From contig JAFGIG010000049.1 in assembly GCA_016929715.1 (NCBI GenBank), positions 1 through 42,796 on the forward strand: a stretch of DNA of 42,796 nt, given 5' to 3'. Position numbers and translations under genes: made by a program. The DNA is from Caldifarciminota bacterium. Lineage in GTDB: Bacteria > SDB-A. Below the pieces are notes generated by a model. The model had not been told where the DNA came from, made no database searches, and worked only from the letters and a program-made list of their open reading frames with translations. Shown in pieces: positions 1 to 42,796 of this stretch (positions are counted from its first letter, which is position 1; every line of letters starts with the position of its first letter).

Positions 1-63
1 CATTTATTTGATATATGCCGCATGACAATTGTCAGAACATATCCTCAAGAAAGATATCATTAA

Positions 64-92
64 TTGATAGAATCTCTTTATTAGTATAGAAT
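64..92 (+). promoter_or_regulatory. sigma70-like promoter for the GAF-protein gene
   Basis: TTGATA at 64-69, a 17-base spacer, and TAGAAT at 87-92 match the -35 and -10 consensus at five of six positions each. The predicted start near 99 leaves a leader of about 32 bases carrying AGAGG at 121-125, five bases before the ATG at 131. This was found by eye and not tested. Confidence 0.5.
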
Positions 93-130
93 TATATTGA
101 TTTTGTCGTTCTATAACATAAGAGGTTTTG

Positions 131-844
131 ATGGAAAACAGAATTGAAGAAATATCGGTTCCGGATGAAACCATTAAAACATGGCAGGAAATTGTAGATA
201 TAATAGCAGAAATTGCTAAAGTTCCGGCATGCCTTATTATGAGATTGAAAGAACCTTGCTTGGATGTTTTTGTGTCCAGCAAGAGACCTGGGAATCCATA
301 TAAACCTGGAGAGAAAGACATCTTTGAAGGATCCGGTTTATATTGTGAGACGGTTATCAAGACAGGGAAAAAACTTCTTGTTCCCAACGCTTTGGAAGAC
401 GACAATTGGAGAAACAATCCCGACATCAAAAAAGACATGATATCCTATCTCGGTTTTCCGATTTCTTTTCCTGACGGCAAGATTTTCGGGACAATTTGCA
501 TTCTCGACAGCAAAAGAAATGAATATTCTGTGCTTATTGAAAAGCTCATTTTGAAATTCAGGGACTTGATTCAGAACGATCTCGCGCTGATATGGATGAA
601 TCAAATTCTCGGCGAGAACAACCGGAAACTTACTGATTATCTAATGGAACTTCAATCCTTCAAAGGAATGGTCGCCGTGTGTTCCAACTGTAAGAGCATA
701 AGAGACGATAAAGGCGAATGGAAACCAATAGAATATTACTTTCTTCGTCATCCCAAAGCAGATTTCACGCATTGTATTTGTCCTGACTGCATGCTGAAGC
801 TTTATCCGGAAATTGAGAAAAACAATAAAGACAGAGAAAACTGA
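131..844 (+). CDS. GAF-domain sensor protein with C-terminal CxxC...CxxC motif
   Basis: A 237-residue soluble protein. Residues about 12-155 look like a GAF domain, with PxR(L/I)-type strands, an 'SGLYCETV' segment and 'VPNALEDDNWRNNP', which is typical of GAF proteins related to PAS/GAF signalling. Residues 184-228 form a separate module: C184-SN-C187, 'SIRDDKGEWKPIEYY', then C217-PD-C220 and 'LYPE'. That module recurs at the C-terminus of many PAS/GAF and response-regulator proteins. It is probably a small zinc site, but its function is not known to me. The start is ATG 131, five bases after AGAGG; the TTG just before it is not preferred. It lies 15 bases upstream of the baeRF gene and is probably co-transcribed with it. 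There is no output enzyme domain, so it may act by protein contact. The ligand is unknown. Confidence 0.75.
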   Translation: MENRIEEISVPDETIKTWQEIVDIIAEIAKVPACLIMRLKEPCLDVFVSSKRPGNPYKPGEKDIFEGSGLYCETVIKTGKKLLVPNALEDDNWRNNPDIKKDMISYLGFPISFPDGKIFGTICILDSKRNEYSVLIEKLILKFRDLIQNDLALIWMNQILGENNRKLTDYLMELQSFKGMVAVCSNCKSIRDDKGEWKPIEYYFLRHPKADFTHCICPDCMLKLYPEIEKNNKDREN

Positions 845-859
845 AAAGGAGGTCTCTCG

Positions 860-1939
860 ATGAATCGGCATGATGTCAATTTTCTTCAGCAGATGAAAAG
901 CTATCCCTCAGTTACTATGACGTTGCCGGCTCACAGGTCTGCGCCGGAAAACAAACAGGACCCCATAAGAGTTAAAAATCTCTTCAAAGAAACAACCGAC
1001 AGGCTGTTGAAAGAGTTTGGGAAACGAGAGGTTGAGCCTCTTCTGACCGGGCTTGAAAACGCAATTAATTCTTTTGACTTCCAGTATTCTCTGGACGGGC
1101 TCGCCTTTTTCGCGAACAGGGATTTTGCGAGGGTTTTCAATCTGCCTTTTCCGCTTGAAGAGCGGGTTGTGGTTGAAGAAACTTTTTTTACACGTGATCT
1201 GGTTTTTGCCCTTAACAGAACGCCTAGGTATTGGTTTCTCGCCTTGAGTGAGAAGCCGACAAAACTATTTGAAGGAGTCCGTGAAAATCTTACGGAAATC
1301 CGGGAAGGAGGTTTTCCCATAACACATGAAGGTCCAGGAGGCAGCCAGCCCCTGCCCGGAGGTTTCGGCATAGATAAATCCGCCCACAGAGATGAAAGGC
1401 ACCGGCAGTTTTTCAGAAAGATTGACGAGACATTGAAACCTTTCATCGCCGAGGATCCTCTGCCTCTTGCGCTCGCTGGAGTTGACAGATATTTATCTTT
1501 TTACAATGAGATGTCTGAACATAAAAAATCCATCATCGCCTCTGTCGAAGGCAGTTATGATAAAATATCCCCTCATGAACTGGGAAAACTTATATGGCCT
1601 GAAGTCGAAAAAAAACTCGCCGTTTCGAGAGAGGAAGTCCTCCTTGATCTTGAAAAAGCTGTCGGAGAAAAAAAATTCGCGTCTAATGTTACTGAAGTAT
1701 TTCTAAAGGCTAAGGAAGGAAGGGGCAGAATTCTTCTCGTCGAAGAGGATTTTCATTATCCCGCAAGGTTTGAAGAAGGAAAACTCGTTCCTGCAGAAGA
1801 CCCCTCCGCACAGGGAGTGATTGACGATGTTGTGGACGATATAATTGAGGAAGTTCTCTCGAAAAACGGAAAAGTGGTTTTTGTCAACAGAGGTCAGTTA
1901 AATGAACATGGGAGAATAGCCCTTATATTGCGATACTGA
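860..1939 (+). CDS. Bacterial archaeo-eukaryotic release factor (baeRF) family 3-like protein
   Basis: A 359-residue soluble protein. It resembles the bacterial eRF1-like families, which share the eRF1 domain 2/3 fold with eRF1, Pelota and the ribosome-splitting factors. Visible hallmarks are the N-terminal 'SVTMTLPAHR' strand, 'DGLAFFANRDFARVFNLPFP', the central glycine-rich 'GGSQPLPGGFGID', then 'DERHRQFFRKIDETLKPF' and 'LPLALAGVDRYLSFY', and a C-terminal 'NGKVVFVN' strand with 'GRIALILRY'. No canonical GGQ is seen; the glycine-rich loop sits where the catalytic loop would lie. A strong AAAAGGAGG site precedes the ATG. Members of this family are proposed to act on stalled or hibernating ribosomes, but that is inference from the fold. 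It follows the GAF protein in a probable two-gene operon. Family assignment is fairly sure; biochemical role is not. Confidence 0.7.
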   Translation: MNRHDVNFLQQMKSYPSVTMTLPAHRSAPENKQDPIRVKNLFKETTDRLLKEFGKREVEPLLTGLENAINSFDFQYSLDGLAFFANRDFARVFNLPFPLEERVVVEETFFTRDLVFALNRTPRYWFLALSEKPTKLFEGVRENLTEIREGGFPITHEGPGGSQPLPGGFGIDKSAHRDERHRQFFRKIDETLKPFIAEDPLPLALAGVDRYLSFYNEMSEHKKSIIASVEGSYDKISPHELGKLIWPEVEKKLAVSREEVLLDLEKAVGEKKFASNVTEVFLKAKEGRGRILLVEEDFHYPARFEEGKLVPAEDPSAQGVIDDVVDDIIEEVLSKNGKVVFVNRGQLNEHGRIALILRY

Positions 1940-2032
1940 AAATTATTCTGGATCGAAAATGCGGCTATTTTTAACATAGATTCTCTGACAATGTTTTTAC
2001 TGATACGGATTAATCTTTTTTGAGGAGTAAAA

Positions 2033-2437
2033 ATGGAGAAAAATCAAATCGGCAAAATACACCACATAGAAATATACGTTAAAGACCTCGAGAAAACGAA
2101 AATATTCTGGAATTGGCTTCTCGAAAAGCTCGGTTACAGCGAATATCAGATATGGGACAGCGGTGTCAGTTTTATTTTAGGTGAAACATACATTGTCTTC
2201 GTGCAGGCAGAAGAAAGATTTCTCGATACTCCCTATCACAGATGCAGGGCTGGTTTAAATCATATAGCTTTTCACGGAAAATGCAGGGATTTTGTAGATG
2301 AAATTACCCGGGAATTGAAAAAAAAAGAAGTAAAAATACTGTATGAAGACAAGCATCCATACGCGGGCGGAAGTCAATACTACGCCGTCTATTTTGAAGA
2401 CCCCGACAGGATGAAAGTGGAAATAACTGCAGACTGA
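2033..2437 (+). CDS. VOC-superfamily (glyoxalase/dioxygenase fold) protein
   Basis: A 134-residue single-unit vicinal oxygen chelate protein. It opens with 'KIHHIEIYVKDLEKTKIFWNW', the usual first beta-alpha-beta unit. The second unit carries 'GLNHIAFH', and the protein ends with 'YAVYFEDPDRMKVEI'. The histidines of the two beta-1 strands and the terminal glutamate are in place to bind a divalent metal, as in glyoxalase I-type enzymes. The substrate cannot be told from the sequence; related proteins include glyoxalases, fosfomycin-type resistance enzymes and dioxygenases. GAGGAG lies five bases before the ATG. It stands between the baeRF gene and a decayed adenine deaminase, with no obvious functional link. 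Confidence 0.8.
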   Translation: MEKNQIGKIHHIEIYVKDLEKTKIFWNWLLEKLGYSEYQIWDSGVSFILGETYIVFVQAEERFLDTPYHRCRAGLNHIAFHGKCRDFVDEITRELKKKEVKILYEDKHPYAGGSQYYAVYFEDPDRMKVEITAD

Positions 2438-2444
2438 TTCACAT

Positions 2445-2814
2445 GTGGAAAATCCGCGGCAATCCGGAGATTTGTCTTATGATAAAAGAATCATGGAAAA
2501 GTATTCAGGAAACATCGCCGACCCAGAAAAAGATATTTTGAAAATTACCTTAGTAAACAGATATGAAGACGTAAAACCTGCTGTGGCTTTCGTCAGAAAT
2601 TCTGCCTCTTCCCGTTGCTGGAGAGATGAGCGAAATGGAAATTCTGAATATCGCGCCGGAATACACTAAAATGGACGGACTCGTGAAAAAATCCGGATCA
2701 GCCCTGAAAGCCCCTTTCATGACGCTTTCATTTATGGCGCTGTTGGCAATACCCGAATGCAAACTCAGCGATAAAGGATTGTTTGATGGAGTCAAGTTCG
2801 AGTTTATCCGATAA
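2445..2814 (+). pseudogene. Decayed remnant of adenine deaminase (C-terminal domain only)
   Basis: Two out-of-phase pieces match the C-terminal domain of adenine deaminase. The first piece reads '...DPEKDILKITLVNRYE' and 'VKPAVAFVR', as in the 'DILKIxVVNRY...PAVGFV' segment. The second piece, in the +1 frame from about 2596, reads 'EILPLPVAGEMSEME' and 'ALKAPFMTLSFMALL', ending 'LSDKGLFDGVKFEF'; this is the family's 'LPLPIAGLMS' and 'PFMTLSFLALPVIPELKLTD' ending. Between them roughly 60 residues that normally carry the HDSHN region are missing, with a frame change. The whole N-terminal amidohydrolase barrel is absent. The first frame continues to a stop at 2669. Identification is from remembered family motifs. 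It explains the otherwise empty stretch 2438-2866. Confidence 0.7.
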
Positions 2815-2866
2815 ACCGCATATAGACAGTATCAAAAAGCCTTAAACCCTTATCAAGGATTTTGAC

Positions 2867-3370
2867 TCAGTTTGTCAGGCATTTATTGAGCATTTTATTC
2901 AGCTCCAACGAATAGACAATACTGTAGATTATAAAAAACGCGAAACATGAGATAAAAACCCATGAAAGTCCTGATAACTTCCCGTAGGCGACTTGTTCGA
3001 TTGTGTGCAGAAGAGAGTAGAATAAAATAGATATAGCCGATATAAGACCCGATATCATTTGGGATAAAAGATCCCAGAAAGGTTTTTGCTTTTCTTTAGG
3101 AAGCGACAGAAATTTCTTTTTTTGGGGTATGTTCAAAAGAAAAGTGTGGCGTTTTGAGAAAGCCAGCAGTCCGTAAAGAAAAAGCGCCATCAAGGGAGGG
3201 AGCAGGATAAGACCGATGAGTTCCCATCCTTTGTTCGTCCATCTGTCCGGTTTTCCTGAAAAGCCGAAATGCGCCGGGATTTCGTCAGGCAATGTTCTCC
3301 AGAGGTGGCATCCCCATATAGATCCGGCAGTAATGATGATGACATTGAAGATGTCGTAGATTTTTTTCAT
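2867..3370 (-). CDS. DUF1648-domain membrane protein
   Basis: A 167-residue integral membrane protein. The N-terminal half has the DUF1648 signature 'LPDEIPAHFGFSGKPDRW', placed after the first transmembrane helix as in SdpI-like and related proteins. Hydrophobic segments lie at about residues 8-24, 48-70, 105-125 and 135-158, so four helices are likely. DUF1648 proteins include SdpI, the immunity and signalling partner of a sporulation toxin, but most members have no known role and nothing here points to a toxin. GGAG stands seven bases before the ATG. Its start lies 62 bases downstream of the secreted propeller gene on the same strand, and a strong hairpin (3385-3414) fills that gap, so it may be expressed from the same transcript. 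Confidence 0.7.
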   Translation of the reverse strand: MKKIYDIFNVIIITAGSIWGCHLWRTLPDEIPAHFGFSGKPDRWTNKGWELIGLILLPPLMALFLYGLLAFSKRHTFLLNIPQKKKFLSLPKEKQKPFWDLLSQMISGLISAISILFYSLLHTIEQVAYGKLSGLSWVFISCFAFFIIYSIVYSLELNKMLNKCLTN

Positions 3371-3384
3371 TATAGCTCCGGGTT

Positions 3385-3414
3385 CATCCGCTCCCGGGAT
3401 TACGGGAGCGGATG
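3385..3414 (-). other. 12-bp perfect stem-loop between two minus-strand genes
   Basis: CATCCGCTCCCG (3385-3396) and CGGGAGCGGATG (3403-3414) are perfect inverted arms around a six-base loop. In transcript direction it lies after the secreted-protein stop codon (3433) and just before the GGAG site of the DUF1648 gene. No U-run follows on the minus strand, so it is not a textbook intrinsic terminator. It could attenuate, stabilise the upstream message, or limit access to the downstream ribosome site. Confidence 0.65.
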
Positions 3415-3432
3415 ACAGTTGTTTCTTGAGTT

Positions 3433-4521
3433 TTATCTCGCTATTATAATTCTCTGTGTTTTGGTGAAACCTGAAACCGAGAAATTCGTGAAATAAATGC
3501 CTGAAGGTATTCCATTTGAATCAAAACTGATGCTGTGGTCTCCTTTATCAAAATTGCGCTCTACGGTGTTTATCAACCTGCCGGATAAATTGTATAACTT
3601 GACGGAAACACAGGCGTATTCAGGAAGGGAGAAATGAACCCGGATGAATCCGTCCGCGTTTGAAAAAGCGCAGGAGTGAAGCGCGGGATTGTCAGCCGTC
3701 TCTTCTTCTACTTCATTCGCCTGCATGTGAAAGACGTAAATCGAATCGTTTGTCCAGCAAGAAACCCAAACCCTTCCTGTAAGAGAATCGTATTCCATCC
3801 CTGCCGGATAGAAAGCGGGGGCTGCAGACCATTGGTTGACCCATGACGAATAGGAAAAATCCCACTGGCTGACGAGGTTGGATAGTCCCGCCGTGCTTCC
3901 GTCGCAAGTCCAAATCTGACCGGAGTTGTCAGGAGTGTAGCAAAGTCCCATAGGCCTCACTTCGGGGGAGGTATAGTTGGCGATTATCGTGTCTACTCTT
4001 GTTCCAGAGTTAACATCGTAGGCGACTATAATATCGCTGTTTCCGAATGCCGCCCAAAGATAGGTTCCGTCCCAGGCTAAGTCAAAGGCGAGACCGGATC
4101 CGTATGAAAAAGAATATACGGAGTTCATTGTCGTGGTGTCGATTTTGTAGATCATGTCTGTCCCGAAGTCTGAATGCCAGAGGTAGGAGCCGTCCCATGC
4201 CAGTCCGTATGGATTTGTATTCCCAGGAGTTACGTAGGTGTTCAATATAGCTCCTGTTGTAGCGTCGAGTTTGTATATTTTCTTTCCGTTACTGCTGTTG
4301 CCGTCGCCGCTGTTTGCACACCAGAGATAAACACCGTCGTATGCCAACCCTCTCGGGGCGCCATCTGGAGATGGAAACGCATATAGAAGAGCAGAATCAG
4401 GAAAGATAGGAACGGGATTGTTCGCTTCGACGAAACTGCCTGTTGTTGCGTCGAATTCCAAGGCGTAACCCATGTGGCACAACAGCAGAATTAAAATAAA
4501 ACATGTTCCCATAGCTTTCAC
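3433..4521 (-). CDS. Secreted beta-propeller protein with type-A-like C-terminal sorting domain
   Basis: A 362-residue exported protein. A hydrophobic signal peptide covers residues 3-20. Residues about 45-270 carry repeated propeller strands with the motif GLA(Y/W)DG-x-YLW ('GLAYDGVYLWCANSG', 'GLAWDGSYLWHSDFG', 'DLAWDGTYLWAAFGN'), each followed by '(K/A)IYKLDATTG'-like strands, as in NHL/YncE-type propellers. The last 75 residues resemble a T9SS type A sorting domain: 'VSVKLYNLSGRLINTV', 'GIPSGIYF', ending 'TQRIIIAR'. Such domains direct proteins through the T9SS in FCB bacteria, but related tails also occur where no T9SS is known. The GTG start follows AAAGGAGG by four bases; ATG 4512 is an alternative. 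Its partner or ligand is unknown. Confidence 0.75.
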   Translation of the reverse strand: MKAMGTCFILILLLCHMGYALEFDATTGSFVEANNPVPIFPDSALLYAFPSPDGAPRGLAYDGVYLWCANSGDGNSSNGKKIYKLDATTGAILNTYVTPGNTNPYGLAWDGSYLWHSDFGTDMIYKIDTTTMNSVYSFSYGSGLAFDLAWDGTYLWAAFGNSDIIVAYDVNSGTRVDTIIANYTSPEVRPMGLCYTPDNSGQIWTCDGSTAGLSNLVSQWDFSYSSWVNQWSAAPAFYPAGMEYDSLTGRVWVSCWTNDSIYVFHMQANEVEEETADNPALHSCAFSNADGFIRVHFSLPEYACVSVKLYNLSGRLINTVERNFDKGDHSISFDSNGIPSGIYFTNFSVSGFTKTQRIIIAR

Positions 4522-4549
4522 TTCGCCTCCTTTGTTGTTTTCATTTAAA

Positions 4550-4578
4550 ATTATACATCCCTTGGATATATTAGTAAA
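4550..4578 (-). promoter_or_regulatory. Promoter for the secreted propeller gene
   Basis: On the minus strand TTTACT (4573-4578), a 17-base spacer and a perfect TATAAT (4550-4555) lie about 30 bases before the GTG start. The remaining sequence up to wrbA (4579-4791) is AT-rich and holds no gene I can see. Confidence 0.5.
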
Positions 4579-4699
4579 AATGTTTTAATCCGTTTTGGGT
4601 TGGAGCTTTAATAATAATCTTCTGCAGTGCAATTCATTCGTGGAAAATTTAATAATGATAAAATTGCAAAGAGAAGTTACCTAAATAAAAAACATAGCT

Positions 4700-4728
4700 T
4701 TCAAGCGCTTTTCCTTATGTAATAAAAT
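4700..4728 (+). promoter_or_regulatory. Weak promoter candidate for wrbA
   Basis: TTCAAG (4700-4705), 17 bases, then TAAAAT (4723-4728). The -35 box matches only three of six, so this is tentative. Confidence 0.25.
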
Positions 4729-4791
4729 TAGTTGTTTCTAATGATTCTTATACGGATATGAAAATATTTGATAGAAAAAAAAGGAGGCTCA

Positions 4792-5403
4792 ATGAAAGTG
4801 CTTGTTGTTTTTTACTCTCTTTACGGCCACACATACCGCATGGCTCTTGCGGCTGTCGAAGGAGCCCGAGGTGTGGAAAACGTCGAAGCAGAAATTAAAA
4901 GATGCCCTGAAACCCTTTCAGAGTCTGTTTTGGAAAAAATGGGCGCGATGGAATCTCAGAAAAAGATGTCTCATGTTCCCTTGTGCTCTGTCGAAGACCT
5001 CGAGTCTTCAGACGCTGTAATTTTCGGAACCCCTACGAGGTTCGGAAACATGTGCGGACAGATGAGACAGTTTCTGGATGCGACAGGACGGCTCTGGACT
5101 AAAAGATCTTTGGTGGGTAAAGTGGGCAGTGTTTTTGTCAGCACCGGAACACAACACGGCGGACAGGAATCTACAATTTTAAGCTTCCACACGACACTTT
5201 TGCACCACGGCATGATAATAGTCGGGCTTCCTTATTCATTCGAAGGACAAGGGAGAACCGACGAAATAATCGGAGGCAGTCCCTATGGCGCATCAACCAT
5301 TGCAGGCGGGAACGGAGAGAGGATGCCGAGTGAAAATGAACTTAACGCCGCAAGGTTTCAGGGAGAACACGTCGCTAAAATAACAAAAAAGCTTTTCAAA
5401 TAA
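4792..5403 (+). CDS. wrbA: NAD(P)H:quinone oxidoreductase, WrbA-type flavoprotein
   Basis: A 203-residue flavodoxin-fold FMN protein. WrbA-type enzymes reduce quinones by two electrons and so avoid semiquinone radicals. Visible features: the phosphate-binding loop 'YSLYGHTYRMA' near the N-terminus; 'DAVIFGTPTRFGNMCGQMRQ', the conserved FMN ring-contact loop; 'GSVFVSTGTQHGGQE'; 'LLHHGMIIVGLPY'; and 'GGSPYGASTIAGG', the WrbA signature that separates it from ordinary flavodoxins. Length fits the family (about 200). ATG 4792 was chosen because AAAAGGAGG lies just upstream; reading from the TTG at 4768 would place the ribosome site inside the gene. It converges on mnmA with only 11 bases between stop codons. 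Confidence 0.93.
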   Translation: MKVLVVFYSLYGHTYRMALAAVEGARGVENVEAEIKRCPETLSESVLEKMGAMESQKKMSHVPLCSVEDLESSDAVIFGTPTRFGNMCGQMRQFLDATGRLWTKRSLVGKVGSVFVSTGTQHGGQESTILSFHTTLLHHGMIIVGLPYSFEGQGRTDEIIGGSPYGASTIAGGNGERMPSENELNAARFQGEHVAKITKKLFK

Positions 5404-5414
5404 AACCGAAATCT

Positions 5415-6479
5415 TCAGAAACAATAGATTATGCCGCCGCCGACGACTTTTTCGCCGTCATAGACAACAGCTGACTGTCCCGGAGCTATGCCCTCTTCAG
5501 GATTGGCGAGAGTGATTTTTAAAATATTTTCATCTTCAAAAAAAACGCTGCAGGGGGATCCTCTATGAGCAGCCCTAATTTTGACCCAAACATTTTCGAT
5601 TTTCCCAACGGGATCCATGGACACCCAATTGAAACTGCGGACAGAAAATTGTTTTTTTAACAGTTTATTTTTACTTCCGGCAATCAATTTATTGTTTTTA
5701 TAATCAATGGCAATAACGTAAAGAGGTTCGGTATGAGCTATCTTCAGTCCATGCCGCTGTCCTATTGTAAATTTCCATATTCCTTCGTGATGTCCGAGAA
5801 TTCTACCCTCGGTGTCTGTAATTTCTCCGCTCTTTACGGGTGTGTCTATGATATCCGAATAATCACCAAAATAAAAATCCTGACTTTCCGGTTCCGACCA
5901 GCTCGGGAGTCCCTTTTTTCTGGCTATCTCCCTGACTTCATCCTTGAAAAATTCTCCGAGAGGGAAGAGAGTGTGTTTTAACTGACACTGAGTTAAACCG
6001 TATAAAAAGTAGGATTGGTCTTTCGAAAGGTCTTTTGCTCTTCGCAATATATGTCTTCCATTGGATTTAGCGGGTTCAATTCTCGCATAGTGCCCTGTAG
6101 CAAAAAAATCTGAGCCAGTCTTTTTTCTTGCTTTTTCCGAGAGGAGTCCGAATTTTATCCTGCTGTTGCATATGACGCAGGGATTTGGCGTTCTGCCGGA
6201 AAGATATTCTTTCTTAAAATTCGACAAGACGATATTGCTAAATTCATTTGATAAATCGAATTCAAGGTGTTCTATGCCGATAATTCCGCATATCATGCGG
6301 ATTCTTTCCTTTCTTTCGCTCATGTTATAATTGAAACATGAATTTTTCTTTGTCGCTGTGCCGGTTGTTGCCTTCCATAAATTCATAGTCACGCCAGTGA
6401 TTTCGTGTCCTTTTTCCTTTAGGAGAAGAGCCGTGACGGAAGAATCAACTCCGCTGCTTATACCTACAGCTATTTTCAT
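5415..6479 (-). CDS. mnmA: tRNA-specific 2-thiouridylase MnmA (variant lacking the second catalytic Cys)
   Basis: A 354-residue enzyme that adenylates and thiolates U34 of tRNA-Lys, -Glu and -Gln. The N-terminal PP-loop reads 'AVGISSGVDSS' (residues 4-14; the usual form is SGGVDSS). 'GRTPNPCVICNSRIKFG' (95-111) holds C101 and C104 in a CxxC at the first catalytic cysteine. 'FFATGHYARI' and 'KDQSYFLYGL' follow, and the C-terminal domain has 'FTIGQRHGL' and 'GIAPGQSAVVYDG'. At the second catalytic site the usual ESQ-x-x-CF(I/V) is 'ESQDFYFGDY', with Tyr203 for Cys. Together with the CxxC and an upstream C48, this suggests a subfamily that may use an iron-sulphur cluster rather than a cysteine persulfide relay. 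ATG 6479 fits the family N-terminus; longer upstream reading gives a non-homologous leader. No SD is visible (see promoter). Confidence 0.9.
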   Translation of the reverse strand: MKIAVGISSGVDSSVTALLLKEKGHEITGVTMNLWKATTGTATKKNSCFNYNMSERKERIRMICGIIGIEHLEFDLSNEFSNIVLSNFKKEYLSGRTPNPCVICNSRIKFGLLSEKARKKTGSDFFATGHYARIEPAKSNGRHILRRAKDLSKDQSYFLYGLTQCQLKHTLFPLGEFFKDEVREIARKKGLPSWSEPESQDFYFGDYSDIIDTPVKSGEITDTEGRILGHHEGIWKFTIGQRHGLKIAHTEPLYVIAIDYKNNKLIAGSKNKLLKKQFSVRSFNWVSMDPVGKIENVWVKIRAAHRGSPCSVFFEDENILKITLANPEEGIAPGQSAVVYDGEKVVGGGIIYCF

Positions 6480-6487
6480 GAATACTT

Positions 6488-6515
6488 TTATTACACAAAA
6501 ATAAATATCGGGCAA
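6488..6515 (-). promoter_or_regulatory. Promoter of mnmA, possibly giving a leaderless mRNA
   Basis: TTGCCC (rc of 6510-6515), 16 bases, then TAATAA (rc of 6488-6493), ending only eight bases before the ATG. No SD is present, so the transcript may begin at or next to the start codon. Confidence 0.4.
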
Positions 6516-6575
6516 GGCAATACGATGCAACTGTCATTGAAAAAATTCAAGGTTATGGAAGTTTAATTAAACTGG

Positions 6576-6604
6576 TTTTCAGAACTAAAAAATATCCGTA
6601 AAAT
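6576..6604 (+). promoter_or_regulatory. Promoter of hydE, possibly giving a leaderless mRNA
   Basis: TTTTCA (6576-6581), a 17-base spacer, TAAAAT (6599-6604), then six bases to ATG 6611. No SD is visible. Confidence 0.45.
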
Positions 6605-6610
6605 AAACGC

Positions 6611-7729
6611 ATGGAAAATTTGTCATGGATACAAAAACACGATGAAATATTTTTCAAAAATTCTTTTTCAAAAGAAGACATTGTGTATTTACTCTCTTTA
6701 GAGGGGCAAGAAGAAATAGAATTTCTTCGGCAAAGAGCATACGATATTGCGACTAAAGAGTCCGGCGAAAAAGTTTCTTTGAGGGGCATTATAGAATTCA
6801 GCAATATTTGTTCAAGGAATTGTTGCTACTGCGGTATAAGAAAAGACGCAAAAAGCGTCAAAAGATATCTTCTTAGCAGAGAAGAGATAATCGAAATTGC
6901 CCAAAAAGCCGCCGTTTCCGGATACGGCTCTGTTGTCCTTCAGTCTGGGGAGAGAAATGATGAAGAATTTATTAAGTATGTCATAGATGTTGTGAAAGGT
7001 ATTAAAGACAGGACAAAAAGTGAAAAACTGCCTGAAGGGCTGGGAATCACTCTCTCCGTGGGAGAACAGACAGAGAAGACTTACAAAAAATTTTATGACG
7101 CCGGAGCGCACAGATACCTTCTGAGAATAGAGACTTCCGATAAAAAGTTCTTTTCAAAAATTCATCCGCCTGACCAAAAATATGATAACAGGCTGAATTG
7201 CCTGAGAATGCTTAAAAAAATCGGTTACCAAGTCGGAACGGGAGTTATGATAGGCATTCCCGGTCAGACCATTGATCAGCTCGCCTCCGATGTTTTGTTT
7301 TTCAGGGATATTGACGCGGATATGATTGGAATGGGACCATACATAGTCTCCCAGTCGTCTCTTATGAGTTCGAAGGGCATGATGGAAAAGAAATCGCTTC
7401 TGCTTTTGTCTCTTAAAATGATTTCTGCAACGAGAGTTGTCCTTAAAGACGTTAACATTGCATCTACAACTGCTCTGGAGGCGATATCAGAAGACGGAAG
7501 GGAAAAAGGAATTCTCTTCGGCGCCAATGTCGTCATGCCTAACCTTTCGCCTGTTGACGTCAAGTCTGATTACCTCTTATACGAGGGTAAACCGGGCATG
7601 GAAGAGGGGAGCGATGAATATAATACAGACCTCATCCAAAGAATTCGACTCTCCGGAAGAGAAATATTGTTCGACGACTGGGGCGATTCCAAACATTTTA
7701 AGAGGAGAAAATGCCTGAATATTATTTGA
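6611..7729 (+). CDS. hydE: [FeFe]-hydrogenase H-cluster maturase HydE (radical SAM)
   Basis: A 372-residue radical SAM enzyme. HydE works with HydF and HydG to build the 2Fe subcluster of [FeFe] hydrogenase. The SAM-cluster motif is C67-SRN-C71-CY-C74, in the family context 'IIEFSNICSRNCCYCGIRKD'. 'SGYGSVVLQSGE', 'YLLRIETSD', 'GTGVMIGIPGQT' and 'DMIGMGPYI' follow. The C-terminal 'STTALEAI' and 'GANVVMPNLSPVDV' segments are characteristic of HydE and separate it from BioB and PylB. The optional second cluster motif is not evident. Length matches the family (about 350). No hydrogenase, hydF or hydG is in the window, so those must lie elsewhere or be absent. The last 19 bases overlap the next gene, whose SD lies inside hydE. 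Confidence 0.92.
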   Translation: MENLSWIQKHDEIFFKNSFSKEDIVYLLSLEGQEEIEFLRQRAYDIATKESGEKVSLRGIIEFSNICSRNCCYCGIRKDAKSVKRYLLSREEIIEIAQKAAVSGYGSVVLQSGERNDEEFIKYVIDVVKGIKDRTKSEKLPEGLGITLSVGEQTEKTYKKFYDAGAHRYLLRIETSDKKFFSKIHPPDQKYDNRLNCLRMLKKIGYQVGTGVMIGIPGQTIDQLASDVLFFRDIDADMIGMGPYIVSQSSLMSSKGMMEKKSLLLLSLKMISATRVVLKDVNIASTTALEAISEDGREKGILFGANVVMPNLSPVDVKSDYLLYEGKPGMEEGSDEYNTDLIQRIRLSGREILFDDWGDSKHFKRRKCLNII

Positions 7730-8340
7730 CTTGCCCTTGGTGCGGGACATCAGACAGCGAATGGAGAACTAACTGCAAAAACTGCGGAGGACCTCTTCCC
7801 CCGAGACCTGAGGACTTAATTTCTGCGAAAGACTATTTGCCGTCAAAACCTCCTCCTCCTCCGAGGGATATTTCTGAGAGTTACGCGAGAAAGCTTATGT
7901 TCACTGACGCGTTGTCAATAGTATCGTGTATTTTTGCCATAATCGGCGGAGTATTCGCTTTCGTAGGTTTGATTCTCACAATCTTAATCGTCACAGCAAT
8001 AGTCGGAATCCCTTTTCTTGGCATTGGGTCGGTTTTCATGATTTTCGGCATCATCAATCTTAAAAATCAATGGGATAAAGCAAAAATAACTGTTGAGGTT
8101 CTTAGAAGAGGTGTTGAAGCGGAAGGTTTTATAACTGAAATCTATCAGGATTACTCGGTGAGCGTCAACCGCAGGCATCCTTATGTCATAAATTACTCTT
8201 TTCTTGCAGGGGGGCATCGTTATGACGCAAGTTCGAGAACTTATTCTAACCCACAGCAAAGATTTAATGTGGGGAAAAAAACATGGGTTCTCTACCTCCC
8301 TGAAAATCCTGAAAAAAATTCTCTATACCCTCATCCATGA
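7711..8340 (+). CDS. Zinc-ribbon plus DUF3592 membrane protein
   Basis: A 209-residue protein. Residues 5-27 form a short zinc ribbon (C8-PW-C11 and C22-KN-C25), followed by a proline-rich linker 'KPPPPPRD'. Two transmembrane segments follow at about 67-88 and 90-112. The C-terminal 90 residues look like DUF3592: 'VEAEGFITEIYQDY', 'HPYVINYSFLAGGHRYDASS', then 'GKKTWVLYLPENPEKNSLYP', a beta-rich domain often found in membrane-anchored proteins of unknown function. AAGAGGAG lies four bases before the ATG, inside the end of hydE, so translation is probably coupled. There is no known connection between DUF3592 and hydrogenase maturation; the pairing may be accidental. Confidence 0.65.
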   Translation: MPEYYLTCPWCGTSDSEWRTNCKNCGGPLPPRPEDLISAKDYLPSKPPPPPRDISESYARKLMFTDALSIVSCIFAIIGGVFAFVGLILTILIVTAIVGIPFLGIGSVFMIFGIINLKNQWDKAKITVEVLRRGVEAEGFITEIYQDYSVSVNRRHPYVINYSFLAGGHRYDASSRTYSNPQQRFNVGKKTWVLYLPENPEKNSLYPHP

Positions 8341-8488
8341 ATTTTTCAATCAGGAGAACACAGTTTCCACTTAAAAAAAACGCAGAGTCACAAGATTTGG
8401 ACATACTCTGTTAATATGGCTTTATTCGGAAAATTGTAATTGATAAATAAATTAAGTTGTGCAAATCTTTATGCGAAAGGCTTTGTTG

Positions 8489-9028
8489 ATGGAAGATGAG
8501 AAAAAAAGAATGATATGGTATGCCGCCTACGGCTCTAATCTCTGTTTTCAGCGTTTTAAGTGTTACTTAAAAGGCGGAAAGCCGTTTTTCGGAAATGAAT
8601 CAAATTCGGGTTGTAGGGACGGAATTATTCCAGATGAAAATGAGCGCTATATAATAAAACACCCTATAATATTCGCTTCAGCGAGAGATGATCTGTCCAG
8701 CAGGATGTGGGGAAAAGGAGGAGTGGCTTTTCTCGATGACTCTTCTGAAGGTGTATCTTTTGCGCGTATCTGGAAACTCACATATGAGCAATACGATGAG
8801 GTAAGAGATCAGGAGAGCAGGAGCATATACGACAAAGAGATATTTTTGGGCTATCATGGAGACGGCTTTCCCGTTAAAACTATTACATCTTCAAAAGAAC
8901 AAAAAACGCTTACCATGCCTTCTCCTTCATATATCAAAACAATGACAAGAGGCTTGAGTCAGACCTTCGGTTTGTCGGAAAAATCAATAAAAAGTTATTT
9001 TGAAAGCATTAGAGGATTTAAAAACTGA
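8489..9028 (+). CDS. Gamma-glutamylcyclotransferase-like fold protein
   Basis: A protein of about 179 residues. It begins 'MIWYAAYGSNL', the phosphate-loop-like signature of the GGCT/AIG2 (BtrG) fold. It continues with 'KHPIIFASARDD', 'GKGGVAFLDD', 'FARIWKLTYEQYDEVRDQE' and 'YHGDGFPVKTIT', the strand order expected for the fold. These proteins can cyclise gamma-glutamyl amides to release pyroglutamate, but many close homologues are uncharacterised and the catalytic Glu cannot be fixed with confidence here. ATG 8489 was chosen because AAAGG lies eight bases upstream; GTG 8459 and ATG 8471 lack a site. The 148 bases before it (8341-8488) are AT-rich and hold nothing recognised. Confidence 0.6.
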   Translation: MEDEKKRMIWYAAYGSNLCFQRFKCYLKGGKPFFGNESNSGCRDGIIPDENERYIIKHPIIFASARDDLSSRMWGKGGVAFLDDSSEGVSFARIWKLTYEQYDEVRDQESRSIYDKEIFLGYHGDGFPVKTITSSKEQKTLTMPSPSYIKTMTRGLSQTFGLSEKSIKSYFESIRGFKN

Positions 9029-9043
9029 AAAATGGAGATCTTT

Positions 9044-9442
9044 ATGGCAGATATTTTTGACACTGATGGCGGTGGTATTGATCAGATAACCGCAATAAAA
9101 ATCTTTCTTGGAGTGTGCCTTGTTGTCGCGGGTTTATTGGTGTATTCGTGGGTTTTCTTGAGCGTATATAGAATTTTCAATGATCCTCAAAAAATAGCGG
9201 TTTTCACGGAAATTTTTCCGGGTGACGCTGAGAGCGCAACCTTAGATATTGATGGAGATGAAATTATCATTCCACAAGGTTTGATGAATTTTATGGCTTA
9301 CTTGGTGGCGATATTTCTCCTTCTAATAGCGCTTAACATGGGGGGACAGGTCATTTCCAGGGGTATGTTGCTGATTCAAACCCAAAAAACGGTGACCACA
9401 AAAAAACAGCTGTCGAGTCACGAAAGGCGAAATAATGCGTAA
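9044..9442 (+). CDS. Small two-helix membrane protein, function unknown
   Basis: A 132-residue protein I do not recognise. Hydrophobic helices span about residues 18-40 ('IFLGVCLVVAGLLVYSWVFL') and 82-103 ('FMAYLVAIFLLLIALNMG'). The segment between them is acidic and beta-prone ('DAESATLDIDGDEIIIPQ'), and the short tail is basic ('KTVTTKKQ', 'SHERR'). ATG 9044 is preferred over ATG 9032 because GGAG at 9034-9037 sits at a good distance. It starts 15 bases after the GGCT-like gene and overlaps the DUF3795 gene by 8 bases, so all three are probably one transcript. Confidence 0.6.
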   Translation: MADIFDTDGGGIDQITAIKIFLGVCLVVAGLLVYSWVFLSVYRIFNDPQKIAVFTEIFPGDAESATLDIDGDEIIIPQGLMNFMAYLVAIFLLLIALNMGGQVISRGMLLIQTQKTVTTKKQLSSHERRNNA

Positions 9443-9782
9443 AAAAATATCCTGCTGCGGGCTTTTGTGTAGCGAATGTCCTGCTTATATAGCTACAATG
9501 GAAGACGACGACGAGAAGAGGAGAGAAACCGCCGAGTTGTGGTCTCAAATTTATAATTCAGATATAAAAGTGAGCGATATAAACTGCCTCGGCTGCCTGC
9601 AGACGGAAGGAACAATTTTCAGTTACTGCAATATCTGCAAAATCAGAAGCTGTTGTTTTGAAAACGGAACAGAAAACTGTGCGCACTGCTTTAACTATCC
9701 CTGTGAAAAAATTGAAGAGTTTTTCAAAATTGCTCCGGAAGCAAAAAAGATTCTCGATGGGATTAAAGAGGGAATCAAGTAA
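9435..9782 (+). CDS. DUF3795 cysteine-rich protein
   Basis: A 115-residue protein with the DUF3795 opening 'CCGLLCSECPAYIAT', then 'INCLGCLQTEG', 'SYCNICKIRSCCFENG' and 'NCAHCFNYPCEKI'. That gives roughly sixteen cysteines in CxxC-type pairs, enough for zinc or iron-sulphur binding. The family is widespread in anaerobes and has no established function. The start overlaps the previous gene by 8 bases, and its 3' end overlaps the convergent TMEM175-like gene by 8 bases. Confidence 0.8.
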   Translation: MRKKISCCGLLCSECPAYIATMEDDDEKRRETAELWSQIYNSDIKVSDINCLGCLQTEGTIFSYCNICKIRSCCFENGTENCAHCFNYPCEKIEEFFKIAPEAKKILDGIKEGIK

Positions 9783-10374
9783 AGGCTATAAAAGGGATTG
9801 GAATATAAACCAAAGTGCTGTATTGAGGGTTGAAAAAAGAGATCGCAATCGCCGAAAGAGCCAAAACGGTTGAAAACACAATCTTTCTCTTTGCCTTCGT
9901 GAAATTATAATCGCTGAATTCTTCTTTGAGCAGATTCCTGTTTTTGTGAATGATAAAGAACTGAATAAACATCAGCGCGTTGAGAATGAATATATGCAAA
10001 TTGAAAAAAAGCGCCGAAATGAAAAACTTGCCGTGGTCGTCGATGAGAATAGTAGAAAAAGGAACGAGAGCCGAAAATAATAGAAATATAATTACGGCGA
10101 ACATCAGAAGAGAATTTACTTTCCGGAGTTTGTCGAAAACCGAGTGATGCGAGAGCCAAAAACTCCCGAGAATGACGAAACTGATTACATAGTTAATAAT
10201 CTGCGGATATACGTGATTTATGACACTGAAGGTGACATTATCGGGTTTCAAGGTTTTGAAATCCGGAATGTCTATGCCGAGTATCAGTAAAGTCATCGCT
10301 ATAGCGTAGATGCCGTCTGTCAGCGTTTCAATCCTGCCGGGCGAGAAGAGCTTTATGTCTTTTTTATCGGACAA
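9775..10374 (-). CDS. TMEM175-family (DUF1211) potassium-channel-like protein
   Basis: A 199-residue membrane protein with about six helices. The first helix carries 'RIETLTDGIYAIAMTLLIL', the RxxxFSDGVxAIxxTLL-type motif that lines the pore in bacterial TMEM175 channels (Thr replaces the usual Ser/Phe positions). The following helix contains 'YVISFVILGSFWLSHH', also conserved in the family. Bacterial members have one six-helix unit per chain and form tetrameric potassium channels. The TTG start is preceded by AAAAGG at seven bases. The last bases are shared with the opposing DUF3795 gene. Confidence 0.75.
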   Translation of the reverse strand: MSDKKDIKLFSPGRIETLTDGIYAIAMTLLILGIDIPDFKTLKPDNVTFSVINHVYPQIINYVISFVILGSFWLSHHSVFDKLRKVNSLLMFAVIIFLLFSALVPFSTILIDDHGKFFISALFFNLHIFILNALMFIQFFIIHKNRNLLKEEFSDYNFTKAKRKIVFSTVLALSAIAISFFNPQYSTLVYIPIPFIAFT

Positions 10375-10405
10375 AATAATACCTTTTTTTTATATTCAAA
10401 ACGAT

Positions 10406-10434
10406 ATTATATAAACTGCCACGGCTAGATGCAA
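10406..10434 (-). promoter_or_regulatory. Promoter for the TMEM175-like gene
   Basis: On the minus strand TTGCAT (10429-10434), 17 bases, then a perfect TATAAT (10406-10411), giving a leader of about 25 bases with AAAAGG. Confidence 0.45.
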
Positions 10435-10459
10435 CCTCGCTTTAAAAGGGCTAATTCGT

Positions 10460-10486
10460 TTGACAAAAAAAATCATAGGATATAAC
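10460..10486 (+). promoter_or_regulatory. Promoter for valS
   Basis: A perfect TTGACA (10460-10465), a short 15-base spacer, and TATAAC (10481-10486). The leader of about 50 bases ends with AGAGG upstream of the ATG. No T-box-like structure is evident in so short a leader. Confidence 0.5.
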
Positions 10487-10544
10487 CTTTATCTGTTTAT
10501 TCATAGCTCAAAAAAAATTCACTACAAAAACTGCAGAGGTTTTA

Positions 10545-13016
10545 ATGCATACAAAGAAAAATTACGAACCTTTTGAAATCGAAAAAAAATGGCGCCTTTA
10601 TTGGAAAGAAAAAGAAATTTTCAAATACGAGCCTATTTCGGACAAACCTCTTTATTCAGTTGACACTCCTCCGCCCACGGTCTCTGGGACCCTCCACATG
10701 GGGCACATATTCAGCTATACGCACACCGATTTTCAAGTAAGATTTTTCAGAATGAACGGCTACAATATTTATTATCCCATGGGATACGATGACAACGGTT
10801 TGCCTTCTGAAATTCTCACTGAAAAACACCTCAAAATCAGAGCTGAGAATTTAACCCGAACCGAGTTCGTCGAAAAGTGCACGAAAACGTGCGCGGAATT
10901 CGAAGGCATATATGAGGATCTCTGGAAGACTATGGCGCTAAGTGTTGATTGGAACGAAACCTACACAACAAATGACGAAAAGACGAGAAGAATATCTCAG
11001 CGGTCCTTTCTCGAACTTTTAAAATCGGGCAGAGTTTATTTTGGAGAGGAGCCCGTGATGTGGTGCAGAAAATGCGGAACATCAATATCTCAGGCGGAGA
11101 TCGAAGAAAAAAATTTCGACAGCCGATTTAACGACCTGATATTCAAAGTTGATGGAATGGAAGATCTGGTTATTTCGACAACAAGGCCGGAGCTCCTGCC
11201 TTCATGTGTTGCGGTTTTTGTCCATCCCGAAGACCAAAGATACCTGAAGTTTATTGGAAAAAACGCTGAAGTTCCAGTGTTCGGGCATAAGGTTGAAATT
11301 CTTTCGGATTCTGCAGTTGACAGAGAAAAGGGAACCGGAGCGGTTATGTGCTGTACTTTTGGCGACAGACAGGACATCGAATGGTGGAAAGGCAAGAATC
11401 TGCCTCTGAGAATTTCAATAGACGAAAAAGGCAGAATGAACAAATTAGCGGGAAAATTCAAAGAGCTTGATATTCTCGAAGCGAGAAAGGGAATATTGGA
11501 AGAAATAGAAAAAGACGGGCTGCTCAAAGGATTTTTGAACATAACACATACCGTCAACACCCACGAGAGGTGCTCAACACCGGTGGAGTTTCTGTCTAAA
11601 AAGCAATGGTTCCTCAAGGTCATGGATATTAAAGAAGACCTCATAAAGAGAGCGGATGAAATAAACTGGTATCCGAAATTCATGAAGAACAGATATATTG
11701 ACTGGGTTAAAAATCTGTCATGGGACTGGTGTCTTTCCCGGCAGAGATTTTTCGGAGTTCCTATACCGGTGTGGCATTGCCGGGACTGTGGAGCTTACAT
11801 TTTACCGGAAGATTCTGATTTGCCGGTTGATCCGACAAATTCCGCGCCACCTCAAGGAAAATGTCCTCAATGTTCCGGCGCGAGAATCGAACCGGAAAAA
11901 GACGTTCTTGACACATGGGCGACGTCCAGCATGACCCCGCAGATTAACTCGAGATGGAAAGAAAAAGATGAAAGAAAAAAATTATTACCCATGGATTTAA
12001 GGCCCCAGGCTCATGATATTATAAGAACCTGGACGTTTTATACTATTGTTAAAAGCCATCTGCACGAAGATTCAATTCCCTGGAAAAACGTCGTCATATC
12101 TGGATTCGTCACAATACCTTCAAAGGATTCCCAGAATGCGAATGTAAAAGGGGGCAAAAAAACATTTAAGGCTGAAAAACTTTCAAAATCGAAACACGGT
12201 GATATAGCTTCTCCTGAAAAGCTTCTCCAAAAATACGGAGCTGACGTGATAAGATTTTGGGCAGCGGGAGCTTCTCCTGGAACGGACCTTCAGCTGAAAA
12301 ACGCTGAAGAAATTGAATACGGTAAGAAGATAACGACAAAAATCTGGAACGCCTTTAAATTCGTATCGCTTCATATCGGCAGCTTCGACGGAAAAATGCC
12401 GGATTCACTTGAGACAATGGACAAATTTATTCTTTTCAAACTTTCAAAAACAATTGAAAAAGCCACTGAATCTTTCAAGGGATACGACTTTAGAGCCGCG
12501 AGGAATTTTATCGTCGATTATTTTTGGAAGGATTTTTGCGACAACTATCTTGAAATTGTCAAAGACAGGTTATACAACCCGAACGTGAGAGGGGAAGAAA
12601 AATCAATGTCTGCCAAGTGGACAATGAAAGAAACCGCGAAGGCGATTCTGTCGTCTTTCGCACCTTTTCTTCCTTATATAACTGAAGAGATCTATTCCAT
12701 GCTTTTTAAGGATGAAGATTCTCCTGAAAGCATTCACAACATGAATTGGGGCGAACTGAAAGAATTTATTTTCGACGAAGAAGAACTCATTGCGGGTGAA
12801 TTGTTTTTTAAACTGCTCTCCCGTGTGAGGGAATACAGAGGATTGAAAGGCTTGTCGCAAAAAGAGGAAATTCAAAGGGCAAAAATATTCGCAGCTGAAA
12901 AAGAAATGGCTTGTTTTAAGAGGGTTGAAGATGATTTCAAGGCTACATGCAGGCTGAAGGTAATTGAATATCGTGAAACTGAACCCAGAGGCCAGTCCAG
13001 TATAGAGATCGGTTGA
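10545..13016 (+). CDS. valS: Valyl-tRNA synthetase, archaeal-type (type 2)
   Basis: An 823-residue class I synthetase charging tRNA-Val. The HIGH-equivalent is HMGH at residues 51-54 ('PPPTVSGTLHMGHIFSY'). 'YYPMGYDDNGLPSE' follows, a form typical of archaeal and Rickettsia-like ValRS, where most bacteria have GxDHAGIAT. The editing domain is inserted at about 195-340 ('LVISTTRPELLPSCVAVFVH'). Zinc-type pairs occur at 'WCRKCG' and at 'HCRDCG' with 'CPQC'. The KMSKS loop is KLSKS at 545-549, followed by 'KYGADVIRFWAA'. The anticodon-binding domain fills the rest, and the C-terminal coiled-coil tRNA-binding arm of usual bacterial ValRS (about 880-950 residues) is absent. It lies tail to tail with the HD-GYP gene (5 bases apart). 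Confidence 0.93.
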   Translation: MHTKKNYEPFEIEKKWRLYWKEKEIFKYEPISDKPLYSVDTPPPTVSGTLHMGHIFSYTHTDFQVRFFRMNGYNIYYPMGYDDNGLPSEILTEKHLKIRAENLTRTEFVEKCTKTCAEFEGIYEDLWKTMALSVDWNETYTTNDEKTRRISQRSFLELLKSGRVYFGEEPVMWCRKCGTSISQAEIEEKNFDSRFNDLIFKVDGMEDLVISTTRPELLPSCVAVFVHPEDQRYLKFIGKNAEVPVFGHKVEILSDSAVDREKGTGAVMCCTFGDRQDIEWWKGKNLPLRISIDEKGRMNKLAGKFKELDILEARKGILEEIEKDGLLKGFLNITHTVNTHERCSTPVEFLSKKQWFLKVMDIKEDLIKRADEINWYPKFMKNRYIDWVKNLSWDWCLSRQRFFGVPIPVWHCRDCGAYILPEDSDLPVDPTNSAPPQGKCPQCSGARIEPEKDVLDTWATSSMTPQINSRWKEKDERKKLLPMDLRPQAHDIIRTWTFYTIVKSHLHEDSIPWKNVVISGFVTIPSKDSQNANVKGGKKTFKAEKLSKSKHGDIASPEKLLQKYGADVIRFWAAGASPGTDLQLKNAEEIEYGKKITTKIWNAFKFVSLHIGSFDGKMPDSLETMDKFILFKLSKTIEKATESFKGYDFRAARNFIVDYFWKDFCDNYLEIVKDRLYNPNVRGEEKSMSAKWTMKETAKAILSSFAPFLPYITEEIYSMLFKDEDSPESIHNMNWGELKEFIFDEEELIAGELFFKLLSRVREYRGLKGLSQKEEIQRAKIFAAEKEMACFKRVEDDFKATCRLKVIEYRETEPRGQSSIEIG

Positions 13017-13021
13017 ATTGT

Positions 13022-14020
13022 CTATTCCTTAAAGGCTTTTGATATGACTATAAAATGGGCTTCACAACTAAGAAAAGCGTCGATTACTTTCGGGTCGAAA
13101 TGTTTTCCTCTGTTCTGTAAGATGATCGTCTTTGCTGTTTCGTGGCTGTAAGGTTCTTTATAAGTCCTTCTGGAAACAAGAGCGTCGTAGAAATCGGCAA
13201 GTGATACTATTCTCGCCGCCAGAGGTATGTCGTCTCCAGACAAACCTTCAGGATAGCCGGTTCCGTCGAATTTTTCATGATGATATTTTGCAATCTGCGC
13301 GCTCATTTTCAGGTATTTTGCCCGAGTTGATTTATTGTATGCATCGTTTAGAGTGTTGAATCCTATTATGGTGTGGTTTTTCATAAGCTCGTATTCATTT
13401 TCATCGAGTTTTCCTGCTTTTAAGAGGATTCTGTCGGGAATACCGACTTTACCTATGTCGTGCAAAGGACTTGTGAGGTAAATATCTTCAATAAATTGCT
13501 TGTCTATCTCTGGAGAAGGATCGGGACTTTTGGAGAGTGATTCGGCGATGGCTTTTGAATAATGCCTTATTCTCTCAAGATGATTGCCAGTGTCCGTGTC
13601 TCTGGATTCGGCAAGTTTGGCGAGTGAAAAAATGACGGTGTCCTTGCTCTGAAGGTGAAGGACTCTTTCTGCAGATTTCAGCCTGACAAGGATTTCATCT
13701 TTATTGAAGGGTTTGATTATGTAATCGTCCGCGCCGGAATCCAGCCCTTTGACAATATCCTGTTTTTCACCTCTTCCGGTTACAATAATTATATATGTGT
13801 ATTCGTCTCCTTCACTCGATCTTATCTTTGAACACAACTCAAGACCGTCCATGAGAGGCATGTTCCAGTCTGTTATGACGATATGAGGCCTTTCTTTTCT
13901 CCAGTTTTCCCAAGCTGTCGCGCCGTCTGAAGCGACAATTACTTCATATCCGAAGTTTTTAATGAAAAATTCAAGGGTCATTCTTCCAGTGAATTCGTCG
14001 TCAACTATGAGGACTTTCAT
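13022..14020 (-). CDS. Response regulator with HD-GYP output (c-di-GMP phosphodiesterase)
   Basis: A 332-residue two-domain regulator. The receiver domain (1-120) has the acidic pair D7/D8, the phospho-acceptor D51 in 'VITDWNMPLMDG', 'VTG' and K103 in 'IIKPF'. The HD-GYP domain (about 130-320) has H187-D188 in 'SPLHDIGKVGIPD', H217, 'HHEKFDGTGYP' at 247-257 and 'SLADFYDALVSRRTYK', so all metal-binding and GYP elements are present. HD-GYP enzymes hydrolyse c-di-GMP to pGpG or GMP. It begins four bases after the stop of the hybrid kinase, with GGGG as ribosome site, so kinase and regulator form one operon and very likely one phosphorelay. Confidence 0.92.
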   Translation of the reverse strand: MKVLIVDDEFTGRMTLEFFIKNFGYEVIVASDGATAWENWRKERPHIVITDWNMPLMDGLELCSKIRSSEGDEYTYIIIVTGRGEKQDIVKGLDSGADDYIIKPFNKDEILVRLKSAERVLHLQSKDTVIFSLAKLAESRDTDTGNHLERIRHYSKAIAESLSKSPDPSPEIDKQFIEDIYLTSPLHDIGKVGIPDRILLKAGKLDENEYELMKNHTIIGFNTLNDAYNKSTRAKYLKMSAQIAKYHHEKFDGTGYPEGLSGDDIPLAARIVSLADFYDALVSRRTYKEPYSHETAKTIILQNRGKHFDPKVIDAFLSCEAHFIVISKAFKE

Positions 14021-14024
14021 TTAC

Positions 14025-17000
14025 TTACCCCAAAATAATGTCCCATTTTGTTTTATTCACGGCTGTTTCGAAAGATTTTAGTTCATTTTTAAGGCAATTT
14101 AAGAGTTCGAGAGAGCGCTCAAAATTTTCGCTGGAAGCAGATTCTTCCAGTTTTTGCGATATATCTCTTAATTTTTCAGCCCCGATATATGAAGCGCCGC
14201 CTTTTATTGAATGCGCAAGTTCAGATACCTTCTTATAGTCGAATTTGCTTAAAAACAATGTTAGAGATTCGATTTCTCCCGGAGTTTGTTCGAGGAAAAT
14301 GTCCACGAGTTCCTTGAGCATGGCTCTTTGCTCGGAATATCTTTTGAGAGCTTCCTTGATTTCGAAAATCTCTGGATCGACTTTTTCAACTGCATTATCA
14401 AGCTGTAATCCGAAATCAGAGGGTTCCCTCTTTTGGGTTTCAGGAGTCCATTTATCGAGAATTTCCTTTATATCTTTTACGGTAACGGGCTTTCTCAGGT
14501 AATCGTCCATGCCGCAGTGCAGGCATTTGTCTTTGTCATCTTTGTATATATTCGCCGTCAAGGCAATAATAACAGGCTGTTTAATACTTTGTCCGAATTT
14601 TCTGATTTCTTTAGATGTCTTATACCCATCCATCTCGGGCATCTGAAGGTCCATTAAGACTATGTCGAAGCATTCGGCGGAAGAAATCATTTCCAGAGCA
14701 CCAAGACCGTTGTCGGTATGATATACACGGCACCCGAGTTTTTCCAGAATGGTTTTTACTACTTTCTGGCTGATGAGATTGTCTTCGACAAGAAGCACTG
14801 AGGCGTTGAACTTTTTGTCAAATTCGTTTTTTGCCGTTTTTTTTGATTTGTAGACAGCTTCATCAGGATTGCCGACTAAGGCGGATATGCTCTCTAATCG
14901 CTCGTTATCCGATCTCACTGCTTCTATAAGCGCATTGTAGAGATCATTTCTGCTGACGGGTTTTGAAAGGTATGATGAGAATCCTATTCCCATAAAAGAA
15001 TATTTGTCAGCGGATTTCCCAACGGAGGACATCATTATCAAAGACATTTTGTTTATTCGCGGATCTGATTTAATCGCTCTCCCGAGCGCTTCACCGTCCA
15101 TTTCCGGCATGAGATAATCCAATAGAGCCGCTCTAAAGGGTTCTCCAGAGTTGTGAGCCCTGTATATCGCCTGAAGAGCTTCCGGAGCGTTGGTGAAGGT
15201 TTCATACCGGACGTTCCATGTCTGGAGAAATTCCGAAAATATTTTAAGGTTAATTAGATTGTCGTCGACTATAGCTATTTTAACTCCTGCCAAAGAGTTG
15301 TCATAGAAGTCCTCGTCAAAATAACCGTCGTCAACAGGAAGAGTGAGAGAAAAAGAAAAATCGGATCCTTTGCCATGTTCGCTTTTCACTTCGATTGTTC
15401 CGTTCATAAGTTTGACAAGCTTTTTAGCTATGGATAAGCCGAGTCCGGTTCCGCCGTATTTTCTAGTTGTAGAGCTGTCAACCTGGGTAAAATCTTCGAA
15501 GATCAGATCTCTTTTTTCTTTGGGTATGCCGATTCCCGTGTCCTGAACACTGACCTTAAAAGCCGCGCACTCTCCGGAAATTTCTTTGAATTCGACATCT
15601 ACGAGAACATGACCCTTTTCCGTGAATTTTAGAGCGTTGCCAATAAAATTGAATAGTATCTGTCTTATACGGTTTTCGTCTCCGACGAAGCGGTTCGGGG
15701 CGTCAGGATCGTATCTGAAAATAAGTTCTATTCCTTTCTCGGAAGCAGTGCTTCTGAAAGTTTCTAAAAGGTGGCGGATGAGTTTTTCGAGATTGAATGA
15801 TTTTTCTTCGAGTTCGAATTTGCCGGCTTCGATTTTTGAAAAATCGAGTATTTCGTTTACGACCGACAGTAAAGTGTGAGACGACATAACAGCCATTCTA
15901 AGGTAGTCTTTTTGCTCTTCCGAAAGCTCTGTATTCTCGAGAATGTTGAGCATGCCGATTATGCCGTTTAAGGGCGTTCTGATTTCATGACTCATGTTGG
16001 CGAGAAACTGACTCTTTGTTTTAGTTGCCGTTTCCGCTTCTTCTTTTGCTTTTTTCAGCTGGTCCTCAAATGTTTTCTGCTGGGTGATGTCAAGAGCCAG
16101 TTCGTATCTTACCCATTTGCCGTCAGACCATTTTATTGCTTTGTTGAAATTTTTATACCATTTGCCTGTCTTTTCATTATAGTGAATCCACGTGTAGGAT
16201 TTGCCGAGGTTATCTCCGAAAATGCGGTTATTTGGGCAGAATTCGCAGGGTTCATCGAGATCGTTGATGACTTTGTGGCATTTCTGGCCTATTAAATCGC
16301 CGAAAAGGTTTCGGAGGGTTTTATTTGAGAAAAGAAATTCGTGGTTTTCAGGATCTATTATGTAGATTATCTCTTCAATGCTGTCGAAAACTGAAAGCAG
16401 CTGCAGATGCTCGTTCTTCAGTTTTTTTTCGTTTTCAAGCCTTTCTGAGATATCCCTCGAGATGGAAAAAATAGCCGGTTTGCCTCGCCAAACGCCTTTT
16501 TTTACTACTGTTTCAACGGGGATAAGGGTCCCGGTTTTGGATCTCAGGCTGACGCGCCATGTTTTGTCTTCATTCTCAATCATGTTTTTGAGTATTTTTT
16601 TTGATATTTTTCTCTGATGCGCCGGATAGAGTTGGTGAACTTTCATTCTATATAGAGCGTTTTCAGAGAATCCGAGCCGAGTGAGCAGTTCGTTGTTGGC
16701 TTTAATAATATTGCCATCGAAGTCCAGGACGCAGACGAGATCTTTTAGGTTTTCAAAAACTGTTTTCAGGTCTTCTGCATTGGATCCGGAAAATTCTCTT
16801 AAACCAATAGATCTGTCAACGGACTGCATTAATGCTATTTTTGAAAGGTAGAGGATAGACTCCACCTTTTCAAAATTTAGATCTGAAAATTTTACTGAAT
16901 TTTCCGAAAAAATTAATGAAAATAAAAGGGCTCCGGGAAGTGATACATAGGGAAGAAGAAGGATTTGAAGAGAAGGTTTTGAGGCAGTTTTGAATAAATG

Positions 17001-17255
17001 TATTTTATCCGCTTTTTTCTTTTTATCCCAAAGATGTTCTAAGACAGCCTTTTCAAGGGCGGTTTTCTTTTTTACCGGAAAAGGGGTAAAGATTTTTACA
17101 AATCCGCTGTAACTATAAGAAATAAAAGCAGACTTAAAAGATTTGTCGATTGAATTGAGTTTTTTGCCCGTCCTTAGGAGAATATCCGGAGGATGGGGTT
17201 CTGATAGAAAAAAAAATTCAATTAGCTTTTTGTCTTCAGAAACGCTCGTTTTCAT
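14025..17255 (-). CDS. Hybrid sensor histidine kinase (PAS-PAS-HisKA-HATPase-REC-REC-Hpt)
   Basis: A 1076-residue kinase without transmembrane segments. Residues 1-170 are an unassigned N-terminal region, perhaps a divergent GAF. Two PAS domains follow at about 172-280 ('LVCVLDFDGNIIKANNELL') and 295-400; the second contains a four-cysteine stretch around 'CEFCPN'. HisKA carries H423 in 'FLANMSHEIRTPLNG'. The ATPase has N-box 'NRIRQILFNFIGNALKF', 'DTGIGIP' and 'GGTGLGLSI'. Receiver 1 (about 658-780) has 'AIVDDN' and 'LLDYLMPEMDG'; receiver 2 (about 817-935) has 'LLVEDN' and 'VLMDLQMPEMDG'. The Hpt domain (about 985-1065) has 'LAHSIKGGASYIGA'. This is a complete BarA-like phosphorelay, probably feeding the HD-GYP regulator encoded next. 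The start has no SD; an extended -10 lies 11 bases upstream. Confidence 0.93.
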   Translation of the reverse strand: MKTSVSEDKKLIEFFFLSEPHPPDILLRTGKKLNSIDKSFKSAFISYSYSGFVKIFTPFPVKKKTALEKAVLEHLWDKKKKADKIHLFKTASKPSLQILLLPYVSLPGALLFSLIFSENSVKFSDLNFEKVESILYLSKIALMQSVDRSIGLREFSGSNAEDLKTVFENLKDLVCVLDFDGNIIKANNELLTRLGFSENALYRMKVHQLYPAHQRKISKKILKNMIENEDKTWRVSLRSKTGTLIPVETVVKKGVWRGKPAIFSISRDISERLENEKKLKNEHLQLLSVFDSIEEIIYIIDPENHEFLFSNKTLRNLFGDLIGQKCHKVINDLDEPCEFCPNNRIFGDNLGKSYTWIHYNEKTGKWYKNFNKAIKWSDGKWVRYELALDITQQKTFEDQLKKAKEEAETATKTKSQFLANMSHEIRTPLNGIIGMLNILENTELSEEQKDYLRMAVMSSHTLLSVVNEILDFSKIEAGKFELEEKSFNLEKLIRHLLETFRSTASEKGIELIFRYDPDAPNRFVGDENRIRQILFNFIGNALKFTEKGHVLVDVEFKEISGECAAFKVSVQDTGIGIPKEKRDLIFEDFTQVDSSTTRKYGGTGLGLSIAKKLVKLMNGTIEVKSEHGKGSDFSFSLTLPVDDGYFDEDFYDNSLAGVKIAIVDDNLINLKIFSEFLQTWNVRYETFTNAPEALQAIYRAHNSGEPFRAALLDYLMPEMDGEALGRAIKSDPRINKMSLIMMSSVGKSADKYSFMGIGFSSYLSKPVSRNDLYNALIEAVRSDNERLESISALVGNPDEAVYKSKKTAKNEFDKKFNASVLLVEDNLISQKVVKTILEKLGCRVYHTDNGLGALEMISSAECFDIVLMDLQMPEMDGYKTSKEIRKFGQSIKQPVIIALTANIYKDDKDKCLHCGMDDYLRKPVTVKDIKEILDKWTPETQKREPSDFGLQLDNAVEKVDPEIFEIKEALKRYSEQRAMLKELVDIFLEQTPGEIESLTLFLSKFDYKKVSELAHSIKGGASYIGAEKLRDISQKLEESASSENFERSLELLNCLKNELKSFETAVNKTKWDIILG

Positions 17256-17266
17256 AATTTTGACTT

Positions 17267-17275
17267 ATTATATCA
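17267..17275 (-). promoter_or_regulatory. Extended -10 promoter of the hybrid kinase
   Basis: TGATATAAT on the minus strand (TGn plus perfect TATAAT at 17267-17272) lies 11 bases before the ATG. No good -35 is seen. The predicted start leaves a leader of only 4-5 bases and no SD. Confidence 0.45.
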
Positions 17276-17280
17276 GTTCC

Positions 17281-17308
17281 TTGACTTTTTTAGTAGACTA
17301 GATAAAAA
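17281..17308 (+). promoter_or_regulatory. Promoter for tRNA-Val and the diguanylate cyclase
   Basis: TTGACT (17281-17286), 16 bases, TAAAAA (17303-17308), about 43 bases upstream of the tRNA. It is back to back with the kinase promoter. Confidence 0.4.
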
Positions 17309-17350
17309 AATCTTTCAAGATGGCACGAATTCTGGTAGATTTAGTTTTTC

Positions 17351-17424
17351 GGGCGGATAGTTCAGCTGGTCAGAACGCCTGCTTTACACGCAGGAGGCCA
17401 CAGGTTCGAATCCTGTTCCGCCCA
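17351..17424 (+). tRNA. tRNA-Val (anticodon UAC)
   Basis: A complete cloverleaf of 74 bases. The acceptor arms GGGCGGA (17351-17357) and TCCGCCC (17417-17423) pair, with discriminator A at 17424. The anticodon stem CCTGC/GCAGG encloses loop TTTACAC, giving anticodon TAC, which reads GUA/GUG valine codons. The T-arm CAGGTTCGAATCCTG is standard. CCA is not encoded; the next bases are TAT, so CCA must be added by nucleotidyltransferase. The downstream diguanylate cyclase gene starts 30 bases after its end. Confidence 0.97.
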
Positions 17425-17454
17425 TATATCCTTATCAACAACTGAGGTGCTGTT

Positions 17455-18360
17455 TTGATAACCAGGGAATGTCCCGAAATAGGAAGTGTTCTGGAAAATC
17501 TCATCGAAGGCGCTTATGTAATAAGTAAAAACGGTGAGGTTGTTTTCTGGAATAAGGCGGCAGAGAGAATAACAGGCTGGCATCAGGAAGAAGTTATCGG
17601 CAGAAAGTGCTCAGACGGAATTCTTGTGCACCTTGACGAGTTTTGTTCCATGAATTGTTCAGGAAAATGCATGGCCCGTGAAGTTATCATGTCCGGGAAA
17701 ACAGCGGCTGCGGAACTCTATTTTCATCACAAGGAAGGCCACAGAGTCCTTGTCAACACGAAGATGATACCTTTAAGATATAAATCCGAAAAAGCTGATT
17801 TCTGCGTCCAGTTGTTCTGCGAAAATTATTCGGGCAAAGCTTATAAAAAAAGAATCCAACAGCTCGAGAAACTCACTCTTTCTGATCATCTCACAGGGAT
17901 CGGAAACAGAAAAATAGCTGAAATCTCCCTTGAGACAGGTATATACAAGCTTAAAAAATATTCTATTCCCTTCGGACTTGTATTTGCGGATATTGATGAT
18001 TTTAAGACTGTAAACGACGAGTTCGGACACAGCGCCGGAGACAGCGTTTTACAAATGGTCGCTAGAACCATCGAAGGAAATTTAAGACAGGGAGACAAAG
18101 CCTGCAGATGGGGAGGAGAAGAGTTCGTGTTGATTACTGACAATGCCAAAATTCAGGAGACAGGGTTTTTAGCCGAAAGGATAAGAAAACTCGTCGAAAG
18201 CTCGTTTTTAACTATAAACGAAAAAAAAACTGCAGTGACTATTTCCGCTGGAGTAACCGAAGCTCTCAAAGAAGATTCGGTTCAAACATTGATAGACAGA
18301 GCGGACAGCCTAATGTTTTTGAGCAAAAAAAGAGGCAAAAACGCGCTGACTCTCGGTTGA
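17455..18360 (+). CDS. PAS-GGDEF diguanylate cyclase
   Basis: A 301-residue soluble protein. The PAS domain spans about 8-125 ('IEGAYVISKNGEVVFWNKAAERITGW'); it contains four cysteines in 'CSDGILVHLDEFCSMNCSG', C-x3-C after 'LDEF', a feature of some PAS domains with possible metal or redox sensing. The GGDEF domain (about 140-301) has 'LTLSDHLTGIGNRK', 'FADIDDFKTVNDEFGHSAGD', the active-site loop WGGEEF near residue 220, and RQGD five residues before it, a product-inhibition I-site. It should make c-di-GMP from two GTP. The TTG start has GAGGTG about six bases upstream. It probably shares a transcript with tRNA-Val and balances the HD-GYP enzyme encoded 3.4 kb away. Confidence 0.9.
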   Translation: MITRECPEIGSVLENLIEGAYVISKNGEVVFWNKAAERITGWHQEEVIGRKCSDGILVHLDEFCSMNCSGKCMAREVIMSGKTAAAELYFHHKEGHRVLVNTKMIPLRYKSEKADFCVQLFCENYSGKAYKKRIQQLEKLTLSDHLTGIGNRKIAEISLETGIYKLKKYSIPFGLVFADIDDFKTVNDEFGHSAGDSVLQMVARTIEGNLRQGDKACRWGGEEFVLITDNAKIQETGFLAERIRKLVESSFLTINEKKTAVTISAGVTEALKEDSVQTLIDRADSLMFLSKKRGKNALTLG

Positions 18361-18364
18361 AACA

Positions 18365-18943
18365 TCAAACTGTAACGAGCGCCGAAAATCCCATAAAGGC
18401 TATTGATAAAAGAGAAGCCAAAATTAGATTTATTGGCGTCCCCTTGAAGGGTGCAGGAGTGTCAGCTGTTTCGAGCCTTTCTCTGATTCCCGCCATTATA
18501 ACGAGCGCGAGCGTGAATCCTATGCCCGCCCCGAGTGCGTAAACAAGCGAAGCGGCGAGTGAATATTTTTTGAGTATCGCGTCAATGGCTATTCCGAGAA
18601 TAGCGCAGTTCGTTGTGATTAACGGAAGATAAATTCCGAGCGAGTGGTAAAGAGCGGGAACATTTTTTTTCAAAATCATTTCAACGAGCTGAACCAGAGA
18701 GGCTATTATAAGTATGAAAGTTATGGTTTGGAGATACGCGAGACCGAGAGGATTGAGGATGTAATGCTGGAGGGGCCATGTCACGCTTACAGCGAGAACC
18801 ATGACGAATATGACTGCTATGCCCATTCCGACTGCAGAATCGAGTTTCTTGCTCACGCCCAGAAACGGGCAGATTCCGAGAAATCTGCTCAGAACAAAAT
18901 TATTCACAAGAGCAGCTGATATAAATATAAGCAAAAAAATCAT
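18365..18943 (-). CDS. rnfA: Rnf electron transport complex subunit A
   Basis: A 192-residue membrane subunit with six helices, homologous to RsxA and NqrE. The start 'IFISAALVNNFVLSRFLGICPFLGVS' carries the conserved cysteine that, with its counterpart in RnfE, ligates the iron-sulphur cluster lying in the membrane between the two inverted-topology subunits. The second conserved site is 'LPLITTNCAILGIAI'. 'LGAGIGFTLALVIMAGIRERL' closes the domain. It is the last gene of the cluster; normally rnfB follows, but here the next gene is a convergent GGDEF gene four bases away. GAGG lies eight bases before the ATG. Confidence 0.95.
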   Translation of the reverse strand: MIFLLIFISAALVNNFVLSRFLGICPFLGVSKKLDSAVGMGIAVIFVMVLAVSVTWPLQHYILNPLGLAYLQTITFILIIASLVQLVEMILKKNVPALYHSLGIYLPLITTNCAILGIAIDAILKKYSLAASLVYALGAGIGFTLALVIMAGIRERLETADTPAPFKGTPINLILASLLSIAFMGFSALVTV

Positions 18944-18953
18944 GACTTAAACC

Positions 18954-19568
18954 TCATTTTCTTTTTTCAGTGAATACTTTCACGAAAGCCATCATCAGCC
19001 CTAGCATGAGAAAACCACCGGGAGGGAGAATCATTATGAGCATTGGGTTTTTCGAGTAAGATTCACCAAGAATGTTGAAACCGAGGACTGTCCCGCTGCC
19101 GAGAATTTCTCTGAAAGCTCCGAGAAAAAAAAGAGTCAGAGTGAATCCGATTCCCATGCCGATTCCGTCGAGGATTGAAAGAAAAACATTGTTTTTAGAA
19201 GCGAATGCTTCTGCTCTGCCGAGGATTATGCAGTTGACTACAATCAACGGAATGAACAATCCGAGAACCTTAAATAGCTCATAAAAATACGCGTTCATCA
19301 CAAGCTGTATCACTGTGACGAAAGAAGCTATTACGACAATAAATATGGGGATTCTGACTTCATCCGGAACGAATTTTCTGATCAAAGATATGACGGAATT
19401 CGAACCGATGAGAACCGCCGTCGCCGCGATACCCATCGCGATGCCGTTTTTGGCACTTGTCGTGACGGCGAGCGTTGGGCACATTCCGAGGACTAACACG
19501 AGAACGGGATTCTCTTTTACTATGCCTTTGGCGAGTTCGAAAAAAGGTCCTTTCTTTTTCATCTTCAA
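18954..19568 (-). CDS. rnfE: Rnf electron transport complex subunit E
   Basis: A 204-residue membrane subunit, homologous to RsxE and NqrD and paralogous to RnfA with inverted topology. The hallmarks 'NPVLVLVLGMCPTLAVTTSAKNG' and 'FIPLIVVNCIILGRAEAFASKN' each contain the cysteine expected for the shared membrane cluster. 'GIGMGIGFTLTLFFLGAFREILG' follows. The start overlaps the rnfG stop by four bases (ATGA), and rnfA follows after ten bases. Confidence 0.95.
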   Translation of the reverse strand: MKMKKKGPFFELAKGIVKENPVLVLVLGMCPTLAVTTSAKNGIAMGIAATAVLIGSNSVISLIRKFVPDEVRIPIFIVVIASFVTVIQLVMNAYFYELFKVLGLFIPLIVVNCIILGRAEAFASKNNVFLSILDGIGMGIGFTLTLFFLGAFREILGSGTVLGFNILGESYSKNPMLIMILPPGGFLMLGLMMAFVKVFTEKRK

Positions 19569-20146
19569 TTCCTTATTTTCAGAGTGTCGGCTGTTCTGAC
19601 GCTTTGGCTGACGGCTGCACAGACAGCTCTTGGCGAGATTGTAGCTCCGCTTATCGCATCGATATCTCCGCCGTCTTTTAAGACTCCGAAATTGCCGTTA
19701 ATCAGCGTTGAGTTGTCCAAAGATTTTCCTGCGAATTGAAATCTCCATAAGGAATCCTGTATTTTCGCTCCAAGACCGGGCGTTTCAGATTGACTGAGTA
19801 TTTCTACTGAAGTGATGCAATTCTTGGAAAGATCGACGCCTGTCAGGACCATCACTTTTCCAGCGTAGCCGATACCCGTGTCTTCAAAAGCTATTCCGAC
19901 AGTGTCTCCGTTTTTAATGGCGAGATATCCCATTTTTATTGTGTCTCCCGAGTTATTGGTAAGATAGTAGGGGTTTTCTATAGGGTTATTGTCAGGTTCG
20001 AGGGAAGAGAATACATTGTTAAGTTTAAGACCTTTTTCGGCGATTTCAGCCTTTTGTATCGGTTCTTTTGTCTTGTCGTAAACAATGGCGAGCAAAGCGC
20101 CGCAAATAAGCGTTATCAAGGTCAAGGAAAAAATAAGACGTATCAT
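19565..20146 (-). CDS. rnfG: Rnf electron transport complex subunit G (covalent FMN)
   Basis: A 193-residue protein with one N-terminal membrane anchor (about 3-22) and an extracytoplasmic FMN-binding domain. 'DAISGATISPRAV' at about 163-175 contains the SGAT flavinylation motif, where T169 should carry FMN by phosphoester linkage. 'SQSETPGLGAKI' at 118-129 is the second conserved element. An ApbE-type flavin transferase is needed; none is in the window. Both ends overlap neighbouring rnf genes by four bases, implying translational coupling. Confidence 0.94.
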   Translation of the reverse strand: MIRLIFSLTLITLICGALLAIVYDKTKEPIQKAEIAEKGLKLNNVFSSLEPDNNPIENPYYLTNNSGDTIKMGYLAIKNGDTVGIAFEDTGIGYAGKVMVLTGVDLSKNCITSVEILSQSETPGLGAKIQDSLWRFQFAGKSLDNSTLINGNFGVLKDGGDIDAISGATISPRAVCAAVSQSVRTADTLKIRN

Positions 20147-21243
20147 TTGACCTCCTGAATGCCGAATTTTTTAGGCCTTATGAATCTGTCTATAAGAGGC
20201 GTAAAGGCGTTCATTATTAGAATAGAATAACACACGCCTTCGGGGTAACCACCGTAAGTTCTTATAATTACAACGAGAAACCCGGCACATAAACCGAACA
20301 ATATCTGACCTTTGTCAGTCATAGGAGAGGTCACCATGTCGGTTGCCATGAAAAATGCGCCGAGCATTAATCCTCCGGAGACTACGGAAAAAAATGGATT
20401 GCCGCTGAAAAATCCGTTTGTCCCTCCGATTAACCAAGTCAAGATAAATACCACGCCGATAAAAGAAAACGGCATCCTCCAATTGACTATTTTCAGCGCG
20501 CAAAGAAACAAGCCCCCTATTAGCAGAAGCAAAGCGGATGTCTCTCCGAGAGAGCCTCCCGTGTTTCCGAGAAACATATTTTTGATTGTTTCCCATGAGT
20601 AAAGAGTTTGTATAGATCCTCTCGCCTTGTCTTTCTGAAGGTCTGTTGAAGCCGGGTTTGAAAGGACTCTTCTGGCGTCTTTCAAGAGTCCCAGAGGTGT
20701 CGCAGAAGTCATCGCGTCAAGTTCTTCAGATGAGACAACACTTTCGATGTTAGTCCGGAGTTTGTCATTTATAAATCCTGATGCTGTGGAATTCGTCAGG
20801 ACGGGGGATATCCAACTTGCAGTCATGAGGGTCGGATAGGCGGCGACGAGGAAAGCCCTGCCTATAAGTGCGGGGTTGAATATGTTATGACCAAGACCCC
20901 CAAAGACCATTTTTCCGAACCATATTGAGACGAAAGCTCCGATTACGGGAACCCATATCGGGACGGAAGCCGGGAGATTGAAGGAAAGGAGAAGTCCTGT
21001 AAGAGCTGCGCTGCCGTCCGTCAGGCTTTTTAAGCCTCTTTTTCTGAGAATTTCGGCTATAGCTTCCGCTGCTATAGCTGAAATCGTTCCTGTGAGCATT
21101 AGTATCCCTGAGTAGTAGCCGAAAAAAAGAATCGACGCAGCCGCGGAGGGAACCAGCGCCGCGATCACAAGGAGCATGATTCTTCTAGTAGTTGTCGGAT
21201 CCTTTACATGAGGAGAAGAGGAAAGACGCAGATTCTGGATCAT
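20143..21243 (-). CDS. rnfD: Rnf electron transport complex subunit D (covalent FMN)
   Basis: A 366-residue subunit with about ten helices, homologous to RsxD and NqrB. It begins 'LRLSSSPHVKDPTTTRRIM', typical of RnfD. 'LTDGSAALTGLLLSFNLP' and 'FGGLGHNIFNPALIGRAFL' are conserved quinone/flavin-site segments. 'DAMTSATPLG' (176-185) is a variant of the S-x-AT flavinylation motif, with T182 the likely FMN site. 'MGATDMVTSP'-type sequence appears as 'FFMATDMVTSPMTDKGQ'. ATG 21243 was chosen: it has GAGGGG upstream, matches the family N-terminus and overlaps the rnfC stop in ATGA. Upstream in-frame codons would add a spurious leader. Confidence 0.95.
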   Translation of the reverse strand: MIQNLRLSSSPHVKDPTTTRRIMLLVIAALVPSAAASILFFGYYSGILMLTGTISAIAAEAIAEILRKRGLKSLTDGSAALTGLLLSFNLPASVPIWVPVIGAFVSIWFGKMVFGGLGHNIFNPALIGRAFLVAAYPTLMTASWISPVLTNSTASGFINDKLRTNIESVVSSEELDAMTSATPLGLLKDARRVLSNPASTDLQKDKARGSIQTLYSWETIKNMFLGNTGGSLGETSALLLLIGGLFLCALKIVNWRMPFSFIGVVFILTWLIGGTNGFFSGNPFFSVVSGGLMLGAFFMATDMVTSPMTDKGQILFGLCAGFLVVIIRTYGGYPEGVCYSILIMNAFTPLIDRFIRPKKFGIQEVK

Positions 21244-22571
21244 TTTTGAGCCCCTCTCTTTTTCTTGGCTATAATTTTGTTTTTGGCAAGACGTATTAGC
21301 TGGACAAGATCTCTTCTTGCCGGACAGATGAAACTGCATGATCCGCATTCTATGCAGTCTAAAGCGCCGACAGACCCGGCTGTTTCAAGGTCTCCTGTTT
21401 CCGATCTCGCGGCTATTTCATAAGGCATAAGACCAATCGGGCAGACAGTAACACAACGGGAGCATCTTATGCAGTTAGTCTGCGGTTTTTCCGTAGATTC
21501 GGTTTTAGATAAGACGAGAATCCCTGAAGTGCTTTTTATCACTGGAACTCCGTCTGTCCGCTGGCTGACACCCATCATAGGTCCCCCGAAAATTACTTTT
21601 CCCGGTTCGCCAAGATAGCCGCCTAAAAATTCAATGATATCACTGACATAAGTTCCGACTGGGACGAGAAGATTGGCTCTTCTTTTCACCGCGCCCGTCA
21701 CAGTAGTCACTCTCTTAATAAGAGGCTCTCCGGAATAAACGGCGTCATAAAGAGCCGCCGCTGTCCCAACATTCTGAACCAGAACGCCGACATCTACGGG
21801 TAGGCCTCCTGAAGGGACTTCTTTGCCGGTTATGGCATTAATAAGCTGTTTTTCTGCGCCTTGCGGATATTTGGTCTTCATTACTTTGAGCTCAATCCAG
21901 TCTTCACCGGATGTCAGTTTTTCCCATTCGCGGACCGCCTCAGGTTTATTCGATTCAATGGCTATGAATGTTTTTTTTGCGAGGCAGGCTTTCATCATTA
22001 ATTTCGCTCCGAGAAGTATCTTTTCAGGCTTCTCGAGCATGAGTCTGTAATCGGCCGTCAGATAAGGTTCACATTCGGCTCCGTTCAAAATCAATGATTC
22101 ATAGTTTTTGCCTTTTGGAGGAATCAGTTTTACGTGAGTCGGAAAAGATGCTCCTCCCATCCCGACAATGCCCGAATTTTTGGCGATATCGGCTATTTCC
22201 TGAGGAGAGAGTTTTTCCGGGTCTTCGGCTTTGAAATAGTCGTCGGATGTCGGAGTATTGTTTGATTCAGTCAAAATAGTCACCGAAATGCCCCTGCCCG
22301 TCACAGGATGATTTGTATAGTCAACGTCTTTAACTTTTCCGGATACAGGGCTGTGGACGTTGGCGGATATGAACCCTTGTGCTTCTCCTATCATTTGGCC
22401 TTTCTTGACAGGGTCGCCTTTTTTAACAAGAGGCTTGGAAGGAGCTCCTAATTGCTGAAGAAGAGGCACGGATATCTCCGGTCTGACCGGAAACTCGATT
22501 ATGCTCTCGTTTTCGGAAAGTTCTTTTTTCTCAGGAGGATGTATTCCGCCCTTAAAAGTCAATTTTCTCAT
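21240..22571 (-). CDS. rnfC: Rnf electron transport complex subunit C (NADH-binding)
   Basis: A 443-residue peripheral subunit that binds NADH and FMN on the cytoplasmic side. The N-terminal 'GGIHPPEKKELS' and a barrel-sandwich region 'PLVKKGDPVKKGQMIGEA...' open it. 'GIVGMGGASFPTHVKL' is the FMN/NADH loop shared with complex I NuoF. 'LNGAECEPYLTADYRLM' follows. Two 4Fe-4S sites lie near residues 368 and 406: 'CIRCSRCVTVCP' and 'CIECGSCSFICP'. The length is the short form, without the long C-terminal repeats of gammaproteobacterial RnfC. Its start overlaps the ftsX stop by four bases, placing rnf in the same message as ftsEX. Confidence 0.95.
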   Translation of the reverse strand: MRKLTFKGGIHPPEKKELSENESIIEFPVRPEISVPLLQQLGAPSKPLVKKGDPVKKGQMIGEAQGFISANVHSPVSGKVKDVDYTNHPVTGRGISVTILTESNNTPTSDDYFKAEDPEKLSPQEIADIAKNSGIVGMGGASFPTHVKLIPPKGKNYESLILNGAECEPYLTADYRLMLEKPEKILLGAKLMMKACLAKKTFIAIESNKPEAVREWEKLTSGEDWIELKVMKTKYPQGAEKQLINAITGKEVPSGGLPVDVGVLVQNVGTAAALYDAVYSGEPLIKRVTTVTGAVKRRANLLVPVGTYVSDIIEFLGGYLGEPGKVIFGGPMMGVSQRTDGVPVIKSTSGILVLSKTESTEKPQTNCIRCSRCVTVCPIGLMPYEIAARSETGDLETAGSVGALDCIECGSCSFICPARRDLVQLIRLAKNKIIAKKKRGAQK

Positions 22572-23494
22572 TTAGTTCTGTCTCCTTTTTGATTGTCTTC
22601 GTCAATCCAGGGGTCGACGAGATATTTCCTCAAAGACAGCCAACTACCGAAAATGCCGAGAGAGAATCCGATGAAAATGAGAATCATGAACATCGGCAAA
22701 GTAGGAAAGGCTATATTTGTCGCCCATCTGCCGAGCATTTTAAGTGAAAAATATAGGGCTGAAGAAGCAGCTATTCCGGAAAAAATACCGTGTATACTGC
22801 CTTCGAGGAGAAAAGGTTTGGAAACCAGAGAATCCGAAGCTCCGACAAGCTTCATGATGGCTATCTGTTCTCTTCTGGCAAATACGTTGAGTTTTATAGT
22901 ATTTGCAATAACGAAAATCGAAGCTATTGCTATTATCAAGCCTGTTATAAGGTCAGCCATAATAATGGTCTTTACCCACCTGTCGAGAGTGTCAATCCAG
23001 GCTTTTCCGTAGCTGATCTCCTCAACTCTTCCGAGAGAGACGTCGAGAGTGTCCTGAATTTTATGAGAGATGTTTTGTAGATATATCGAAGTCCTGAAAC
23101 CCGGTGAAGGATAAACTATAAACGAAGCCGGCAGGGGGTTAAAATCGGGACCGAGGAGTTCTGTGAATTCCGGAAAATCGAGTTTGAACCTTTCCAGCGC
23201 CTGCTCTTTGGTTATGTAAGTTACAGAATCCACTTCGTCAATAGCTGATATCAGATTATAAAGCGTGTCAGTTCTCGCTTCATATACGCTTTGAACTTTT
23301 TCCTGGGGTATGTCTTTAAGGAAGACTTCTAATTGAACATGTTTCTGAGCAAAATTTATGAGTATTAAAAGATTAATAGTGATGACTATAAAAACTCCGA
23401 AAATAAACAGCGAAAGGGACATCACTCCCATGCTGACGGTGCTCATGAGCTTGTTTTTGAAAATACCTCTTAAAGCTTCACTTATTGTATACAT
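22568..23494 (-). CDS. ftsX: Cell division protein FtsX
   Basis: A 308-residue membrane protein with four helices and a large extracytoplasmic domain between helices 1 and 2. It begins 'ALRGIFKNKLMSTVSMGVMSLSLF'. The loop has 'VFLKDIPQEKVQ', 'VTYITKEQALERF' and 'NPLPASFIVYP', the standard FtsX order. The C-terminal part has 'NTIKLNVFARREQIAIMKLVGASD' and 'LLEGSIHGIFSG'. With FtsE it forms an ABC-type complex that activates peptidoglycan hydrolases at the septum. It overlaps ftsE by 13 bases and rnfC by 4. Confidence 0.95.
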   Translation of the reverse strand: MYTISEALRGIFKNKLMSTVSMGVMSLSLFIFGVFIVITINLLILINFAQKHVQLEVFLKDIPQEKVQSVYEARTDTLYNLISAIDEVDSVTYITKEQALERFKLDFPEFTELLGPDFNPLPASFIVYPSPGFRTSIYLQNISHKIQDTLDVSLGRVEEISYGKAWIDTLDRWVKTIIMADLITGLIIAIASIFVIANTIKLNVFARREQIAIMKLVGASDSLVSKPFLLEGSIHGIFSGIAASSALYFSLKMLGRWATNIAFPTLPMFMILIFIGFSLGIFGSWLSLRKYLVDPWIDEDNQKGDRTK

Positions 23495-24162
23495 CGTTTT
23501 TCTTTCGTGTCCGAAACAATTTTTCCTTGGGTAAGTGAAATGACTCTGAAAGGAGTGTTCTTCACGTAATCGAGCTCGTGGGTCGCCATTATAACTGTTG
23601 TTCCGGAGCTGTTTATATCTTTTAGTATCTGGAATATCTCAGCTGAACCTTCCGGATCCACATTGCCCGTCGGCTCGTCCGCGACGAGGACAAATGGCTC
23701 TCTGACGAGAGCTCTGGCGATGGAAACTTTCTGTTGTTCACCTCCGGAAAGCTGGTATGGATACTGGTGTATTTTATGAGTCAATCTAAGTGAAGCGAGA
23801 ACGGTTGAAATCTTGTCTTTTATCGTCTTTCTTGGAGTTCCTGTAACTAAAAGGACGAAGGCAATATTTTCGTAAATCGTTCTGTCTTCCATGAGCCTGA
23901 AATCCTGAAAAATGACTCCGACTTTTCTTCTCAAAAGGTGCAGTTGGTTTTTGGGTATTCCAGGAATTCTGAAACCTGAAACCTGCACATAACCTTTGTT
24001 TGGGGAAATGGCTCCGTAAATGAGTTTGAGAACAGTGCTCTTTCCTGATCCGCTGGGTCCGACTATGAAAGTATATGAACCCTGATCTATGGTGAAGGTC
24101 AGATCGTCGAGTGCTTTCCAGTCTTTCCTGTATGTTTTGGTGACCTGGTTAAATTCGATCAT
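23482..24162 (-). CDS. ftsE: Cell division ATP-binding protein FtsE
   Basis: A 226-residue ABC ATPase. Walker A is 'GPSGSGKST' (about 36-44), the Q-loop '[20 protein letters not shown]' is the form specific to FtsE, the signature is '[15 protein letters not shown]', Walker B is '[13 protein letters not shown]' and the switch is 'MATHE'. ATP hydrolysis by FtsE drives FtsX to activate wall hydrolases. The start overlaps the transketolase C-subunit stop by four bases. Confidence 0.95.
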
Positions 24163-25097
24163 TTAAAAAGCTCCATTGATTTATTAAATATTGATGTTTC
24201 GTCAAGACCGTAATGAGTGAGCAAATCACTCTCCGAACCGGATCTGCCGAATTGGTCTTCGATGGCGACGAAACGCATTTTCACGGGTCTGTTTCTTGCG
24301 AGAAAAAGAGCTAGAGCTGAACAAAGACCTCCGTTGACTGAATGTTCTTCAGCGACAAGTATTTTATCTGAAATCTCAGCTCTTTCCAAAACAAGTTGTT
24401 GGTCTATGGGTTTTATGGTGTGAACGTCAACGACCGCGGCTTCTATCCCTTGTCTTGAGAGTTTTTCAGCGGCGAGGAGGCTGTTATAGACCATGAGCCC
24501 ATGAGAGAAAATAGTCATATCTGAGCCTTCTCTTATGAGGCAAGCTTTTCCGAGATCAATTTTTTCAGAGTCTTTGTGAATTTCAAAAGTTTTTCCTCTG
24601 GGCAGTCTGAAATAAAAAGGACCCCGAGATTCCGAGGCTTGAGTAATAAGCCTTTTCGTCGAAATTGAATCGCATGGAGCCAATACTTTCATGTTCGGAA
24701 TTACAGTCATCAGGGCTATGTCTTCGATAGCCTGGTGTGAAGACCCGTCTGGACCAACGGTTATGCCGGCATGAGTCGCCACGAGTTTTACGTCAAAATT
24801 GCCGTATGCTACAGTGTTTCTTATCTGTTCCCATGCTCTCCCTGTTAGAAACATGGCGAAAGTGCTCGCAAAAACAGTGAAACCGCATGAAGCTATTCCG
24901 GCTGCAGTGTTGACCATGTCTGCTTCAGCAACTCCCATGTCGAAAAATCTGTCGGGAAAAGCTTCTGCGAATATGGCCGTTTTTGTCGATTTTGACAGAT
25001 CGGCGTCGAGGGCTACAATGTCTGTGTTTTTTTTACCGAGTTCAAGGAGAGTTTTCCCGTAGGCGTCCCTCGGTGATGATGAGACTAAATTATTCAT
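24159..25097 (-). CDS. Transketolase, C-terminal subunit (split form)
   Basis: A 312-residue protein equivalent to the middle (Pyr) and C-terminal domains of transketolase. 'DIVALDADLSKSTKT' and 'FFDMGVAEADMVNTAAGIAS' hold the glutamate that activates the thiamine ring. 'THAGITVGPDGSSHQAIEDIALM' and 'GPFYFRLPRGKT' are transketolase-type rather than DXS-type. 'LVAEEHSVNGGLCSALA' closes the C-terminal domain. It partners with the N-subunit encoded immediately upstream (8-base overlap) to transfer two-carbon ketol units in the non-oxidative pentose phosphate pathway. Split transketolases are common in anaerobes and archaea. Confidence 0.92.
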   Translation of the reverse strand: MNNLVSSSPRDAYGKTLLELGKKNTDIVALDADLSKSTKTAIFAEAFPDRFFDMGVAEADMVNTAAGIASCGFTVFASTFAMFLTGRAWEQIRNTVAYGNFDVKLVATHAGITVGPDGSSHQAIEDIALMTVIPNMKVLAPCDSISTKRLITQASESRGPFYFRLPRGKTFEIHKDSEKIDLGKACLIREGSDMTIFSHGLMVYNSLLAAEKLSRQGIEAAVVDVHTIKPIDQQLVLERAEISDKILVAEEHSVNGGLCSALALFLARNRPVKMRFVAIEDQFGRSGSESDLLTHYGLDETSIFNKSMELFK

Positions 25098-25902
25098 CGA
25101 GGAGACCCATGGCTTTTTCGTATTGTTCTTTTGTCGGAGCTATTCCGTGCCAATCCACGGAATCCTCCATGAAACAGACGCCTTTGCCTTTAACTGTATG
25201 CGCAATGACGGCAAGCGGCGGACCCATGGGGTCTCTTTTAGCGGCAGACTGCAGGGTATCCAGAATCATCCCGTGATCATGTCCGTCAATCTCGATTACG
25301 TCCCAGAGAAACGCTTTAAATTTTTCCGGAATGGGCTCGGGGCTTTTGACGGCATGGATATACCCGTCTATCTGAAGATGGTTGTAGTCTAATATGGCGG
25401 TGAGGTTTCCGCTTTTATAAAAGCCCGCGCTCATTGCCGCTTCCCAGATGTTTCCTTCTTCAATCTCACCATCTCCAAGAACAGCGAATACACGAGAATC
25501 GTATTTTCTGAGTTTCAGTCCGAGAGCCATGCCGTGGGCTATTGAAAGACCTTGACCGAGAGAGCCTGTCGGCGCTTCAACTCCCGGCGTGTCTATATTG
25601 AATGGGTGCCCGTGTAGAATGGATCCCAATTTTCGAAGTGTCCATAAATAGTCTTTAGGAAAATAACCTGCTTGAGCCAACACCGCGTAGAGGGCTGGGG
25701 CTGCGTGGCCTTTGGAAAGGACAAATCTGTCTCTTTGAGGCCAGAGAGGTTCTTCTGATCTGTATCGGAGTATTCCGCCGAAATAGAGGACTGTCAGGAC
25801 GTCTATTATCGAAAGGCTACCTCCGGGATGCCCGGACCCGGCGAGATAAATCATTTTAACAATGTCTTTTCTGAGATTACAAGCCAGCTTTTTTAATGAC
25901 AA
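25090..25902 (-). CDS. Transketolase, N-terminal subunit (split form)
   Basis: A 270-residue protein equivalent to the PP domain of transketolase. 'AGSGHPGGSLSIIDVLTVLYF' has the conserved His-Pro-Gly-Gly, 'RDRFVLSKGHAAPALYAVL' follows, 'GSLGQGLSIAHGMALGLK' is next, and 'LGDGEIEEGNIWEAAMSAG' with 'LDYNHLQIDG' forms the GDG-(27)-N magnesium-TPP site. The start is uncertain. TTG 25902 has no well-placed SD, while GGAGG lies four bases before in-frame CTG 25914; initiation at CTG would add four residues (LLDI). It is the first gene of the long tkt-fts-rnf operon. Confidence 0.9.
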   Translation of the reverse strand: MSLKKLACNLRKDIVKMIYLAGSGHPGGSLSIIDVLTVLYFGGILRYRSEEPLWPQRDRFVLSKGHAAPALYAVLAQAGYFPKDYLWTLRKLGSILHGHPFNIDTPGVEAPTGSLGQGLSIAHGMALGLKLRKYDSRVFAVLGDGEIEEGNIWEAAMSAGFYKSGNLTAILDYNHLQIDGYIHAVKSPEPIPEKFKAFLWDVIEIDGHDHGMILDTLQSAAKRDPMGPPLAVIAHTVKGKGVCFMEDSVDWHGIAPTKEQYEKAMGLLDE

Positions 25903-25942
25903 AATATCCAGCAGATTTCCTCCGAGAAAAAATGAAAACTTA

Positions 25943-25971
25943 AAGATACAATTTTAATTTTTCAGTGTCAA
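25943..25971 (-). promoter_or_regulatory. Promoter of the tkt-ftsEX-rnf operon
   Basis: On the minus strand a perfect TTGACA (25966-25971), 17 bases, TATCTT (25943-25948). The leader of about 25 bases carries GGAGG. It lies back to back with the promoter at 25997-26025, the two -35 boxes being 25 bases apart. Confidence 0.55.
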
Positions 25972-25996
25972 GAGAGACAGACCTTTGTATTTGGTG

Positions 25997-26025
25997 TTTA
26001 CCTATTATGAATCAATTGATAAAAT
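25997..26025 (+). promoter_or_regulatory. Promoter of the large secreted propeller gene
   Basis: TTTACC (25997-26002), 17 bases, TAAAAT (26020-26025). A strong GGGAGGAAGG site directly precedes the ATG at 26055. Confidence 0.45.
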
Positions 26026-26054
26026 TGGCTTGAACCGAAAACTCGGGAGGAAGG

Positions 26055-28700
26055 ATGAAACCATACAAGTTTGTTTTAGTTTTTTTCTCGCTATTTTTCT
26101 CTGTAAATTATCTGTCATCCAATACATTTGAAAATTGGATAGATTTCGCAATGTTCTACGACGAATTCAGAGACGCTCAGCCGAATGCGGACCGCACAAA
26201 AATTTTCGCCGTCGGAAGGAGCGTTATCGACACAACTTCGATGATGAATTTCGCCTGTTTTGAAGAAAATGGAGGAATTGTCTGGTTTGGCATCTATGAG
26301 AACATTCCCTATCCAAGTCATGCAAGGGCTATATCAAAAAGTGTGTCCAACGACGGTTTTATAAGTCTCGGAAACGCTTTTTATAGCGGAAGATGGATTC
26401 CTCTTATTGTCAAATTCCAAGACGCAGACTCCTTTTTTATTATTAAAGACACTTTATTGAATTACGCTTCAAGCGAATATTTTCTTACTGCGACAGACAT
26501 AATTCCGTATATTGGAGGATCAGGGTATCTTTTGACGGGATACGCCGATTCAGCAGGTTCTGGGACAATAATCAAACCGTTCATCATTCTAATAGATCAG
26601 GATTTCAGTATAGTATGGGAAAGATACTACAATATTCCGGGTTATTCCCAAAGTTACTCAAATTCGATGACGATGAACGATTCCATTATCGCCTTGACAG
26701 GATATTGCGTAAACCCCTTGAGTTTCGACAAAGATGTATTCGTCTTATTGGCTGGGTTGGACGGAACTTCCATTGATGCCAGGGCATGGGGTTATTTGGA
26801 CGGAAATGAAATAGGGGAATGTATTGTCGCGTTGATAGGTTATCCTGACAGATTCGCCGTAACAGGCATTTGGAGGGATTCTCTTTTTGTAATGCTCTAT
26901 GGGGGAGAAGATACTCTCTGGTGCCGTCAATACATATTCGATTCGGCATTATCCAACTGCGGCAAGGGAATAGTTATTGCTCCCGATTACTCCTTAACTG
27001 TTTCCGGTTTTACAGGGGACATATCGAATATGATGATAACGGGACTTGTTCTTTTGAACGTCAGCAACTCCAATGGACAGGTTTTGTGGTCAAATTATGT
27101 CGTCGAGCCGGGGCTGAGAGCGGGATTCAACATATTCTTTGACGGGCTGGATTCATCGTATATCGTTCCGGGACTTATTACCCAAAACCCTCTCGGAGAC
27201 ACCATGCACGACGCTTTCCTTCTCAAGTCGGACCTTCACGGTTTCATACATCACGAATTCAGCTACATTTTTTCCGGGATGGGCGACGACGAATTCAACT
27301 CAGTTTTTTCTATGGGCGATTCGTCTTTCACTTACGGGTATCTAATCGCCGGGTTCGTCGACACCTCAGGGACGGACACAGACATGTATCTTTCATTTCT
27401 CGACACAAGAGGGGTTCCTCTCTGGGAAGGCATTATAGGAGAACCCGGATACAGCGAAAAAGCCAAAGCTTTTGTTCACGACCCTGTTCTTCAAAAGACG
27501 ATGGTCTCAGGGACTGTCGAATACGGATCGAACCGCGATATTTTCTGTTATCATTTCGACGCGGACTGGAACCTTATTGATACATTTTACTACCATCAAG
27601 ACACTTCGAGATTTACCCTCTACGACATCACGCATTTTGAAGATTCTACTAAGCTCAAAGGTTTTATTATGACCGGGGCGACCAGATCTACAACAAAAGA
27701 CTCGGTTGAAAAGATTTTCGCGATTAAAATTGACGAAAATTTCAACGTTCTCTGGGACACCGTCTATGAGTCAATTGAAAGCAGAACAGCCTATTGTCTC
27801 GTTCAGGACTCGTCGTTCGGTAAGCTTAAAGGCTTTATTATGACCGGAGCGACCAGATCCACCACAAAAGACACGATTGACAGGGTTTTCGCAATGAAGA
27901 TATCAGAAGACGGAAGTGTGGTATGGGAACAGACTTATTTCGAGGGCGAAGCTAAAGCCGCTATGAACTGCGACGCGGGTGTTATACTTATAGGCTACAG
28001 GCAGAGAGGTGACAAAGACCTTTTCGCCGCTGTCATCGACAGGGACAACGGTAATATTATCTGGCTCACCGACCCGGTCTTAGTCGGAGATCAAGTCGGA
28101 TACGACCTGACAAGGGCGCACGACACAATTTATGTCTGCGGTTATTCCAAAAATTCGATACAGTCGCCTACGAATTTCATGAATGCCGTGATAATGAAGT
28201 TTGACAGGTTTTCAAATTACCTGGGATTAGTCGAATTCATTGAAGACGGAAATCAGGCGGCTTATTCCATTGATTACGTCAGAGACAACTCTTTTGTATG
28301 GTCCGGTTTTACGGATTACGACGGTCAGAGCAACAGAGACGCGATTTTCGAAAAAGCGTATTCAGGATATATATACACGGTTTCAGTTGAAGAAAACCCT
28401 GATGACCCCTCGAAATTTCAGAGGCCTTTCGCACTTTTTTCGCCCTCGAAAATTGTTTTTTCGGAATCTGTCGAACTCGGATTCCATGTTTTCAGCGAAT
28501 GCCCTGTGGAGTTCAGAGTTTTCGACGCGACGGGCAGGGAAGTCAAAACTTTTGCCAGGTCTTTTCTCTTGCCGGGATACTATGGTTATATTTGGAGGGG
28601 AGAGGACAACAGCGGAGTTAAACTGCCGTCAGGAAGTTATTTTTTCTCTTTGTCGTCCGGAAATTTCAGAGAGACAGGGAAACTGCTGTTAGTGAAGTAA
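26055..28700 (+). CDS. Large secreted repeat protein with FlgD-Ig-like C-terminal tail
   Basis: An 881-residue exported protein. The signal peptide is about residues 3-22. The body repeats strands of the form (L/V)-T/S-G-x, such as 'YLLTGYADSAG', 'IALTGYCVN', 'FAVTGIW', 'LTVSGFTGD' and 'TMVSGTVEYGS', each followed by an I/L-K-x-D strand and a 'VxW' strand. This pattern points to one or two beta-propellers of the delta-60/Kelch-like kind. An exact internal repeat of 17 residues occurs at 533-549 and 590-606. The last 90 residues ('VEFRVFDATGREVKTF', 'GYIWRGEDNSGVKLPSG', 'GKLLLVK') resemble FlgD-Ig or T9SS-type tails. It is probably cell-surface or extracellular; ligand unknown. It is transcribed away from the tkt operon. 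Confidence 0.75.
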   Translation: MKPYKFVLVFFSLFFSVNYLSSNTFENWIDFAMFYDEFRDAQPNADRTKIFAVGRSVIDTTSMMNFACFEENGGIVWFGIYENIPYPSHARAISKSVSNDGFISLGNAFYSGRWIPLIVKFQDADSFFIIKDTLLNYASSEYFLTATDIIPYIGGSGYLLTGYADSAGSGTIIKPFIILIDQDFSIVWERYYNIPGYSQSYSNSMTMNDSIIALTGYCVNPLSFDKDVFVLLAGLDGTSIDARAWGYLDGNEIGECIVALIGYPDRFAVTGIWRDSLFVMLYGGEDTLWCRQYIFDSALSNCGKGIVIAPDYSLTVSGFTGDISNMMITGLVLLNVSNSNGQVLWSNYVVEPGLRAGFNIFFDGLDSSYIVPGLITQNPLGDTMHDAFLLKSDLHGFIHHEFSYIFSGMGDDEFNSVFSMGDSSFTYGYLIAGFVDTSGTDTDMYLSFLDTRGVPLWEGIIGEPGYSEKAKAFVHDPVLQKTMVSGTVEYGSNRDIFCYHFDADWNLIDTFYYHQDTSRFTLYDITHFEDSTKLKGFIMTGATRSTTKDSVEKIFAIKIDENFNVLWDTVYESIESRTAYCLVQDSSFGKLKGFIMTGATRSTTKDTIDRVFAMKISEDGSVVWEQTYFEGEAKAAMNCDAGVILIGYRQRGDKDLFAAVIDRDNGNIIWLTDPVLVGDQVGYDLTRAHDTIYVCGYSKNSIQSPTNFMNAVIMKFDRFSNYLGLVEFIEDGNQAAYSIDYVRDNSFVWSGFTDYDGQSNRDAIFEKAYSGYIYTVSVEENPDDPSKFQRPFALFSPSKIVFSESVELGFHVFSECPVEFRVFDATGREVKTFARSFLLPGYYGYIWRGEDNSGVKLPSGSYFFSLSSGNFRETGKLLLVK
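27651..27872 (+). repeat. Recent in-frame duplication within the secreted propeller gene
   Basis: 27651-27701 and 27822-27872 encode the identical peptide KLKGFIMTGATRSTTKD and agree at 46 of 51 bases. The 171-base (57-residue) offset equals one repeat unit. All five differences are synonymous. Confidence 0.85.
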
Positions 28701-28719
28701 AAGCGAACGCCTTAATTTC

Positions 28720-28747
28720 TTGACAATCCTGATATTGAGTCTAAAAT
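28720..28747 (+). promoter_or_regulatory. Strong promoter of the sAC-like gene, predicted leaderless
   Basis: A perfect TTGACA (28720-28725), 16 bases, TAAAAT (28742-28747). The expected transcription start, about seven bases on, falls at the ATG at 28754. No SD lies before the ATG. Confidence 0.55.
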
Positions 28748-28753
28748 TTCCTT

Positions 28754-31700
28754 ATGAATTTTAGGCTCAATTCTATTCCGCCTTTCATAGTTGATAAACA
28801 CAGAAAAAATATAACACACGGCTGTTTCAGGGGATCAGTTTTATTTGTCGACATATCCGGGTTCACGTCGTTGACAGAAAAACTCCTGGGGAAGGGCGAA
28901 AGGGGAGTCGAGGAGATATCTAAAATAATCTTTAGAGTCTTCGACCCCCAGATAGAAGCTGTATTCGAGTCCGGAGGTTTTGTCAGTTATTTCGCCGGAG
29001 ACGCTTTCATGGCTGTATTTGAAAATGACTCGGGAGAAAGAGCCTTTTGTGCAGAGAAGAAGATAAGGAAATGGTTTGACACTCAATATATAACCTCTTC
29101 ATCAGATAAAGACAGGCGACTCGACGTTCATTTTTCGAGAGGAAGAGGAAATATTGAATGGGGAATATACAATACATTGAAGAGAAAGATGTTTTACTTA
29201 AAGGGAGAGGCTTTTGATAGAGCTTTCTTTGAAACGGCATATAAAGGTGTTTTTGGAGACATAAACAATCATCCAATATCTTTTTCTGAATTTTCAAAAA
29301 TAAAAACAGACGATTACATATTAGATCTCTATGAAGAAAAAGAAGTGGTAAAAACATCTTCTTGCCCTGAGATAAGAGACATTGTATCCATTTTTCTTCA
29401 ACTCAAAGGTTTCCAAACGCATGAAGAGATTTCTGCCATAGGTGCTTTCACTTCTGAAAAAGCGGCGTCATTCGGAGGTATTCTCAACAAACTGATTTTC
29501 TGCGACAAAGGGCTGACTGCATTGGTCTTTTTCGGAGCGCCTCTTGCCCTCGAATCACCCGAAGAAAAAGCTCTTTCTTTCGCATCGAAATTCAGAGACA
29601 AATCCAAATCCATTTTTTCGGACAAGAGATGGAGAGGAGGCATCACGAGAGGTCAGGTCTTCGTGGGGCTGACTGGAGGCAGAAGGTGCAATGAATGGAC
29701 AGCCCTCGGAGATTCTGTCAACACTGCATCAAGGCTGATGTCTCTGTCAAGCTGGGGAAACGTGACAGTGAGCGAAAAAATAGTTAAGAAATCAAATGCT
29801 TATTCTTTCACTTACGCGGGTCTTGCGGAACTCAAGGGAAAGGAATCCGCCGCGCCGATTTTCTTTTTTGAAGGACAGACTGAAAAAATTCCTGAAGGGA
29901 AAAAGACGCCTTTCATCAACCGCGAAAGGGAGAAAAAATGGCTCCAGTCTTGTTTAATCCCGCCTGTGGAGGGGAAATTTGGAGGGCTGAACTGCCTGAC
30001 CGGGGAGTCAGGGCTCGGGAAGACAAGACTTATTGACGAGGTAAGAAAGGAATCTTCTCTTGAGTGGATAAATCTATTTTGCAAAGGGCATTTGAATAAG
30101 GCTTTTTATCCTGTGACGATGTGGATGAGGACTTATTTCGAACTTTCTGACGGCGACGACCTCGCATCTTTCAGGGCAAAACTCGGCAGAGTTTTTAACC
30201 AGAGAAGAGCCGGTTTAGAAGAAATAGGAGAAGAGGTTATTTTTCTGGCATCTTTAGCAGACATACGGATTGAAGATGAAATCCTGAAAGAGACGGAACC
30301 GAAATTCAGAGTTGAAAAACAGATTTTTTCATTCAAGTCTTTGCTGAAAATATTGAGCGAGAACAACCCTTTAGTCGTTTTCATAGACGACATGCAGTTT
30401 TCCGATGAGTTTACGGCGGAACTCATCGCTTCTCTTTCAAAAAATACAGAATCTATCCCTATGACTGTCATCATCTCGGTCTGGCCTAACTATTTCGAGA
30501 AAAACGAAACTTTCAAACCTGTGAAGTTCAACTCTGATTTTGTCATGAAAGGGATTCCTGATGAAGAAATTTACAGGGCTATAGTCAAGAGGATCACGGA
30601 CACCGAACCGACAGGCAAGTTTATAGCCCTGCTCAGAGAAAAGGCTAAAAATGTTCCTCTCTTCTGTGAACAGCTAGTCCTTCACCTGAAAGAGACAAAT
30701 TCTCTATTCAAGTCGCCCGACGGCAGGTGCGCTGTCAAAGAAGAAGACCTAAAAATACCATCTGAGATAGGCGACCTTCTTACGAGCAGACTCGACAGGC
30801 TCGATGTTGACCTCAGAGAAGCGTTGAAGCACGCTTCTGTGCTGGGACTGCAGTTTGAGGAGTCGGTCTTCAGAAACCTGATTTTCAATAGCAATTCGTT
30901 CGGGTCTGATATGAATAAAGACTATCTTCACAGGGCAAAGGAAGAAGGTCTTATTGAGGAAATTCTTGGAGACATTGAAGGACACTGGTTTTTCAGAAGC
31001 CCTATTCTCAGGGACATCTCATACAACCTTCAACTGCCGAGCGTCAGGGGGGAACTCCACGGTATAGCCGCCGAATCTATTAACCTCATACACGCAGACA
31101 ATATTGCTCCATACTACGACGACCTGATTTACCACTACAGAGAAGCTGGGGAGACTGAAAAAGAAATAAGATTATTGAATTACGGAGCTCAAAGAGCGGA
31201 GCAGAGATATGAAAACAGAAAAGCTGTGAGCTATTATCTTAGATACGCCGAATTGATTTCTCAAAAATGCTCGCCAGATGTCGAAGCCGAACTTTTCAGA
31301 GTTTTCAAAAAAACAGGATACATATACAGCATCATCGGCGATTATCAGACGGCGTTGGGATATTACGAAAAAGCGCTATCCCCGGCTCTTTTTTCAGGAG
31401 AAAGCCATAAAATCGCTGATGTATCAATAGCGATGGGAGATCTCTATAAAAACACGGGGGACTATGAATCAGCAGTAAAAACTCTTGAGAAAGCGATGGA
31501 ACATGCCGAGAAAATAGGGAATGAACCTCTTTTGGGAGAAATATACAATACTCTCGGTATGACTGAACTCGATCTTTCAGATTTTGAAAAAGCCCATGTA
31601 TATTTTAGAAGAGCTCTTGAAATGTCCGAAAAAAGCGGAGATATAAAATTGAAAACTCTGATTTCAACAAACATTGGACTTTTATACAACCAAGAGGACT

Positions 31701-32263
31701 TCAGTCTTTATGATACCGATAAAGCTGTAGAATATTCACTTAAAGCCCTTGAACTTTCCAGTGAGATAGACAGCAAGAGAATCAAGGTCAACATTCTGAA
31801 CAATCTCGCAATAATTTACGCTCAAAAAGGCGATTTTCAAAAGGCAAAAGACTTTTTCGAAAAGTTGTTAGCTCTTCTTGAAAGCATAGGAGATTTCAAC
31901 AGGAAGGGAATAGTAAACAACAACTTTGCATACCTCTTTGCGGAATTTCTCAACGATAAAGATAAAGCCGCGGGTCATTACATAAAATCTTTTGATTGTT
32001 ACGAGGAGATATCGGATGAGTACATGAAAATCTCGACTTTTATGTCTGTCCTCGAACTCGTCCTCGCAGAGAAGCTAAAAGAATATTTGGACTGGATATC
32101 GAGGAAAATCCATTATCTCTGCTTTTCAGAAAAAATAAAATTCACTGAAGATGAGATTGTTAAATTCAAAAATACGGCAATGATTTTGAGAAAAAGCGAT
32201 GATCTGCCTCAAGTCACAAAAAACCTCGTGTTTTCTCTCCTGGACAAAATTCTGGCGGTGTAG
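28754..32263 (+). CDS. Soluble adenylyl cyclase-like protein: two cyclase domains, NTPase, TPRs
   Basis: An 1169-residue cytoplasmic protein. Cyclase domain 1 (about 25-190) has the two metal aspartates, D33 in 'VLFVDISGFTSLTEKL' and D83 in 'GGFVSYFAGDAFMAVF'. Cyclase domain 2 (about 208-375) lacks the first aspartate ('DIVSIFLQLKGF') but has 'LNKLIFCDKGLTALVFFG' and 'TALGDSVNTASRLM' with N323 and R327, the transition-state residues missing from domain 1. One composite catalytic site is therefore expected, as in mammalian soluble adenylyl cyclase. An AAA/STAND NTPase follows, with Walker A 'GESGLGKT' (417-424) and Walker B 'LVVFIDDMQ' (about 540). From about 830 to 1110 there are TPR units ('DYQTALGYYEKAL', 'DYESAVKTLEKAM', 'DFQKAKDFFEKLL'). 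cAMP synthesis is likely but not proven. No signal or membrane segment is visible. Confidence 0.85.
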   Translation: MNFRLNSIPPFIVDKHRKNITHGCFRGSVLFVDISGFTSLTEKLLGKGERGVEEISKIIFRVFDPQIEAVFESGGFVSYFAGDAFMAVFENDSGERAFCAEKKIRKWFDTQYITSSSDKDRRLDVHFSRGRGNIEWGIYNTLKRKMFYLKGEAFDRAFFETAYKGVFGDINNHPISFSEFSKIKTDDYILDLYEEKEVVKTSSCPEIRDIVSIFLQLKGFQTHEEISAIGAFTSEKAASFGGILNKLIFCDKGLTALVFFGAPLALESPEEKALSFASKFRDKSKSIFSDKRWRGGITRGQVFVGLTGGRRCNEWTALGDSVNTASRLMSLSSWGNVTVSEKIVKKSNAYSFTYAGLAELKGKESAAPIFFFEGQTEKIPEGKKTPFINREREKKWLQSCLIPPVEGKFGGLNCLTGESGLGKTRLIDEVRKESSLEWINLFCKGHLNKAFYPVTMWMRTYFELSDGDDLASFRAKLGRVFNQRRAGLEEIGEEVIFLASLADIRIEDEILKETEPKFRVEKQIFSFKSLLKILSENNPLVVFIDDMQFSDEFTAELIASLSKNTESIPMTVIISVWPNYFEKNETFKPVKFNSDFVMKGIPDEEIYRAIVKRITDTEPTGKFIALLREKAKNVPLFCEQLVLHLKETNSLFKSPDGRCAVKEEDLKIPSEIGDLLTSRLDRLDVDLREALKHASVLGLQFEESVFRNLIFNSNSFGSDMNKDYLHRAKEEGLIEEILGDIEGHWFFRSPILRDISYNLQLPSVRGELHGIAAESINLIHADNIAPYYDDLIYHYREAGETEKEIRLLNYGAQRAEQRYENRKAVSYYLRYAELISQKCSPDVEAELFRVFKKTGYIYSIIGDYQTALGYYEKALSPALFSGESHKIADVSIAMGDLYKNTGDYESAVKTLEKAMEHAEKIGNEPLLGEIYNTLGMTELDLSDFEKAHVYFRRALEMSEKSGDIKLKTLISTNIGLLYNQEDFSLYDTDKAVEYSLKALELSSEIDSKRIKVNILNNLAIIYAQKGDFQKAKDFFEKLLALLESIGDFNRKGIVNNNFAYLFAEFLNDKDKAAGHYIKSFDCYEEISDEYMKISTFMSVLELVLAEKLKEYLDWISRKIHYLCFSEKIKFTEDEIVKFKNTAMILRKSDDLPQVTKNLVFSLLDKILAV

Positions 32264-32300
32264 AACGGGTAATCACTCCTTTATTTCGGAAGTTCAATTA

Positions 32301-34028
32301 TTATTTTATACCCAGGTGTAAAAGATATTCGGATACGGCTTTTTCGAGCCTTTTTTCGGTTTCCGGCTCGTCTTTGCCGTTGGCAAAGAAGTAGAGCTTT
32401 ATTTTAGGCTCCGTTCCCGAGGGTCTGGCTACGATTTTAGTTCCGTTTTCAAATTCGAGCGAAATGACATTCGAGACGGGAAGGTCGGTCTCTCCGATTA
32501 ATGTGCCCCTTCCGTCGGATATTTCCTTTTGGAGGTAGTCTTTGAGAAGTATTAAATTACTGCCCGTCGATTTTTTTGGAGGATTATTTCTGAGTTGAGA
32601 CATGATGCCTTCAATTTTCTTTTTTCCCTCTATTCCTTCAAAAGTGAAATTGAGGAGTTTTTCTCTGAAAAAGCCGAATTCACCGTATATGGACTGAAGT
32701 TTATTCCATGTTGTCGTGTTTTCGCTTTTGGCTTCAGAGGCAATTTCGGCTATTATCAGGGCGGCGTTTATGCCGTCTTTGTCCCTCGCGTGGGTTCCGG
32801 TGAGATAGCCGTAGCTTTCTTCTCCTCCCATTAAAAAATCCATTTCGGGAGATTTTTTTTCGAGCCCGGAGATGAGCTCTCCTATGTATTTAAACCCCGT
32901 CAGAGTGTCGAATATTTCAGTTTTATAATACTCGGCGATTTTACTCCAGAGTTCACTCGTCACTATTGTCTTCACCGCATAGGGTTTTATCGTTTTTGTG
33001 GATTTTCGGGAGAGAATATGTTTTAGCATGAGCGCTCCTGTCTGATTGCCGTTGAGGAGGACAAAATTTCTTTTGTCATCTCTCACGGCAAGGCCAATTC
33101 TGTCGGCGTCAGGATCGTTTGCCATGGCGATGTCGGCATTTTTCTCTACGGCAAAATCGAGTATAAGTTTCCACGCATTCTCGTCTTCCGGGTTCGGGTA
33201 TTTAACAGTAGGAAATTCTCCGTCAGGAGATGACTGTTCAGGGACTACTTGGACATTTGTAAAACCGGCTTTTTTAAGGATTTCGGGTGTAATCTTGTAT
33301 CCCGCTCCGTGAAGAGGAGAATAGATTATGGAGACGTTTTTGCCTTCACGAATGCATCTTTCTTTGTCCGTAAGGCAGTCAATAACTCTATTTTCATAGG
33401 ATTGGATCAATGCCTGCGGGACAAACATTATTTTGCCCTCTTTGACAGCCTCTTCGAAATCTGCGCTTTTGACCTGATCAAAGGTAGTCTCTTTCACCTT
33501 TGCCATGACATCCCCGTCTTCAGGAGAGACGAGTTGACATCCGTCATTGCCGTAAACTTTATAACCGTTGTATTCGGGGGGATTGTGGCTGGCAGTTATT
33601 ACTATACCACATTTTGCCTTAAGGTATCTCACAGCGAAACTCAAAAGCGGGGTAGGAGTGGGCTCACTGAAAATCCATGTTGTTATATTGTTCGCCGCCA
33701 GGACGCATGCGGCTCTCTCGCAGAAGATTTTTGAATTTCGTCTTGTGTCATGTGCTATGACTGCAGTGATTTCTCCATTGTATTTATTCACTATATGCAG
33801 AGCCAATCCTTGCGTGGCTCTGCCGACAGTGTAAATGTTCATCCTGTTGGTGCCGACATCCATTTTTCCTCTCATTCCTCCGGTTCCGAATTCGAGGTCG
33901 GCGTAGAAAAGTTCTCTAAGGGAATCTTTATCTTCACTGTCGATGAGAGATTTGACCTTTTTTCTGGTGTCTTCGTCGAAATTCTCACTTAACCATATTT
34001 TTGCGTTATCTAAAAAAGAATTGTTCAT
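32301..34028 (-). CDS. pgcA: Alpha-D-phosphohexomutase (phosphoglucomutase, PgcA-type)
   Basis: A 575-residue enzyme interconverting glucose-1-phosphate and glucose-6-phosphate (possibly mannose phosphates), supplying nucleotide sugars. 'ADLEFGTGGMRGKM' near the start is typical of the long bacterial form. The phosphoserine loop is 'TASHNPPEYNGYKVYG' with S147. The magnesium loop is 'DPDADRIGLAV' (about 302), the sugar-binding loop 'GGEESYGYL', and the phosphate-binding loop 'RPSGTEPKIKLYF' near the C-terminus. All four are intact. ATG 34028 follows GAGGAGGTCAAAA; a longer upstream reading has no homology. It is divergent from the surface-glycan cluster, which it probably feeds. Confidence 0.9.
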   Translation of the reverse strand: MNNSFLDNAKIWLSENFDEDTRKKVKSLIDSEDKDSLRELFYADLEFGTGGMRGKMDVGTNRMNIYTVGRATQGLALHIVNKYNGEITAVIAHDTRRNSKIFCERAACVLAANNITTWIFSEPTPTPLLSFAVRYLKAKCGIVITASHNPPEYNGYKVYGNDGCQLVSPEDGDVMAKVKETTFDQVKSADFEEAVKEGKIMFVPQALIQSYENRVIDCLTDKERCIREGKNVSIIYSPLHGAGYKITPEILKKAGFTNVQVVPEQSSPDGEFPTVKYPNPEDENAWKLILDFAVEKNADIAMANDPDADRIGLAVRDDKRNFVLLNGNQTGALMLKHILSRKSTKTIKPYAVKTIVTSELWSKIAEYYKTEIFDTLTGFKYIGELISGLEKKSPEMDFLMGGEESYGYLTGTHARDKDGINAALIIAEIASEAKSENTTTWNKLQSIYGEFGFFREKLLNFTFEGIEGKKKIEGIMSQLRNNPPKKSTGSNLILLKDYLQKEISDGRGTLIGETDLPVSNVISLEFENGTKIVARPSGTEPKIKLYFFANGKDEPETEKRLEKAVSEYLLHLGIK

Positions 34029-34103
34029 TTTTGACCTCCTCGATTTATAATAGAAGATAAAACCGATTGGGATTCGAGTCAACAGCTCATGAAAGGCTGA
34101 TTT

Positions 34104-35231
34104 TTGAAAATAGGCTACGGAAGGCATTGGATAGGCGAAGAAGATATTAAAGAAGCCGCAGATGTTCTGCGGAGCGATTTTGTATCTCAGGGACCTCGGA
34201 TAGAAGAGTTTGAAAAAGCCCTGTGTGAATACACAGGAGCCCGGTTCTGTGTTGCTGTATCGAGCGGCACGGCGGCTCTGCACTTGGCGATTGCGGCTCT
34301 TGAAATATCCCTGGGCAGTGAAGGTGTCACTTCCGATATGACATTTATCGCGACTCCCAACGCAATGATATACAATGGGCTGAAGCCTGTTCTCTGTGAC
34401 ATAGACCCATCGAATTTTTTAATTGACTTAAACAGATTAAAGGAAAAAATTCGCCGGGAGACGAAACTCGTTGTCCCTGTTCATTTTGCAGGACTGACCT
34501 GCGATATGGAGGAGATAGAAGATATAGCACGGAGCAGAGGAATTTACATTGTCGAAGACGCCGCGCACGCACTCGGGAGCAGGTATCCCGACGGTAAAAG
34601 AGTCGGCTGCTGCGACCGTTCGGATCTTACGACCTTTTCTTTTCATCCTGTAAAAGCTATAACGACGGGAGAAGGCGGAGCGGTGACGACCAACGATGAA
34701 AGCCTTTACAGAAAAATGCTCGCCCTGAGAAATCACGGATTCGTCAAAAATTCTTCCGGAGTAAATGAAATGAGAACACTCGGGTTCAACTACAGAATGA
34801 CCGACTTTCAGGCGGTTATCGGCGAGAGCCAGCTGAAAAAGCTTGACGGATTTATAGAGATAAGAAGGAATATTGCTGAATTCTACATCAGCTCGTTCAA
34901 TGATTTTCCACTTATAAGTTTTCAAAAAGGGGCAAAAGAAAGCGGATCGTCGTGGCACATCATGGTCATGCTCCTCGACTTTGAAAGAAACGGACTTGAT
35001 AAGAACGAGTTTATTTCCGGGTTAAGGCAAAAAGGCATTTTTACCCAAGTCCACTATCTCCCCGTTCACATACACGAATACTACAGGAAAAACTTCGGTT
35101 ATAGGCAAGGCGATTTCCTAGCATCCGAAGAATACTATAAAAAAGCCCTCACAATCCCCCTATATCCGAAGATGACAAAAGAGGAGATGGAGTATGTTTC
35201 TGCATGGATTAAAACATTATCTGTAAGATGA
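34104..35231 (+). CDS. DegT-family PLP sugar aminotransferase, PseC-like
   Basis: A 375-residue enzyme that adds an amino group to a 4-keto nucleotide sugar using glutamate. The opening 'YGRHWIGEEDIKEAADVL' and 'GPRIEEFEKAL' are closest in my memory to PseC (UDP-4-keto-6-deoxy-AltNAc transaminase of pseudaminic acid synthesis). 'AVSSGTAALHLA' binds the phosphate, 'VEDAAHALGS' (150-159) holds the cofactor aspartate, and K184 in 'FSFHPVKAITTGEGG' forms the Schiff base. 'LGFNYRMTDFQAVIGE' follows. The TTG start has AAAGG upstream. No pseB, pseG, pseF or pseI is in the window, so the exact sugar is open; the epimerase truncated at the right end could provide the keto sugar. Confidence 0.85.
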   Translation: MKIGYGRHWIGEEDIKEAADVLRSDFVSQGPRIEEFEKALCEYTGARFCVAVSSGTAALHLAIAALEISLGSEGVTSDMTFIATPNAMIYNGLKPVLCDIDPSNFLIDLNRLKEKIRRETKLVVPVHFAGLTCDMEEIEDIARSRGIYIVEDAAHALGSRYPDGKRVGCCDRSDLTTFSFHPVKAITTGEGGAVTTNDESLYRKMLALRNHGFVKNSSGVNEMRTLGFNYRMTDFQAVIGESQLKKLDGFIEIRRNIAEFYISSFNDFPLISFQKGAKESGSSWHIMVMLLDFERNGLDKNEFISGLRQKGIFTQVHYLPVHIHEYYRKNFGYRQGDFLASEEYYKKALTIPLYPKMTKEEMEYVSAWIKTLSVR

Positions 35232-35260
35232 TGGTTGTTTGTAAAACAAAGGATTGAACT

Positions 35261-36088
35261 TTGCGTAAGGATCTCGAAACTACTCTTGTTACAGGAAAAA
35301 GAAAGCCATTTTGGTTTGTAAAAGAGCTGATAAAATATAGAGAACTGATCTTTTTTTTGACCTTGAGGGATATTCTTGTTCAGTATAAACAGACTTTTAT
35401 TGGTCTGGCTTGGGCAATATTCAAACCAGTGACAACGATGGTAATTTTTACGTTTGTGTTCGGTAAAATTGCAGGTCTCCCGTCAAACGAGATACCTTAT
35501 CCTATTTTAGTTCTTTCAGGCATTTTGCCTTGGCAGTTTTTTGCGACTTCTCTGATAAATTCCTCAAACAGCATCGTTTCAAACAGGGAGCTTGTTACAA
35601 AAATTTATTTTCCTAGAATGGCTTTGCCGTTGAGTTCATTCGGAGTAGCTATAATTGATTTTTTTATATCTTTTGTTATTTTGGTAATCTTAATTGTTTC
35701 TTATGGTCTTGTATTTAGCTGGAAGATTGTCTTTATCCCCTTAGCAATATTTTTTTGTATTGTTTTGTCCTCCGGTCTCGGTTTACTTTTTTCTTCATTG
35801 AACGCAAAATACAGAGATGTGAGTCACGCCCTTCCGTTTTTTATTCAACTTAGTTTATTCATTTCGCCTGTCGCTTACAGCGATAGTATAATAAAGGGAA
35901 ATTTGAAAATTTATTTTTCATTGAATCCATTGACAGGTTTGATAGGTATTTTCAGATGGTGCTTATTCGATAATATTTCAATTGAATGGCAATCTCTGTG
36001 TGTTTCATTGTCAATAACACTCTTTTTGTTTATTATAGGATACTTCTATTTCACCTTTTCAGAAAAATATTTAGCTGACGTTATATGA
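35261..36088 (+). CDS. wzm: Polysaccharide ABC exporter, permease (Wzm-type ABC-2)
   Basis: A 275-residue membrane protein with six helices. 'ELIFFLTLRDILVQYKQTFIGLAWAIFKP' is the cytoplasmic entry segment of the ABC-2 polysaccharide/teichoic acid exporters. 'FTFVFGKIAG', 'YPILVLSGILPWQFFATSL' and 'NRELVTKIYFPRMALPLSS' follow in the family order, and 'SLNAKYRDVSHALPFFIQL' precedes the last helices. It should move lipid-linked O-antigen or capsule chains out of the cytoplasm together with the next gene product (ATGA overlap). TTG start with AAAGGA upstream. The gene is AT-rich compared with those to its left. Confidence 0.88.
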   Translation: MRKDLETTLVTGKRKPFWFVKELIKYRELIFFLTLRDILVQYKQTFIGLAWAIFKPVTTMVIFTFVFGKIAGLPSNEIPYPILVLSGILPWQFFATSLINSSNSIVSNRELVTKIYFPRMALPLSSFGVAIIDFFISFVILVILIVSYGLVFSWKIVFIPLAIFFCIVLSSGLGLLFSSLNAKYRDVSHALPFFIQLSLFISPVAYSDSIIKGNLKIYFSLNPLTGLIGIFRWCLFDNISIEWQSLCVSLSITLFLFIIGYFYFTFSEKYLADVI

Positions 36089-37359
36089 ATTCTATTGAAG
36101 TAATTAATTTGAAAAAAAAATATAAACTCAGAAGTGCAAGAAAAGCAAGATATGATACTTTAAGAGACACAATTGTAGAAAAAGTTAAATTATTAGGTTC
36201 GATTGCAATAAAAAATAGATCATTTTCTATTGAAAAAAGCACTGATTTTTGGGCATTGAAAGGAGTTTCATTCGAAGTCAAGCAAGGTGAAAGGATTGGG
36301 TTGATTGGCGCAAACGGAGCAGGAAAGACAACAATTCTAAAAATACTGAGTAGAATAACTATTCCAACACAAGGTTTCGCAGTGCTAAGGGGAAGGGTCG
36401 CATCTTTGCTCGAGGTTGGAACAGGTTTTCATCCGGAGTTGACAGGAAGAGAAAATATTTTTATGAACGGATCAATATTGGGCATGAAAAGAAGTGAAAT
36501 AAAAAAACAATTCAGCCAAATAGTTGAGTTCTCAGGTGTTGATCAGTTTATAGATATGCCTGTTAAGAGATATTCATCAGGAATGTTTGTTAGACTTGCG
36601 TTTTCGGTTGCAGCTCATCTTGAATCTGAAATATTACTTGTAGACGAAGTTCTTGCTGTAGGCGACATACAATTTCAGGAAAAGTGTATAAATAAAATGA
36701 AAGACATCACAGAAAAACAAGACAGAACAATTGTTTTCGTGACTCACAACATGGCAGCTCTCAAGCGATTTTGTCAAAGAGCCCTCTATCTTGAAAAAGG
36801 TGAAATTGTATTTGATGGACAAGTTGAAAAAGCAATAGAAAATTACCTTGCTCTCGGAGACAGTATCACAGGAAAAATTAAGTGGCCCGATCATGCAAGA
36901 CCTGGAAACAACGACATAAAAATATCAAAAATGGAGATAATCAATCAAGATTTAAAACCTGAAAAATCCATATACATTTCCCATAAGTATTATTTAAAAA
37001 TCACTTATGAAGTTATAACAGATAATGTGAAACCCCAGTTTTCAGTTGTATTGAGCGATAAGGAGGGAACTTGTCTTTTCGGTTCGATAAACAATACTGA
37101 TAAAGAATTTTATGGAAAAAAAGTTTTGAAAGGTAATTATGTCACAATGTGTGAATTCTATGCAAATCTTCTCAATGCAGGAACTTATCTATTATCTTTG
37201 ATAGGTTTTTCTGGGAATTTTACTGAACAGTTTAGGATCGACAACGCTCTTTCAGTCGAAATGCTGGATGACGGAATCTTAAAAGGTGATTACCCTGGAA
37301 ATTATGGCGGTCTGTTCAGACCCAAACTAATTTGGAAAACTGAAAAGATCGATGCCTGA
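36085..37359 (+). CDS. wzt: Polysaccharide ABC exporter, ATPase with C-terminal glycan-binding domain (Wzt-type)
   Basis: A 424-residue ATPase. Walker A is 'IGANGAGKTTILK' (about 74-86), the loop 'EVGTGFHPELTGRENIFMNG' is specific to the Wzt/TagH group, the signature is 'YSSGMFVRLAFSVAAHL', and Walker B is 'LLVDEVLAVGD'. Residues from about 250 form an extra beta-rich domain ('KISKMEIINQD', 'SVVLSDKEGTCLFGS', 'GTYLLSLIGF') like the Wzt C-terminal domain that recognises the modified end of the O-chain. Presence of this domain suggests export depends on a chain-end modification, such as methylation. The next gene is a methyltransferase. Confidence 0.9.
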   Translation: MNSIEVINLKKKYKLRSARKARYDTLRDTIVEKVKLLGSIAIKNRSFSIEKSTDFWALKGVSFEVKQGERIGLIGANGAGKTTILKILSRITIPTQGFAVLRGRVASLLEVGTGFHPELTGRENIFMNGSILGMKRSEIKKQFSQIVEFSGVDQFIDMPVKRYSSGMFVRLAFSVAAHLESEILLVDEVLAVGDIQFQEKCINKMKDITEKQDRTIVFVTHNMAALKRFCQRALYLEKGEIVFDGQVEKAIENYLALGDSITGKIKWPDHARPGNNDIKISKMEIINQDLKPEKSIYISHKYYLKITYEVITDNVKPQFSVVLSDKEGTCLFGSINNTDKEFYGKKVLKGNYVTMCEFYANLLNAGTYLLSLIGFSGNFTEQFRIDNALSVEMLDDGILKGDYPGNYGGLFRPKLIWKTEKIDA

Positions 37360-38383
37360 TTTTAAAACCCTAAACGGTGAAATAAAATATTTGTGCTTTG
37401 ATAAGCTTGCATATCCGAAAAACTGGCGTGAAATATCATACTGTCCTGCTTGTAAGAAACAAAGTATTACATATTTTTTTGAAAAATTTAACATGAGTTA
37501 TTATAAGTGCAAAAAATGTAATTTTGTTTTTCTCAATCCTTTTCCCTCCGAAGATATGTTTTATGACATTTATAACTCAAGATATTACAACTCTGTCAGG
37601 GAATTCATTGAGATACCAAAAGTTTTAATGTCAAAACCACATGCCAGTGTATCGGTTTGTAATGACGACTATTTGGCGATAAATGATAGCGTGTCCAAAA
37701 TCTTGAGCGGCGGGAACTGGCTTGATGTGGGGGGGGGGATCGGTTCTTTTCTATATTATATAAGAAATCATAACGAAGGTTTTAAGCTGTATCTCAGCGA
37801 ATCAAATGAAAGATCTGCAGAATTTGCGGAAAGACAGTTTGGCATCGAAGTTTTGAAACCTGATATATTTGATGAAAACAAAACCGGGTTGAGATTTAAC
37901 GTGTTGAGTCTGCTTTCTGTAATAGAGCATATTTCAGAACCCATCGATTTTCTTGAAAAATGCGTTAGAATCATACAACCCAGAGGTCTTATGGTGATAA
38001 ACACTCCGAGGTATTCATTATTAAACAGACTACTTTCAAAGGAAGCTTCATACAATGTCATCCCTCCTTATCATGTTTCATTGTTTAATGAAAAGAACCT
38101 TGTGAGGCCTTTAGTTGAAAGATTTGGATTGAAGCTTAAAAACATCTGGTTCAGCGGACAAAACGCCTTCAGTTTTATTGACATTATGCACTTGAGTGAA
38201 TTCTGTGATGTTAAAATTCCGGAAAAAAACGATGAAAATCTAATGACTTTATGTGAATTGAATCTCAGACCACAGAAAAGACTGGTTTACGGCATTCTAA
38301 GAAGACTTGATAAGAATTTTGAAAAAATTATTAAGGTAACAGACGGAAAAAACATGATAAATGCAGTTTTTGAAAAAATATGA
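37352..38383 (+). CDS. Zinc-ribbon class I SAM methyltransferase of the glycan cluster
   Basis: A 343-residue protein. A zinc ribbon lies at 31-56 (C31-PA-C34, C53-KK-C56), then 'FVFLNPFPSEDMFYDIYNSRYY', the usual arrangement in sugar C- or O-methyltransferases of surface glycan clusters. SAM motif I is 'LDVGGGIGSF' (124-133), encoded across ten consecutive G bases. 'LSLLSVIEHISEP' and 'QPRGLMVINTPRYS' are later SAM-fold motifs. 'YHVSLFNEKNLVRPL' is typical of the same group. It overlaps wzt by eight bases and the next gene by four. It may modify a sugar or cap the chain end. The homopolymer could make expression phase-variable. Confidence 0.8.
   Translation: MPDFKTLNGEIKYLCFDKLAYPKNWREISYCPACKKQSITYFFEKFNMSYYKCKKCNFVFLNPFPSEDMFYDIYNSRYYNSVREFIEIPKVLMSKPHASVSVCNDDYLAINDSVSKILSGGNWLDVGGGIGSFLYYIRNHNEGFKLYLSESNERSAEFAERQFGIEVLKPDIFDENKTGLRFNVLSLLSVIEHISEPIDFLEKCVRIIQPRGLMVINTPRYSLLNRLLSKEASYNVIPPYHVSLFNEKNLVRPLVERFGLKLKNIWFSGQNAFSFIDIMHLSEFCDVKIPEKNDENLMTLCELNLRPQKRLVYGILRRLDKNFEKIIKVTDGKNMINAVFEKI
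37729..37738 (+). repeat. G10 homopolymer inside methyltransferase motif I
   Basis: Ten uninterrupted G in an AT-rich gene, encoding the end of Val127 and Gly127-129 region of the SAM-binding loop (GTG GGG GGG GGG ATC). Loss or gain of one G shifts the frame. The current length is in frame. Confidence 0.9.
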
Positions 38384-39567
38384 ATAGAATCTGCGTGATC
38401 ACTACTACCTCGTTTAAAAATGACACCAGATCATTGAAGCAACTTTATTCTTTGTCTGAAGCAGGGTATGAAGTGTATGCTATTGAGTTTATTGACAGTG
38501 GAAATCAAATTATTCCAACGGGTGTAAAAATAATCCAACCAGAAGTTCTTAAATTACGTGTAATCAAAAGTAATCCGGTTTCTTTTATGTTAAAAATGCA
38601 AAACAAAATTTCGGCTTTTATTAACATATTGATTTTTCATTATTTAAATTGCTTTTACAATCTTCGGAAAGTTATTCCGCATTGTGATATCTATATAATG
38701 CATTCTCCTTTTCCATTTTTATATGTTTATTTTTCGACTAGGAATTCAAGAGCGATTTTTATCTATGATGCGCACGAATATTATATGGGTCAAAATTTTG
38801 AAAAAAGAACGGGATTATTAAATAAAATTTACGAATTTTTTTTGACAAAGCTGGAATTTTATTCAATAAAGTATTCCAAGATTAATTTGACTGTTAGCGA
38901 TGATATGGCAGGTTTACTGAGAAAAAAATATAAAGGTAATTTTAGAGTAGTAATGAATGTTCACGCACCGAAATTGGATTTGAAAGATAATGTGAAAAAT
39001 GTCAGGGATTTTTTTGATAAAAATGATTTTTTAGTGTTGATGTTAGGTAACAGCAGAAAGGGGCTCGATGTAAATCTTCTGATCAGGGCAATTATCGATT
39101 TAGATCGTAAAATAAAGCTTATTTTGGTAGGAAAATACCATGATTCCTTTATTGGTAGAGAATTTCAATCCTACAAAAATGAAAAATATTTCATTTTTGA
39201 TGACATACATTCTAGAGAGATAGTTCCGTTTATACGAAATTGTGATCTTGGAGTGTTAATACTCGATAAAAGAATAATTAACTATTATTTGTGTTTACCG
39301 AATAAAATTTTTCAATATATTCATGCAGATGTTCCTTATGTCTTTTCCGACTTAAAAACCGTAAAAAAGTTATCTGATATTTATAAAACAGGCTTTCAGT
39401 TAGATGAATTTACTGAAGATAATTTTAAAGAAACAGTGAAGGATTTATCTGAAAATAAAATGAAGTTAAAGCCATACAAAGATGCATGTCGCTATGCAAA
39501 AAAAATGTTAGATTGGGACGCAGAAGAAAAAAAATTATTACATATTATCAGAAAATTATACGATTAA
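38380..39567 (+). CDS. GT-B (GT4-like) glycosyltransferase
   Basis: A 395-residue glycosyltransferase with the two Rossmann-like halves of the GT-B fold. The N-terminal half begins 'ICVITTTSFKNDTRSLKQ' and includes 'IYDAHEYYMGQNF', a donor/acceptor-site sequence seen in GT4-type enzymes. The C-terminal half starts at 'FLVLMLGNSRKGLDVNLLI', then 'IKLILVGKYHDSF' and the nucleotide-sugar contact 'LPNKIFQYIHADVPYVFSD' (usual form PxKxxEYxAxG). The sugar donor and linkage cannot be told. The start overlaps the methyltransferase stop by four bases. Strongly AT-rich. It probably assembles the cluster's glycan at the inner face of the membrane. Confidence 0.8.
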   Translation: MNRICVITTTSFKNDTRSLKQLYSLSEAGYEVYAIEFIDSGNQIIPTGVKIIQPEVLKLRVIKSNPVSFMLKMQNKISAFINILIFHYLNCFYNLRKVIPHCDIYIMHSPFPFLYVYFSTRNSRAIFIYDAHEYYMGQNFEKRTGLLNKIYEFFLTKLEFYSIKYSKINLTVSDDMAGLLRKKYKGNFRVVMNVHAPKLDLKDNVKNVRDFFDKNDFLVLMLGNSRKGLDVNLLIRAIIDLDRKIKLILVGKYHDSFIGREFQSYKNEKYFIFDDIHSREIVPFIRNCDLGVLILDKRIINYYLCLPNKIFQYIHADVPYVFSDLKTVKKLSDIYKTGFQLDEFTEDNFKETVKDLSENKMKLKPYKDACRYAKKMLDWDAEEKKLLHIIRKLYD

Positions 39568-39569
39568 GA

Positions 39570-40859
39570 ATGAAAAAGAATTATTTGATTGTTTATGCAT
39601 ATAGAGATTTTCCTCTCAGAGTAGCAATTAAGGACCATCTATATTCTTTTGAAAAATTCTCTGGCGCGAGATGTTTCTATTTAAACATACTGGAAAGAAA
39701 TTTTCCAAATTGGTTAAAGAAAATTAATTTTGACCTTATAATATTCCATACTGTTTTTCTTTCATCGAGATGGAACAGGGAATTATTCAATAAACTAGAA
39801 GAAAAACTGACGTCTGTTAAAAGTTTTGATTCATTGAAAGTTGTCCTGCCTCAAGATGAATTCATCAACACAGATCAAGTTTGTGATTTTATACGTCGTT
39901 TTAAGATAGATGCCGTTTTTTCAGTTTCCCCTTCATCTGAATGGAGTAAAATATACAAAAGTTTAACAAAGTCAAATATTAAATTCGTAGAAGTCCTCAC
40001 GGGATATATATCAGAGGACAGAATCCAAATGATTTCCAAAAAAATTAAGAATATACGACGTGACACTGATATAGGTTATAGAGCATGGAAGGCTTCATTT
40101 TGGCTTGGAAGACATGGTCAGTTAAAACCGCAAATAGCAGAGGTTTTCAAACGTAAATCTCTTGATAATAACTTAAAGATCGATATTTCAACAAGAGATG
40201 AAGATACGATTAAAGGCGAAGAATGGTTTGATTTTCTTCTGAGGTGCAAATATACTATCGGTGTTGAAGGGGGTTCGAGTATTCTCGATGAAGATGGAAG
40301 CATCAAAAGAAAAACAGAAAAATACCTAATAAAAAATCCAGATGCAGGTTTTGAAGAGGTTGAAAAAGCTTGTTTTCCGGCAATAGACGGAAATTTACGA
40401 TTATTTGCTCTTTCACCAAGGCACCTTGAAGCTTGTATCACCAAAACCTGCCAGATTCTTGTTGAGGGTAGATACAATAATGTTTTGTCGCCCTGGAAAC
40501 ACTACATTCCAGTCGACAAAGATATGAAAAATGTCGATAAAATTATTGAAATTGTAAAAAAAGACGAATTACGTGAAGAGATTTCAGAAAATGCCTTTAG
40601 AGATATAGTCCTCAGCGGAAAATATACTTATAAGAGATTTGTTGAAATAATAGCTGAAAATTCAATTTCATGCAGAAAGATAAAGAAGAACACATATATA
40701 AAAGATAATTTGTTTTTTTTTGTGAATCGTATTAGCGAAAAATACACCTGGGTGAAAATTTATTTTTATCTCAAGATTAAGAGCAACCTGTTGAAATTCA
40801 TACCGGAAGAAATTGTAATATTATTAAAAAGGATTATAGGGAAAAAATGTGCGGCATAG
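39570..40859 (+). CDS. Glycan-cluster protein of unknown family, glycosyltransferase-like
   Basis: A 429-residue soluble protein I cannot assign to a named family. It opens with an aromatic, Rossmann-like strand 'YLIVYAYRDFPLRVAIKDHL'. 'FDLIIFHTVFLSSRW' and 'VVLPQDEFINTDQVCDFI' resemble the N-terminal half of a GT-B enzyme. The C-terminal part has 'LRCKYTIGVEGGSSILD', 'FALSPRHLEACITKTCQIL' and 'SPWKHYIPVDKDMKN', which look like the donor-binding E-x7-C/K and 'HYIPV..D..N' features of CgeB-like transferases. Between them is an acidic insertion. ATG 39570 lies two bases after the previous stop; no good SD is seen, so it is probably coupled. The 3' end overlaps asnB by 13 bases. Confidence 0.55.
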   Translation: MKKNYLIVYAYRDFPLRVAIKDHLYSFEKFSGARCFYLNILERNFPNWLKKINFDLIIFHTVFLSSRWNRELFNKLEEKLTSVKSFDSLKVVLPQDEFINTDQVCDFIRRFKIDAVFSVSPSSEWSKIYKSLTKSNIKFVEVLTGYISEDRIQMISKKIKNIRRDTDIGYRAWKASFWLGRHGQLKPQIAEVFKRKSLDNNLKIDISTRDEDTIKGEEWFDFLLRCKYTIGVEGGSSILDEDGSIKRKTEKYLIKNPDAGFEEVEKACFPAIDGNLRLFALSPRHLEACITKTCQILVEGRYNNVLSPWKHYIPVDKDMKNVDKIIEIVKKDELREEISENAFRDIVLSGKYTYKRFVEIIAENSISCRKIKKNTYIKDNLFFFVNRISEKYTWVKIYFYLKIKSNLLKFIPEEIVILLKRIIGKKCAA

Positions 40860-42757
40860 CAGGTTTATTTGATGTAAAAGGATGCAAAATAGAAAATTTA
40901 TCTAAAAAGCTTGATGTAATGAATTTTCTGCAATCTCATAGAGGGCCCGACGATCAAAGCACTTGGAGACATAAAGAAGAATTTATAGGTTTCGCGCATA
41001 AGAGACTGAGCGTAATTGATATCGCAAACGGCTGTCAACCAATGAAAGACGACAATGGAAATTGTATTGTTTTTAACGGAGAAATATACAATTTTAAGGA
41101 TATTAGAAAGGAATTGGGCGAAGAAAATTTTAACACTAATTCTGACACCGAAGTAATCCTGAAGTCTTATGCGAAATGGGGGACAAGATGCCTTGAGAAA
41201 TTCAGGGGGATGTTCGCCTTTACCCTTTGGGATGAAAAGAACAGGATTTTGTTCTGCGCGAGGGACAGATTCGGGATAAAGCCTTTCTATTATACTGAAT
41301 ATAAAAATATTTTTTTATTCGCATCTGAAGCCAAAGCTCTTCTCCCTTTTGTCGACAGAATTGAAACGGATCTGGATGGATTCAAGGATTATTTGACATT
41401 TCAGTTTTGCCTCGACGGTAAAAGTCTTTTCAAAGGGATCAAGGAACTATTGCCGGCTCACTATATACTGATTAAAGAAAAGGATATTCAATGTTTTAGA
41501 TACTGGCAGGTTTTCTACGACATAGACTTTAACCACACTGCAAAATATTTTTCAGAAGAAACCGAGAATTTGTTTGCAGAATCAATAAAATATCATAAAG
41601 TGAGCGACGTGCCTATCGGCGGTTATTTAAGCGGAGGCCTGGACTCGAGCATAGTAAACTTAAATGCCTCAGCAGGCATTGAAAATCAATTTGCGGCTTT
41701 TAACGGAAGATTTACCGAATACGAAGGTTTCGACGAAAGCGATTATGCTCAAAAATTAGCGGATTTCTGCGGATTTAATCTTTTATTTCTCGATATTAAA
41801 TCAAGCGATTTTATAGAGAATATCAAAAACGTGGTTTATCACTTAGATTACCCGGTCGCAGGCCCCGGTTCTTTTCCGCAGTTTATGCTGTCCTCTTTTG
41901 TCAAAAAGCACAGAAAAGTAATGCTTGGGGGACAAGGAGCGGATGAAATTTTCGGCGGGTATGCTCGTTACATGATAGCTTATTTTGAGCAATGCATAAA
42001 GGGAGCGATAGAAGGAACACTAAATAACGGAAATTTTGTAGTTACCTATGAATCGATAATTCCAAATTTGAAAACTTTGCAAAAATACAAACCGCTGTTA
42101 AAAGAGTTTTGGGCTGAAGGCCTTTTTGACGATATGGACAAACGGTATTTCAGACTTATCAGCAGAAATAACACATTGAATGAAGAAATAATTTGGGAGG
42201 AACTTGGCTCTTATTCACCTTATGAAACATTCTTGAATATTTTCAGAGCTGAAAATGTCGGGAAAGAATCTTATTTCGACAGGATGACTCATTTTGATTT
42301 TAAAACTCTTTTACCCGCATTATTACATGTTGAAGACAGAATGAGCATGGCTTTCGGCGTCGAATCGAGGGTTCCTTTTCTCGATCACAAACTCGTTGAA
42401 TTTTCAGCGACTGTGCCTTCTGACATAAAGTTTAAGAACGGGGAACTCAAACATTTACTTAAGATTGCCTTGGGTCAAAATCTTCCTGATATCATTAAGA
42501 ACAGAAAAGATAAAATGGGTTTTCCGGTTCCTCTCGTAAAATGGATGAACAAAGAATTAAAAGAATTTTTGCATGATGTATTCTCATCAAAAACCGCATC
42601 TACAAGACCTTTTATAAATAACAGAAAAGTTCTTAAATCAATTTCTCAAGAAAGTGAATTCGGGAGGAAGGTTTGGGGTTTGCTTTGTTTAGAGTTATGG
42701 CAGGAGCAGTTCCACGACAGAGAACATTATTTCAAATCGCTGATAAAAGAGGTGTAA
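40847..42757 (+). CDS. asnB: Asparagine synthase (glutamine-hydrolysing), AsnB-type
   Basis: A 636-residue two-domain enzyme. The N-terminal nucleophile is Cys2 in 'MCGIAGLFDV', and the glutaminase domain continues with 'SHRGPDDQ', 'GFAHKRLSVID' and 'FNGEIYNFKDIR'. The synthetase domain has the PP-loop 'GGYLSGGLDSSIV' (about 257-269), 'LGGQGADEIFGGYARY', 'RMSMAFGVESRVPFLDHKLVEF' and 'KDKMGFPVPLVKW'. It makes an amide from aspartate, glutamine and ATP. In glycan clusters such AsnB paralogues are often thought to amidate a sugar acid or peptide; whether this copy is biosynthetic or specialised cannot be decided. Higher GC than its left neighbours. Confidence 0.92.
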   Translation: MCGIAGLFDVKGCKIENLSKKLDVMNFLQSHRGPDDQSTWRHKEEFIGFAHKRLSVIDIANGCQPMKDDNGNCIVFNGEIYNFKDIRKELGEENFNTNSDTEVILKSYAKWGTRCLEKFRGMFAFTLWDEKNRILFCARDRFGIKPFYYTEYKNIFLFASEAKALLPFVDRIETDLDGFKDYLTFQFCLDGKSLFKGIKELLPAHYILIKEKDIQCFRYWQVFYDIDFNHTAKYFSEETENLFAESIKYHKVSDVPIGGYLSGGLDSSIVNLNASAGIENQFAAFNGRFTEYEGFDESDYAQKLADFCGFNLLFLDIKSSDFIENIKNVVYHLDYPVAGPGSFPQFMLSSFVKKHRKVMLGGQGADEIFGGYARYMIAYFEQCIKGAIEGTLNNGNFVVTYESIIPNLKTLQKYKPLLKEFWAEGLFDDMDKRYFRLISRNNTLNEEIIWEELGSYSPYETFLNIFRAENVGKESYFDRMTHFDFKTLLPALLHVEDRMSMAFGVESRVPFLDHKLVEFSATVPSDIKFKNGELKHLLKIALGQNLPDIIKNRKDKMGFPVPLVKWMNKELKEFLHDVFSSKTASTRPFINNRKVLKSISQESEFGRKVWGLLCLELWQEQFHDREHYFKSLIKEV

Positions 42758-42758
42758 T

Positions 42759-42796
42759 ATGAAAGTTTTAATAACAGGCGGAGCTGGTTTCATAGG
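42759..42796 (+). CDS. NAD-dependent nucleotide-sugar epimerase/dehydratase, 5' fragment
   Basis: Only the first 12 codons are in the window: 'MKVLITGGAGFI', the GxxGxxG dinucleotide-binding start of extended SDR enzymes such as GalE, RfbB or PseB-like dehydratases. It begins one base after the asnB stop with GAGG just before. The subtype cannot be told. Confidence 0.75.
   Translation, partial: MKVLITGGAGFI

Follow-up and report, generated by a model that had tools for sequence, protein, structure and literature searches.

The window analysed here (a stretch of 42,796 nucleotides) carries five Rnf genes at the end of a nine-gene operon without rnfB, and the genome also has a full-length rnfB, beside lgt on a different contig. 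By far the most probable explanation (at about 0.9) is that the two loci together encode a complete and ordinary six-subunit Rnf complex, a ferredoxin:NAD+ oxidoreductase pumping Na+ or H+.

The nine-gene operon and its surroundings

Nine genes of the minus strand (tktN, tktC, ftsE, ftsX, rnfC, rnfD, rnfG, rnfE and rnfA) span positions 25902-18365 of the window (Table 1). From tktN to rnfE the consecutive genes overlap by 8, 4, 13, 4, 4, 4 and 4 bases, and the only one of the eight junctions without an overlap is the 10-base gap between rnfE and rnfA. Open reading frames, strand and gene families all match what a sequence-only reading of this DNA had described.

The five Rnf proteins (RnfC, D, G, E and A) all score above the cut-offs of their NCBIfam Rnf subfamilies, and none qualifies as an Nqr-type subunit (NqrA/B/C/D/E), each scoring higher as Rnf and staying below the Nqr cut-offs. 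RnfC retains its Fe-S and FMN domains, and motifs of the covalent-FMN type are found in RnfG (DAISGAT) and RnfD (DAMTSAT). The start of rnfD was taken at the ATG at 21243 and not at the first ATG of the open reading frame (21348), because a start at the latter gives a 109-base overlap with rnfC, and the subfamily model aligns only from residue 45 of this longer form. The cell-division pair was assigned to FtsEX from an FtsE above its cut-off together with an FtsX containing both FtsX Pfam domains (PF18075 and PF02687), the best NCBIfam FtsX models giving 188 bits, under their cut-offs.

Table 1. Features of the operon and its immediate neighbourhood in the window.
Feature	Position	Strand	Evidence
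Promoter-like site TTGACA-17-TATCTT, candidate operon promoter	25943..25971	-	consensus match 10/12
tktN, transketolase N-terminal half (TPP domain)	25090..25902	-	PF00456; NF004559 positions 17-280
tktC, transketolase C-terminal half	24159..25097	-	PF02779 + PF02780
ftsE, cell-division ABC ATPase	23482..24162	-	TIGR02673, 269.2 bits (cut-off 264.9)
ftsX, cell-division ABC permease-like protein	22568..23494	-	PF18075 + PF02687
rnfC, NADH/FMN and Fe-S subunit	21240..22571	-	TIGR01945, 536.6 bits (cut-off 246)
rnfD	20143..21243	-	TIGR01946, 344.8 bits (cut-off 207); motif DAMTSAT
rnfG	19565..20146	-	TIGR01947, 143 bits (cut-off 102); motif DAISGAT
rnfE, membrane subunit	18954..19568	-	TIGR01948, 279.3 bits (cut-off 213.4)
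rnfA, membrane subunit (final operon gene)	18365..18943	-	TIGR01943, 275.8 bits (cut-off 229.3)
PAS-GGDEF gene (diguanylate cyclase family), convergent, outside the operon	17455..18360	+	domain matches

No rnfB was found within the operon or the surrounding region of the window. The place where it could stand is filled by the convergent PAS-GGDEF gene, the opposite-strand neighbour that the earlier reading had already pointed out, whose end (18360) lies four bases from that of rnfA (18365). Other neighbours include a hybrid histidine kinase, which contains two receivers and an Hpt domain and is followed by an HD-domain response regulator (13022-17255, minus strand); in G001, a genome of the same genus, this kinase/regulator pair is also beside the operon (L124, 3602-7827), with no GGDEF gene between the pair and rnfA. 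The gene at 28754-32263 (plus strand) encodes a large protein that combines adenylate cyclase, AAA and TPR domains; the product of the adjoining gene (26055-28700) has a FlgD-like domain at its C-terminus.

The candidate promoter is situated about 40 bases before tktN. It is weak evidence because such sites are numerous here (21 against 12.0 +/- 3.1 expected by chance), several of them inside the operon, and the single promoter proposed in the sequence-only reading is plausible only. No terminator-like site was found after rnfA. The overlaps between genes suggest that tkt, ftsEX and rnf are expressed together, and one transcript for all nine genes is plausible.

rnfB and apbE elsewhere in the genome

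The genome that contains the window is a draft of 1.98 Mb in 142 contigs (94.67% complete). A search of it for the RnfB family gave a single gene above the cut-off (TIGR01944, 117.6 bits against 68.7), coding for 269 aa on the minus strand of contig C64 (3178-3987), in the gene order rbfA-nrnA-rnfB-lgt-cvpA-htpG. The protein has the features that define RnfB, namely a membrane helix, the FeS domain (PF04060) and ferredoxin clusters (Fer4 domains, with the ferredoxin motifs present), in the domain layout of an ordinary RnfB, and its closest solved chains are the RnfB subunits of the Rnf complexes 9eri and 7zc6. The idea that lgt-linked RnfBs stand out by a terminal ferredoxin domain with a single cluster was discarded, because in many phyla RnfBs encoded within operons commonly have this form too. 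ApbE is also present in one copy, on a third contig, near genes encoding NusG-II and heptaprenyl-diphosphate-synthase component I domains. The RnfA/RnfE pair is single in the genome, which therefore has one Rnf/Nqr-type complex.

The sequence-only reading had described RnfB as the Fe-S subunit on the ferredoxin side, in agreement with the literature, and had reasoned that the complex must either obtain it from elsewhere or use another electron donor, naming a genome search for rnfB and apbE as the check. The search found one of each; the complete rnfB on C64 bears out the first option and leaves the second unsupported. The one-operon layout that includes rnfB is absent here, and this layout is the usual gene order rather than a requirement of the enzyme.

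In Rnf complexes, the electrons of reduced ferredoxin enter at RnfB and pass through clusters and the covalent flavins of RnfD and RnfG to RnfC, where they reach NAD+, with export of an ion. In this organism RnfC, D, G, E and A would come from the end of the tktN-tktC-ftsE-ftsX-rnfCDGEA operon, RnfB from the lgt-adjacent locus and the flavin-attaching ApbE from the third contig, and these products would come together at the membrane in the way known from other Rnf complexes. The detached RnfB would then receive electrons from reduced ferredoxin, these would travel over Fe-S clusters and the covalent flavins of RnfD and RnfG to RnfC, and NAD+ would be reduced there while an ion is expelled. No alternative donor is called for, because all the parts of Rnf, flavin-site motifs included, are present in the genome.

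A separate observation concerns the V/A-type ATPase proteolipids of relatives (L213, L212, L211 and L214), which contain PGTQG and VETYA motifs reminiscent of Na+-binding V-ATPase rotors; an ATPase proteolipid was found only in the relatives and not in the window's own draft genome.

Gene order in relatives and the history of the split

The gene-order comparison that the earlier reading had recommended showed no rnfB adjacent to the operon in the genus or the family. G001 and, within the family, G003 share exactly this nine-gene order, again without rnfB and with other genes behind rnfA, and have rnfB adjoining lgt elsewhere; RnfB identity is 67-73% in the kin that carry the same operon. Only the more distant G103 has an unbroken tktN-tktC-ftsE-ftsX-rnfC-D-G-E-A-rnfB, with rnfB 19 bases after rnfA and lgt elsewhere. 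Another genome of the genus, G002 (called 100% complete), is without rnf genes, ftsX and the split transketolase, either through a real loss at several loci or through an assembly gap or missing contigs, and we rejected it as evidence of co-loss because lgt, nrnA and rbfA are missing too.

Among 80 rnfC loci fetched from the genome collection, one (L045, of genome G060) had tktN-tktC-ftsE-ftsX in front. Here Rnf is split three ways (L045, L152 and L151), with rnfC behind tkt-ftsEX, rnfDGEA on another contig and rnfB beside lgt on a third. In G060 and its nearest relatives (G060-G069) rnfB is beside lgt in 10 of 10 genomes and rnfC directly behind ftsX in nine, the exception being the draft G061, whose contigs end inside rnfC. 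The order tktN-tktC-ftsE-ftsX-rnfCDGEA is repeated in G061 and G068, and G062-G067 have ftsE-ftsX with rnfC, plus rnfDGEA as far as the contigs reach, with no tkt seen in front. Five more genomes (G072, G080, G086, G091 and G107) possess tktC-ftsE-ftsX without rnf behind ftsX, preceded by tktN in four of them and cut by a contig end in the fifth. The tkt-ftsEX segment is a conserved block in its own right, whether or not rnf follows; tkt, ftsEX and rnf come apart in evolution, with ftsX-rnfC as the most durable link in the genomes that have the split. The union of these genes, which the sequence-only reading had called unusual, is indeed so, yet it is conserved, and its tkt-ftsEX part recurs in several relatives. 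Among the matches listed, rnfC and rnfB are on different contigs in several other genomes, for which contig ends could account, and an unlinked rnfB may not be rare among related genomes.

Other departures in rnf organization were seen among the loci fetched. Six loci of Planctomycetota (L060, L063, L069, L075, L076 and L080) have rnfC-rnfD-rnfG, neither rnfE nor rnfA being recognisable in the sequence retrieved, and could represent a reduced or divergent complex, and in one of Omnitrophota (L099) the order is rnfC-rnfG-rnfD-rnfE, with G and D swapped.

These rearrangements bear on the possibility that tkt-ftsEX and rnfCDGEA, though adjacent, are transcribed as separate units. The genomes with ftsEX-rnf and no tkt (G062-G067), those with tkt-ftsEX and no rnf, the three-way split of G060, in which rnfC stays with ftsX and rnfDGEA is elsewhere, and the promoter-like sites within the operon all speak for it; nevertheless, seven overlapping junctions, that of ftsX and rnfC included, make it unlikely, though it deserves to be kept in mind. 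It would in any case be compatible with a six-subunit Rnf encoded at two loci.

The remaining alternatives concern rnfB itself. The gene beside lgt could have been taken over for another task and not be a subunit of this complex, as its different locus, with lgt and nrnA, might suggest. Nonetheless, the genome has no other Rnf or Nqr membrane set, the domain layout is that of an ordinary RnfB and the rnfB-lgt pair is present in each split-operon genome examined, which together render such a takeover improbable. Still harder to defend is a complex that works without RnfB, fed by another donor or a polyferredoxin: it would fit an operon without rnfB and the other ferredoxin-type proteins encoded in the genome, but not the conservation of a full-length rnfB in the kin with the same operon, nor the Fe-S and FMN domains kept in RnfC. 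Least credible of all is that rnfB was lost locally or that the operon end was misassembled, for which the fragmentation of the draft and the position of rnfB at exactly this point in G103 could be cited, but the junction lies mid-contig in the window, G001 and G003 are separate assemblies with the same order and other genes after rnfA, and the relatives of G060 likewise have other genes there.

What we observe seems to be an ancient relocation of rnfB passed on by descent, because the same split is found in the genus, in the family and in the G060 group, and the lgt-linked RnfBs group together. In a quick tree of 79 RnfBs, one branch (SH-aLRT 92) separates the 13 lgt-linked sequences from the others, among them the operon-borne rnfB of G103. 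A quick tree of 92 RnfCs places the three rows of the window's group apart from the ten G060-type rows, requiring two changes, with the RnfC of the window adjoining a group with Bacteroidota rows (SH-aLRT 86). A single relocation in an ancestor is probable and compatible with both trees, although not proven, since the RnfC tree splits the group in two. The direction was most likely away from the operon end, where G103 keeps rnfB. The double linkage of ftsX with rnfC and of rnfB with lgt in two distant groups is hard to obtain by chance, and therefore one rearrangement, inherited or jointly transferred, seems the most likely origin.

Relation to known Rnf and Nqr systems

Published rnf operons have the orders rnfABCDGE, rnfBCDGEA and rnfCDGEAB (PMC4014512, PMC3534657). 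As in Acetobacterium woodii and Clostridium tetanomorphum (rnfCDGEAB; 9eri, 7zc6), the genome encodes six subunits with the C-D-G-E-A order, and the RnfB and RnfD of this organism are nearest to chains of these solved complexes; unlike them, rnfB is beside lgt and not last in the operon, which begins with tkt and ftsEX. The rnfBCDGEA operon of Bacteroidota/Chlorobi (PMC3534657, PMC4014512) shares the CDGEA core, and it is to a group with Bacteroidota rows that the RnfC is adjacent, but rnfB leads there and is unlinked here. Literature searches, covering few subscription journals, found no paper on rnfB beside lgt, rnf behind ftsEX, tkt-ftsEX-rnf or the rnfB of WOR-3, and gave only unrelated matches for a detached or missing rnfB.

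Na+-NQR (nqrABCDEF) has been proposed to stem from an rnf operon that was duplicated and then lost its rnfB (PMC4014512). The core rnfCDGEA without rnfB is homologous to nqrABCDE, whereas the subunits here are of the Rnf type, with Fe-S and FMN domains in RnfC, and rnfB is kept in the genome, so that the likeness to the proposed first step of Nqr is only in gene order. The unlinking of rnfB from the core, retained across a wide range of bacteria, might let the cell set the amount of its ferredoxin-input subunit separately, so that the core may even run with other partners; we regard this as improbable, but if true, a separately set RnfB would be a living parallel of the rnfCDGEA-without-rnfB step proposed for the origin of Nqr.

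For annotation, the absence of rnfB from an operon is an unsafe sign of an RnfB-less complex, and in this part of the bacterial tree, where rnfB is often unlinked, the neighbourhood of lgt is the place to look for it. Both conserved linkages, ftsEX-rnf and rnfB-lgt, are usable as a marker for these lineages, and they show that rnfCDGEA and the gene for its ferredoxin subunit can be passed on as unlinked loci.
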